Part shown: positions 1 to 64,000 of the stretch, piece by piece
Position numbering within the stretch: position 1 is the stretch's first letter
Layout of the letters: each line of letters begins with the position of its first letter
NCBI GenBank assembly: GCA_963924555.1
Contig: OZ004587.1
Span: 5,906,075 to 5,970,074 of the forward strand
DNA: 64,000 nucleotides
Reading direction: 5' to 3'
Source of the DNA: Crambe crambe
Lineage: Eukaryota; Porifera; Demospongiae; Poecilosclerida; Crambeidae
Made by a program: the position numbers and the translations under genes
The notes under the pieces: model-generated
The model's input: only the letters and a program-made list of their open reading frames with translations
What the model was told of the DNA's origin: nothing
Database searches by the model: none

Positions 1-52
1 GCTGAAAAATAAATATCATGTTGAAAGCAAATACATGGAAGATAAGAGTTAC

Positions 53-3000
53 CTTTTGCAGAAGCTAGTGTGCTGTTATCAAAAGTGCCAACAGATATAA
101 AAGCTGAAAATGTTCCTAGACTCCCACTCAGAGACACATTAAGGGTGGCATTTCCTACATCCTCACTAACTTCATATGAAGATTGGTTGAAGCTGAAAGA
201 TAGAACTAGAAAATGATGTCCAATAATTTAAAAAAATCGACATATAATTGATATTATAATTATAGGTAGCTAACAATAAATTATGCAGCTAAAAGTATGC
301 ATTATTACTTTGATTTACCATCATCGTCAAAAATTGTCATTAGAGATGTATGAGAAGCAAGCGATAGAAGTGACGAAGATGGCTGACCCAATAACCTCAG
401 TGTTGCCTCTAGCACTTCAGTGAGTTCAAATATGTCATCCTTTATTAATGGGATGCAAGCAATAGAGCTGTTGTGTATAGCATTGAAGGTAAACATCAGA
501 GAACTAGTACTGCTTCTGTAGTCCTTGCCATCTGTATTTACTATTATGTTAAGTGTGTAGCCATGCATGGTTTGACTTACAAATGGCTGATTTACTGGAG
601 AAGGCAAGCTGTACAGTAATATTTCTCCCTAGAATTCCTGATATCACTCCAACCTCCACACAAGCCATTCCATCATCTTCACTGACATTATATGGTTGAT
701 TGATAAAGCCAATTACAACCTCTGCAGGAAAATGATACAAGGATGTCTTGAATAATTTGAAACTTGGAACCCACTAAACTTTCATTCTATCAACTCTCAA
801 AACAAGTTACACCTACGTAAGGCAGAAGGATGATCAAAGTGATAGGATGATCATGTAGAAACTAAATGTAGCTAGCTATAGCTTAGCTTAGTTATGGTTG
901 AAAAAGTAGCTAGCTTTACCATCATTATCAAGAATATTGACAACCGCACGAGCAGGATCAAATTGTACATTCGAGAGGGAAGCAGAAGTGTATCCAATAT
1001 TCCCAAAGAAGTTCTCAGTATCAAGTGCCTCTAGTTCTTTGTCATCCTTGATGGAGACTTGTAAAGTAGTAGACCCCGTACCAGTCAGTACAACAGAGGT
1101 GTTGCTCCCAATGTAATCATGACCATCTGGACAACATGATAGGATAAAATAATTATTCCACTTTGTTAAGTATTTGCTGGAGTCTCATACCAGTAGCAGA
1201 TCCTTGATAAGTAAAGAATAACACATTCACATCGAATCCTAACACTCCTTGCAAGACTCTGAATGTAAAATCCATAGATGCAGCTTCTTCACTAACATTA
1301 TATTCCACAGGATCAAAACCAATTGTAGCAACTGGAATATAAACAACATTTTATCGATTCAGGATCCAAAAATAATATAGCTAGCTATTATAATATGCCT
1401 ATGGTCTTTGAGTCTTTAAGGAAAGTTCTCTATACGCGTGAGAATACATGCAGCAAAATTTGACTGACTTACAATCATCATCATTAATAACGACTGAAGC
1501 AATCACAGCTCCAAACACAATCCTTGTTCTTTCTTGATGTGTGAGAGAGAGCTGTACCCCGCTCTTCATAACAACAGCTGTTGATGTAAGATGGAGGATG
1601 ATAGTCTCTTGTAACTCAGCAATGCCATCATTGATGATGGGGACTTCAAATGATTGGGTTCTACTAGCACCACTGCTAAAAGTTAGACTGGTCCCAGACA
1701 CTGCAGTATAATCCACTCCAGCTATGAGAAATCAATAATTTTATGGTAAGTGTCAAACTTTAAAAGAGTAAACTAACCAGTGGCAGTAGTTCCTCGGTTG
1801 CTTTCTTCAGTGCCAGCAGTCACAATGAAACTTAGTTCTCTATTGAATTCACCAACTAAATTGATGGTCACAGTTTGAGAACCACTGTTCTCATCAGCAG
1901 AATATCCAGTGGGGCTCAAATTAAAACTGATGGCTATAAAATATCAAACTTGTAGCTGAACTAGCTCTATAGTTCTTATTGCTAACATAACTTACTGTCA
2001 TCATCTAGAATGGTAGCATGTGTACTATCAGTGTCCATCCTCACACGTTCTGGTGGCTGACCAGGAAAATTCAAACTTGCTTGGAAGGTCTCATTGATTT
2101 CAAAAACATTATCATTAATGAGTGGAATGTTGATAACAAAGACACTGTTGGAAGCATCAAAAGTGTATGTCTGAAGTCCCAAATACCTGAAATCACTGCC
2201 AACTATATATCAAAATAATAATTATTACGTCACATGTGTAAAAAAAAATAGTGCATATCGCAGCTGTAATCATTACTGGAAAACTCAACTCAGTTTTTGC
2301 ATATTATTAGCTCGCTACAGATTCATTACCAACAGCAGATCCACTGAATATTGAGAATTCTACAGACACATCTCTTTGGAGACGTCCTGAAATGATGCCA
2401 ATCTCAAAAACAGCATTTCCATCATTTTCATTAGCAGCATATAGAGCATTGATGAATCCAATGACCACATCTGTGATTATACCATACCATAGTATGATTC
2501 TTATCAAAGATGCTTAGCTAGTTAACTTGCTACAAACTTAAAGATTTCTGAAGCAGATATAGCTATAGATGATTTATGAGGTAGTTAACTGATTATGGGT
2601 ACCATCTTCATCTATGATTGTGATTGATGTGACATTGGGCTCAATTGACAGAGTGAACATTGACTGAGGTAGTGGTCTGGGATGCAAGAGGAGAGTAAAA
2701 CTTTCATCTGTTTCATAGACATCATCATCATTGATGGAAACATTAGAGCAAACTTTGCGTGGCTTAGATGATCCACTGCTGATAGGAAATCTTTGTGAAA
2801 GTCCAGTTTCAGTAAAATCACCTCCATCTATTGTTCAAATAAACTGATGACTCAAATTCGTGCAAGAATTGTGTAATAATTATGTAGCTGGCTACGTATT
2901 TCACCTGCAGTTCCTCTGACTGAAGTGTATTCAGTGATTACTTCAAATATTAAACTTTCATCTGGTGGTGGGTTAGTCATAATGATGCAAATTTCCACGA

Positions 3001-4665
3001 AACCATTGGCCTCACTAACTGAGTACTGGAGCTGCTCAAATCCAACTATAATGGCTGAAAATTAAATACCAATAGAACTAGAAATGACATTAGAAATTGA
3101 AAAGCTTACCATCATTGTCAATAATGTTTATTAAGGTATTCACAGAAAGGTTAGTTGGAGTTTCAAAAGTAGGAAACCCATTATTGGCTGCAGCACTTGC
3201 TTGGAAAGTCTCTGTACCTTCTGGAAGAGTATCATGATTTAGAAAAAAAGGGAAGGTGACATTCTGCAATTCTGGGGGGAAGTTAATGATGGTGAACACT
3301 ATTCCTGGTGGTCCAATGTTATAGTCATAACTGATGCCATTCACAGTTTGCAGTGTAGCAGCTTGTAAGCCTATGCCACTGGAATTGACATTAATAGCCA
3401 CAGAATACATTTGTTCAGTAATACGATTATCTTCCTTGATTAGTGTCACATTTCTGTATAACTTCCTCTGGTCGGGCTCTTGAAAGTTGTAGGATTGTTG
3501 TGAAAAGCCAATCTTAAGAGCTGTTAAAGAATAAGGGTGTAGCTAATAATACTAAGGATCATTGATATACCATCTATGAACTAATCATTATGGACTCACA
3601 ATCATCATCAATGATATTGCAGATGCTTTTATTTTGTTTAATTTCTACCCCAGAAGTCTGTAAAGCCGAATCAACTTGAAGAAAGACAACAAACTGTTGT
3701 ACTTTTGCTTCATCAATTTCATCGTTGACAATAGGAATATCGGCTGGTAATTCAAAGATAGGCTCAGATAAGTTTTCATCAGCAGGAAAAATGATCTCAA
3801 GCACAGATCCATCGAAATCTGCCTCCTCTATAGGAAAATGCATAAATCCATATTATAATTATGTCAAATCAAAATTGCAATCTTACGTGCTCTATTCGGA
3901 GATATTGCATCATCAGGAAAATCACCAATGATGCCTCTTGACTGAGCAGTACCAACTGTCAATGGAGTTAACTTCAATGTGACAGGATTGGCAAGGAATG
4001 TGGACTGGCTTTTGAGAACTCTCACTGGCATCACTGCATTCGGTTCTTCCTTGCCCCAGTAGCTACATCCAGGTATTGTGAATTCAGCAACTATGAAAAT
4101 TCCATGACAGATTTACGTATAATCTCACTTTCTTAAAGAGGTAGCTTAGCTAAATCATTATGGTTAGCTAGCTATACTTGCATAAATTAATAGACTCAGA
4201 AGGTGCATAGCTACGTAGCTATATACAAAAATGGATCAATAGACATGACACACCATTGGTATCTATTATTGTTCCCTTCACTTTGCTGATGATTATCGTA
4301 TTGTTTCCAAGCACAGATAATGGAGTGTGCAGAATCAATGAGATGATAAATGTCTCATCTTCTTCTTGGGCAACTGCATCCACTAGTAGTGCAAAAGTAA
4401 CAAGTTGTTGATCAGTACTTCCAGATGAAATGTTTATGAGATTTCCACCGAGCAAACGCACATCTCCTGTCCCTAGAATATAAAGCCTAGTCCATCACAT
4501 TAACTAGCATGTATCCAATTAAGCAGCTATTACCTGCAGTTACAGGAGTCAATTGGATTGAACCCACGACCTCTTGAGAAGCTGATCCTGATAGAAAGCC
4601 AATTCCAGCAGCATAATTCTGTAATCGCTCACCTCCACTGAATTCAGTTTGATTGAATCCAAACA
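53..4665 (-). CDS. Gene A Calx-beta domain array (8 complete plus half a domain)
   Basis: Repeats of about 100 residues with the Calx-beta signature: a strand such as [17 protein letters not shown] followed by EVG/ISG, then YxxxxGSLxF...[14 protein letters not shown] and a terminal hydrophobic run ending in ILDDDG. Most domains are split over two exons (about 140 and 210 bp); the third (3110-3520) is a single exon. Calx-beta folds are Ca2+-binding beta-sandwiches found in Na/Ca exchangers, integrin beta4 and many sponge matrix proteins, and the acidic DDD/DD ends fit Ca2+ binding here. The exon at 205-53 is the first half of the ninth domain. Confidence 0.85.
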
Positions 4666-7289
4666 CTACAATTGCATGCATTGGAATTATGATTAAAAAA
4701 AAATCCACTGGGTTTTGACTTACACAATCATGCATGCAACTGAGAGGGGAAAAAATAGCAGAAAAAAACTATACACCATATATATGAAGTACATGCACAG
4801 ACTAACTATACTGAGATACACAATTATAGTACTGTATTGCTTACCTAGAGGACAAAGTTTACAACCTTCATATTCACCAGTTTGAAATGAAAAACCAACT
4901 GGCCCTATGCCATGAGTACAACAGTTGCTTAGTGAGACCACCTCAAAAGAACCTCCACAACTTGAAGTGCCATAGCATATGACTTCATGAGGCCTCGCGA
5001 TCACTATAAAATTATAATCATTGTCAATAAGTGATTGGTCAGCTGATCTAGTCAAGTAGCTGCCAAAGTAACCACATGCATGGAAATATGATCTAGTGTA
5101 TACTTTGCACATTTGTGGAATGCAATGTACAAAAGATGAGTGTGCACATACATATTGACACAGACTGAAAGCCTGAAAGTACATGGATGATATTTGAGAC
5201 TACAGAAATGATATCGATATTCCTGAAGTTTGGCCATCAATCAATTACTTACAAACACAGGAGACACCATTTCCACTGTAACCATTTACATGTACAGGTA
5301 TGGCTACCTTGAGTGTTGGTGCATGTAGCATTTGAGTCACAGTTGTTAGTAGTGGCACACTCATCACAAGTGATGCCATTTCCACTGTATCCATGGTTAC
5401 ATGTACAGGTATAGCTTCCATCAGTGTTGATACATGTAGAATCTGAGTCACAGTTGTTAGTATACTGACACATTCATTTATATATGTAGAGAAGAAATTG
5501 TAGCTATAGTCTTATTCATTCCCTGTAATGTTGCAAGATGTAGCTATTTACCATCATAAGTGATGCCATTTCCACTGTATCCATGGTTACATATACAAGT
5601 ATAGCTTCCAAGATTATTGGTATATGCAGCATTTGTGTCACAGTTGTTAGTACTGACACACTCATCTTATATCTATGCTATTTAGGGGCAGGGCCATTGT
5701 GCATGTACATGCTTATGCCATGCAATTTCTATATACCCAGCAGAAAGTTCAGCCAAAGGTTGAAGAGCAGCCAGCTTTAACTAACTGCCGATTGTATAGC
5801 CAGAGTTAGCTATGGCCTTCAGCAAGCTGAATTGTGTTTCTCCCTCCTCATTCGTTTTTATTTTGTTAGGGAGGATATCACAGTTGTTAGTACTGGCACA
5901 CTCATCTACATCATCTGTACACCGAGAAACAGCATCCAAGAATAATGTTGCCTTTTATGTTTATATTATTTCAAAAATGAATTAAGGAAGATGTTTTTGG
6001 TCTCATTCTTATAATAATACACAAACTATTATGTACGTACTCACACTGGATAAACTTTAATCCTCCAGGATAACCATGAGAGTTGAATCTGCCAAATCCA
6101 TAAATTGATACACCAATCCTTGCATTCGAGTTGACGTGCAAGAGTGTGTGGTCTCCAGCAGATAAAGCCACTCTAGTAATGTATCCACAAATGCGACTAC
6201 TTGAGCAATAAATTTCGGTCCATGTTGAATTTATTAGACTTGCAGAGTCAAGAAGAATCTTGTTTGGCTGGTGATATTTTGTGGAAGCATATATTGTGAT
6301 ATAGTTTGTAGAGAATCTTGATGGGACATTGAAGACATAGTTATTACTGTATTCTTCCACTGATGGTATCATCATCATGAAAGGGTCACCAGTAATGTCA
6401 TCAGCTAAATATCCAAGTGCAAACTGAGTGACCAGTACTGGAGCTGAAGACTCAATATTGCAGAAGCTATTAGGGTTGATCCTAAACTCAGTCCAATTTC
6501 CAGCAACTAAAAGTGAATATACCTTCACTTGAGGGAATGTTGTACAATTCACACTGATTGTGGTAGAATTCCAAGCAGCAAGTATCCGGATGAGCTCACC
6601 TGACATCCTTCCCTTAAGAGAGGCAACAAAGAAAGAAGTGCCCCATGTAGATGTTGGTGGTATCTGTTCTGTCAGGTGGTCACAAGCTCCTATATTTGTA
6701 GGTACATCAGTACATTCCTGGTTGCTGAAAAAGGATATCGGCTTTGTTGATATTATTCTCACACCAGTGGAGTCGGAACTTGAGATCAAATATGTTTCGA
6801 GACTATTTAACATAAATGTAGTTGAGGGAGTAGTGATTGTGGTGTTATCTTCACATCCAACAATGAGTATGTCACTTGTAAACTGTGGTCGCCTATCAGG
6901 ATATGTTATCCCATAATACTCATATTCATCCACTGCTAGGTTACTGCAAGGCAAGGCTAAGAATGAATCACTTGTACTACCCTTGATGTAGAGATGAGAG
7001 AAACCATATAGAGTTAGTTTGCTATCTCCCTCAGCTTTGACATGTATCCCTTTATTTCGCTCAGTGGTGCTGTTTGATCGGACTTGGAATGTATGTGGTA
7101 AAGTCACAACTGTTGTAGAATAATTTGTAGCCACTCCATTAAAGGTAAATCCTCTTGCTTCCACATTAAAATTAACAGGATTAGATTCTGGTGTGTTTAC
7201 AAGGAGTTGGATGGTTGGTTCTGTACTGATATCGTGATTGGTAGAAAATCCCAGGAAAAATTCATTAGCCTTGCTCTCAAAGATAATCT
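53..7289 (-). CDS. Gene A, main exon block: IgGFc-binding / EGF / Cys module / Calx-beta repeat protein (3' end off window)
   Basis: Exons in gene order: 7289-6045 (IgGFc-binding), 5665-5552 and ~5470-5253 (EGF), 5003-4845 (Cys module), then Calx-beta exons 4665-4534, 4472-4254, 4090-3887, 3827-3600, 3520-3110, 3054-2905, 2827-2603, 2470-2330, 2202-1996, 1933-1778, 1721-1473, 1331-1191, 1126-920, 721-581, 531-319 and 205-53. Boundaries are GT/AG and match paralogues B and D; apart from the EGF block all lengths are multiples of three (phase 1-1). The last half Calx-beta and the FN3 exons expected from B lie left of base 1. A secreted extracellular protein is expected from the family architecture. 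The EGF block carries a frameshift and a lost acceptor (see separate entry), so this copy may be decaying. Its 5' exons may be those at 23518-22863, 15.5 kb upstream across transposon-rich DNA; that link is an inference. Confidence 0.8.
4845..5003 (-). CDS. Gene A exon: Cys-rich ~53-residue module
   Basis: Encodes [14 protein letters not shown], then [13 protein letters not shown] and EYEGCKLCPLG. The exon is phase 1-1 and 159 bp, as in B (29994-30152) and 144 bp in D (54834-54977). I do not recognise the domain. The spacing CC...GPVGFSF...EGC..CP is conserved in all three copies and the module always sits between the EGFs and the first Calx-beta. It is probably disulphide-bonded and extracellular. 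Confidence 0.7.
5253..5905 (-). pseudogene. Gene A EGF exon cluster, degraded
   Basis: There are three EGF-like exon traces. The first (5905 leftward) begins DECASTNNCD and then runs into ~200 bp of unrelated sequence (about 5672-5878), so it is truncated. The second (5665-5552) keeps a DECVSTNNCDTNA start, but two conserved Cys positions read Tyr. The third (about 5470-5253) holds two EGFs. Its second EGF lacks two bases where CNHGYSGNG is expected and reads KWLQWKW before a stop, and its acceptor, AG in the sister exon, reads AA. Intact relatives are at 31852-31980 and 30287-30406 in B. These defects are visible directly; whether they abolish the gene depends on splicing around them. Confidence 0.7.
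6045..7289 (-). CDS. Gene A exon: IgGFc-binding-type domain (415 residues)
   Basis: Single 1245-bp exon. The protein resembles the N-terminal domain of IgGFc-binding protein (FCGBP) family members: an N-terminal ANEFFLGFS block, [19 protein letters not shown], the [19 protein letters not shown] block, and [13 protein letters not shown]. The acceptor is TTAATGCAG before 7289 and the donor GTGAGT after 6045. Paralogous exons are at 30543-31784 (B) and 60967-62202 (D) with very similar sequence. The domain is extracellular and found in mucus- and matrix-type proteins; a ligand cannot be read from sequence. Confidence 0.85.
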
Positions 7290-8789
7290 CTGCATTAAAT
7301 ATCATTATTCAGCTAATGGCTTTTCTAACTAGCTTTTTTTTAAACTACTAGCTAGCTAGTAGGTTCTGTTAGGAAATGGTCTTAAAAGAGATTGGTAGAA
7401 AATCCTAGGAAATAATTCATTAGCCCTATACTCTTAACAAGTTTGTCTTTAAAAAAAGACTTGATGCCTTGGCATGTAGTACGTAGACTATAATGCATTA
7501 TTATTTTGATTTTCACTGATTTTTTTTTTCACTGTGTTTACCTATGGATCTTATTTTACACGCATGTAATTATCACATTAATGACTTTCTATGTTGTAGC
7601 AAACTAATATTCAGGCTGGCTCGTGAGACTAATAATTATAGAGTGGCTAGCTATATCATATAGCTTGTTTGCTTAGTTTAGTCGGCTCTTTCTGCTTTTC
7701 CTCAGGACTTTTAACCTACTTGTGACTTTGTAGCTTCTGTTCCTAGGCTCTCTTGCTGCTTTTTTAGAATCTTGAGCTTTATACCCTCTACTCTTGCTGT
7801 TTCATGTTGGTTTTCTTGATCCAGTGCTGATCGTTTACTTGCCTACTGCCTCTGCTCTCGCTGCTTGGCTCTCTTTCTGCTTTCTTATGATCATTAACTT
7901 GCCTACTACTCTAGTGACTTTGTACCTTCTGTTCTTACTATTTAACTTTCTCTTGCTGCCTTTTCAGACGTGCATACGTTTGCACGTGCTATTAATAGGA
8001 CGTACATACCATGCACACATAGTTGCCTCCAGCACTGTGGCACTTCGGTGCCGAGGCAAAAATGACCTCTGCATTAAAAATCAAACAAGTTCACTAGTTT
8101 GCTCTAATAATCATGGGTGCTGTCAACTGTGTAGTCAATCAGATTCTGGAACAGAGGTAAAAGGTTTGACCATTCTAATGCACAGAAGACCTGTAATGGA
8201 TCCTGATTATGCTGTCATAAACAGACATTTCAGATTATGTCAATAAACGCCCGAGTTCCTGGATACAGCCCAAGAACAAAGGTGGCATAGCCTAAGACAA
8301 GGGCCGTTTATTGCCACAACAGGTTTATTCCTTAGGCTATACACTCACATGATTGGACAGTCCTTTCTATTAATTAAGATGCATGTGAGTGAAAATGACC
8401 AAGTGCTAGTAGATCTAGTGCAAATAAAACATTAATAGTTTTAGTTCTTGGACAGCAAGAGTGAGAATCTCCTCAATGACTATATGCAGTTCAGAGTTCT
8501 AATGCACTTGTAATCTTGTAATGATTCTGGTGTGATAAAAGAAAAGGAGACTTGATTATGCTGTCATAAACAAGCATAATTAATAAAGTAGTTCAGACAA
8601 AGGCTATTTAGCACAGCTCTACGACTTTTATTTTCTTAGGCTACACTGATGTGATTGGATATAGTCCTTCCTATTGGCTCGCATTTAGTAAGTGAAAAAA
8701 TGACAACACACAGCTAACGAGCTTGTCCCATTTCCTTACTATTTGCAAATATGCTCACCAGCTGCCCAAGTGCTAGTTTATAGGTATAT
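7290..8789. other. No gene seen; imperfect tandem duplication and hairpins
   Basis: No exon of the array family was found here. A block around 8175-8410 (CTGATTATGCTGTCATAAAC, then TTAGGCTATAC, GTGATTGG-type and AAGTGCTAG motifs) recurs in diverged form at about 8495-8775. An inverted pair near 8240-8318 (AATAAACGCCC / GGGCCGTTTATT) and a small hairpin at about 8030-8056 (GTGGCACTTCGGTGCC) are visible. The long open frame at 7794-8246 has no family resemblance and biased composition. Confidence 0.5.
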
Positions 8790-9090
8790 AAGGGAAAAAG
8801 CATTTCGTGAAATGAAAAAAAGATGTAGGGATGACCACTGCTCAAAAAAGTAAGGAAACAAGAAGGATGGAAATGGGATCAATCTTTGTTCTGTATATCC
8901 AGCCAACAATCCCTACATACGTACATTACTACACTATAATCTGAAGTTACCCGACGTATATGTAGGGATTGTTGGCTGGATATACAGAACAAAGATTGAT
9001 CCCATTTCCATCCTTCTTGTTTCCTTACTTTTTTGAGCAGTGGTCATCCCTACATCTTTTTTTCATTTCACGAAATGCTTTTTCCCTTAC
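8790..9090. repeat. Foldback repeat F, copy 1
   Basis: Near-perfect palindrome. The left arm AAGGGAAAAAGCATTTCGTG ... GATGTAGGGATGACC ... is repeated inverted in the right arm, with a short centre near 8925-8950. The arms contain TGTAGGGATTGTTGGCTGG. Other copies are at 9632-9935, 13145-13432, 55083-55392 and 55921-56209. No protein is expected; it has the form of a MITE or foldback element. Confidence 0.85.
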
Positions 9091-9179
9091 TTGTTCCTGG
9101 TCTTTTTTCCTCTCTTTTATGTTTTTAGCTATGATTAGAGTTCATTCTTCTATGTGTATGCAGGGACAGATGAAAGAAG

Positions 9180-9631
9180 TTCTCCAATAGTTCTCCAATA
9201 CCAGCCCAATCATTATCGAGTCAAGGTGTTGTGTTGTTGAGCCATACTTGGAGGTCGAAGATGCTGAAATAGAGTCTACCGTGGTGAATCTAAATCCCCG
9301 AATCGATACAGTAGTCTATCATCATCATTATCCAGAGCTAGAGCTAGCTAGCTAGCTAGCTAGAGACAGCTGAGTAATATTATGATTTCGAATAATTGGA
9401 TATTCAAATACATGCGCATGCGTATTATAGAAAAGATGGCTTCCTAATTGAATTAGTCGAGTGCTGTGCTCCATAGTGTCTCCTTTTTCATCGACTCTTT
9501 CGAGGATCAACGAGTAGAAAAGATCGTAGTTCGTAGAATTTGGAGTGGATTTGTCCAGAAATTATGGCTGTAGCTTGAGTGGTTCGAGAGATATGGTTGT
9601 CTAAGAATAATAATAATAATAATAATAATAA
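9180..9631. repeat. Spacer unit P, copy 1 (follows each foldback)
   Basis: Unit starting near AGTTCTCCAATA..CCAGCCCAATCA and ending in a TAA-type microsatellite. It contains TGCGCATGCGTATTATAG followed by AAGATGGCTTCC, which look like NRF-1 and YY1 type promoter motifs, and a GAGGATCAACGAGTAG block. Further copies follow the other foldbacks at about 12720-13144, 13540-13980, 55497-55920 and 56310-56743. The promoter-like reading is inference. Confidence 0.7.
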
Positions 9632-9935
9632 TAAGGGAAAAAGCATTTCGTGAAATGAAAAAAAGATGTAGGGATGACCACTGCTCAAAAAAGTAAGGAA
9701 ACAAGAAGGATGGAAATGGGATCAATCTTTGTTCTGTATATCCAGCCAACAATCCCTACATATACACACATTACTACACTATAATCTGAAGTTACCTGAC
9801 GTATATGTAGGGATTGTTGGCTGGATATACAGAACAAAGATTGATCCCATTTCCATCCTTCTTGTTTCCTTACTTTTTTGAGCAGTGGTCATCCCTACAT
9901 CTTTTTTTCATTTCACGAAATGCTTTTTCCCTTAC
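9632..9935. repeat. Foldback repeat F, copy 2
   Basis: Same palindrome as at 8790-9090 with very few differences. It is followed by the shared tail CTTGTTCCTGGTC ... AGTTCTCCAATAGCATA, into which the pogo-like element is inserted at 10040. Confidence 0.85.
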
Positions 9936-10499
9936 TTGTTCCTGGTCTTTTTTCCTCTCTTTTATGGTTTTAGCTATGATTAGAGTTCATTCTTCTATGT
10001 GTATGCAGGGACAGATGAAAGAAGTTCTCCAATAGCATAAGGTAAGGGGTCCAATGCTTGGACAGTACCAAATATTGGCCATGGCAACTTAATTACATTA
10101 ATAATCATTAAAAGCACTGAGCCAGCCCACACATTTTAAGTTCCAATTAGAGTTCATCCTATCAGTCTTCTTGCAGTGTTATCAGATCAGTTCAAGAGTG
10201 AGACTGAAACCTGAGAATTACTCATAAAAACAAGTAAGCTTTTGTTTACATAGCTAAGAGAGTGTTACTTTAAAGGGTAGGTTGAATGAAAAAAAAATTT
10301 TTTTTTAAATATCACCAAAACCCTTTCAAGGTAGTCTATAAACTAAATATATTACAATTTTAATTCACACTACAGCATAACACCCACAAAAAATCATTCT
10401 TTTCAGCTAGAAATCGACATTAGACATTTACTTCCTGTTGTGGGCGGGGCTTAACGATGACGCAGACGTAGGGATTCATTTGGCCACATGCTATGAATT

Positions 10500-10895
10500 A
10501 TGGCAACAGATGGTAGTCTAGGTGACCATAGTTCTGGAGAAAGCACTTTAGACTCAAGCTCTTCACTAGGAAGTAGTTCAGGTGACAGCTCTCTAGCACT
10601 TTCATATGCATCTTCTGAGTTTGAAGGTGCTGATGAGCCAGAAGGAATGCATCCATTTCTCTATGAGCCTGTTACCAGTAGTGATGATGATGAAGGGAGT
10701 GATTCAAGTGATGGTGACTCACCTAGACTTCTCAATACAGATTGGTAAGTAAACAACAGTTCAAGTGTATTGATTTTTTTTTGTTTCTCAATGTTGAAGG
10801 TGCACTTGATAATGCCTACAGCTATAGAATGTCTCTGCTGTAGTGAAATTACAGAAATGATGAATAAAAGATCAACAGAAGAAGTAGGGTGTATT
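10500..10895 (+). pseudogene. Mirror copy of the P2X7-ballast-like exons, damaged
   Basis: The plus-strand arm has exon 1 at 10500-10745 (ATG at 10500, ending LLNTDW, donor GTAAGT). Exon 2 lacks 13 bases after GGTGCACTTG relative to the other arm, removing the CGHC motif and shifting frame. A short repeat of TAGGGTGTATTACT is also inserted nearby. Exon 1 carries an extra acidic DDDEG compared with the minus copy. It is therefore a broken duplicate created by the palindrome. Confidence 0.6.
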
Positions 10896-10919
10896 ACTAA
10901 GTAGGGTGTATTACTCTTC

Positions 10920-11460
10920 ACCCGGGGTTTCAAAGTGTTTGCTTGAATACATGGGTTCTCCAAACCGCATATAGCTATAGACAGCAGTATGGTGAAAATG
11001 CTATTGAAGGAGCTATTCAAGCAAACACTTTGAAACCCCGGGTGAAGAGTAATACACCCTACTTCTTCTGTTGATCTTTTATTCATCATTTCTGTAATTT
11101 CACTACAGCAGAGACATTCTATAGCTGTAGGTATTATCATACAGTGACCACAAGTGCACCTTCAACATTGAGAAACAAAAAAAAAATCTAACTATTCAAT
11201 ACACTTGAACTGTTGTTTACTTACCAATCTGTATTGAGAAGTCTAGGTGAGTCACCATCACTTGAATCACTCCTATCACTACTGGTAACAGGCTCATAGA
11301 GAAATGGATGCACTCCTTCTGGCTCATCAGCACCTTCAAACTCAGAAGATTCATATGAAAGTGCTAGGGAGCTGTCACCTGAACTACTTCCTAGTGAAGA
11401 GCTTGAGTCTAAAGTGCTTTCTCCAGAACTATGGTCACCTAGACTACCATCTGTTGCCAT
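10920..11460 (-). CDS. P2X7-ballast-like Cys/zinc domain gene in palindrome, intact arm
   Basis: Exon 1 is 11460-11225: MATDGSLGDHSSGES..., a Ser/Asp-rich stretch, then EPEGVHPFLYEPVTSSD and ...LLNTDW. The donor is GTAAGT. Exon 2 starts at 11159 after AATGTTGAAG and completes TDW-CTCGHCMIIPTAIECLCC, then SEITEMMNKR and GCITLHPGFQSVCLN. This matches the cytoplasmic P2X7-ballast-like domain (W-C-x-CGxC...ExxCC), which recurs in many invertebrate proteins without a P2X channel. No channel segment is present. The open frame runs on through the palindrome centre; the true 3' end is unknown. Confidence 0.6.
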
Positions 11461-11906
11461 AATTTATAGCATATGGCCAAACGAATCCCTACATCTGCGT
11501 CATCGTTAAGCCCCGCCCACAACAGGAAGTAAATGTCAATGTCGATTTCTAGCTGAAAAGAATGATTTTTTGTGGGTGTTATGCTATAGTGTGAATTAAA
11601 ATTATAATATATTTAGTTTATAGACTACCTTGAAAGGGTTTTGGTGATATTTAAAAAAAAAATTTTTTTTCATTCAACCTACCCTTTAAGCCATGATAAG
11701 AATTGGATCAAGTTTCATGTCTCATACAGGACTAACCACAAATACAAAACATGTCATTTTATGCTCATTTTGATCAAAATTTAGTGCCTTTTAACCTCAT
11801 ATACTTTTTCATTAGCTTTCTTCATTCTTAAATTTCTTATAATTTTTTTTATAAGAGTAGCTCTGTACCAAATAATGGACAGGTCAAAATTTTTACAGGA
11901 TATTTG

Positions 11907-12371
11907 ATGGCAAGCAAAAAACGGGATCATAGATGGGATTGGACACCTGAAAAACCTTCAAGCTGCACTTACAGCTATCCTACGTAAATGATAAATTCTC
12001 CCATAGAAGAGCTGAATCTACTTTTGGTGTGCCTAAAAGAAATGGGAAGCTGAGTGGAAAAAGATGGAATGACAACGTGAACAAGGACGGAGCCGGGGGC
12101 AAGGTAAAGGATGTGGTCAGGGATGGGGTAGAGGACGAGGAAAAGCTATGAACCATGTTATTTATATAGAATCCATGTATTCAAGTGACTCCAGCGATGC
12201 TGAAAGTAACAAAGGAGATGATGGGTGTGGTCTTTTGTCAGCTGACGAGAGCAGTGATGTAGATGGTACATCAGTTGAAAGTGATGATTATCAATGCATT
12301 ATTTATGGGAATTCAGGTGGCAGATGGATTGTGATGCCTGTGATCAATACTATTGCTTGAAATGTGTTTAA
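11907..12371 (+). pseudogene. Pogo/Jerky-type transposase remnant (psq HTH start and Cys-rich tail)
   Basis: The N-terminus reads MASKKRDHRWDWTPEK from an ATG at 11907, then in shifted frames LQAALTAIL and HRRAESTFGVPKR, which is the psq-type helix-turn-helix of pogo transposases. The tail has an RG-rich stretch (GRSRGQGKGCGQGWGRGRGK), an acidic Ser/Asp run, and in a shifted frame MDCDACDQYYCLKCV then a stop at 12369-12371, resembling the Cys-rich tails of Jerky/Tigger-like proteins. The DDE catalytic region is absent and at least two frameshifts are present. Confidence 0.7.
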
Positions 12372-12719
12372 CTTAAGTTGATGTTATATATGACATATGA
12401 CTGGATTGAAAAGACTAGATATCCTTTCTGACTACTGAAGATCATATTACATTGACTATATCAATAATAATTGCTCTGTATTATCAATAATATCGTTTGT
12501 TCAATAAATGGTGTTGGTGTACAATATTTAGCACTCAAACTGTGTGTACAAAAATTAGTTCCAATGTCCAATAATTGGCCCAAATATTTTTTCTTGTAGT
12601 TTATCAAGAAAAGGATGGGTTTAAGTAAATGGAGTCAAACAATGAGTAAACTCAGTTTGATACTGTCTCCAATACCACTCCATAAACCTTAAGTGTCCAA
12701 AATATGGCCCCTTTACCTT

Positions 12720-13144
12720 ACCAGCCCAATCATTTATCGAGTCAAGGTGTTGTGTTGTTGAGCCATACTTGGAGGTCGAAGATGCTGAAATAGAGTCTAC
12801 CGTGGTGAATCTAAATCCCCGAATCGATACAGTAGTCTATCATCAGCTAGAGCTAGCTAGCTAATAGCTAGCTAGAGACAGCTGAGTAATATTATGATTT
12901 CGAATAATTGGATATTCAAATACATGCGCATGCGTATTATAGAAAAGATGGCTTCCTAATTGAATTAGTCGAGTGCTGTGCTCCATAGTGTCTCCTTTTT
13001 CATCGACTCTTTCGAGGATCAACGAGTAGAAAAGATCGTAGTTCGTAGAATTTGGAGTGGATTTGTCCAGAAATCATAGCTGTAGCTTGAGTGGTTCGAG
13101 AGATATGGTTGTCTAAGAAGAATAAGAAGAAGAATAATAATAAC
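12720..13144. repeat. Spacer unit P, copy 2
   Basis: Continuation of the composite after the pogo-like insertion: TACCAGCCCAATCA..., TGCGCATGCGTATTATAG and AAGATGGCTTCC, ending in an AATAAGAAG-type simple repeat. It is almost identical to 9190-9630. Confidence 0.75.
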
Positions 13145-13432
13145 AAGTAAGGGAAAAAGCATTTCGTGAAATGAAAAAAGATGTAGGGATGACCACTGCA
13201 CAAAAAAGTAAGGAAACAAGAAGGATGGAATCTTTGTTCTGTATATCCAGCCAACAATCCCTACATATACGTCGGGTAGCTTCAGATTATAGTGTAGTAA
13301 TGTACGTACATGTAGGGATTGTTGGCTGGATATACAGAACAAAGATTCCATCCTTCTTGTTTCCTTACTTTTTTGTGCAGTGGTCATCCCTACATCTTTT
13401 TTCATTTCACGAAATGCTTTTTCCCTTACTTG
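13145..13432. repeat. Foldback repeat F, copy 3
   Basis: Palindrome with CAAGTAAGGGAAAAAGC at the left end and the same inverted at the right, centre near 13290. It is a shorter variant (GGATGGAATCTTTG) lacking a GGGATCAA segment present in copies 1 and 2. It looks the same as 55921-56209. Confidence 0.85.
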
Positions 13433-13539
13433 TTCCTGGTCTTTTTTTCCTCTCTTTTATGGTTTTAGCTATGTATAGAGTTCATTCTTCTATGTGTATG
13501 CAGGGACAGATGAAAGAAGAATAGTTCTCCAATAGCATA

Positions 13540-13959
13540 CCAGCCCAATCACTATCAACGAATCAAGGTGGAGGTAGAAGATGCTGAAATAGAGTCTACC
13601 TTGTTGAATCTAAATCCCCGAGTCGATACAGTAGTCTATCATCATCATCACTATTCTAGCTACATATACCTATACCTAGCTAGCTAGCTAGCTAGAGGCA
13701 GCTGAATAATATTATAATTTCGAATAATTGGATATCAAATACATGCGCATGCGTATTATAGAAAAGATGGCTTCCTAATTGAATTAGTCGAGTGCTGTGC
13801 TCCTTAGTGTCTCCTTTTTCATCGACTCTTTCGAGGATCAACGAGTAGAAAAGATCGTAGTTCGTAGAATTTGGAGTGGATTTGTCCAGAAATCATAGCT
13901 GTAGCTTGAGTGGTTCGAGAGATATGGTTGTCTAAGAATAATAATAATAATAAGAAGAA

Positions 13960-13980
<21 letters not shown>
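13540..13980. repeat. Spacer unit P, copy 3
   Basis: Same unit with its own small changes (ATATACCTATACCTAGC before the GCTA run), shared with 56310-56743. It ends in a long AAT/AAG microsatellite (about 13935-13990). Confidence 0.75.
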
Positions 13981-13989
<9 letters not shown>

Positions 13990-13991
<2 letters not shown>

Positions 13992-14497
13992 GAGAAGAAG
14001 AAGAATCCAGCGATTTACCTGCTTGCCGTATTTCTGAAACGGTAAGCTCCCTGGTCCTGAAACTTGGTCTGCACATTGTAGTAGGCTCTAGTAGGCTGGA
14101 TAATCATTCACAGTAGCTTTTGTTAGGTCTAAGTGGGGGAACTAGAATTTCACTATAGTATTAGTCTATAGGCGGCGCGCGCGGCCGTCCGAGTCATCCC
14201 TACATAGAGAGTGCTACCGCACTCTCTGATAGAGAAGAAGAAGAATATAGCGATTTACCTGCTTGCCGTATTTCTGAAACGGTAAGCTCCCTGGTCCTGA
14301 AACTTGGTCTGCACATTTTAGTAGGCTCTAGTAGGCTGGATAATCATTCACAGTAGCTTTTGTTAGGTCTAAGTGGGGGAACTGGAATTTCACTTTTGTA
14401 TTAGTCTATAGGCGGCGCGCGCGGCCGTCCGAGTCATCCCTACATAGAGAGTGCTACCGCACTCTCTGATAGAGAAGAAGAAGAATATAGCGATTTA
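13990..14497. repeat. ~240-bp tandem units T (two full, third interrupted)
   Basis: Units start TAGAGAAGAAGAAGAA and end AGAGAGTGCTACCGCACTCTCTGAT broken as hairpin halves. They contain CCTGCTTGCCGTATTTCTG, TTGGTCTGCACAT and the GC-rich GGCGGCGCGCGC. Unit 1 is about 13990-14230 and unit 2 about 14231-14470. Unit 3 begins at 14471 and is split by the transposon at 14498, resuming at 20018. No coding potential. Confidence 0.85.
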
Positions 14498-14538
14498 CGG
14501 TAGATTGCAAAAAAAACGTTGCACCATCTCGCGACAGC
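14498..14538 (+). repeat. Left terminal inverted repeat of the BEN/mariner element
   Basis: About 40 bp, pairing with 19974-20015 with a few mismatches and one indel. The outermost bases are CGGTA, adjacent to the TA target. Confidence 0.8.
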
Positions 14539-14622
14539 TCCATTGGTTCGCGAGCCACTCAGTCCATCACGCCCTCAACGAAGGAAGCACTTGTCAACTG
14601 AGGCAAACCATGTAGCGAGGCT

Positions 14623-14713
14623 GATCGCGACTGTGGGCAAGGCTCAAAACCACAGCTTCGCGAGACCGTATCGCGACTATGGGCAAGGCTCAAAACCACA
14701 GATTCGCGAGACC
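14623..14713 (+). repeat. Left subterminal direct repeats with TCGCGA cores
   Basis: Two copies of about 46 bp: ATCGCGACTGTGGGCAAGG then CTCAAAACCACAG and TTCGCGAGACC, repeated with single changes. Subterminal repeats of this sort often bind transposase or accessory proteins; here that is inference. Confidence 0.7.
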
Positions 14714-14782
14714 AGTTCTCAAACAGTGAATCAATTCCAGCCAGCAAGTGAGCCAGCGCTGCTAAAGTCATGGACATAAGGC

Positions 14783-15598
14783 AGCCTGCAATTCAGATTG
14801 TCCAGCAACCTGCGAGCCAGCAATTGCAAGCCAGCCAGGAAGTCAGCCAGGAAGCCAGCCAGGAAGTCAGCCAGGAAGCCAGCCAGTAAGCCAGCCTGCA
14901 AGCCAGCAGGGAAGCCAGCCAGGAAGCCAGCCAGTAAGCCAGCAGGAAAACCAGCCAGGAAGCCAGCCAGGAAGCCAGCCAGGAAGCCAGCCAGCAAGCC
15001 AGCAGGAAAACCAGCCAGCAAGTCAGCCAACAAACCAGCAGAGTGGGCAGTCAGAAAGCCAACCAACAAGCCTTCCAGCAAATAATGGTGGAAAGACTGC
15101 AGCAACTAAACCATCTGTTACTCGCTCTAAGCGAATTGTAGCATCTAAATCAGCTCAATACTACATCAGATATGAAGGAAATGGCTCACAGAAATGGGAT
15201 GGACGTGAAATCGTGATGGATGCAGAATTTATGGAGTCCCTGTACAAGAAAGAAGAGCTTGTACCAGGAAAGACTGTAGAGCTGCCTTGGGAAACTGGTG
15301 GCAAAACTGAGGTATGGAAGGGAGTGATCATTGAATCATCCACAGAAAAAACTCCTTGTAAGTTCACTCTGCATGGGAGGCCTTCATAATTAATGTATAC
15401 ATGGCTTATCTTTTCAGCTAAAAAACCACAAAAGAGAAGGCCACCCAAGAAGAAAGCCATAGCCAGTAAACAAAGTGAGTATATACGTATTTAAACTATA
15501 GTCGTATTTTATTATTAATTTTATTTCCATTCTTGCAGAGAAGCAAGGCAGCATCATCACAGTGGGTGGGGATTATATACCTTCAACTACAGGTATAT

Positions 15599-15672
<74 letters not shown>

Positions 15673-17816
15673 AAGCATAATTGACCTAATTAATGTATAT
15701 ATATTCTCTAACTGGTAGTCCAGTTGTGGGAATTAGGTGGGTTTTGTTGACATTATGCCAAGATGACCTATATATATATTTGCTCTCTAATTTTAGCTTC
15801 AGGGAGTAGTGCTCATCGGAAGAAAAGGAAAGGTTTGTTGACCATGCATGCATAATGAAGCCATTGCATAGCATGAGTGTGCTAAGTTGTGGGTGCATGC
15901 ATGAGAGCTAAAGCTATTGTCTCACCACTGTTGTTTTAGTCATTGCATGCCAGACCTTTGATGTCTATATTGTGTATGTAATTGTGAGAGCTAATTCTGT
16001 GCAGGGTTTTCTTGGCCATTGGGAGGTCTATATAGTATTACAATGTTTCGTATGCAGGAGCAACTGTGGAAAAGCCAACAGTTTCAAGCATTCCTGCAGG
16101 TGACAACACAGTTGGCATTCCTGGAGGTGACAACACATTCAGTAAGCATGCAAGGTTCTATACATATCTAGGATATCGATTTTGGAGGGGGATCTTACTT
16201 ATTTTGGGGGAAGTTAAATGGCATTTATGATGATCCATGGTGACTAAGTTTATAAATGATGCACATATGTGATGTCTCATTTGGAGATTGTTATGTATCT
16301 TTTTTCTCTCTCCATAGTTTCTCGGCTTCTTGAACAGTAAGGTCAACTAATGACTCTATTGACGAGTATGGTTTTACAGCAGCAATCACAAGCTACCGCT
16401 CTTCTCTCTCAATATCAATCTCCCGTTAACTTAGTCACCCAGAATTCGCCTCAACAATTACTCCAATTTCTTCACCAATCACAATCACAGTTGCCACTTC
16501 AGCCTCAGACTCAGTCATCTCAATTGCCCAACTTTTCGTCTTCTCCAGGTTCGTTTCAGCAACTTTTACAGCAACTGCCCCTCAATCTTTGTTCCCAAGC
16601 CCCAACTCATTCTCAGCAATTAAGTACAAATCATTCTCAGCTTAACTCTCAGCCAGCAAATGTCAGGTATTCACAGGCAGCAACTACACCTTCAACTCAG
16701 CTCCTCCAGTCTGTTCTTTCATCCCAACCATCTCTATCACACAATGAGCTAACTCCAGTTTATTCACAGCAATCTCAGGGTGACAGCAGTCTCTTCCCAA
16801 ACATCTCAACTCAATACCGAGTCCACTCACAGTCATCTCGACCAAACATTCAGCCGTTCAGTCCAGCCTATTCCCAACCTTCTCATAATTCCCAGTCTGA
16901 TAACTTCCAGCCATCTCAGCCGTCAACTTACCACTCCAATACCCAGTTATCATCAGTTCAGCTGTCATCGACTCACATGCAGCCATCAGCTCAGCAATCA
17001 CCTTTTGAGCTACTGTCTCACCGGTCTTCGCATCTAGCAACTCCTCATCCTTCCGATGGTGTTACCCAGCAATTTCAGTCACCTCAACCCTTCTCTCCAA
17101 CATTATCTGACCCATCTTCCTCTTTTTCACATCATTCAGAAATATCTTCTGAAGGCACTTCCCGTGTGGGAGGTGGAACCTCATCCAATGGTTCACAAAA
17201 ACAAGGTGACTGCATCATCCTGGATGAATTTTCGTGGGATGATACTGCAGGAGAGGACTCTGATTACATGACATGGGATACAGACAATACTGATAGTACA
17301 TTAGCTCCAAGCAGTTCTGGGATCACACCAGCTGATCATACATTAGCTCAACCCATAGAAAGAGCAGAGGTCACATTTCAGCCATCAGGTAATCATATGT
17401 GGGCTCCAGCCTCGACTGCTTCAGAGTCACCATTGGCTTCAAGAGAAGAAGTAGTTCAGCCACCAGCTATACCACCACCGTTTGATACACCTCCAAAATT
17501 GTGTTCTGTGCAGCAGGTATTGAAGAATTACCCTGGTAAGGACGTTGCCAGCTTAAGATCACTTACAGTTGCTTTAGCAAGGGATGCAATATTTGGACGT
17601 GAAGCACTCTCAAAATGCAGCTTAAGTGGAAGAAAAGGTACTGGTGTTTTGAGCCAAGAGAAAGTCCGGTATATCAAGCAACTTGTCCATTCTAGAGTTC
17701 CAAAGAAGTCGTTGGTTGACTTTGAGAACATTTGGAGCATGTGCAGACTCTCACTTTCTAAGTCATGTCAAACTCTTCGAAACAGTGCTCGCAAGAAACT
17801 TCTTCCTGAGAATTGA
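14783..17816 (+). CDS. BEN-domain protein gene carried by the transposon (multi-exon, 5' end unresolved)
   Basis: Supported exons: an open frame of Gln/Pro/Gly/Ser repeats (14783-15075) running on to 15357 through NNGGKTAATKPSVTRSKR and YYIRYEGNGSQKWDGREIVM; then 15418-15474 (KKPQKRRPPKKKAIASKQ), 15539-15592, 15797-15832 and 16058-16141, each phase-compatible with GT/AG ends; and a final exon to the stop at 17816. The last open frame has an ATG at 16350. Joining via 16318-16336 would need a 30-bp intron, so that link is uncertain. The final part is Gln/Ser-rich (residues 1-370 of 488) with a C-terminal BEN domain (about 382-485): VASLRSLTVALARDAIFG, SGRKGTGVLSQEKVRYIKQL, ENIWSMCRLSLSKSC. BEN domains bind DNA and mediate chromatin silencing. 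No start ATG is seen for the repeat frame; an upstream exon is likely. Confidence 0.7.
14815..15045 (+). repeat. 12-bp coding minisatellite (CAGCCAGGAAGC)
   Basis: About twenty imperfect copies of CAGCCAGGAAGC and variants. Since the period is a multiple of three, all forward frames stay fairly open; the frame continuous with the BEN gene reads QPGS repeats. The antisense reading (LAGF repeats) is taken as a shadow. Confidence 0.8.
15602..15671 (+). repeat. (CT)n microsatellite in BEN-gene intron
   Basis: About 35 CT units in the intron between the exons ending at 15592 and starting at 15797. Confidence 0.95.
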
Positions 17817-18389
17817 GTACTGCATTATTCACTGCTATGTTGATTATTATTAACTGCTGATATTAGCTCTATTATTCATTGCTGATTTCTATTGTTTCTG
17901 GTAATGGGGGTATATTTCTGATCGTTAAGGCAATTCCAAAATAATTATGGATTTTTCTCCCTTCTCATAGGGATGCAGGGAGGACAAAACATAAACTACC
18001 TTAGTATACTATGCGTAATGGCATCTCTGAGTTTGTATGGGTCATGTGTTCTAGTATACAAAGATTAACAGCAGTATACTGGGATTCTAGTAAAGCAGTA
18101 TATCATGATATACAAAATAGGGCAGGGAAATCTGTTAAACCAGTAATCTATTTTGAACTGCCTAAGCAAAGTTTGAACTCTGGGTGACCATCAGAATCTG
18201 AACTAATCATGTAGTAAGAAATAGCTACTGAATTTTTGGTGTGGTTTAATTTGCATTTGGAGTGCGTGTATAATAATTAGTTATAGTCTCAGCACAGCAG
18301 CAAAAAGATCTTTATTATTATTAAGCAACAAAATGTATACTGTTCAGTGTGTTGAATACAAGTGTATAGATAGCTGTATTAGCTAATCT
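17817..18389. other. Transposon interior between the convergent BEN and transposase genes, no gene seen
   Basis: AT-rich, no open frame of note. The two genes converge here, so this should contain both polyadenylation regions. Confidence 0.5.
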
Positions 18390-19409
18390 TCAATAGCCTG
18401 TGGCATCACCATTAACTTCTATAACCCGAGGCAAGACTTTCTGTAGATGATTGATGTAGCGACAGCACTTATTTTCGTCAATTTTTGCCCAGAATGCATT
18501 GATACCATTCACTAATTCAAGCTTGGTGGTAGGCTTAACTTCCCTTCGGATATACTCCTTCATTTCATGCCAGAGATTTTCTATTGGGTTAAGATCTGGA
18601 GATTCAGCTGGTGTACGCCACCAATTGATTCCTTTCTGTGCATAGAAAGCCTGGGCTGCACGAGAAGTGTGTTTCGGATCATTATCTTGCATAAACCTGT
18701 GCGTATTTGGGGGTGGAAAAGTTTGTTGAATAAATGGGAGCAATGTGCGATCCAAAATTTCACAGAACAATGGTGCTGCCATTATGCCTTCAAAAATGCA
18801 CACTGGAGTGGCACCTTTCTTGCTTATTCCACCCCATACATGCACTTTAATGGGGTGCTTAGGACGAGGTTTTGGCTTGGGTCTTTCCCCTTCCTTTCGA
18901 TAGCAAAAGCGGCGGTGATTCTCAAGTTGTACAGTGGTTTCATCACTCCAAATTACATCCTCAAACGTGTCATGGAGATTAGCTTGTGCCCACTGAAGCC
19001 GTTTCACTTTGTTTTCATTGCGAATAAGCTGACAATAAGCTGAGCCGCGATAAATCCATCCAAGATTACATCGATTTCTGACAATAGTAGCCAAAGAAAC
19101 ATAAACACTGCAATTAGCTAAAAATCCTTGGAGTTGAGTGGCTGTTGTTTCATCATCATTGCGCATTATGTCTTCAATCAGCTTCTCAATACGAGGTGAA
19201 AGCTTTGGTGGTAGTCCCGATCCTGGTTTTCTTGCAATAGTTCCAGAACTGCGGTATCTCTTCAAGAATTGCCTTACTCCATGTTTTGACACAAGAATTT
19301 CATCTTCTAGGACAAGGCACTCCACAATTGCTGTGACTTTGAAGCCTTGTAGGGATAAGCTTAAGATCCTCTGCTTTGTGTAGTCACTGAAAACCATGCC
19401 TATTTGCAC
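18390..19409 (-). CDS. Tc1-type DD34E transposase, intact
   Basis: 339 residues, a usual Tc1 length. The N-terminal half (about 1-110) has the paired HTH domains: TKQRILSLSLQGFKVTAIV and KPGSGLPPKLSPR with SLATIVRN. The catalytic residues are D156 (VIWSDETTVQ), D242 (MQDNDPKHTS) and E277 (SPDLNPIENLW), giving 34 residues between the second D and the E. No stop or frameshift. A splice acceptor-like CAAATAG lies just before GCATGG near the start, so an upstream exon is possible. It lies inside the 14498-20015 element, antisense to the BEN gene, and is the obvious mobilising enzyme. Confidence 0.92.
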   Translation of the reverse strand: MQIGMVFSDYTKQRILSLSLQGFKVTAIVECLVLEDEILVSKHGVRQFLKRYRSSGTIARKPGSGLPPKLSPRIEKLIEDIMRNDDETTATQLQGFLANCSVYVSLATIVRNRCNLGWIYRGSAYCQLIRNENKVKRLQWAQANLHDTFEDVIWSDETTVQLENHRRFCYRKEGERPKPKPRPKHPIKVHVWGGISKKGATPVCIFEGIMAAPLFCEILDRTLLPFIQQTFPPPNTHRFMQDNDPKHTSRAAQAFYAQKGINWWRTPAESPDLNPIENLWHEMKEYIRREVKPTTKLELVNGINAFWAKIDENKCCRYINHLQKVLPRVIEVNGDATGY

Positions 19410-19799
19410 AGTATGGTAGGACTAGTAACAAAGGGGGGAAATGGATTAGTAAAATGCAAAAAAAATAAAACAAAAACAAACAAAAAAACAAAAAAACACA
19501 AAAAAATAAAACAAAAAACGAGTAAAACAGTGCAGATCAACATCATGCAGTAGCTAGCTACATTCGGTTGTTCAGTGAGAAACTATAGTCAGTGAATAAT
19601 AGCTAGTTCGCTATAAGAAACATGCATCTATAGCTAACTAACATACCTTTTCCTGAAGAACTGAAACAAGAAATGTACGTAGCTAAAATTAGGCAGTGAC
19701 AGCGTTAGTATCTTCTCACTGAATTCGAAATTCAAGTAACGAGAGCTCTGCACCAGCGCTTCATGTCTTTAAAGCCAGCACTTTCGTGAAGTGCTCGCG

Positions 19800-19908
19800 A
19801 AGTATCACGACATTTAAGAAGTGCTATCATAACACCTCGCGACCTTCATGAACTGCTATCATAACACCTCGTGACCTTCATGAACTGCTAACATAATACC
19901 TCACGACC
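19800..19908 (+). repeat. Right subterminal repeats with CTCGCGACC cores
   Basis: Three copies of a ~38-bp unit: CTATCATAACACCTCGCGAC then CTTCATGAACTG, decaying to CTCGTGACC and CTCACGACC. They share the CGCGA theme with the left subterminal repeats. Confidence 0.7.
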
Positions 19909-19973
19909 CTGTGGTAGGCTCCTCCAATTCATATATTTCCTTTGTGGTAAGCCTCGTAACAAGTGTCTCGTGA

Positions 19974-20015
19974 ACTGTCACGAGCATGGTGCAAAGTTTT
20001 TTTTGCAAAGTACCG
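19974..20015 (-). repeat. Right terminal inverted repeat of the BEN/mariner element
   Basis: Reverse complement starts CGGTACTTTGC and carries the same run of eight A and TTGCACCAT core as the left end. Confidence 0.8.
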
Positions 20016-20017
20016 TA

Positions 20018-20470
20018 CCTGCTTGCCGTATTTCTGAAACGGTAAGCTCCCTGGTCCTGAAACTTGGTCTGCACATTGTAGTAGGCTCTAGTAGGCTGGA
20101 TAATCATTCACAGTAGCTTTTGTTAGGTCTAAGTGGGAGAACTAGAATTTCACTTTAGTATTAGTCTATAGGCGGCGCGCGTGGCCGTCTGAGTCATCCC
20201 TACATAGAGAGTGCTACCGCACTCTCTGATAATAGAGAAGAAGAAGAATATAGCGATTTACCTGCTTGCCGTATTTCTGAAACGGTAAGCTCCCTGGTCC
20301 TGAAACTTGGTCTGCACATTGTAGTAGGCTCTAGTAGGCTGGATAATCATTCACAGTAGCTTTTGTTAGGTCTAAGTGGGAGAACTAGAATTTCACTTTA
20401 GTATTAGTCTATAGGCGGCGCGCGCGGCCGTCCGAGTCATCCCTATAGAGTGCTACTGCACTCTCTGATA
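20018..20470. repeat. ~240-bp tandem units T, remainder of unit 3 and unit 4
   Basis: CCTGCTTGCCGTATTTCTG resumes directly after the TA at 20016-20017 and runs to CACTCTCTGAT at about 20230. A further unit covers 20234-20470. Joining 14471-14497 to 20018-20230 restores one unit of the expected length, which dates the repeat before the transposon. Confidence 0.85.
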
Positions 20471-20710
20471 CAGAGTGATACTGCAGCAAACAAAAAACAT
20501 AAATAGGTTTAGTTCTTAAAGTGAGAATGACTGGCAACTCATCAAAGAATTATAGCCATAGCTCTGGTACTCGATAAATGACAAGATGTATGTGAGCATT
20601 TTTATGGGAACTTGAGTACCCTGGTAGTGCAGTGCTATGCAGTTGCAGCCAGCCTCAGATATCTTAAAAATTAGTAAAACTGAATATCAGTTTCATTACT
20701 TAGTTTAGGC

Positions 20711-21026
20711 CAATAGACCTTTTTCATGGAGAAGTGTGGAACTTTAATAAGATTCATAAGCAAAACAGCCAACCCCCATTGGTGGGAAAAATTGTACTAG
20801 TAGTATTGTAGTGTAGAAATCCATCTTTGTTAAAGCAGAAACACCACCTGAGTCCTACATGAAGTATTAATGAGTGAAGCAGCTGTGACTCTATGGTTTG
20901 TAGAAAGGTTATGTAATTCTTCTATCTAGCTCGATACAACTTTGCCCACCAATATGGATGTGGCATTTTGCTTATGAATCTCATTAAAATTCCTTCACAC
21001 TTCTGTTCCATGAAAAGAGTCTATTG
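20711..21026. mobile_element. MITE with ~95-bp terminal inverted repeats
   Basis: The left arm CCAATAGACCTTTTTCATGG ... AGATTCATAAGCAAAA ... TTGGTGGG pairs with the right arm inverted (CCCACCAAT ... TTTTGCTTATGAATCT ... CATGAAAAGAGTCTATTG) with scattered mismatches. About 316 bp in total and no coding capacity. Confidence 0.7.
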
Positions 21027-21382
21027 CTTATAGTACATATTTTAGCTTAATCTTGACTAGTTAACTATTGCATGTATGTACACTCAGTGACTAAGACAGA
21101 CTACCGGTATTATAATAATGCAGCAGGTGGTAATCACTTCCATTTGGTACATAATATACTACAACCAGAGGTGATGGTCTATGTAGTTACAACTATCAAC
21201 ATTAACTGCATATAGCTACATAGCAACAGGATTTCCCATCCTTGTTTCTACAATAGTGTACCCTGATGAACTCCAGGGAGGGAATAATAAATTATTCCCT
21301 CCAAAAGCCCCCTGTGGTTGTACATTTAAAAGGAATTTATAGGACCTTGTACATATATAAAAACTATATATGTATGTATGTA

Positions 21383-21480
21383 CCTTGATGTGTGGCTGTT
21401 TCTTCAGTATTCATTAGTTTGGCAGTAGTCACTGGTTCAGCACTAGTCACTGGTTTGGAAGTTGCTGTTTCAGAAGTATA
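21383..21480 (-). CDS. Possible small Thr/Ala-rich exon between the gene A Ig exon and IgGFc exon
   Basis: On the minus strand, SETATSKPVTSAEPVTTAK and NTEETATHQ follow a possible AG acceptor and end at CATCAAG/GTACAT. The stretch is low-complexity and mucin-like. There is no counterpart in B, so this is a weak call. Confidence 0.25.
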
Positions 21481-22440
21481 TAGTTACACACAATTAGCTA
21501 ATTCCCACTTAACATGAATAAGTAGAGCTAGAAGTGGTTCTCTAGATGAACATTGCAGGGATTCCTAGATCACCTGCTTAGATCTCAAGTCCAACCATGC
21601 TTTATCACAGTTGCAGTTGTGAGAGGAGTCAAGCAGGACCCAAAGTTGCTTGACACAGTTTGTATCTATTTGCATTCACCTTGCCCCTTGATCATTCACT
21701 AGCTAGAACTGCTATAATTTTCTTGATTTTTTAACCATAATTTCAAATTTCAAAAACCAGTATCAGCTCTTTGTTGATGCATTAAACTAGAAATAATTAT
21801 TGGAGAGTTATGAATGCAAATAGACTTTAGCTACGTATGTAGCCATACATACATGCACTCTAGTATGGTTGCTGCTGTTTTATAGTGCAAGAAGGTAGTT
21901 ACCAGGTTCCATGCTAATTGCTGAGCACTGCTGCTTTAGCAAGAGTTTTAAAACCTAAAATACTTGAGTCATAAATCTCATAGTGAAGAATCTAAACTAG
22001 ATTATGCATGGTATTCAAGTTTTTTAGCCTTAATGAAAACTTTAAGCATGCAGGTCTGTAGATACACTTTCATGAAGCCCATTGATCACTTCATCATGCT
22101 GATATAAGAGTTCATGCAAGGTCAGCAATTTTTGATTTTAGGAGCTCATCGATCACTTGTTTCTACAAATTAGCTGGGCCAGCTGCTCTAGACTATTATC
22201 ATGGATATTGATGATGCATGCATGCAGTTGTGGTTCATTAAGGTTCCCATGGATACTGTAGTGATGTATACACATAATATTACAATAACTATATTATTCA
22301 CCAAAAACTCGGCCAACAATACTGCTGAAAGTTTGCTAATATAGTTTGAGACCACAGTATACTGTGCAATTTCTGTAGTAGCTACTCCATATACATAGAG
22401 GTGATGGTATAAACATTAGATGATTCTAAGCACATTTCTC
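21481..22440. other. No gene seen
   Basis: AT-rich non-coding DNA with scattered stops in all frames and no clear repeat unit or family exon. Confidence 0.5.
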
Positions 22441-22471
22441 ACCTATGAATATATTTCAGTGCTTGTATTAT

Positions 22472-22780
22472 CTATATGGGGTAGGCTCCAAATGGTGTCA
22501 TGGTATTATTCCTGTGATTCAGATGAACTTGGTGAGTGTAGCCAGTCCTAGTGAAGTCACCATTTGGACTATCTTTTGGACAAGGGACTATGGTACCATT
22601 AGGGAAGTACCACTCCCCCAGAGAAAGTCCATTAGGATTATCACTACCTCTACAACAGTGAGTATTAACACCAGGAGTGTTACACACAAGAATTAGGATC
22701 AACAATTATATCGATCCCAATATCAGTGATGAATACAGTATCACCAGGGAGATATACAACACCTTTCAAGTTGAAGTAAA
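22472..22780 (-). pseudogene. Degenerate second copy of the Ig exon
   Basis: Contains CCRGSDNPNGLSLGEWYFPN and [19 protein letters not shown], close to the Ig exon at 22863-23258. The final TYTCVVPD segment is lost (reads GAYPI). The 5' part lacks bases around the first Cys, and flanking splice sites are poor. It is a tandem duplicate of the neighbouring exon. Confidence 0.65.
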
Positions 22781-22862
22781 AAGATGGACTAAATGGCATG
22801 CATCTGCCCTGGCCATGCATATCCAACTAGAAGCTAAATAGATAAAAATTTTCTGCACTCAC

Positions 22863-23518
22863 CAAGTATTATAGAGGCAGTGAAATTCATTGTATTGTAC
22901 ATATCAGGCACCACACAGGTGTAGGTTCCAAGTGGTGTCATGGCATTATTCCTGCGATTCAGACGAACTTGGTGAGTGTAGCCAGTCCTAGTCAAGTTTC
23001 CATTTGGACTGTCTCTTGGACGAGGGACTATGGTACCATTAGGGAAGTACCACTCCCCCAGAGAACCTCCATTAGGATTATTAGCACCTCTACAGCAGTG
23101 AGTGTTGACATTGGAAGTGTTGCACACAAGAGAAGATCCTGGATGAGGATCAGCCTTTATATCGATCCCAATATCAGTGATGATTACAGTGTCACCATGG
23201 AGATACACAACACCATTCAAGTTGAAGTATAGTCCAGTGCTAGGAGGTGCTGTACGACCTAAATGATTCAGAAGGCCAAAAAAGGGCTCAGCCTCAGAAA
23301 AAGAGCGAGCTAGTTAGTGAGAAAATGAAGTGGTCATAAATTTATGATTGCTTGATTTAAAGATCACAGTGATGCGGAACCCCCATTCACTATTGTTACT
23401 AGCTATAACAACCAAGCTAGTACTCACTTAATTTGCTTATACAGTCAACATTCTTACCTTGTCCATGAATATTGGATAAACTCCACCCCAACACTACAGT
23501 GAGGAGAAGTAACCTCAT
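22863..23518 (-). CDS. 5' end of an array gene (probably A): signal peptide and Ig domain exons
   Basis: Exon 1 is 23518-23458 (61 bp): the ATG starts [20 protein letters not shown], a clean signal peptide, with donor GTAAGA. Exon 2 is 23258-22863 (396 bp, phase 1-1): an Ig-like domain with [26 protein letters not shown] and the terminal [12 protein letters not shown], where C/W/YxC form the Ig core. Paralogous exons open gene B at 33948-33192. The next expected exon (EGF) is not found downstream. The nearest IgGFc exon is at 7289, after transposons, so this could be the start of A or an orphaned 5' end. Confidence 0.75.
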
Positions 23519-23690
23519 AACTGCTGTAGCTTACAGCTAGCTATATAGAAAGGTAATAAGGTCTGGTTAGCTATCAGTCAATCCTAACCACTGACAGAGA
23601 CTTCTCTGTATTCTATGGTGGTAGCTAATAAGGCATTATCTATCTAAACAACCAAATACCTAAGCATTCAACCCTGACCCTGTGGTATGC
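23519..23690 (-). promoter_or_regulatory. Conserved upstream region of gene A start
   Basis: About 170 bp upstream of the ATG match the region upstream of gene B (33949-34110), including GGTCTGGTTAGCTATCAGTC, CCTAACCACTG, and CTAAACAACCAAATACCT followed by GCATTCAACCCTGACCCTGT. Similarity beyond the coding exon suggests a shared promoter or 5' UTR; the duplication that made the paralogues could also explain it. Confidence 0.45.
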
Positions 23691-24308
23691 AAGGGGACAA
23701 CTCCTACGTACTTGGGGTCTCCCATGTTTGCAGGTACAAAAGATATACTGAGAGACATATTTTTATAATTACATGTTACACCCTGCTACATAATATTATG
23801 TATAGCTGGTTCCCTCCAGATCCAGCAGAGGTCATGCATTCCCCTAGCAAGCTAGAGTGCAGTGCCAGCTAGGTGCCATTGCTTCATGCAGTGATACTGC
23901 CACATTGCCAGGCCATCCTTGAGTGATACAAGCAGCAGCCACATTAACCCATGCAGCAGAGATTGCATCCTATAGCTGGTACTTATTGATTTTCTATATA
24001 GAACTTTCTCAATTCTTGACGGCACTAAATTCTGATCACCTGCATGGCTATTTATGTAGCTATGTGTTAGTTTGATTTTCAATACTCTATGTAGCTACTA
24101 CGCATCATCATAGGTATAGTGTAGCACCATGTAGTTAAGATTAAAGTGTGTTGGCAATCAATTATTATTCTAATTGAGAAATAGCTACGTATCTACAAGT
24201 TCCATGTTACAACAGAATTAGCTACAACACAAAGCAAATCAAATCAGTAGCTAGGTAGCTACCTACATCTAAATAAGGAAGCACAATAGATAATTAGTTA
24301 GCAGAACT
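23691..24308. other. Intergenic region between the 3' end of B and the start of A
   Basis: About 790 bp separate the B stop (24309) from the downstream ATG (23518). No further exon was seen. Part of it resembles plus-strand DNA around 47990-48020 (GAATTCTGATCAC), the matching intergenic piece of fragment E. Confidence 0.5.
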
Positions 24309-24654
24309 TCAAGGACACAACTGTAAGGGTTCACTCCAAGTCCCATTAGTAACACGAACCTAATTTAAAATGAAGTTATAACTAATTTTTCGTAACAACC
24401 ATGGAGAGCAGAAAAATTGATAACTAGTATCAGCATGTGAAATACTACCTGAACGTATGTAGCATGTTGTGGCCCTAATGAAGGAGTGACAACAGAAGAT
24501 ACAAAGAATGCAGTTGAACTCCTTCCATTATAAACTCTATCAGTTATAGTGTTGAAGAAGTGGATTTCATAGCCATTGATCCTTCCACAGGCTACACTAG
24601 GTGCCTCCCACACCACAACCGAACACGTAGTGTGGACAACAGGAGCTTGATGAG
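24309..24654 (-). CDS. Gene B last two exons: FN3-like domain and stop
   Basis: Exon 24654-24449 encodes [19 protein letters not shown], then [13 protein letters not shown], typical of FN3 B-C strands. Exon 24359-24309 gives [16 protein letters not shown] and TGA. The G-T-W-S-E-P end is the FN3 G-strand. These exons lie downstream of the frameshift in the previous exon. Confidence 0.75.
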
Positions 24655-25907
24655 CTGCATAAGAAGGTAAGCTGAAAAGAATTGCTAATTTATCATATGA
24701 GCTAGCTAGTTATACGAGTTGAGCATTCATCAAACAGCTCATAGCTATATACGTATTTCTCACACTCTCAAATAGCTAATCAGCAAACTACGTATTTTCA
24801 CTATCACTAGCTATAGGGAATGCATGCAAGTGTGGATACTTTGTGTGGCCATCACTATACTTTTATAATCATACTCCCTCCCTCCTCCCCCACACCCTAT
24901 AACTCACTGCAATGAATGTTATCATAGATGATCACTCTAGCATAACTAGGAAGAATTTTGATCCGACTTTTTTTCCTGAGGAGAGAGGGGAATGTATGTC
25001 CCATTTCTTGAAATGGTGATACTGGTTATGTTGACAACAATTGTCTCCACTTGTTCGGGGATGGTGTCAGAAATTATAGCAATGGTGAACGTCAGGGATC
25101 TTGTGCCATTAGAGAAGGTTAGGTTAGTCGAAGGAAGCATCATGTAGTCACTTTCAGCTTCATAAAAAAAAGTGAACAGAACAACATTGATACTGGGGCA
25201 CCCAAGGGCATGTGCTGAAGTGGAGTACGTATTGCTGTGATGTTAAAATGAATTTTACCTCTTGCAGAAGCTAGTGTGCTAGTATCATCTGTAGCAAGAG
25301 ATACAGAAGCAACAAGTATTCCTAGATTCCCACTCAGAGACACATTAAGGGTGGCATTTCCTGCATCTTCACTGACTTCATAAGACGATTGGTTGAAGCT
25401 GAATGTTAGGACTGTAATTAAATTTTTTTTTTAAATTCTTCAATGAAAAGATGGACAGTGTGTTAGTCTTTGATTTACCATCGTCATCAAGTATAGTGAT
25501 GTTAAGAGATGTAGAAACTAGTGAAACAAGTGACGAAGATGGCTGACCCAATAACCTCAGTGTTGCCTCTAACACTTCAGTGAGTTCAAATATGTCATCC
25601 TTTATTAATGGGACGCAAGCAGCAGATCTGTTGTGTGTAGCATTGAAGATAAACACCAGAGAACCAGTGCTATTTCCATAGTCCCTGCCATCTATTAAAT
25701 TAGTATGGTTGCAGTGTTGAAGAGTTATGTTAGTATACATGAATAGGAACTTACAAATTACTGATTTACTGGAGAAGGCAAGCTGTACAGCTATATTTCT
25801 CCCTAGAATTCCTGATACCACTCCAACCTCCACACAAGCCGTTCCATCATCTTCACTGACATTGTATGGTTGATTGATAAAGCCAATCACAACCTCTGCA
25901 TGTAAAT

Positions 25908-25976
<69 letters not shown>

Positions 25977-28900
25977 CACTATAGGGTCATTTTGTCATCA
26001 TAGGCATGAAATTAATATTACCATCATTATCTAGAATATTGACAACAGCACGAGCAGGATTAAATCGGACATTTGGAAATGGAGTGGAGGCATATCTTAT
26101 AATCCCAAAGAAGTTTTCAGTGTCCTGGGCTTCTAGTATGTTGTCATCCTTGATGAGAAGCTGGACAGTAGCAGACTCTGCACTAGTAAGTCTAAAAGAT
26201 GTTGCATTGCTACCAATATAGTCATGACCATCTATGACATGAAAAAAGAGTGGGATCAGTACTGTAGTTATAATGTAGAAACTTACCCATAGCAGATCCT
26301 TGAGATGTAAAGAGCAACACATGTACATTAAATCCTAGCTCTCCTTGCAAGACTCTGAATGAAAATTCCACAGCTCCAGCTCCTTCACTAACATTATATT
26401 CCACAGGATCAAAGCCAATTGTAGCAACTACAGTGTAAATATTATTTTAGGACTTGTGTGATGTCCAAGCAAGGCTAAGCAGAATAACTCACCATCATCA
26501 TCTTTGATTGCAACTGAACCAACCAAAGTTCCAAACATAATTCTTGCACTTTCATGATCTGAAAGAGAGAACCGTACCCTGCTCTTCATAACATGAGCTG
26601 TTGGTGCAAGATGGACAAACATGGTCTCTTCTAACTCAGTAATGTTATCATTGATGATGGGGACTTCAAATGATTGGGTTCTAGCACCACTGCTGAAAGT
26701 TAAACTGGTCCCAGACACTGCAGTATAATCCACTCCAGCTGCAGGATGTATAGTATCAGGAATTTTATTATTGAACTAGTCATAGACTTACACATAGCAG
26801 TGGCTGCTTGATTGGCTCCATCAGTACTGGCAGTCACGATGAAACTAAGTTCTTGAATAAATTCACCAACAAGAACAACACTCACAGTTTGAGAACCACC
26901 ATTCTCATTAATTATGTAGTCCACAGGATTCAAATTGAACCTGATGACTGTAATGATAAAGAGATCGATACCACATCATAATATGACTACAATTGTTCTA
27001 AACAATAATTATATGCTATTTGTGCACTCTTTATAAATCTGGGGGCTCAGCCCAACCTACCCCCGTCTCAGCCACCGTGCTACTACAAAGTGTACAAGGA
27101 CATTATAAAAAAATTACCATCATCATCAAAAATGGTAGTATATGTCCTTCCAGGATCAATCCTCACACGTTCTGGTTGCTGACCATGAAAACTCAACCTT
27201 GCCTGGAAGGTCTCAATGAGTTCATACACGTTATCATTTACGAGTGCAATGTTGATAGTGGAGACATTGGTTGAAGCATCAAAAGTGTATGTTTGTGGTC
27301 CTGAATAACTGAAATCACTGCCAACTACATACATAATGAATAAAGCAAATAACATAATACGATTCTTTGGACAGGAATGGCTTCACTTACCAACAGCTGA
27401 TACACTGAAAACTGAGAACTCTACCGACACTTCTCTCTGAAGACGTCCTGATACTACACCAATCTTAACAGCAGCAATTCCATTTTCATTTGCAGTATAT
27501 GGAGCATCAATGAACCCAATGACTGCATCTATAATGACATCATAACTATAAGAACAAAGATCTAAGACTATTTATACAACTATTTATAGCTAAGGTATAT
27601 CTTACTAGCTTCTTCACACAATTTATATGCCTTTCATACACAAGCTAAACATTGATAGCTAGCTAGCTAGCTACATAGATGGGTTAAAATTTTAGAATTA
27701 CCATCTTCATCTACAATTGTGATAGATGTGATATTGGGTTCGATCAATAAAGTGGCTGTTGACTGAGAGTGTAAGTTTGGACGCAAGACAAGTGTAAAAA
27801 TTTCATCTCTCTCGTATACATTATCATCAATAATAGAAATGTTAGAGCAAAACTTGCGTGGCTTGGAAGAACCACTGCTGATAGGAAATCGATGAATACT
27901 CTGAAAAGGTCTAATTTCAACAAAATCAGTCCCATCTATTAAATGATTTATCAGTAAGAATTAATAGCTGATAACTAATGTTTATTACCTGCACTTCCTG
28001 CAACTGTAATGTATTCAGTGCTTATTTCAAATGCAAGTTTTTCGCCTGGTGGTGGGTTAGTCATTACGATGCAAACTTCGACTGAACCAATGGCTTCATT
28101 AACTGTGTACTGGAGCTGCTCAAAACCAACAATGACATCTAAATAACAAGCAAACAAACATTCTAAGAGCTGGAATTACTTCAATTTGTACGTGCATGGC
28201 TAATGAAAAAGCTTACCATCATTATCAATGATGTTTATCAAAGTATTTGCAAAAAGGTTAGTTGGAGTTTCAAATGTAGGATATCCATAGGCTACGGCAC
28301 TTGCTTGGAAAGTCTCTGTACCTTCTGGAAGAGTATCATGGTTGAGAAAAAAAGGAAAGGTGATGTTCTGTGTTTCTGGAGGGAAATTAATGAGAGTGAA
28401 TACTCTTCCTGGTTGTCCAATGCTATAGTCGTAACTGATGCCATTAACAGATTGCAGTGTAGCAGCTTGTAAGCCAATACCACTGGAATTGACATATATG
28501 GCCACAGAGTACATTTGCTCAGTAATACGATTATCTTCCTTGATTAGTGTCAAATTTAGTGACATCTTGTGGTTAGGCTCTTGAAAGTTGTATGATTGTT
28601 GCAAGAAGCCTATTTTAAGAGCTAAAGTATAAATGTTAATACAGGATATATCATTCTGGTGAAAGTTTATTTTGGACTTACAGTCATTGTCAATGATATT
28701 GCAGATGCTTGTGTTTTGTTCTATCTTCACCCGTGAAGTATTTAAGGCAGAAATGAGTCGTAGTGAAACAATGAACTGCTGCATATTTGCTTCATTAATT
28801 TCATCATCAACTATAGGAATATCAGCTGGTAATTCAAAGATAGGTCTTGGTAAGCTTTCATCAGGAGGGAAAATGATATCTATCACAGTTCCATTAAAAT

Positions 28901-31900
28901 CTGCCTCTTCTGTGCATGATATCAGAGTATTAGGTATATCAATTGTAATTGGAAAAAAAATGTGAATCTTACGGGCTCTATTTGGAGATATTTCATCATC
29001 AGGAAAATCACCAATGATGTCTCTTGACTGAGCAGCAGCAACTGTCAATGGAGTTAGCTTCAATGCTACAGGACTGGCAAGGAATGTGGACTGGCTTTTT
29101 TTAAACACTCTCACTGGCATTACTGAATTTTGTTTTTCTTCAGCCCAGTAGCTGCATCCAGGTATTGTGAATATGACAACTGCAAGGTCAAAGAATCAGA
29201 AGAATTAGACTCAGTCTCTCTCTCTGTATGTAAATCTAAAAGACATAATTACCATTGGTATCTATTATCGTTCCCTTCACTTTGCTGACGATTACTGTGC
29301 TATTTCCAAACGTAGATAATGGAGTGTGCAGATTCAATGAGATGATAAATGTCTCATCTTCTTCTTGGGCAACTGCATCCACTAGTAGTGCAAATGAGAT
29401 GAGTTGTCGATCAGTACTTCCAGGTGATATGTCTATGATATTTCCACCAAATAAATGCACATCTTCTCTGCCTGATAATGGAAAAAAGTTATAATTATTA
29501 TTCCGTGTGCCTATTAAATTATTTGAAAAGAATATGTGCTAGCTATGACTTCAAGATGCAGGAAAACATTACCTGCAGTTACAGGAGTCAGTTTGATTGA
29601 ACCTGTGACCTCTTGAGAAGCTAATCCTGATAGGAAGCCAATTTCAACAGCATAATTCTGCAATCGTTCTTCCCCAATAAATTCAGTTTGATTGAACCCA
29701 AACACTGTAACAACAAAACAGCAAAAGAAAGAAAACACTTTCACCAGCAGTAGCTATAGAACTAGCCATTGATTCACTCAATCATCATAGCAACCAATAA
29801 AATGAAAGTCAAATTTGGCTACAGACAAACTAATGAAGTAAGCTTTTCAATTTTAATGCTATTATACCACTGTGAAAATGAAGTACATTGATGTGTATAG
29901 CTAGCTATAGGGACAATTGCACACTTAGTGTGTCTGCATAGAGACAATTTTCATGCATAATTTTAACACTCCTGTTTTTACTGTATTTCTCACCAACAGG
30001 ACAAGCTGTACATCCTTCATGTTCACCAGTTCGAAAAGAAAAACCAACTGGTCCTATACCATGAGTACAACAGATATTTTGTGTGATGACATCAAAGGAA
30101 CCTCCACAACTTGAAGTTCCATAACATATGACTTCATGAGGCCTCACAATTACTACATGTATGTTAGGAGTGCAGAATCAATTTGTATTTTCCACATATC
30201 TTCATGATGCATATTAAACAGTGGATCATAAGACAAACAAATCATGCAGCTGAATCCACATGTGCATGCTAGAGTTTGTCACTTACAATCACAAGAGACA
30301 CCATTTCCACTATATCCATGGTTACATACACAGGTAAAGTTTTCAGGAGTGTTGAAACATGTAGCATTAGAGTCACAGTTGTTAGTGGTAGCATTGGCAC
30401 ATTTATCTGTACATATCATTATTATGATGATTAATGGTCCTGGGACATAGATAGACTTAAGCCAATTATAACTATACGTATATTATAATGACATTACAAT
30501 CAATAAAAGTTATACTAAGCTTTTTTATACATATGCACTTACTATCACTTGGTGTGATCAGTTTTAGTCCTCCAGGATAACCATAAGAATCTCCAAAATA
30601 GAATCCATATACAGACACACCAATCTTTGCATCAGAGTCAACATGCAAGAGCTTGTGGTTTCCAGCAGATAGAGTCACTCTAGTAATGTATCCACAAATG
30701 CGACCACTTGAGCAGTAAATTTCAGTCCATGTTGAAGTTAATAGACTTGCAGAGTCAAGAAGAATCTTGTTTGGCTGGTAATACCTTGTGGATACATATA
30801 TTGTTATGTAGTTTGTACCGAAAAACGGTGTGATACTGAAGACATAGTTATTACTGTACTGTTCCACTGATGGTATCATCATCATGAAAAGGTCACCAAT
30901 AATGCCATCTGCTTGAAATCCAAGTGCAAACTGAGTGACCAGTATTGAAGCAGAAGACTCGATGGTGCAGAAGCTATTAGGGTTAATCCTAAATTCCGTC
31001 CAATTACCAGCAACCAAAAGTGAGTAGACCTTCACTTGAGGAAATGTTGTACAATTCACACTGAAAGTAGTAGAATTCTGAGCAGCAACAATCCTGATGA
31101 TCTCTCCTGACATTCTCCCCTCAAGGGAGGCAACAAAGAAAGAAGTGCCCCATATAAATGTTGGTGGTATCTGTTCCGTCAGGTGGTCAAGAACTAGAAT
31201 ATTTATAGGTATTTCAGTACATTTGTGATTGCTAAAAAAGGATATAGGCTTCGTAGAGGTTATTTTCACACCAGTGGAGTCATAACTTGAAATTAAGAAT
31301 GTTTCAAGCTGATTCAACGTGATAGTAGTTGAGGGTGTAGTGATCGTAGTGTTATCTTCACACCCTACAAGGAGCATGTCACTTGTGTAATACGGTTCAG
31401 GATATGTTATCCCATAGTATTCGTATTTATCTACTGCCAGATGACTGCAAGGCAAGGCTAAAAATGCATCACTTGAACCAGGAAATGCATGAGAGAAGCC
31501 ATATACAGTGAGTTTCTTATCTCCCTCAGCTTTGACATGTATCCCTTTATTTCGTTCAGTGGTGCTGTTTGAACGAACTTGGAATGTATGAGGTAAATCC
31601 ACAACGGATGTTGAGTGATTTGTAGCTACTCCACTGAAGTTAAATCCTCTGGTCTCCACTTTGAAATTGACAGGATCAGATTCTGGTGTGCTTACAAAAA
31701 TTTGGAGGGTTACTCTCCACCCTCCAACATTTGAAGAAAATCCCACAAAAAATTCATTAGCTGCATTCTCAATGATCATCACATCTACATAAAAAAGTAG
31801 TTGTCAAGTAACATTATAGCATAATACATGCAGGTAGTGGTTTAGCTGTACCTATGCAAGTGACTCCATCCCCAGTGTATCCATGGTTACATGTACAGGT

Positions 31901-33948
31901 GAAACTCCCAAGAGTATTGGTGCAGGAAGCATTAGAGTGACAGTTGTTAGTGGTAACATCAGCACACTCATCGACAAGATCTGCACATAATATGGAAAGA
32001 CTTAAAATGGAAAATTCAGTAGTCACTTATTTAATATACTATCAGCAGTATAGTCACTGGTTCAGGAAAGCACTCGATTTCATCAAATATTGATTATGTA
32101 TGACACAAGTATAGTTTTTATTATGGTCCTCTATAATTTTATTCTTACTACAATCATCTCTGAATGAGAGGTTATCACTAGTATTGAATTGTAGTATGAT
32201 TGTAATACAATATTAGCTAGCTATATATAGTTACTGAGAGCATTCCTTATGTAAGGATCTAGTACATTTACTCTCTAGGGCTGGAGATAAAAGTCGTAGC
32301 TATTGGCTTCCCTCAGGTGAAATGCATCTCTAGGTTGGCCTCTTCTTAAAATTAAAAAGCATTACCTATTTAAAAGCAATTCCTATTAGGCATTACTGCT
32401 GTAGTCTGTCAGACTCTAGCTAGCTACTTCACCACATAGTTATAGTGCTATCATTCAGTCAGTCACTGCATGAGGCTGAGTTTATGCTCAACACATAACT
32501 AATAAGCATGAGCACAAAAAATTTCTTCTAAATAAAAAGTGAAGTAGGGATAGCTATACATTCCTATCACTCCTAGCCCACCTAATTTCAATAACCACGC
32601 CTATATATATATATATATCACCCAACTTCAATCCCTACTGTTCATTCCCCCTTGAGCAATAAGCGAGTCAAGTAACCCCTTACCAGTACCCATCACTAAA
32701 CTCAAATAATATTATTACAAAACTACTATTCCTAGCTACTTCATTCCTAAGTAGGAATAGTAGTTTTGTAATAATATTATTTGAGTTTGGTGATGGGTAC
32801 GGGTAAGGGGTTACTTGACTCACTTAAATTAAAGTGGGGTGATATATAGGCGTAGTTATTGAAATTAGAAGGGCTAGGAGTGATGGGAATGCAGCTGGTT
32901 ATCCCCACCTCACTTTTTATTTAGAAGAAATTTTTGCACTCACTTATTTCCATTCTTTTTCTTTATAATTAGCAATTCATAACAACTTTTTTTTTAATCT
33001 TAAGTATGTAGCACTGGATATGGAAGATTATTAACAAAATTTATATAGTTGGAGGTGCACACACTGGCATGATAAAGTGAGCACGTACACGTACACGCTG
33101 TAGCTTTAGTTCTTGGATATACAGAACCAATATTGCATGCCCCTATTTTCTTCTTTATTTGCTTAGCTACTTTTTATTGTTCTGTACTCACCAAGTGTTA
33201 TAGTGGCAGTGTGATTCATTGCACTGTTCATATCAGGCACCACACAAGTGTAAGTTCCAAGTGGTGTCGTGGCATTATTCCTGCGATTCAGACGAACTTG
33301 GTGAGTGTAGCCAGTCCTAGTCAAGTCTCCATTTAGACTGTCTCTTTGACGAGGAACTATGATACCATTAGGGAAGTACCACTCCCCCATGTTCCCTCCA
33401 TCACTTCTTCTACAGCAGTTAGTGTTGATATTGGTAGTGATGCACACAAGAGAAGATCCAGAATTAGGATCAGCCCTTACATCGATCCCAATATTAGTGA
33501 TGAGCACAATGTCACCAGGTAGATAAACGACACCATTCAAGTTGAAGTATAGTCCAGTGCTAGGTGTAGGACCTAAATGAAGGTCAAAAGGGGGATCAGC
33601 CTGACATATGGAGCTAGTGAAAAAATGAAGTAATCACAAATTTGTACAACTGACACATCTGAACACTCAATTTAAAGGCATAGCTAATGGATGATCTAAG
33701 TTCCAATACCCCACAAGGATAAAATCTTCCCCCCTCAAAAACGACAACAACAACAACAACAGCTACAACAACAACAAATAAACAAATAAAGAAAAACCAT
33801 GCACCACTGCCAAACTACAGTACTTTTTTAAAAAGGCTGCCCTGGGCCCACAGACTCTATTATACAGTCAACATTCTTATACTGTACCTTGTCCATGACT
33901 ACTAGAGAAACTCCATCCCAACACAACAGTGAGGAGAAGTAACTTCAT
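24309..33948 (-). CDS. Gene B: secreted Ig / EGF / IgGFc-binding / Calx-beta x9 / FN3 protein, complete model
   Basis: 25 exons: 33948-33888, 33572-33192, 31980-31852, 31784-30543, 30406-30287, 30152-29994, 29704-29573, 29471-29253, 29179-28973, 28909-28682, 28621-28217, 28138-27989, 27935-27702, 27528-27391, 27324-27118, 26947-26792, 26738-26493, 26427-26287, 26231-26022, 25895-25755, 25691-25479, 25411-25259, 25157-24908, 24654-24449, 24359-24309. All introns are GT-AG. Internal exons are phase 1-1 until FN3. Predicted length is about 1925 residues, with a signal peptide and no transmembrane segment or GPI signal at the C-terminus, so it should be secreted. One defect: the exon 25157-24908 is 250 bp rather than the 249 of D because of a run of seven T (24968-24974). 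This shifts frame and stops soon after, removing FN3 unless it is a sequencing error. Confidence 0.85.
24908..29704 (-). CDS. Gene B Calx-beta array (nine domains, 17 exons)
   Basis: Exon pairs: 29704/29471, 29179/28909, single 28621-28217, 28138/27935, 27528/27324, 26947/26738, 26427/26231, 25895/25691, 25411/25157 (right ends). Signatures include [36 protein letters not shown] and ILDDDG ends. The second domain starts with an unusual Cys-containing [11 protein letters not shown] strand shared by A and D. Each ordinal domain in B is closest to the same ordinal domain in A, C and D, so the nine-fold array predates the gene duplications. Confidence 0.85.
25913..25972 (+). repeat. (TG)n microsatellite in a gene B intron
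   Basis: About 30 TG units between exons 25895-25755 and 26231-26022. Confidence 0.95.
29994..30152 (-). CDS. Gene B exon 6: Cys-rich module
   Basis: [39 protein letters not shown] and CTACPVG. Unrecognised module, conserved with A and D. Confidence 0.75.
30287..30406 (-). CDS. Gene B exon 5: EGF domain
   Basis: [17 protein letters not shown], then [17 protein letters not shown]. 120 bp, phase 1-1. It is the only EGF between IgGFc and the Cys module in B, whereas D has three full ones and A had at least three. Confidence 0.85.
30543..31784 (-). CDS. Gene B exon 4: IgGFc-binding-type domain
   Basis: 414 residues in one 1242-bp exon. It has [61 protein letters not shown], a [16 protein letters not shown] block and the C-terminal [20 protein letters not shown]. 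All parts of the family seen in A and D are present and open. Confidence 0.88.
31852..31980 (-). CDS. Gene B exon 3: calcium-binding-type EGF domain
   Basis: [20 protein letters not shown] then [18 protein letters not shown]: six Cys and the D-x-D-E-C start of cbEGF domains. A near-identical exon in D is at 62547-62675. Confidence 0.85.
32511..32945. mobile_element. 435-bp foldback MITE in gene B intron 2
   Basis: Palindrome centred near 32740. The outer arm AAAAAATTTCTTCTAAATAA then AAGTGAAGTAGGGAT is inverted at the right end. The inner arms GGGTTACTTGACTC and AATAATATTATTTGAGTTT also pair. A shorter relative is at 60297-60496 and an end fragment near 59290-59328. Confidence 0.8.
33192..33572 (-). 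CDS. Gene B exon 2: Ig-like domain
   Basis: 127 residues in one phase 1-1 exon. It contains [19 protein letters not shown], a Cys pair region (NTNCCRR), GEWYFPNG as the Ig Trp strand, and [12 protein letters not shown] as the terminal YxC. N-glycosylation-type sites (NNAT, NHTA) are visible. Confidence 0.8.
33888..33948 (-). CDS. Gene B exon 1: signal peptide
   Basis: [20 protein letters not shown]: Lys then a Leu/Val-rich core and a small-residue cleavage region. 61 bp, ending in phase 1 with donor GTACAG. It matches 23518-23458 and the plus-strand exon at 48116-48164. Confidence 0.85.
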
Positions 33949-34110
33949 AACTACTGTAGCTAACATCCACAGCTAGCTATATAGATAGTAGTAAGGGTCT
34001 GGTTAGCTATCAGTCAAAAATCCTAACCACTGCTCTGTGGTAATAGCTAAGCATTAACTATCTAAACAACCAAATACCTGAGCATTCAACCCTGACCCTG
34101 TGGTATGTGT
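33949..34110 (-). promoter_or_regulatory. Conserved upstream region of gene B
   Basis: Matches 23519-23690 in order and spacing with small indels. No TATA box stands out. Likely promoter or 5' UTR by conservation only. Confidence 0.45.
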
Positions 34111-34443
34111 GGGGGTAGCTATGTACTTTGTGTTACATGTGGATTGTGCAACTGCATGTACAAACCAAATGGTAAAGAACAATGATAACACATTGGGGGA
34201 GGTGGGTGTACAGGCAGGAGCAGCAGGGTTTAATAATAGCTCATCTTCGATCAAAGGTCCAATCGCAGGCTGCAATTAGAGGACAGAAGCATCTTTTATT
34301 GACATTGGCCATTTTTGTGATTGGTCTGAGAACAATTAATATTAATGCCATCACACTGAAATTGTTATACAGAGCATGGGCCTGGAAAGTACTAGCTATT
34401 AACTCACAGAGATGAGGTCACTCAGTCATATAGAATGAGTTAA

Positions 34444-34566
34444 TCATTTACCTCTGTTTGAACTTGGAATGTGCAAGTGTAGCTAATAACAAAGCTGTTG
34501 TTGAGGTATTTGTAGCGACTCCATTGAAGGTAAATACTCTAGCCATTACTCTGAAGTTAATTACAT
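34444..34566 (-). pseudogene. Remnant of an IgGFc-binding exon
   Basis: Minus strand reads VINFRVMARVFTFNGVATNT, matching the VNFNVEARGFTFNGVATN part of the A domain, then loses frame similarity (HSKFKQR). No other exon of that copy remains here, so it is a stray piece between C and B. Confidence 0.6.
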
Positions 34567-34736
34567 CTAAACAACCAACCAGACGTTGCAAATATTTTGT
34601 GTATACAACATGCATGCTTATGTTCATGCATCAAAATTTTCATTATATCAGCTAGATAGCTAACTACAATGTCACGTGTACTATACAACTACAACTATAC
34701 ATAATTAGTACATTTCTAATTATTGCAAGTTGAAAT

Positions 34737-35449
34737 CTACATAACACACAATGTCATCATCATAGGTTCACTCCAAGTTCCATTAGTAACACGGACCTGT
34801 ATAATTAATAATGAAGTGACCTTTGCATAGCTTGCTGTATGTATAACATAGACAGACTGAGTCATTAAAACAGATCATACAAAAGCCATACCTGAACATA
34901 TTATGTGTTAGAGGGTGGTCCTAACATTGTATAATCAGCAGAAGATATCAGATAGAACACAATATGCTCCTATCATCAAAAACATTGTCTGTGATCGTGT
35001 TGTAAAAGTGAATCTCGTAGCCATTGATCCTTCCACAGGCTCCAGATCCACTAGGTCTCTCCCACACCACTAACTTACATCTAGTGAAAACAATTGGAGC
35101 TTGACGAACTGGGGAGAAGAAAAAAAAACATTCACTATAACTATCTCAACTGTTGACTAAATTTTAGCAGATAGCTACCTACATAGCTATAACATAATGT
35201 GCTTACTGCATTGAATATTATCATTGATAATCACTCTAGCATAATCAGGAAAAAATTTGATTCGACTTCTTTCTTGAGGAGAGAGAGGAATAAATATCCC
35301 ATTTCTTCTAATGATGATACCGGTTATGTTAACTACAATGGTCTCCACTTGTTCGGAGATGTTGTCAGAAATTATTGGTGAACATAATTATTGGATCTTA
35401 ATTGTGCCATTAGAGAAGGTAAGGTTAGTCGAAGGAAACATAATGTAGT
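34737..35449 (-). pseudogene. Gene C 3' part: FN3 and last Calx-beta half, broken
   Basis: The last exon reads [11 protein letters not shown] but then MMMTLCVM and TAG at 34737, not the CP-stop of B and D. The FN3 exon (about 35106-34899) has an in-frame TAA where ATYVQ is expected. The Calx-beta exon starting at 35207 is altered internally and is cut at 35449 by the LTR retrotransposon. Its other end resumes at 39943. Confidence 0.8.
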
Positions 35450-35663
35450 TGTGGTAACTTTGGAACAATTTATGAGCATGCTCAGTATTGTGTTTTGTCC
35501 AGCTAGCATTGCGCTATAGCTCTTAGCTCTAGCTTATTTAACCTCTGTATCACTTCCAGTCGCTGGCTGGTTTGATCTGATTTTTGTCAATAGTTTATAC
35601 TGTCAGCTGAATAATAAGAAGTTATTGCTAATTAACATTGTGATACTATTGGAGAACATCACA
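35450..35663 (+). repeat. 5' LTR
   Basis: Begins TGTGGTAACTTTGG and ends GAGAACATCACA, same as 39729-39942. It should hold the promoter; the TATTTAACCTC stretch could be TATA-like. Confidence 0.93.
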
Positions 35664-35680
35664 TCTGGCGACGAGACGGG
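35664..35680 (+). other. Primer-binding site of the LTR element
   Basis: TCTGGCGACGAGACGGG directly after the LTR; the TGGCGACGAG core also follows the LTR of the second element at 43297. The priming tRNA was not determined. Confidence 0.7.
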
Positions 35681-35685
35681 ATCTG

Positions 35686-38600
35686 ATGGCTCACACAAGA
35701 GTACCGATCTACGGTCAGCTGACGGCATTCGACCCAGAAGCTGAGAACATCTCCACTTATCTGGAGAGAGTGTCTTTGTACTTCGCGGCAAATGACATCG
35801 GAGATGGCAAGAAGGTTTCTGTGTTGCTGACGGAGATAGGTACCAAGAACTACGGTATCATCAGAAGCCTTGTAGCTCCAGCTTTACCGCAGGACAAGAC
35901 TTTCGCGGATCTTGTGACTGTGCTGACAGATCATTTCCAGCCCAAACCCCTGATAATTGCCGAACGTTTTCGTTTCTACCAAAGGAACCAAGGGCCTACT
36001 GAATCGGTGCTAGACTATGTGGCAGAATTACGACGACTCGCCATTACCTGTGATTTTGGCACTTTTCTTGACCAGGCGCTCCGAGATAAATTTGTCTGTG
36101 GGCTCAAGTCGGAACAAACCCAGAAGAGCTTGTTAGCTGAAGAAGGACTGACCCTGGCTAAGGCTGTAGAGAAAGCTCAAGCTAAGGAGACTGCTGCTAG
36201 AGACGCCCGAAACTTGAAAGGCCAAGGTCCGACCACAATGTCTGGAGTTTTGCAGCTGTCAACCACAAATACTATGAAAGGCTCCGCCCAAGTCAAAGGG
36301 AAGCCTTGTTTTAGATGTGGCAGGAAGGGCCATGAAGGCAAGGACTGTAAATTCAAATCAGCTACTTGCCATAAATGTGGCAAGGTTGGCCACATTGCCC
36401 CTACTTGCCGGAGCAAGAAATCAGCTGGTCGAGGTCACAATGATGTCCGCTATCTCGAATCTACTCAGAGTGAACCGGAGGATCTGGGAACTTTCTCGAT
36501 TGGAGGAAATTCTTCTCACCCGATCCGAATTGAACTTCGAATTTCAGGGAAGCCGTTGACCATGGAGTTAGACACTGGTGCTGCCGTGTCCCTCCTCCCT
36601 GAGGGAGTGTTTAGGAAGATGTTTCCTAAGGCCAAGTTACGTAAGTCCAACATGGTACTACGTACGTATACTGGAGAAGCCATGGCTGTGATTGGGACGT
36701 ATCCTGTGTTGGTGCAGTACGAACAGCAGTTGCCTCAGGAACTAGACCTGACTATAGTTCGAGGTGAGGGACCTGCTCTCCTCGGTCGAAATTGGCTCAA
36801 GCATATCACACTTAATTGGGCATCTATTGGATCACTATCTCGTGAGCAGGCCTTGCAGGATGTTCTGGACAAGAACAAAGACGTATTTGCAGATGATCTT
36901 GGAACTATTCAACCCTTCACTGCAAAGCTATCTGTGTCCTCAGGAGCTCGACCCAAGTTCTGTAGGGCTAGGCCCGTGCCCTATGCTCTGAGAAGTGCTG
37001 TGGAAGAAGAATTGGATCGTCTCGAAGCACAAGGAGTCATCGAGAAGATTGACCACAGTGAGTGGGCGGCACCAATCGTGGCAGTCCCTAAGAAGGACGG
37101 CCAAGTCAGAATTTGTGGGGATTACAAAGTTACCGTCAATCCCGTGTTAGAGGTTGATCAGTATCCCCTACCCAAGCCGGAAGACTTGTTTGCCACCCTC
37201 GCTGGGGGACAACAGTTCACCACACTGGACTTGTCCCATGCATATAACCAACTCGTTCTTGAGGAGCAATCCCGACATTTGGTCACCATCAATACCCATC
37301 GAGGACTCTATCGGTATCGCAGACTGCCATTTGGAATTGCCTCAGCGCCCGCTGTGTTCCAAAAGACGATGGACACTCTGTTGCAGGGCCTAGGTAAGGT
37401 GACTTGTTATCTTGATGATATCCTGATTACAGGTGCTACCCCTGCGGAACACCTCGCCCACCTTGAGGAGGTGCTGTGTCGGTTGAGGGAGCATGGTGTG
37501 CGGCTACGAAGAGACAAGTGCCGATTTTTAGAAGCCAGTGTTGAATATCTCGGGCATCGTGTGGATCGAGAAGGGTTGCATGCCACCAATGACAAACTCC
37601 GTGCCATAGCAGAAGCACCCCCACCCCGGAATGTGCAGGAGTTGCGGTCATTTTTGGGGCTTTTAAACTATTATGGCCGGTTTATACCCAATTTGGCATC
37701 ATTGCTCCACCCCTTACACAAGCTGTTGTGCAAGGGTTGTCCATGGAAGTGGTCCTCGGGTTGCCAGAAAGCCTTTAACCAAGCCAAGGAAGCCTTGACA
37801 TCCTCCAAGGTTTTGATACACTATAATCCTAATCTTCCTCTTAAACTTGCAGGTGATGCCTCAGCTTACGGAGTGGGAGCAGTGATCTCACATGTAATGG
37901 AGGATGGCTCAGAACGCCCGATCGCTTTTGCTTCCCGAACCTTGTCAAGCAGTGAGCGTAATTATGCTCAGGTGGAGAAAGAAGCCTTGTCGTTGGTCTT
38001 TGGTGTTAAAAAGTTCCACGCCTATTTGTATGGGAGACAGTTTACTCTCACAACTGACCACAAACCACTTACAACCATCTTGGGACCAAAGCAGGGTATC
38101 CCTACCCTTGCTGCAGCTCGCCTACAACGTTGGGCACTGATACTATCTGCCTATACATACCATATAGAGTTCCGTCCCACTGGTCAGCATGCCAACGCTG
38201 ATGGGTTGTCACGCCTGCCGCTGCAGGAAGTCACTCGAGAAGGTGCTTCGTCAGAACCATCTGTCTTCAATATATCTCAGCTAGAGAGTTTACCTGTGAC
38301 AGTGAAACAACTTCAAGCAGCTACTCGTACAGACAATATCCTGAGCAAAGTCCTTCGTTTTACGAGGGGAGGATGGCCGAAGAAATTTGATGCGTCACTA
38401 CGCCCCTACTGGTTACACAGACAAGAATTCACGGTGGAACAAGATTGTGTGCTCTGGGGAGTACGCACAGTTATTCCAGGGAAACTTCAGCAGAAGCTGT
38501 TAGAAGAACTCCATAGAGACCACCCTGGCATCAGCCGGATGAAGGCCGTTGCACGTGGATACCTGTGGTGGCCGGGTCTGGATAAGTCAATCCAAGACTT

Positions 38601-39699
38601 AGTGAAGAGCTGTCAGTCGTGTCAGGCCGTGAAACATGCACCTGCCGTGGCCCCGATGTATCCATGGTCCTGGCCTGCGAAACCATGGCAGCGGGTGCAT
38701 CTTGACTTTGCCGGTCCCTTCCAAGGGGTCATGCTGCTCGTTGCTGTTGACGCCCACTCAAAGTGGCCGGAGGTTGAGATCATGCACAGTACAACGGCTG
38801 CCAAAACCATTGATGTTCTCAGGAAGATGTTCACTACTTTCGGATTGCCTGAGCAACTGGTCACTGACAATGGGCCACAGTTTCTGTCTGAGGAATTTGC
38901 ATTGTTTTCGAAACTGAATGGCATCAGACACATCAGGAGTGCCCCCTACCACCCAGCCACCAATGGCTTAGCGGAACGGTTTGTGCAGTCGGTGAAGTTG
39001 GCTCTCAAGGCCAGTGTTAATAGTGGAAAATCACTCTCCGAAAGATTGCTCAGCTACTTACTCACCTATCGCAGTTCGCCTCATGCAACAACTGGGGTTT
39101 CCCCCTGTTCGCTGTTTCTTCATCGTCCCCTTCGCACTCGACTTGATCTGCTTCGTCCGAATCTGGAAGCCTGTGTTGTGGAAAAGCAGGCACAGCAGAA
39201 AGCTGTTCACGACCGGAGAGCTCAATGTCGAGAGTTCCTTGTAGGACAGAGTGTCATGGTTCGGAATTTTCGTCCTGGACAAGACTGGGTGCCAGCAATT
39301 GTTGTTGAGAGACTGGGACCTGTTTCATATTTGGTGGAAACAGCTGATCATCAGATGTGGCGGAGACATCTGGACCACTTGAAAGAGTTTCGTGGGTTGC
39401 CTAACTCTGTCCAGAGTGGCTCTGACAGAGAGGTTGCTGTTGACGATGAAGACCCCTTACCCACTTCTTCAGAACCTACTACAGGGGATTTCCCTGATGA
39501 ACCACCTGCAGAGGATCCACCTCCAGAAGTTGATGTACCTGTCAGTGATCCTCCACCGACCCCTTCAGGATCTCATGCTGAGCCTCCTGACCCTGGCACA
39601 CGACCCTCATCCTCCACTGCTATAGTGTTGGAGAACCCTGAACCACCACCTCCACGTTACCCTACCCGGATTAGGCACCCTCCTGAACGGTACCAGTGA
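35686..39699 (+). CDS. Gag-Pol polyprotein of the Ty3/gypsy element
   Basis: 1337 residues in a single frame. Gag is at about 1-250 with two CCHC knuckles (CFRCGRKGHEGKDC, CHKCGKVGHIAPTC, about 208-246). Aspartic protease follows (LDTGA, about 295), then reverse transcriptase (YLDDIL, about 575), RNase H (DASAYG, about 722), and integrase with an H2C2 finger and DDE core (LDFAGP about 1005, TDNGPQF about 1060). The Pro-rich C-terminal tail shows no chromodomain. Gag and Pol are fused without a frameshift. All catalytic motifs are present, so it may be active. Confidence 0.95.
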   Translation: MAHTRVPIYGQLTAFDPEAENISTYLERVSLYFAANDIGDGKKVSVLLTEIGTKNYGIIRSLVAPALPQDKTFADLVTVLTDHFQPKPLIIAERFRFYQRNQGPTESVLDYVAELRRLAITCDFGTFLDQALRDKFVCGLKSEQTQKSLLAEEGLTLAKAVEKAQAKETAARDARNLKGQGPTTMSGVLQLSTTNTMKGSAQVKGKPCFRCGRKGHEGKDCKFKSATCHKCGKVGHIAPTCRSKKSAGRGHNDVRYLESTQSEPEDLGTFSIGGNSSHPIRIELRISGKPLTMELDTGAAVSLLPEGVFRKMFPKAKLRKSNMVLRTYTGEAMAVIGTYPVLVQYEQQLPQELDLTIVRGEGPALLGRNWLKHITLNWASIGSLSREQALQDVLDKNKDVFADDLGTIQPFTAKLSVSSGARPKFCRARPVPYALRSAVEEELDRLEAQGVIEKIDHSEWAAPIVAVPKKDGQVRICGDYKVTVNPVLEVDQYPLPKPEDLFATLAGGQQFTTLDLSHAYNQLVLEEQSRHLVTINTHRGLYRYRRLPFGIASAPAVFQKTMDTLLQGLGKVTCYLDDILITGATPAEHLAHLEEVLCRLREHGVRLRRDKCRFLEASVEYLGHRVDREGLHATNDKLRAIAEAPPPRNVQELRSFLGLLNYYGRFIPNLASLLHPLHKLLCKGCPWKWSSGCQKAFNQAKEALTSSKVLIHYNPNLPLKLAGDASAYGVGAVISHVMEDGSERPIAFASRTLSSSERNYAQVEKEALSLVFGVKKFHAYLYGRQFTLTTDHKPLTTILGPKQGIPTLAAARLQRWALILSAYTYHIEFRPTGQHANADGLSRLPLQEVTREGASSEPSVFNISQLESLPVTVKQLQAATRTDNILSKVLRFTRGGWPKKFDASLRPYWLHRQEFTVEQDCVLWGVRTVIPGKLQQKLLEELHRDHPGISRMKAVARGYLWWPGLDKSIQDLVKSCQSCQAVKHAPAVAPMYPWSWPAKPWQRVHLDFAGPFQGVMLLVAVDAHSKWPEVEIMHSTTAAKTIDVLRKMFTTFGLPEQLVTDNGPQFLSEEFALFSKLNGIRHIRSAPYHPATNGLAERFVQSVKLALKASVNSGKSLSERLLSYLLTYRSSPHATTGVSPCSLFLHRPLRTRLDLLRPNLEACVVEKQAQQKAVHDRRAQCREFLVGQSVMVRNFRPGQDWVPAIVVERLGPVSYLVETADHQMWRRHLDHLKEFRGLPNSVQSGSDREVAVDDEDPLPTSSEPTTGDFPDEPPAEDPPPEVDVPVSDPPPTPSGSHAEPPDPGTRPSSSTAIVLENPEPPPPRYPTRIRHPPERYQ

Positions 39700-39716
39700 G
39701 TGTGACTTGTATGCTT

Positions 39717-39728
39717 AGTGGGGAGGAG
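39717..39728 (+). other. Polypurine tract of the LTR element
   Basis: AGTGGGGAGGAG immediately before the 3' LTR, the usual plus-strand primer position. Confidence 0.75.
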
Positions 39729-39942
39729 TGTGGTAACTTTGGAACAATTTATGAGCATGCTCAGTATTGTGTTTTGTCCAGCTAGCATTGCGCTATAGCT
39801 CTTAGCTCTAGCTTATTTAACCTCTGTATCACTTCCAGTCGCTGGCTGGTTTGATCTGATTTTTGTCAATAGTTTATACTGTCAGCTGAATAATAAGAAG
39901 TTATTGCTAATTAACATTGTGATACTATTGGAGAACATCACA
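39729..39942 (+). repeat. 3' LTR
   Basis: Same 214 bp as the 5' LTR with no difference noticed by eye, followed by GTAGT. Confidence 0.93.
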
Positions 39943-42900
39943 GTAGTCACTCCCCACTTCATAAATAAAAGAGCAAACAGAACAAGAAAAAATGTTAGTG
40001 ATTTACTGAGGCAAGATCATGTACCCTCCTCCCCCAAGTAAATATAGTACCTTCCTCCTCCTCTGTACAATTACATACTGTATACATATATACCTCTTGC
40101 AGTAGCTAGTGTGTTAGTGTCATCAGTATCAACAGATACAAAAACATTAATCATTTCTAGATTTCCACTGAGGGAAACATTAAGTGTGACATTTCCTGCA
40201 TCTTCATTGACTTCATAATATGATTGGTTGAAGCTGAATGTTAGAACTATTTTTTAAAATTCCACAGTAAAGAGCTGGACAGTGTATTAGTATTTTGATT
40301 TACCATTGTCATCAAATATGGTGATGATAGATGTATTAGAAGCAAGCAATGCAAGTGACGAAGATGGCTATCCCAATAACCTCAGTGTTGCCTCTAGCAC
40401 CTCAGTGAGTTCAAATATGTCGTCCTTTATTACTGGGATGAGCTGTTATGTGTAGCATTTAAGGTGAACACCAGAGAACCAGTGCTATTACCATAGTCCC
40501 TGCCATCTGTAAAAATAAAGTCCACAATATACTAGTATACAATTAGAAATTTGGACCAATTAACCCAGGGGTTATCAATTGTGCATGGGAGGATATAACT
40601 TATGCTCAAACCATAATGTACAAGTTATATACCAAGGTGAGGTCTCTAGCCAGCTATGATAGTACTGATATAATTCACACACTGAGGTTTAGCTATAGCT
40701 AGGCCAAGACTGTGTAAATCACATAGGGACTGTAAAGCAAGCTTTGTGTATCTGTTGACTCAGCCTTGCTATAAATACCACACATGCAGGTATGACATTT
40801 AAGATTTCCCATAGTGCTTGAAGTTAGCTACATACATGAAATAATTCATCTCAAAATTGTCCTCCATAGAAATTGTACGTATGGCCATAAACTTACAAAC
40901 AGCTGATCTATCAAAAAAGGCAAGCTGAACAGTGATATTTCTCCCTGGAATTCCTGAGATCACTCCAATTTCCACACTAGCCTTTCCATCATCTTTGCTG
41001 ATATTGTATGGTTGATTGATAAACCCAATAACAACCTCTGCATGGAAATGATAATGGTGTACATGTAATGTGTGTCATGTAATTATAGGGTCACCAAGTC
41101 ATCCTACATAGGTTTGAATTACCATCATCATCAAGAATATTGACAACAGCACGAGCAGGATTGAATTGGACATTTGGAAATGGAGTAGAGGCAAATCTTA
41201 TGATCCCAAAGAAGTTCTCAGTGTCCTGGGCTTCTAATATGTTGTCATCTTTGATTGAAAGTCAGACAGTAGCAGACCCTGTACCAGTCAGTCTAAAAGA
41301 TGTGGCATTGCTACCAATATAGTCACGACCATCTATGATGATAAAAAAGAGTATAACAAACCCTGACTCAGCTATAGACACTTACCAATAGCTGATCCCT
41401 GAGAAGTAAAGAGTAACACATCCACAATAAATCCAAGTTCACCTTGCAAGACTCTGAGTGAAAATTCCACAGCTCCAGCTCCTTCACTAACATTATATTC
41501 CATAGGATCATAGCCAATTGTAGTAACTACAAAGCACAAAGCATCTCATATTTCAAGCTAAGCTAGACAGAATACCTACCATCATCATCCTTGATTGTAA
41601 CTGAACCAACCACGGGTCTAAAAATAATCCTTGCATTTTCATGATCTGAAAGAGAGAACTGTACCCCACTCTTCATTACAAGAACTGCTGATACAAGACA
41701 GACGAACATGGTCTCTTCTAACTCAGTGATGTTATCATTAATGATGGGGACTTCAAATGATTGGGTTTCACTAGAATCATTGCTGAAAGTTAGACTGGCC
41801 CCAGACACTGCTATATAATCAACTCCAGCTGCAGTGACAGCAATTATTGAACATTGCAGTAGCTATAGCTGGCATACTCACTCATGGCAGTGGCTGCTGG
41901 ATTGGTTCCAACAGTACTGGCAGTCACAGTGAAACTAAGTTCTTGAATAAATTCACCAACAAGAACAACACTCACAGTTTGAGAACCACCATTCTCATTA
42001 ATTATATTGTCCACAGGATTCAAATTGAACCTGATGACTGTAATGATAAAGAATTAGATACACCTACATATATATCCTGCATATGTATGACTACATTAAT
42101 TTGTTCTAAACGATGTAGCTATGAGTCCTCATGATGTTGTGCACTCTAAGCTAGTTGGATTGAAATGTAGAGGCAACCCACCCATTATGTCTCAGCCAAG
42201 GCACTACTGCAAAGTGTAATAGGGCATTTACAAAGAAAAATATTACCATCATCATCAAAAATGGTAGCATAATGTTCTTCCAGGATCGATCCTCACACGT
42301 TCTGGTTGCTGACCATGGAAACTCAACCTTGCCTGGAAGGTCTCAATGAGTTCATAAACATTATCATTTACGAGTGCAATGTTGATAGTGGAGACATTGG
42401 TTGAATCAAAAGTGTATGTTTGTGGTCCTGAATAACTGAAATCACTGCCAACTATGAATAAGTGAATAATAGCAGTAAATGCAATGAAGTTCTTTGGGTA
42501 AGAATCCTTTAGTTATCTGAAACTTCACTTACCAACAGCTGATTCGCTGAAAACTGAGAAATCTACCAACACTTCTCTTTGAAGACGTCCTGATACTACA
42601 CCAATCTTAATAGCAGCATTTCCATTTTCATTTGCAGCATATGGAGCATCAATGAACCCAATGACTGCATCTGCAATGACATCTGCAATGACATCATACG
42701 TACTATAACAACAATTAATCACTAGCTTGTCATAACATAGCTAGCCATATGAACTGGCTGGCTTATAAACTGGCTTGAAGAATTACCATCTTCGTCTATG
42801 ATCGTGATTGTTGTTATCCTGGGCTCAATTGACAGAGTGAACATTGACTGAGACTGCAGTCTGGGACGCAAGAGAAGAGTAAAACTTTCATCTCTTTTAT

Positions 42901-43093
42901 AGACATCATCATCAATGATGGAGCAAACTTTACGTGGCTCAGATGAACCACTACTGATAGGAAATCAATTAATTCTTTGAGAACCTCCAATTTCAGTGAA
43001 ATCAGCACCATCTACAAATTTAGCGATTAGTTAATAAATAGTACCTACAATATGATTACATACCTGCAGTTCCTGTAACAGTAATGTATTCAG
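39943..43093 (-). pseudogene. Gene C upstream part: Calx-beta exons, broken
   Basis: Recognisable exons: 43093-43064 (cut), 43011-42787, 42670-42533, 42451-42247, 42037-41882, 41828-41580, 41526-41386, 41332-41123, 41037-40897, 40506-40304, 40246-40094 and the stub from about 39957. Several keep length and frame. However 40506-40304 is 203 bp (10 bp short of B), 42451-42247 is 205 bp, and 41332-41123 has a TGA where CAG is expected in the VQLLIKDD segment. Upstream of 43093 the gene ends abruptly at the second LTR element. It is a dead copy of B/D type. Confidence 0.85.
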
Positions 43094-43099
43094 GATGGC

Positions 43100-43296
43100 T
43101 GTAGTGTTTAGTGTATCACAATGACTGTATCATTATTATCTAATTATGTATCACTCTTGTTATTTCCTTGTATCATAAACATGTTATGATGTAATAGATA
43201 GACATGTGATATAGACCTCATGCTTATGTAGACATTGAAAAGGAAATTAAAGAATCCATTATAATCTAGTATCATCCATAGAGTTGGAATACTACA
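43100..43296 (+). repeat. LTR of a second, rearranged LTR retrotransposon
   Basis: Starts TGTAGTGTTTAG, ends AATACTACA, and is followed by ACTGGCGACGAGG, a primer-binding-type sequence like that of the intact element. About 197 bp. No matching 3' LTR was found in the window. Confidence 0.65.
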
Positions 43297-43345
43297 ACTG
43301 GCGACGAGGATTCAACAAGACAGTTATTTTCAAAGTGCTTCAACT

Positions 43346-44217
43346 ATGGCTTTCAAGGTTGAAGTTACGCCGCTCCCAATGTTTGACCCCATGTCAGATC
43401 CCAGTTCCCTCAGTCAACGCTGGAAAGCTTGGAAGAACAGGTTTGAGACATACATCTCAGCCATTAATGCCATTAATGTCACAGATGACAAACAAAAACG
43501 TGCTTTGCTGTTGTACCAAGCTGGGCAGGAGACCCAAGAGTTGTTCGATACGTTCACAGATACAGGAACAGACTATGCAACAGCCGTGACTAAATTAGAC
43601 ACTTATTTTCAACCCCAAGAAAAATGTGGACTTTGAAACATTCAAATTCAGACAAGCAACTCAACAAGAGGGTGAGACAGTCGATCAATTTGTCACATGT
43701 CTGCGCAAATTGGCAGCCACATGTGAGTTCACAGATCTTGACAAAGAGCTCAAGTCAGCTGTAATACGGCATTGTCAGTCAAAGCAGTTACGACGTTTTG
43801 CCTTGAGGGAAGAAAATCTCACATTGGATAAGCTATTGACCAAGTCTCGAGCATTAGAAGCAAGCGAAAATCAAGCTAGGGGGATAGAACAGTCGAGTCA
43901 TGAAAAGATCAACTATCTCCGTGAACCAAAAAAGACAACAGGTCACAGTTCTCAATATAAAAAGCGTACGTTTTCCCAGAATCAATGTCGCAAGTGTGGT
44001 TTTAATTGGCCTCATGTAGAAAGTCCATGTCCGGCAGCAGGAAAAAATTGTCGCAACTGTGGGAAGGCTAATCATTTTGCTAGAATGTGTCAGAGCAATA
44101 AGACTCACTATACTCAGCAAGGTCAACCTCAGCGAAAGTCAGCACACAAGCATAAATCACAAGTTCATCAAATCTCAGTCACACCACCACAAGACGACAA
44201 TAGTGATGACAAAGAAT
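43346..44217 (+). pseudogene. Gag of the second LTR element, frameshifted
   Basis: The ATG at 43346 starts MAFKVEVTPLPMFDP. The frame stops at about 43636 and continues from 43626 in another frame (FETFKFRQATQQEGETVDQF). The knuckle region CRKCGFNWPHVESPC and CRNCGKANHFARMC is present. Similarity ends near 44217, where the sequence switches to minus-strand pol. Confidence 0.8.
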
Positions 44218-46050
44218 TCTTGTTCGTTCTAAATGAGCTGATCGAACAGCTTTCGTCAATGGTTTCATGAACCGCTCAGCCTCTGAATTTGCTTGTGGCC
44301 ATAGGGGAGTACGTACATCGTTGATGTTGGATGCCATACTCATTCATGAATATATATCTTGAATTCATGGCTAGTGAAAGGTGGACCGTTGTCACTTCTG
44401 ACAATCTTTGGGATACCATGTGTAGAAAAGATCCTCTGCAACTTGCTAATTGTCCCTTTTGGTGCGGTTGACCGAACTATGTCAACTTCAGGAAACCTCG
44501 AATATGCATCAATTGTAACCAAAAGATACTCTCCAGTTGGGAACGGTCCGCAAAAATCAATATGTACAGTATGCCAAGGGTCTGGTGGCAATGGAGACAT
44601 TTGCAACGGATCAGGACGTTGGTCTGGTCCATTTGCTTGACAGGCTAAACAGTCACTGATAACTTTCTTCACTTCGTCATCCAGACCTGGAAACCATATC
44701 TTTTCTCTGATAAGTTGCTTGGTTTTCACTATGCCCTGATGGCCTTCATGAGCGATGTTTACTGCTCTTTCTCTTAGCTTTTCTGGCATTATAATTCGAG
44801 ATCCTCTCAATATAATGCTGGCCTCGTCATTCACTGTCAATTCCTCACTAATATTTGAAAATTGTTTCAATTCAGTCATATTCACTCCTGTCTGGTCAGA
44901 TAAATCATTTAGTGAGTCCCAGCCATTGGTGCGGAACTGCGGATGAGATCTGCCAATTTCTGCAATGTGACATCCCCTTTTGTTGCTTCCTCAATTTCAG
45001 ATAGTGACATTGCCTTGGGAACAGCATGGGAGGAGATGAAGTTTACGTATCTTGTAGCCATTTGTTCTTGTTGTGGAGTTGTATATTGACTAGGATGCCT
45101 TGACATAAAATCAGATGGATTGTCGATTCCTTTTGTGTGGACTACTGAGAAATCGTACTCTTGGAGACGCAAATTCCATCTCTGAATTCGAGCATGTGGC
45201 TTTGATTTTGGATTATTAAGAATCAACTCCACTGGCTTGCAATCCATTATGAGTTGAAAATGACCACCGCAGAGATACAAGTGAAGACGTTCCACCGCCC
45301 AGACAATGGCGAGTGCCTCCTTTTCTGTTTGAGAATATCTCTGTTCAACATCTGACAGTGATCTACTGACGAAAGCAACTATCTTGCGATCATTGTGACC
45401 GGATGTATGCTGTGAGAGAATTGCCGACAATCCCCATGGTGATGCATCTGTAACCAGCTCTGTTATTTTATTGTTATCAAAATATGCCATTACAGTATCA
45501 CTGGTGAGTAAATTTTTAACTCTCTGAAAGGCTTGTTGCTGATCATCTCCCCACTGGAAATGAGTATTCTTTTTTGTCAATTCTCTCAATGGTTTGGTGA
45601 TATCACTAAAATTGGGAATAAACTTTCCACAGTAAGTGGCCATACCGAGAAAGCTTCTGATTCCACTTGCCGATGTTGGTGGCTGTGCTTCATGAATCGC
45701 TTTCACCTTCTGCCGGATCAGGAGAAACACCTGTGGAGGAGAAAACAAATCCAAAAAATGACAAAGAGTTCTTGCTCAATTCACACTTCTTCTTGTTGAG
45801 AGTCAGACCAATCTTAGCAAACCGATTGAAGACGGCTTCTAGAGCATTATCATGTTCCTGTTGTGTCTTCCCAAAAATAATGATGTCATCACTCACATTC
45901 ATCACATTTGGAATGTCCCTGATTTGTTCACTCACCACATGTTGAAACAATTCGCTCGCTGAGTTAGTTCCGAAATTCAGTCTTGTAAACCGTCTCAGGC
46001 CTTTGTGTGTAGCTCTGGAGCTGAGAAGATATAACAAGAGGCATGATGCA
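44218..46050 (-). pseudogene. Inverted Pol fragment (RT, RNase H, integrase) with frameshifts
   Basis: On the minus strand from about 46025: the RT palm with SDDIIIFGKT, then a shift near 45700. RT thumb and RNase H follow (VTDASPWGLSAILSQ, TEKEALAIVWAVERL) to 44909, then another break. Integrase follows (AHEGHQGIVKTKQL, CLACQ, HIDFCGPF, RSDNGPPF) to 44340 and, after another break, ANSEAERFMK near 44280. Protease and the RT N-terminus are absent. It faces the Gag at 43346-44217 head-on, so the element has been inverted internally or is a chimera of two copies. Confidence 0.82.
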
Positions 46051-46066
46051 GTGTTGCAAATAAGTT

Positions 46067-46408
46067 GTGAAGGAGGCCATCCCAACCACTGCATCCATAA
46101 GTGTTGACTTGGACAAAAAATATCACTTTCCCACAAATACTGATCTACGGCCCGACATAGTCTGGTGGGATGATGATGCCAAGGTTGTGACCATGATTGA
46201 AGTGACTGTTCCATATGATACTTTAATGGATGAGGCAGCTGAACGTAAGACCATAAAGTATGCTGATCTCCTGGAGACTGTGCGTAGTAAAGGATATAAA
46301 GGTTGCCTACTAACTGTTGAAGTTGGATCATGTGGCCTACCAAATACATTGAGTTTTACGAAACTAAAAGAACACCTAGGCCTAACAATAAGATTACAAA
46401 GGAACTAA
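46067..46408 (+). pseudogene. Fragment of a non-LTR retrotransposon with a restriction-like endonuclease
   Basis: Encodes DLRPDIVWWDDDAKVVTMIE, then VTVPYD...AAERKTIKYADLLE and GCLLTVEVGSCG. The RPD...D...K pattern matches the C-terminal restriction-like endonuclease of R2-type elements. Only this end is present, joined directly to the pol fragment. Confidence 0.6.
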
Positions 46409-47048
46409 TGATTAACACTGCTAAAGGAGCCATTAATGAATCTTTCTTGATCTGGAAAGCCAGAAATAACAGAACACAGTGACATTACATCATCATGCTT
46501 CACTGCCCCCCTTTAATTCTTATTTTATTTTTGTGTACGCCAGGTAATTGTGCATGGCTGTCGTCACAAAATGATCCTGGAACAACTCACCCCTCATTTA
46601 TATTCACCACAAATCAAATGAAGAGTTATTTATATATATTTTGAGAGAGAGAGAGAGAGAGAGAGAGATCCCTCCCTTACTAAATTTGAAATTTCCCTTT
46701 CCCATTTTTTTATTACCTAGACTCTATAGCAGTGCATTTTGAAGCTTGGACAGACTGACAGAGACAGATACGTAGAATGCAGTGCTGGAACCTCCACACT
46801 TCCACACTTGGGACCCAGCCTTTGTCTTTCATAAAGAAATTATCCTCTTTTGGAGGTCATAGAGTGTATTAGACTAGGGCAATGTGCAACATTAATAGTG
46901 AGCGAGCAAGCAAGTATTTTTTAATTTAATGCAAGAAGATTTGTTATTGAGTTCTCCAATAATTGGCAGCAATCAGCAATTGCATCTTCTAAGTAGCTAA
47001 AAGCTTCAAATGTACAGTGCTTTTCATTGTTCTATGGTTTTTTTCTAG
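46409..47048. other. No gene seen; (GA)n at 46643-46669
   Basis: Non-coding, with a 27-bp GA run. It lies between retroelement debris and the plus-strand array fragment. Confidence 0.5.
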
Positions 47049-47146
47049 TCCTAACTTTCAGCTTCAACCAATCATCCTATGAAGTTAGTGAAGATGGAAA
47101 TCCAGGAATGTTCACTGCTTTTGTATCTGTTGGCAAGAGAAGTAGC
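47049..47146 (+). pseudogene. Fragment E: plus-strand Calx-beta half-exon
   Basis: After TTTTTCTAG the frame gives [20 protein letters not shown], then [12 protein letters not shown] and TAG. This is the start of the ninth Calx-beta domain of B/D, but a deletion removes the DDAS...LASA end and the donor. Confidence 0.75.
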
Positions 47147-47488
47147 TAGCTACAGAACATCTTAGTGTTCATTTGTTCGAATCAAAGTTCTTTCTGATTA
47201 TGTTATATAGAGTGATCATCTACGTATGATAATATTCAATGCAGTAAGTTATTGGGTTGGGTGAGCATAAACAGCTCAGGTTTCTATTAGCTATACGCAT
47301 GGGAAATGATATATACGTATAAGACAAGTACGTATGAATGTCTATCTAATGGTTGTGATGAATTGCACTTATTACTAGCTATGTTCCATTTACTGCTCAA
47401 GTCAACCAATGAAATTAAGTTAAGAAAATTAGCTGTCATGCTAACTATTCTCTTTGAATTCCCCTTTTTCCCTTCCCTCCTTATGCAG

Positions 47489-47838
47489 CTCATCAAGCTC
47501 CTGTTGTCCATGCTGCATGTTTGTTTGTGGTGTGGGAGGCACCTAGTGGAGCCTGTGGAAGGATCAGTGGCTATGAAATCCACTTCTTCAACACTATAAC
47601 TGATAGAGTTTATAATGGAAGGAGTTCAACTGTATTCTTTTTATCTTCTACTGTCACTCCTTCATTAGGGCCATAACATGCTACATATATTTATAGGCAA
47701 TTTATAATGCTATCAATTCTTCTGCCCTGCATGCATGCATGCATGGTTGCATGTTGCCATAAATTAGTTGCTTTTTTTCATTTTTAGGTTCGGTTTACTA
47801 ATGGCACTTGGAGTGAACCTGTACAGTTGTGTCCTTGA
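47489..47838 (+). pseudogene. Fragment E: plus-strand FN3 exons
   Basis: After [44 protein letters not shown], then SLGP followed by TAA in place of the Gln codon CAA. The final exon 47788-47838 is intact ([19 protein letters not shown]). Very close to gene B's FN3, but inverted. Confidence 0.78.
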
Positions 47839-48115
47839 AAGTAATTACAGACAACTCTTCTGCTACCAAGGCTAATGACTTTTTTACATCTATTTAACTG
47901 TCAATACTATAAACGTATTTCTGGTGTGATTTGTATTACCTAACATTCTTAGTATTGAACTAGTGCTGAAAATGTGTGAATTAATTTCAGTTTTGACAAC
48001 CCTATTGAATTCTGATCACGAATTGATGACTGATCTTAACTTAGTGAGCAAACCTTAAGGTTAAGAAGTATAGTTATATAATACCTGTGATAGCTGTCAG
48101 CTAGCTACAGCAACC

Positions 48116-48164
48116 ATGAAGTTACTGCTCACTATTTTGTTTGGGTGGAGTATTCATTGGCAAG
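48116..48164 (+). pseudogene. Fragment E: plus-strand signal-peptide exon without downstream exons
   Basis: MKLLLTILFGWSIHWQ with donor GTATGA, phase 1 like the other array starts. It follows fragment E's FN3 stop by ~280 bp, the same order as B end / A start. No Ig exon follows on the plus strand before gene D's 3' end, so it is an orphan start. Confidence 0.65.
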
Positions 48165-48416
48165 GTATGACTCTCTATTATAATTTTATCTTTGGCTATT
48201 CAAACAGGGCTTCATCTAGAATTTCATCTTGTGGGGGTGGGTGGTAGCCACAACCACTGCATATTTTTTCTACCATCAGAATCCTTTGTTCCATACTACA
48301 AACAATTATTATAGTCATGTGCACTATACAACTAGCTATGGCTAACTATTACTAAGTAGTGTTATAATACAAACTAGCTACAACAAATCCATACAGTGCA
48401 TCTTTTAGTTTCATGA

Positions 48417-49045
48417 TCATGGACACATGTTTACAGGTTGACTCCAAGTTCCATTAGTAACACGGACCTACACAAAGTTTAAGAATGAACATTCTGTAGC
48501 ATATTATATTGTATGGTAACATATACATAGCTAAATCTAAATTTGAAACTAGCTAATATGGACATGGATAATCAGAAAGTACACGATAGTAGGCTCTGGC
48601 ACAGATGGCCCATTAATTGGAATAGTGCAAAACATAACATACACGTATTATTATACATCTTCATGGGACATAAAAAAACAATGGGAAATACGGAAATGTG
48701 GGAGTCCACATCAAAAGGTTCTGCTGTATATCAAGAGAATCCAGTAGCTAATAAATTGGATGGCTACAGTCATAATATCTGAACAGCAACTTAACTGCCA
48801 GTATGAAAAAAAACAACACTTGCACTGTTAACCAGGATATACCTGAATTAAAGTAGCTTGTTCTGGTCCCAGCTGAATAATTTCAGCAGTTCTCCAAAAT
48901 AACACAAGGGAGGTCATTCTGCTTAAAGATTTGTTGGTATTTGTGTTGGAAAAATGAAGCTCATAGCCATTCCTTCCACAGATTCTGTTAGGTGGTATCC
49001 AAATAACTGCTGCACACTGAGGAATCACAGTAGGAGCCTGAAGAC
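48417..49045 (-). CDS. Gene D FN3-like C-terminal exons
   Basis: 49045-48843: [31 protein letters not shown] and [10 protein letters not shown]. 48467-48417: [19 protein letters not shown]. More diverged from B than the Calx-beta exons are, with the core FN3 Trp/Tyr pattern kept. Confidence 0.82.
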
Positions 49046-49220
49046 CTAAAAAATGAACTTATATAGTTATAGCTATGCCAATTGTGTGGTCTCAGGCCAC
49101 AGCAAGGGGGAGGGTGCAGGAGGCCCTCCCACGCAAAGCGCGAAGCCAAAAATGCTTACTACTCTGAAGTATCCCCTTTGGTACTAATGTAACAATTAAC
49201 CTGTGATCACCAAAGGGCCT

Positions 49221-49261
<41 letters not shown>

Positions 49262-52200
49262 AGATTGAGGGTTTGGGGAGGAAGCTTCCCCACCCCCAGT
49301 AGATGAAACCCTGAAGGGGGTTAACCTAGGAGAACCTATAAAATAACACCATGCACACATGAAGCTTAGCTAGTTTGTCATGCCTGAATATGTAACCTTT
49401 TGTGTTATCCAGAGGTTTTAGACGATAACTGGGTTGTAGCTATAAAATGGTATGAGTGAACATTATTAAATTATGGCCTATAATTCTCAATAATGGCTAG
49501 CATGCTTATGAAATTCCTACCCCTACAACGGCTGTAACTTACTACAAATCAAGTAGTCATTAATGATCACTCTGGTATAATCAGAAAAGATCTTAATTCG
49601 ACTCTTTTCATGTTGAGAGAGGGTCATGTATGCCCCATTTCTTGTAATGATGACGCTTGTTATGTTGACCACAATGGTCTCCACTTGTTCAGGGATGGTG
49701 TCAGAAATAATAGAAATGGTGAACGTCTGGAATCTTTTGCCATTAGTGAAAGTAAGAAAAGTTGAAGGCAACATTGTGTAGTCACTTTCAGCTGGAAAAG
49801 TTAGCAAATAAAGATAATCAATTTATACTTAACTACAGTGGTAAAGGACACTTTGGGATCAACCACTTTGTCCTTTATAGAGAGGTTGTCCTTTTCTCAG
49901 AGGTTAAAAATGTACTAGGGAAAGGGGCTCAAAAGAGCATCTTTGTTGGGAGGTTGTCCTTTCTTGGAGGGTCTTTTATCAGAGCTCTATGCACTTTATT
50001 TACCTCTTGCAGATGCTAGTGTGCTAGCGTCATCAGTGCCAACAGATACAAAAGCAGTGAACACTCCTAGATTTCCACTCAGAGACACATTAAGGGTGGC
50101 ATTTCCTACATCCTCGCTAACTTCATAAGATGATTGGTTGAAGCTGAACGTTAGGACTAAAAAACAAACAAACAATAACTTAATTGGAACAATAGCTACA
50201 CTAAGCAGTTTGATTTAGCTACCATCATCATCAAAAATGGTGATAACAGATGTAGAAGAAGCAACTGATACAAGTGACGAAGATTGCTGTCCCAATAACT
50301 TCAGCATTGCCTCTAGCACCTCAGTGAGTTCGAATATGTCATCCTTTATAATTGAGATGCAAACTACATAGTTGTTTTGTGTAGCATTGAAAGTGAATAC
50401 CAGAGAACCAGTGCTATTTCCATAGTCCCTGCCATCTGTACAAGAGTATAGTGGTTATAATAATGAAAATATAGCCATGATTCAGTAAGATTTTACTTAC
50501 AAATGGCTGATTTACTGGTGAAGGCAAGTTGTATGGATGCATTTCTCCCTAGAATTCCTGATATCACTCCAACTTCCACACAAGCTGTTCGATCATCTTC
50601 ACTGACATTGTATGGTTGATTAATAAACCCAACCACAACCTCTGCAGGAAAATGACACAAAGATGTATCTGAACTCTGCTACATGTATAGCTATAAGGCT
50701 TGAATTGAAGTTCAAAAAAAATATCAGCTATACCATCATTATCAAGAATATTGACAATTGCACGAGCTGGATCAAATTGGACATTCAAGAGGGAAGCAGA
50801 AGTGTATCCAATAATCCCAAAGAAATTCTCAGTATCAAGTGCCTCTAGTTCTTTGTCATCCTTGATGGAAACTTGTAGAGTAGTAGACCCTGTACCATTC
50901 AGTACGATAGAGGTGTTGATCCCAATGTAATCATTACCATCTGGACAACATGATAGGACAAATAATTATTATTCCAGATAAATGTATTTGCTGGAGTCTC
51001 GTACCAGTAGCAGATCCTCGAGAAGTAAAGAATAACGCATTCACATTAAATCCCACCTCTCCTTGCAGCACTCTGAGTGTAAATTCCACAGACCCAGTTC
51101 CTTCACTAACATTATATTCCACAGGATCAAAACCAATTGTAGCAACTGGAATATAAACAACATTAATTTTTATCAATTCAGGATCCATAGCTAGTTATTA
51201 TACGCCTATGGTCTTTGAGAATCCGTACAGAAAAATTTGACTGACTTACAATCATCGTCACTGATAATGACTGAACCAATCACAGCTCCAAACACAATCC
51301 TTGCACTTTCCTGATGTGTAAGAGAGAGCTCTACCCCACTCTTCATAACAACAGCTGTTGATGCAAGATGGAGGATGATAGACTCTTGTAACTCAGCAAT
51401 GCCATCATTGATGATGGGGACTTCAAATGATTGGGTTCTACTAGCACCACTGCTGAAAGTTAAACTGGTCCCAGAAACTGCAGTGTAATCCACTCCAGCT
51501 ACGAGAAATCAATAATTTTATGTTAGTATCAAAAGTCTGTATTACAAGAGGTCAGAGTATAACCTGTGGCAGTGGCTGCTCGATCGCTTTCATCAGTGCC
51601 AGCAGTCACAATGAAACTTAGTTCTCTAACAAATTCACCAACTAAATTGATGGTCACAGCTTGAGAACCACTATTCTCATCAGCAGAATATCCAGTGGGA
51701 CTCAAATTAAAACTGATGGCTATAAAATATCAAACCTGTAGCTGAACAAGCTATATAGTTCTTATTGATAACTTACTGTCATCATCTAGAATGGTAGCAT
51801 GTGTACTATCAGTGTCCATCCTCACACGTTCTGGGGGCTGACCAGGAAAATTCAACCTTGCTTGGAAGGTCTCATTGATTTCAAAAATGTTATCATTAAT
51901 GAGTGGAATGTTGATAGCAAAAACACTGTTGGAAGCATCAATAGTGTACGTCTGAGGTCCCACATATCTGAAATCACTGCCATCTATCAACCAAATAAAT
52001 AGGGCACAATTATAAATGCCTCTCTGCTGAGTCTAGCACAAAAAGGTCGTGCTTTGCTGGCCTCGTAGCTTGCACTTGCTACGTAAGTCAGCTAGACTAT
52101 TGCACATGTGCAGAGAGTGGCCCCTTTGAATGCTAACCTTATTTAAATGTCATTCAAAATTTTGAAATTGCTTGTGCAAAATTATGGTTATAAGGAATAA

Positions 52201-55200
52201 TTATTAGAAGTCTCTAATCATAAGTTGCAGCCTTCATGAATTTTTTTCACACTTGCAACTACACTACAGATTCATACATACCTACAGCAGATCCACTGAA
52301 AACTGAGAATTCTACAATCACTTCTCTTTGAAGACGTCCTGAACTGACACCAATTTCAATAATAACATTTCCATCACTTTCATTAGCAGCATATGAACCA
52401 CTGACGAACCCAATGACCACATCTGTGTGATAATACCATATAGAATCAGTTGATAATTACTTATTCACTAGCTTAGGGTATGAAGAATTTCATTAGCTAG
52501 CTAACTGAAAAGAATTCCATGGCTAATTATAGCAGCTCACTATATACTATAGCTTTTATTTTTTAGCTAGCTAGCTACCATCTTCATCTATGATTGTGAC
52601 TGTTGTGATCCTGGGCACAATTGATAAAGAGAACATTGACTGAGATAGTGGTCTTGGACGCAAGAGAAGAGTAAAATTTTCATCTCTCTCATAAACATCA
52701 TCATCAATGATGGAAACATTAGAGCAGACTTTGCGTGGCTCAGATGAACCACTGCTGATAGGAAATTCATTAATCCTTTGAGAATGTCCAATTTCAACAA
52801 AATCACCTCCATCTATTGCGTAAATGAATATTGTAGCTAACAAGTGTTGTAAGAACAGCCAATTAATCATCACCTGCAGTTCCTCTGATTGAAGTGTATT
52901 CTGTGATTACTTCAAATACTAAATCTTCATTTGATGGTGGGTTGGTCATAATAATACAAATTCTGACAAAACTATCAGCCTCGTTAACTGAGTACTGGTC
53001 CATCTCAAATCCAAGAGTTATAGCTATAATTATTATAATAAATTTGGAATAGCTACAAGCTGAAAAAACAACACTTAGATAGCTATAAAACCTTACCATC
53101 ATTATCAAGAATGTTTATCAGAGTATTTGCAAAGAGGTTAGTCGGACTTTCAAATGTAGGAAATCCATTATTGGGTATAGCACTTGCTTGGAAAGTCTCT
53201 GTAGCTTCTGGAAGTTCATCATGGTTAAGAAAAAAAGGGAAGACGATGCTCTGTAGTCCTGGTGGGAAATCAATGATAGTGGATATCATCCCAGATGGTC
53301 CAATGCTATAGTCATAATTGATGCCATTAACAGATTGAAGTGTAGCAGCTTGTAAGCCTACACCACTGGATTCAACATTAATCACCACAGAATACATTTG
53401 CTCAGTAATACGATTATCTTCCTTGAATAGTGTTACATTTCTGAATAATTTCCTCTGGTTAGGCTCTTGAAAGTCATATGATTGTTGTGAGAAGCCAATC
53501 TTCAATGCTATTTGAGAATAGAGAAACATGTTGCATTATCACTTCCTTGCACTAATTTGACTCACAATCATCATCAATGATATTGCAGATGCTTGTATTC
53601 TGTTTTATTTTCACCCTGGAAGTACGTAAAGCAGAAAAGACTTGAAGAAAGACAATAAACTGTTGTACATTTGCTTCATCGATGTCATCATTAGCTACAG
53701 GAATATCGGCTGGCAATTCAATGACAGGTTCAGATAGGTTTTCATCAGCAGGGAAAATAACCTTAACAACAGTTCCATCAAAATCTGCCTCTTCTACATG
53801 TGTACATGAGTAGAGTATAATAGTATCAGACTTAATGAATTATCTTACGTGCTCTATTTCGAGATATTTCATCATCAGGAAAATCACCAATGATACCTCT
53901 TGACTGAGCGGCAGCAACTGTCAATGGAGTTAACTTCAATGTGACAGGATTGGCAAGGAATGTGGACTGGCTTTTGAGAACTCTCACTGGCATCACTGCA
54001 TTTGGTTTTTCCTTGCCCCAGTAGCTGCATCCAGGTATTGTGAATTCAGCAACTACAAAATCACAAAAAAGTGATAGCTAAATTTAAACCCTAGAATAAT
54101 TATGATCCAGAAAGAGTTATTAGCATACCATTGGTATCAATTATTGTCCCCTTCACTTTACTGATAATTGTTGTGTTGTTTCCAAGGACAGATAATGGAG
54201 TGTTTAGGTTCAATGAGATGATAAATGTCTCATCTTCTTCTTGGGCAACTGCATCCACTAGAAGTGCAAAAGTAATGAGTTGTCGATCAGTACTTCTAGG
54301 TGGAATGTTTATATTTCCACCAAGCAAACGTACATCTCTTATGCCTAAAAGAAATAATAATGAGAGAAAACAATCATAACAGTCCTGTTATTTAGTATTA
54401 TAAAATATTATAACAGTTAGCCTAGGCAGCTAGCTCTCTACATAGAATGCCAGTGTGGCCAACTTGCAGTGAGTTAGCTATCTTCTTATGCAGTGAATGA
54501 GGAATGTGGTAAATTTGACTGGCTTTGACTTATCAAATAGCTGATTGAGGCATAATTACAGGTTTACTACTAAATATACAAATCTGTATTAATTGATTAC
54601 GGTCAAGCTATAGCCTAAAGCTTTACAATGTATACCTGCAGTTACAGGAGTCAGTTTTATTGAACCTTTGACCTCTTGAGAGGCTGATCCTGATAAGAAG
54701 CCGATTTCAACAGCATAATTCGGTGATTGCTCATTCCCAATAAATTCAGTTTGATTGAACCCAAACACTACGAATAAATAATTAATAACAACAAAAAATA
54801 TTTCTAGAAAGCTAGCTAGCTGCAATTTCTTACCCACAGGACAAGGTTTACATCCTTCATGTTCACCAGTTCGAAATGAAAGACCAACTGGTCCTATTCC
54901 ATGAGTACAACAGTTATCATGTGTGACAACATTAAAAGAACCTCCACAACTTGAAATGCCATAGCATATCACAATCACTACAAGACAATGATGATAGCAT
55001 AAAATTAATAATATATTTATGTGAATTTTTCTTATACAGGACAAACATAATTATGTGTAAGACTATGATGCTATAATAATTACAAGTAAGGGAAAAATCA
55101 TTTCTTGAAATGAAAAAAGATGTAGGGATGACCACTGCTCAAAAAAAGTAAGGAAACAAGAAGGATGGAAATGGGATCAATCTTTGTTCTGTATATCCAG

Positions 55201-58200
55201 CCAACAATCCCTACATATACGTCGGGTAGCTTCAGATTATAGTGTAGTAATGTATGTATATGTAGGGATTGCTGGCTGGATATACAGAACAAGGATTGAT
55301 CCCATTTCCATCCTTCTTGTTTCCTTACTTTTTTGAGCAGTGGTCATCCCTACATCTTTTTTCATTTCAAGAAATGATTTTTCCCTTACTTGTTCCTGGT
55401 CTTTTTTCCTCTCTTTTATGGTTTTAGCTATGTATAGAGTTAATTCTTCTATGTGTATGCAGGGACAGATGAAAGAAGAATAGTTCTCCAATAGCATACC
55501 AGCCCATGAGTCAAGTGCTGTGTCATTGTTGAGCTATACTTGGAGGTCAAAGATGCTGAAATCGAGTCTACCGGTAGATGGATTGGTGAATCTAAATCCC
55601 CGAGTTGATGCAACAGTGTACCATCATTATCTAGAGCTAGCTAGCTAGCTATAGCTGAGTAATATTATGATTTCGAATAATTGGATATCAAATACATGTG
55701 CATGCGTATTATAGAAAAGATGGCTTCCACTAATTGAATTAGTCGAGTGCTGTGCTCCGTAGTGTCTCCTTTGTCATCGACTCTTTCGAGGATCAACGAG
55801 TAGAAAAGATCGTAGTTGGTAGAATTTGGAGTGGATCTATCCAGAAATCGTAGCTGTAGCTTGAGTGGTTCGAGAGATATGGTTGTCTAAAAATAATAAT
55901 AAGAATAATAATAATAATAACAAGTAAGGGAAAAAGCATTTCGTGAAATGAAAAAAGATGTAGGGATGACCACTGCACAAAAAAGTAAGGAAACAAGAAG
56001 GATGGAATCTTTGTTCTGTATATCCAGCCAACAATCCCTACATATACGTCGGGTAGCTTCAGATTATAGTGTAGTAATGTACGTACATGTAGGGATTGTT
56101 GGCTGGATATACAGAACAAAGATTCCATCCTTCTTGTTTCCTTACTTTTTTGTGCAGTGGTCATCCCTACATCTTTTTTCATTTCACGAAATGCTTTTTC
56201 CCTTACTTGTTCCTGGTCTTTTTTTCCTCTCTTTTATGGTTTTAGCTATGTATAGAGTTCATTCTTCTATGTGTATGCAGGGACAGATGAAAGAAGAATA
56301 GTTCTCCAATAGCATACCAGCCCAATCACTATCAACGAGTCAAGGTGGAGGTAGAAGATGCTGAAATAGAGTCTACCTTGTTGAATCTAAATCCCCGAGT
56401 CGATACAGTAGTCTATCATCATCATCACTATTCTAGCTACATATACCTATACCTAGCTAGCTAGCTAGCTAGAGGCAGCTGAATAATATTATAATTTCGA
56501 ATAATTGGATATCAAATACATGCGCATGCGTATTATAGAAAAGATGGCTTCCTAATTGAATTAGTCGAGTGCTGTGCTCCTTAGTGTCTCCTTTTTCATC
56601 GACTCTTTCGAGGATCAACGAGTAGAAAAGATCGTAGTTCGTAGAATTTGGAGTGGATTTGTCCAGAAATCATAGCTGTAGCTTGAGTGGTTCGAGAGAT
56701 ATGGTTGTCTAAGAAGAAGAATAATAATAATAAGAAGAATAATAGAGAAGAAGAAGAATATAGCGATTTACCTGCTTGCCGTATTTCTGAAACGGTAAGC
56801 TCCCTGGTCCTGAAACTTGGTCTGCACATTGTAGTAGGCTCTAGTAGGCTGGATAATCATTCACAGTAGCTATTATTAGGTCTAAGTGGGGGAACTGGAA
56901 TTTCACTTTTGTATTAGTCTATAGGCGGCGCGCGCAGCCGTCCGAGTCATCCCTACATAGAGAGTGCTACCGCACTCTCTGATAATAATAATAGAGAAGA
57001 AGAAGAATCCAGCGATTTACCTGCTTGCCGTATTTCTGAAACAGTAAGCTCCCTGGTCCTGAAACTTGGTCTGCACATTGTAGTAGGCTCTAGTAGGCTG
57101 GATAATCATTCACAGTAGCTTTTGTTAGGTCTAAGTGGGGGAACTAGAATTTCACTTTTGTATTAGTCTATAGGTGGCGCGCGCGGCCGTCCGAGTCATC
57201 CCTACATAGAGAGTGCTACCGCACTCTCTGATATGTCCAATTAAGTCTTTAATCACTTACATTCACAGGATAAACCATTTCCACTGTATCCATTGTTACA
57301 TGTACAGGTGAAGCTCCCAGGAGTGTTCATACATAAAGCATTTGGATCACAGTTATTGGTGTTGCACTCATCTATATCTGCAAGTTATTAATACAGCTAT
57401 AGTTAAATAGAGAAACCCTGGTAAGAAGGGGAAAAAGAAGAAGATGAAGAAAAACAACAACAATAACAACAATAACAACAATAAAATGAATTTTAATCAG
57501 CTAGCTTGCTATCCACACAGATGCATGCTTCATATTTTACTCAAGTTGTGTTATCATGTGTCTAGCACATTAGTAATAGCATGATAACATGATCGATGTA
57601 TTATGGTGTAACATTACCTATACAAGTAGTTCCATCTCCAGTGTATCCATGGTTACATGTACAAGTAAAGTTCCCAGGATTGTTAGTACATAGAGCATTT
57701 GGGTCACAGTTATTAGTACTGTTACTGTTGCACTCATCTATATCTGCATATTACATAATAATTATTATAGAGAGAGAGTTCATCTCGAAACATCAATACA
57801 GGTAATACAGTGCCGAGAAAGTTATGGCTGTGAACGGCCCGAGGACAAGGCCGTTCACAGCCATAATTTCCAAGGCAACCGTACTATAACTATTCCAAAG
57901 AACAAAAAAGTCTTTTGGAAATTTGTAAAAAGTTTGAATAACGAACACATTATTCTGGTCTCACAGCTGCATGAGTAGGATCTTGATAAGGCCGAACTCC
58001 TAAACACTTTTTTCCACTCATTTATCTGTCTACATGCATGGGAATATCAGTATGAACTGACACACCAAATTTAATATGGGATTTAATTTTCATAACAATA
58101 AGCAACAATATTGATGTTTCCTTTTCTCGCTATCTTGCATGTACGTACATGAAGCATTTAGGTCACAGTTGTTAGTGGTGGCATTAGCACACTCATTGAT

Positions 58201-61200
58201 ATCTGTTCATCAGAGAGTGTGGTAACACTCTCTAAGTAGGGATGGCAGGTCAAAGTCCATTGGACTGTATAAACTAAAAACTCTTCTTTCTCTTCTACCT
58301 TTACTCTACAGGTTCTCAGAATGCTACAATGAATCATTGCACCTACACAATAGAGACAAAAATGTTCAAAAATCTAAAATTCATTCGCTAACATACGAAA
58401 AAAACATCTAAAATTGACTTTTGTTCAGTTTCTTCATAATAATGATTAATTAAGATCAGTGTACTGACTTACTGGCTGCAGCTATGACATTGAAATTGTT
58501 GCGATCTGCTCTAGCGCTACTTCCAGGCGTGCCTTTTGCTATTTATTCTAACTAAAAAAGGGAAAAAAGGCACAATTCCAGCTGTGTACTATATAGCCTA
58601 TACTCCATATAATGCACACTCTGTGCGCCGACCATTACCTACTTCATCTAGGCTAGAGCAACAGCATAAATCTCATAGATAGCTGGAGGATCTTTAGTTA
58701 CAAGTCTATGACGGCTTTATGCGTTAGCTGTCTTACCTGCATGCTTAATCATATCTGTGCAGTTCTCCAAGCAGTATATTTTTACATGCGATAATTCAAA
58801 ATGAGAATGTGGAGTTTGTAGTACAGACATTACTAGCTATTGAATGCTTTATAGATTATTCAATAATAAAATACCTCATCAGTTATCTGCTCAATATCCA
58901 CAAACACACACATAAGGTGTGCACAGAGGGTTAGCACTTCAGCACTTTTCATTAACAGCACTGCTGATTTGCGCTGCAGATGCTCATCCACCGTATTCTC
59001 CTCCCTCAAGCAAGACAACCAAATCTCAGCAGCCATTTATATAGCTAAATGTAATGATTAGTTTAGCTAGTTATTCTGATCAGACGTTGTTCTACAATAA
59101 AGCTTTTATGCTGCAGTCACTCCTTCAAGGTGGTCATATTCTCCTCCCTCAAGACAACAAAACTTCAGCTAGCTATAGGCTACAAAGAAAAAAAAGATAA
59201 ATTCATTGCCAAATACCCTGAAAGTGTTCAATGAATTGTCATAGCTACAGCTAAATATAATTACTAAGAAAAACAATGGAAAAAAGTGAGTGCAAAAAAT
59301 TTCTTATAAATAAAACTGTTAAGTAGGGATGGCCCCAAAATTTATCACTGCAGCATCATATCAAAATCTAGCTAGATTATGTACTTTGATCAGTGGTGGA
59401 TCTAGGAGGGGGCATTTCAGGCACATGCCCCCCCCCCCCCCCCCTTCTTCGGTGTGGCCACTTATAAGAATTACAGTGGTGCATGACAGTTTGCAAGTTA
59501 GCTACAGACTGGCTAAGCATCAAAATGGGCGCAGTTTCCCTAAAAAGGGTGTGGTTAGACATGGCTGGGTAAATTTTTTTCCATGCGCAAGCGCACGCAT
59601 ATTTCACCATGAGCCTCCATCTATGTGCCCTCCCCTTCTAAAAATCCTGGGTCCACCACAGTTGATTGCTTAGCTAGCTATCTATTCTGGTCAGATGCCA
59701 CTCCTCAGTATAGATGCTCACCCTACATGGCTGTACATATAGACAGTGTGTGCACCTCCAACTACGCAAATTTTGTTGATAATCTTCCATATCCAGTGCT
59801 ACGTACTTACAAAAGAGGAAGATTTAAGATTTTAAAAGGTTGTTATGAATTTCTATATTATAGCTAACTAGGAATCGCTTGTAAAGCGTTGTTGGGCGAG
59901 CGAAGCAATGTTGATAATGTGAAGTTATGTCCTCATGCACATACATGCAGTTTACACATTTTTTTTGTAAATTATTGGGTGTGACATGCAGTGGGAGGGG
60001 CACATGCATTTCTTTCGTCCAGCCTAGTTCTTATCTCTTTCTCTGTCTCCCTTTTTCTCTTTTTAGCCTTTGGTGGCTCCATACTATAGTAGCTAATCGT
60101 CAAATTCACAAGATTAGTTTTTGCTAATCAATATTAAAATGAGTCTTTGTTGTCGCTTAGCAATTGGTTCAGTGCATGCGCAATGATAATTTTTTGACGT
60201 ACGTATATATATATCTCGAGCTCCCGTTGACATGACTGACCAGAGAGTGGCTTGCTTCGCTCACCAATTACAAAGAAAAAGAATGGAAACAAGTAAGCGC
60301 AAAAAAATTCTTCTAAATAAAAAGGTTACTTGACTCACTTATTGCTGAAGGGGGAGTGAAGAGTAGGGATTTAAGTTGGGTGATATAATAGGTGTGGTTA
60401 TTGAAATTAGGAGGGTAGGAGTGATAGGAATGCAGCTAAATTTTATGGTTATCCCTACTTCACTTTTTATTTAGAAGAAATTTTTTGTGCTCATTCAAGT
60501 AATAATAATAGCAATTGTTTTCAGATTAATTTTCCAGGGTGAAATTAGTAAAATATAGTACAGATGCCATGCTTAAGTTGTTATCAGTGTCTGGCACATT
60601 AGTAATAGCGATGTATTATGGTGTAACATTACGTACCTATGCAAGTTGTTCCATCTCCAGTGTATCCATGGTTACATCTACAGGTGAAGTTCTCAGGAGT
60701 GTTGAAACATGTAGCATTAGAGTCACAGTTGTTGGTGGCACATTTATCTGTGCACATTATAAAAGTGCAGTTGATTAATGGGTACTACATATTTTTATTT
60801 TCCTCCTGTGACATACATACTGTAAGAGGTATAATTTTTGTGATTCGATATTAAGCATAGAAAGATCAGTGATTTCTTGAAAGCAAGGAAGATGGTCTTA
60901 AACCAATTATAACAATAATAATAGGACTGACATTACAATCAATAAAGTTATACTATATGCACTTACTATTAATTGGTGTGATAAGTTTTAGTCCTCCAGG
61001 ATAACCATAAGAATCTCCAAAATTGAATCCATATACAGACACACCAATCCTTGATTCGGAGTCAACATGCAAGAGTGTGTGGTCTCCAGTAGACAAGGCC
61101 ACTCTAGCAATGTATCCACAAATGTGACCACTTGAGCAATAAATTTCAGTCCATGTTGAAGTTAATAGACTTGCAGAGTCAAGAAGAATCTTGTTTGGCT

Positions 61201-62675
61201 GGTAATACCTTGTGGATACATATATTGTGATATAGTTTGTAGTGAATCCTGATGGGATATTGAAGTCATAGTTATTACTGTACTGTTCCACTGGTGGTAT
61301 CATCATCATGAAAGGGTCACCAGTGATGCCATCAGATTCAAATCCAAGTGCAAACTGAGTGACCAGTATTGGAGCAGAAGACTCGATGCTGCAGAAGCTA
61401 TTAGGGTTAATCCTAAACTCAATCCAATTTCCAGCAACCAAAAGTGAGTAGACCTTCACTTGAGGAAATGTTGTACAGTTCACACTGAAAGTGGTAGAAT
61501 TCTGAGCAGCAACTATCCTGATGATCTCTCCTGACATTCTCCCCTTAAGGGAGGCAAAAAAGAAAGAAGTGCCCCATATAAATGTTGGTGGTATCTGTTC
61601 TGTCAGGTGGTCACAAGCTAGAGTACTTATAGGTATTTCAGTACATCTGTGATTGCTAAAAAAGGATATCGGCTTCGTGGATGTTATTTTCACACCAGTG
61701 GAGTCATAACTTGAAATTAAGTATGTTTCAAGACGATTCAATGTGATTGTAGCTGAGGGTGTAGTGATTATAGTGTTATCTTCAGAACCTACAAGGAGCA
61801 TATCACTTGCGTAATACGGTCCAGGATATGTTATTCCATAGTATTCATATTCATCCACTGCCAGATGACTGCAAGGCAAGGCTAAGAACGCATCACTTGT
61901 ATAAGGAGACCAATAGGAGAAGCCATATACAGTGAGTTTACTATCTCCCTCAGCTTTTATACGTATCCCTTTATTTCGCTCAGTGGCGCTGTTTGATCCA
62001 ACTTGGAATGTATGAGGTATATCCACAATCGACACTGAGTGATTTGTAGCTACTCCACTGAAGTTAAATCTTCTGGCCTCTACTTTGAAATTAACATGGT
62101 TGAGTTCTGGTGTGCTTACGAAAAGTTGGAGGGTTGTACTCCAACCTTTATTCATAGAAAATCCCACAAAGAATTCATTAGCTGCATTCTCAAATATCAT
62201 TTCTACAAAAAAAAAGTAGTTGTCACATAGCCAATATCCCACCTTCCTGATTCAATATCTGTCTATAATTATTGGAATATCATTAACTTGGCAAGAACTG
62301 ACACACCCAAATTTAATTCTAAGAGCTGGGATTTAATTTTCATAACAATTGATGTTTGCTTCTCTCCCTCTATCTTACATGTAGCTGCTTATAGTGGATC
62401 AAAAATAATTACGTAGCTAGTGAATAATAAATAATAATAGACAATAATTATTGTAAATGAAAAAAGTAATTGCATCTTGCATAATAATGTATAGTCACCA
62501 TGATAACATTATAGCATAATACATGCAGGTAGTGGTTTAGCTGTACCTATGCAAGTGACTCCATTCCCAGTGTATCCATGGTTACATGTACAGGTGAAAC
62601 TCCCAAGAGTATTGGTGCAGGAAGCATTAGAGTGACAGTTGTTAGTGGTAACATTAGCACACTCATTGACAAGAT
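48417..62675 (-). CDS. Gene D: EGF / IgGFc-binding / EGF x3 / Cys module / Calx-beta x9 / FN3 protein (5' end off window)
   Basis: Exons: 62675-62547, 62202-60967, 60747-60637, 57743-57618, 57377-57261, 54977-54834, 54767-54636, 54344-54129, 54052-53849, 53793-53566, 53507-53097, 53023-52874, 52812-52579, 52422-52282, 51983-51777, 51719-51564, 51498-51250, 51145-51005, 50940-50734, 50641-50501, 50435-50223, 50156-50004, 49791-49543, 49045-48843, 48467-48417. All GT-AG, phase 1-1 up to FN3, and summing to about 1849 codons plus stop with no break seen. The intact last Calx-beta exon (249 bp) shows that B's 250-bp version is the frameshifted one. Signal peptide and Ig exons should lie right of 64000. 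Introns have absorbed the composite repeat (55083-57232) and several MITEs. Secreted, by homology with B. Confidence 0.88.
49223..49260 (+). repeat. Poly-G run (38 G) in gene D intron
   Basis: An unbroken run of 38 G on the plus strand (C on the coding strand). It can form G-quadruplex; true length is uncertain since such runs sequence badly. Confidence 0.9.
49543..54767 (-). CDS. Gene D Calx-beta array (nine domains)
   Basis: Same exon scheme as B, all open. Examples: [54 protein letters not shown]. The third domain is again a single 411-bp exon. Acidic DDD or DND motifs end each domain, fitting Ca2+ sites. Confidence 0.87.
54834..54977 (-). CDS. Gene D Cys-rich module exon
   Basis: [47 protein letters not shown]. 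144 bp; lacks the few N-terminal residues (RPHE) seen in A and B. Confidence 0.75.
55083..55392. repeat. Foldback repeat F, copy 4
   Basis: Palindrome with the same core as 8790-9090, inserted in the gene D intron between the Cys module and EGF exons. Slightly diverged ends (ATCATTTCTTGAAATG). Confidence 0.85.
55921..56209. repeat. Foldback repeat F, copy 5
   Basis: Same short variant as 13145-13432, with identical-looking arms and tail. Confidence 0.85.
56310..56743. repeat. Spacer unit P in gene D intron
   Basis: Matches 13540-13980, including the ATATACCTATACCTAGC variant, TGCGCATGCGTATTATAG and AAGATGGCTTCC. An earlier diverged P unit lies at 55497-55920. Confidence 0.75.
56744..57232. 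repeat. ~240-bp tandem units T, two copies in gene D intron
   Basis: Units at 56744-56983 and 56992-57232, same as 13990-14470. The second ends at CACTCTCTGATA just before the EGF exon flank at 57240. Neither carries the mariner-type insertion. Confidence 0.85.
57261..57743 (-). CDS. Gene D EGF exons 2 and 3 of the downstream EGF group
   Basis: 57743-57618 (126 bp) and 57377-57261 (117 bp), each a single cbEGF-type domain starting DIDECN and containing NCDPNALC. They have no close counterpart in B, which has only one EGF here, so EGF number varies between paralogues. Confidence 0.8.
57822..57866. repeat. Perfect 18-bp stem hairpin
   Basis: TTATGGCTGTGAACGGCC, 9-base loop, then its exact inverse GGCCGTTCACAGCCATAA. 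Probably the end or core of a small transposon. Confidence 0.7.
58150..58202 (-). pseudogene. Truncated EGF exon in gene D intron
   Basis: Starts after ACAG with [19 protein letters not shown], then runs into unrelated sequence without the second half of the domain. A MITE-like end (AGAGAGTGTGGTAACACTCTCT) abuts it at about 58208-58240. Confidence 0.55.
59391..59661. mobile_element. 271-bp MITE with CAGTGGTGGATC-type ends
   Basis: The left end CAGTGGTGGATCTAGGAGGG pairs with the right end, reading CTGTGGTGGACCCAGGA in reverse complement. TTGAT directly flanks both sides (59386-59390, 59662-59666). It contains a run of 17 C (59428-59444). The ends resemble hAT-type MITEs, but a 5-bp duplication is short for hAT. 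Confidence 0.65.
60297..60496. mobile_element. ~200-bp MITE related to the foldback at 32511-32945
   Basis: Left TTCTTCTAAATAAAAAG and right CTTTTTATTTAGAAGAA ends are inverted. The inside has GTGGTTATTGAAATTAGGAG, shared with the longer copy in gene B. Confidence 0.7.
60637..60747 (-). CDS. Gene D EGF exon after the IgGFc domain
   Basis: [32 protein letters not shown]. 111 bp, phase 1-1, donor GTACGT. Orthologous in position to B exon 5. Confidence 0.82.
   Translation of the reverse strand: MNVPPTTVTLMLHVSTLLRTSPVDVTMDTLEMEQLA
60967..62202 (-). CDS. Gene D exon: IgGFc-binding-type domain
   Basis: 412 residues, open. Shares [28 protein letters not shown] and [20 protein letters not shown] with B. 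The Cys of CEDNTT is Ser here ([15 protein letters not shown]), which may matter for disulphides. Confidence 0.87.
62547..62675 (-). CDS. Gene D EGF exon before the IgGFc domain
   Basis: [38 protein letters not shown]. Almost identical to B exon 3, suggesting recent duplication or gene conversion of this part. Confidence 0.85.
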   Translation of the reverse strand: MLSMSVLMLPLTTVTLMLPAPILLGVSPVHVTMDTLGMESLA

Positions 62676-64000
62676 CTGCACATAATATGGAAAGACTTAA
62701 AATGGAAAATTGAGTAGTCACTGGTTTAATATGTACTATCAGCAGTATTATAGTCACTGGTTCAGGAAAGCACTTGACCTCATCAAACATTGTTTTTATT
62801 ATGGTCCTCTATAGGGATTCTTACAATCGAGAGGTGATCACTAGTAGTATGATTGTAATACAATATTAGCTATATAGTTACTGAAAGCATTCCTTATGTA
62901 AGGACCTAGTACATTTACTCTCGAGGGCTGGAGATAAAAGTCGTAGCTATGGGCCTCCCTCAGGTGAAATGCATGCATCTCTAGGTTGGCCTCTTCTAAA
63001 ACTTTAAAAGCATTACCATTTAAAGGCAATTCCTATTAGGCATCGCTGTCAGACTCTAGCTAGCTACTTCACCACATAGTTATAGTGCTATCATTCAGTC
63101 AGTCACTGCATGAGGCTGAGTTTATGCTCAACATTAAATTACCATTTAAAAGCAATTCCTATTTAGGCATCACTCTCAGACTCTAGCTAGCTACCTATCA
63201 TTCAGTCAGTCACTGCATGAGGCTGAGTTTATGCTCAACATATAACTAATTAGCATACGTACTTATTGATAATAGCTGTATATCTATGTAGTGGAATGGC
63301 CAAGCGACCTGGAATACCGTTTGTATGTGAGCAAACGAATGTACCTATCCTTCACCCTTTCAGCCTATTCCCATGCCCTTCACTCCAGGTGCATTCAATT
63401 CGTCATCCATTCTCAGGGGTAACTTTTTTTTCTCTTATGGTTATGCTTCATATCTGGAAATATATCCATTTGTACTCAAAAATAATTATTCCAAACCATC
63501 TGCCCACCATAGCACAAGAAATGGAGTGCCAGTCTTGATTTGGAAATGTGTATTACCATTATAATTAACATTTCCTGCATTCAGGCAAAGTGGAAGTTTG
63601 TCAGGGTGATATCGATATCACCTTTTATGATAACGATATGATGCCCAAATAAGGCTATACCACAACCACTCAGTAGGCTTAGGTAGATTATGCTCAAGAT
63701 TTCTCCAGTTATTCTATTCCACAATGCTCCAAAATGCTACCTATTATTCCCTTAAATGCACCAATTATTCCCTCAAATGCACCAATTATTCCCACTATTA
63801 TTCTTAAATAAGCTAATGATTATGCTTCCCCAGTCCACCAGTAGCAGTAGCAGAGCTAGAAGTAGCTTAGCCATTGCCATAAACTAACAGCTGCATGTAG
63901 TTGTCCATAATAATGATTCAGGTCTTGCAGTGTAGTAAGAAACCACCTCAAGCAGTAGAGAGTGACAGAAGTCTTTGTTTTCAGCTAGGCTTGCAGAAGC
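62676..64000. other. Upstream intron of gene D; no Ig or signal exon seen
   Basis: 62860-63130 resembles gene B intron 2 (32220-32470), so the sequence is in register with B. A ~110-bp segment (AATTCCTATTAGGCATC ... GAGTTTATGCTCAACA) is duplicated in tandem at about 63025-63245. Short ATTATTCCC/AAATGCACC repeats lie near 63740-63800. From B's spacing the Ig exon should begin near or beyond 63900. Confidence 0.55.

Follow-up and report, generated by a model that had tools for sequence, protein, structure and literature searches.

Typical Tc1-like transposons carry the transposase as their only gene. They have in common a DD34E transposase, a TA target and terminal inverted repeats, and the relative of solved structure identified in this analysis is Sleeping Beauty. 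How animal DNA transposons evade silencing is to our knowledge largely open, and the clear case comes from plants, in the VANC protein of the VANDAL elements, which are Mutator-like. VANC of Arabidopsis is a transposon-encoded protein whose targets are often tandem repeats, and these differ from one related element to another (PMC5735166). Tec and TBE of ciliates are Tc1/mariner transposons with three ORFs, one of them in the complement; their inverted repeats are ~700 bp long, the second ORF of Tec is a recombinase, and passages on them mention no BEN gene (PMC7325037). Among open-licence papers on BEN domains and transposons, titles and abstract openings describe no BEN gene in a Tc1/mariner element.

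The window (the whole 64,000-nucleotide stretch of DNA that was analysed) holds an element that differs from these Tc1-like DD34E transposons, since its family measures ~4.2-5.6 kb and has a second, multi-exon BEN gene convergent with the transposase (Table 1). The first-pass annotation had proposed a 5.5-kb element with a TA target and an empty site visible in neighbouring tandem units, and all three points hold. Counted with its TA's the element has the length given in Table 1, the TA is duplicated at both sides, and the flanks joined without the element read GCGATT[TA]CCTGC, the same as in the adjacent 240-bp units. Its inverted ends are also present, at 32 nt rather than the ~40 bp proposed. 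Clean TA...TA ends at different sites are found in five of the six excised subfamily A copies (window, L009, L010, L011 and L014); the sixth, L012, has its left end displaced, probably by an insertion, and a seventh A copy, L013, has a slightly altered left end.

Table 1. Features of the element and its flanks (positions in the window)
Feature	Position	Strand	Basis or remark
Whole element including flanking TA's	14496..20017		5522 bp; bounded by inverted ends and a duplicated TA, with the empty site in adjacent units
Left terminal inverted repeat with TA	14496..14527	+	32 nt, 91% complementary to right end
Right terminal inverted repeat with TA	19986..20017	-	32 nt, inverted copy of left end
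240-bp tandem repeat units left of insertion	13989..14498		Reference for empty site
Tandem repeat units right of insertion	20016..20470		Tandem repeat comparison
DD34E transposase, 335 aa, intact	18390..19397	-	Open frame; Pfam DDE_3 E 5.6e-23
BEN gene exon 1: ATG, SQP-repeat tract, N-terminal domain	14770..15357	+	Out of frame in window copy; open in L009, L010, L012
N-terminal domain of BEN protein	15144..15350	+	Predicted b-b-a-b-b, mean pLDDT 81
Predicted exon 2, basic (KKPQKRRPPKKKA)	15418..15474	+	Splice model
Predicted exon 3	15539..15592	+	Splice model; resembles a subfamily B exon by eye
Predicted short exon, basic	15803..15832	+	Splice model; boundaries uncertain
Predicted short exon	16058..16099	+	From the models of L010 and L012; limits uncertain
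Last exon: Q/S-rich tract, acidic stretch, C-terminal BEN domain	16318..17816	+	Premature stop near start in window copy
BEN domain region	17460..17813	+	Pfam, alignment, structure model
Left subterminal cluster, six TCGCGA palindromes (14529, 14548, 14625, 14658, 14671, 14704)	14529..14709		Motif count
46-bp tandem repeat x2, overlaps left TCGCGA cluster	14624-14713		Tandem repeat comparison
Right subterminal cluster: TCGCGA at 19795, 19837 and six TCACGA/TCGTGA	19784..19983		Motif count
32-bp tandem repeat x2.8 within right cluster	19818-19908		Tandem repeat comparison

The transposase is intact, as first annotated. D152, D238 and E273, which we take from the motif to be the catalytic residues, are conserved in the alignment, and because 34 residues lie between the last two the enzyme belongs to the DD34E class. 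The annotation had called the element mariner-type, but Sleeping Beauty is the sole PDB match to the transposase at E <=0.01 (6.8e-30), and the element is thus Tc1-type and not mariner proper.

The BEN gene runs on the opposite, plus strand in several exons, in keeping with the first reading, but the description of it as intact does not apply to the window copy. There the start codon and the N-terminal domain lie in different frames, and the last exon is interrupted by a stop near its beginning, so that this copy looks broken by an early frameshift and a premature stop; an intact gene was rejected as the simplest reading. A splice scan at strict cut-offs gave no exon chain for the BEN gene, and the window copy yields a stop-free chain only if it is begun inside exon 1 and weaker splice sites are used. 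The predicted models of L010 and L012 are open (751 and 773 aa). A single-exon gene was also rejected, since the last-exon frame of subfamily B lacks an early Met and needs upstream exons. The predicted protein would be large and nuclear-looking, with a beta-rich N-terminal domain, basic tracts, Q/S-rich and acidic stretches, and a BEN domain at the C-terminus.

All eight aligned members match Pfam BEN (PF10523) at E <=0.1, with the A copies at 18.1-22.2 bits, under the curated cut-off of 23.2 (window copy: ORF E 0.0025, 18.4 bits; domain E 2.5e-4, 21.6 bits). The same genome holds host-like open BEN frames, L051 and L052. A profile built from the element BEN domains finds L052 at 133 bits, and L052 itself lies above the Pfam cut-off at 24.5 bits; judged by sequence through L052, the element domain is homologous to accepted BEN domains. 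Its likeness to BEN-domain proteins such as BANP, BEND3, NACC1 and Insensitive consists of the weak Pfam match and the homology to the host-like genes, and it differs from them in being encoded in a transposon, in having an extra N-terminal domain and in scoring under the cut-off. AlphaFold gives a weak model of the BEN domain, with five helices and a mean pLDDT of 64.8, and a PDB search with the BEN profile gave two chance-like matches (E 0.22 and 0.74). The N-terminal domain has a weak Pfam Spin/Ssty match below the cut-off (E 0.0017), and the window copy's N-terminal domain has no PDB match at E <=1.

Comparison of copies strongly supports the view that the BEN gene belongs to the element. 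All nine end-paired elements, chosen by eye and with exact ends, match both genes, some in decayed form; being short with the transposase as only gene, a usual but not defining Tc1 trait, does not hold for them. The 33 end matches include no close-spaced pairs. Among 21 transposase loci of >=500 bp related to that of the window, 19 lie within 10 kb of a BEN match, convergent in every case. The first-pass annotation had named copies lacking BEN as evidence that would count against it; of these relatives two loci on small contigs, C26 and C58, show no detected BEN. At >=45% identity there are 30 transposase loci in 143 Mb, a lower bound on copy number; 21 of them lie within 10 kb of a BEN match (convergent in 21/21, within 700 bp in 16/21), and two more hold a BEN remnant or N-terminal domain. 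In the control, other Tc1/mariner families (<=28% identity), BEN lies within 10 kb of 2/42 loci, both at a BEN match of the present family. For eleven BEN loci no transposase match lies within 10 kb; three of these are family members by other marks.

Five subfamilies (A, B, B', C and D), with transposases 62-73% identical to that of the window, carry BEN at the same place and in the same orientation. The first-pass annotation had named capture of a single host gene as the alternative to check, and a one-off capture is rejected because the five subfamilies share this layout. The unrooted BEN tree has three groups, A/B/B'/D, C and host-like, so that C may have acquired its BEN gene separately; on the best explanation the element has probably carried BEN from the split of A, B, B' and D or earlier. 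The B copies L037 and L038 have been recently mobile, since they agree at every position over 4.66 kb although their flanks differ. No viral contig searched with the BEN alignment or the transposase was confirmed, and phage records gave no match to the transposase.

Across A, B, B' and D the BEN domain has pS of 0.76-0.89 and pN of 0.23-0.34, and across subfamilies the N-terminal domain has 0.73-0.84 and 0.31-0.43. The BEN domain shows saturated synonymous change and restrained amino-acid change between these four subfamilies. L037 and L043 differ by seven synonymous and two replacement changes. Closely related copies give a mixed picture: L037 and L039 differ by one synonymous and three replacement changes, L044 and L045 by none and three, and the variable codons of four A copies divide 9 to 5.

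A new finding is that TCGCGA clusters at the ends of A and B elements. Eight of the nine TCGCGA in the 64-kb window fall in the element ends, and the middle of the element has none. The 700 bp of ends hold 8-9 copies in A and 11 in B, with none in the middles, and as many were reached in 0/500 shuffles. Subfamily D has two in its ends (9/500 shuffles); subfamily C has no cluster, its single TCGCGA being reached by 80/500. The CGCG motif of BANP and BEND3 resembles TCGCGA: the human BANP BEN domain is described as binding CGCG in TCTCGCGAGA, and the lone domain as favouring AAATCTCG (PMC10206803, PMC11472053). Most element sites match just the core of TCTCGCGAGA.

Since some elements of the family bear at their ends a motif resembling the target of a known BEN protein, such an element may regulate its own chromatin. 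The TCGCGA clusters lie a short way in from the two ends, upstream of each gene and next to the end sites of the transposase, and we infer that the BEN protein would most likely bind them. The bound protein would then determine the element's chromatin or expression, in the manner of plant VANC proteins; in the simplest case it would keep the element active in the face of host silencing. This reading has a probability of roughly 0.45. The earlier suggestion that the BEN gene may protect, target or silence the element is likewise conjecture.

The BEN protein could instead be a transposition cofactor that binds subterminal repeats and helps assemble or regulate the transposase-end complex, with no part in chromatin. 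Plant En/Spm TnpA, which binds subterminal repeats and aids or regulates such a complex, is the model, and the motif clusters do lie within ~225 bp of both ends and adjoin the inverted repeats. However, we know of no second protein needed by relatives such as Sleeping Beauty. The observations fit either reading, and a cofactor role seems rather unlikely.

TCGCGA could also belong to host promoters or CpG islands and have a BANP-like protein of the host as its reader, the element BEN doing something else, such as competing with that protein; this appears just as unlikely. The recognition of TCTCGCGAGA by BANP and the host-like open BEN frames fit such a reader. Close TCGCGA pairs number 114 genome-wide against 38 for the reversed control, and a host factor could be the reader because, of the 50 listed among these 114, 22 lie outside the family and 28 inside family elements. 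Yet among the 50 pairs listed, the clusters of two or more pairs are in family elements in 7/7 cases.

Some BEN proteins are repressors, and the low copy number (at least 30 transposase loci) would suit a BEN protein that silences the element or limits its copies. Selection on single copies would hardly maintain such self-restraint, however, and with L037 and L038 recently mobile this role is improbable. A passenger gene of host origin that does nothing for the element can be practically dismissed, as the host-like frames and the broken-looking window copy would allow it but diverged subfamilies share the place and orientation of BEN and its amino-acid sequence is constrained.

Binding of the element's own ends by its BEN protein thus remains the preferred reading, and it invites comparison with VANC. 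The element holds both a BEN gene and noncoding motif repeats, and binding of the encoded protein to the repeats is predicted; VANDALs are plant elements. In a bolder and rather doubtful version, the family would be an animal counterpart of VANC: a Tc1-type lineage may have taken up a chromatin-protein gene long ago, and this gene may have evolved together with TCGCGA arrays in the element's ends. The result would be a self-encoded, sequence-addressed factor that counters silencing by protecting CpG sites, and its N-terminal domain might read histones.

The family is a two-gene Tc1-type lineage, with a cut-and-paste transposase and a BEN gene read towards it from the opposite end. BEN in this lineage shows that a host regulatory gene family can enter the core gene set of a transposon. 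The TCGCGA clusters make the idea of protection, targeting or silencing testable, and with the conserved BEN protein and this candidate end motif, the escape of animal DNA transposons from silencing may be tested by binding assay and reporter.

The BEN gene is a standing component of a Tc1-type transposon lineage in the C. crambe genome. Transposase loci number at least 73, of which 30 have at least 45% identity, one has 36% and 42 have 28% or less (95 matches; these counts are lower bounds because 120 of the 158 candidates were scored). A BEN match lies within 10 kb at 21 of the 30 closer loci, and the two genes are convergent in all 21 pairs and no more than 700 bp apart in 16. One pair is weak, joining a 33-aa transposase fragment to a BEN match 4.3 kb away on contig C3. 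The exact end pattern has 33 matches genome-wide versus 7 for the control, and nine inverted end pairs recognized by eye, 4.5-7.8 kb apart, each enclose matches to both genes, a point on which the first-pass annotation had proposed to check full-length copies. Close-spaced end pairs, as expected of miniature elements, were not found among the 33. Copies without BEN had been named as evidence against the pairing; BEN is present at 19 of the 21 loci whose transposase match spans 500 bp or more, but was not found on the small contigs C26 (within 1-11000) and C58 (within 1-8000). Among the nine shorter fragments, two are accompanied by a BEN match, one by a BEN remnant (L046) and one (C3:1661793) by an N-terminal domain match about 3.1 kb away; for the other five, the match lists place no BEN within 10 kb. 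Among the 42 distant loci, two (C19, C8) lie within 10 kb of BEN, in each case at a BEN match of the element family. Conversely, 19 BEN matches lie more than 10 kb from any transposase match; the 11 places where they occur include a decayed subfamily A copy on C11, two that adjoin N-terminal domain matches (C3:3535331 and C3:2796964), and a host-like cluster on C5. No two-gene element of this kind was found in print in listings of open-licence papers.

The element in the window is a subfamily A copy inserted in a 240-250-bp unit that also forms tandem arrays of about two copies, and its flanks, joined without the element, restore the 240-bp tandem unit adjoining the insertion. A 49-bp piece of this unit matches many contigs. 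The transposase has a DDE_3 match, DD34E spacing and Sleeping Beauty as its PDB match. The two-gene element described from the sequence holds here for the transposase, which is intact, but the BEN gene of this copy looks broken.

Coordinates of the window element, other features of the window and loci elsewhere in the genome
Feature	Location	Strand	Remarks
Whole element	14496-20017		TA at each side
Transposase	18390-19397	minus	open frame, 335 aa
BEN gene of the element		plus	C-terminal domain a weak Pfam BEN match
Tandem arrays of the 240-250-bp unit	13989-14498, 20016-20470, 56738-57233		
Gypsy-type retrotransposon	35686-39699		single open 1337-aa gag-pol frame; Pfam gag, zinc knuckle, protease, RT, RNase H, integrase
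Three frames alike by eye	5971-7305, 30472-31782, 60953-62242		first is IgGFc-binding type (Pfam)
Calx-beta frame	25378-25890		among the three look-alike frames
Subfamily A copy L012	C12:6957672-6965444		
Transposase relative L049	C26:6681-7517		
Host-like open frames with 1-2 BEN domains	C5:5608500-5611000, C5:5617000-5619000 (L051, L052), C5:5637287-5638012 (putative)		
Two TCGCGA flanking a fixed 25-nt core	C1:1619358, C5:3331116, C6:2107519, C8:5562036 and others		dispersed, outside BEN elements

Both genes are matched at seven subfamily A loci (the window, L009, L010, L011, L012, L014 and L013/L047). The eighth, L036 on C11, has a decayed BEN gene, and the 9.9 kb examined there contain no transposase match. 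Five of six copies extracted in silico have clean TA...TA ends at differing sites; the left end of L012 lies about 2.2 kb farther upstream, with other sequence apparently within the left terminal repeat, and was probably displaced by an insertion. L010 and L012 are both open in the predicted model. L009 has open first and last BEN exons and a broken transposase, in L011 a stop interrupts BEN exon 1 and the transposase has a gap, and the genes of L014 and L047 are decayed. The predicted BEN product (751 aa in L010, 773 aa in L012) runs from an SQP-repeat tract through an N-terminal domain, basic exons, a Q/S-rich tract and an acidic stretch to the BEN domain; splice sites were scored against a consensus, several chains are near-equal in score, and the assignment of the middle exons is uncertain.

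Compared with that of subfamily A, the transposase is 69-73% identical in B (L037-L041, L043), 70% in B' (L042), 70% in D (L048) and 62% in C (L044, L045). All share TACGGT...ACCGTA ends wherever ends survive (both in L037, L038, L048, L044 and L045; one in L039 and L042). Long alignments of the BEN genes give 25-33% identity; within the BEN domain it is 55-63% (28% in C). L037 and L038 are identical across 4659 bp in different flanks, and B has therefore been mobile recently.

The N-terminal domain has 16 matches in the genome, nine in A and B copies and six others near a family BEN, transposase or end match; none of these was found near the last, at C5:5096207. Its predicted fold is b-b-a-b-b (mean pLDDT 81), and the sole Pfam hint for the window copy is the histone-reader family Spin/Ssty, below cut-off (E 0.0017). 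The B domain has no Spin/Ssty match in Pfam, and a search for the domain in subfamily C did not find it.

BEN domain comparisons among A, B, B' and D are saturated for synonymous change (pS 0.76-0.89), with pN of 0.23-0.34; those involving C (pN ~0.5) are little informative. Transposase pN is 0.19-0.20 between A and B, and the N-terminal domain has pS of 0.73-0.84 versus pN of 0.31-0.43 between subfamilies, with 3.5 synonymous and 9.5 replacement differences between the two B' copies. Close BEN pairs give a mixed picture (synonymous/replacement: L037/L043 7/2, L039/L043 8/3, L037/L039 1/3, L044/L045 0/3). Among A copies, variable codons are too few to weigh, at 9 synonymous and 5 replacement of 478 in the BEN last exon (four copies) and 2 and 2 of 335 in the transposase (three copies).

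No transposase match lies within 10 kb of the host-like BEN frames on C5, which are possible sources or descendants of the element gene. A profile of element BEN domains retrieves the two-domain frame L052 at 133 bits, and its protein exceeds the Pfam BEN cut-off (24.5 vs 23.2 bits), domain calls here being based on weak Pfam scores and homology inside this one genome. An unrooted BEN tree splits A/B/B'/D from C plus the host-like genes with support 100 and unites the host-like genes among themselves with support 54. The transposases of C26 and C58, where no BEN was found, group with those of C (support 100). Subfamily C may have acquired BEN independently. The C26 locus, L049, is related to the transposase at 55% identity and consists of two or more pieces some 0.8 kb apart, near a frame resembling a kinase by eye. 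Neither BEN nor clear ends were found there, and it is possibly decayed or domesticated.

In A, TCGCGA is the top 6-mer of the 350-bp ends, with 8 sites in the window copy and 9 each in L010 and L011. It ranks second in B ends (n=11), after the overlapping CGCGAG (n=12), and is absent from the middles of A and B elements. None of 500 dinucleotide shuffles matches the A and B end counts; the two sites in D ends are attained by 9 of 500 and the one in C ends by 80 of 500, and B' has three in its sole surviving end. Eight of the nine sites across the window are in the element ends, and sites lie partly within tandem repeats (46 and 32 bp). Close pairs number 114 genome-wide versus 38 for a reversed control; among the 50 listed, 28 are in family elements (bounds set by hand), as are all seven clusters of two or more pairs among the sites listed. 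Another dispersed sequence also carries the motif (see table).

BANP, a BEN protein, is described as binding CGCG within TCTCGCGAGA; the full protein is methylation-sensitive there, its lone BEN domain hardly so, and the lone domain favours AAATCTCG (PMC10206803, PMC11472053). Most element sites have the TCGCGA core alone in common with the BANP site. The transposon-encoded VANC of Arabidopsis is reported to cause methylation loss, and its targets are often tandem repeats that vary among related elements (PMC5735166).

The motif suggests a candidate destination for the BEN protein at the element ends. Our first choice is that there it would keep the element transcriptionally accessible, since this is the effect that single-copy selection favours. 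In rival readings it would serve as a transposition cofactor, compete with a host BANP-like factor, or silence its own element.
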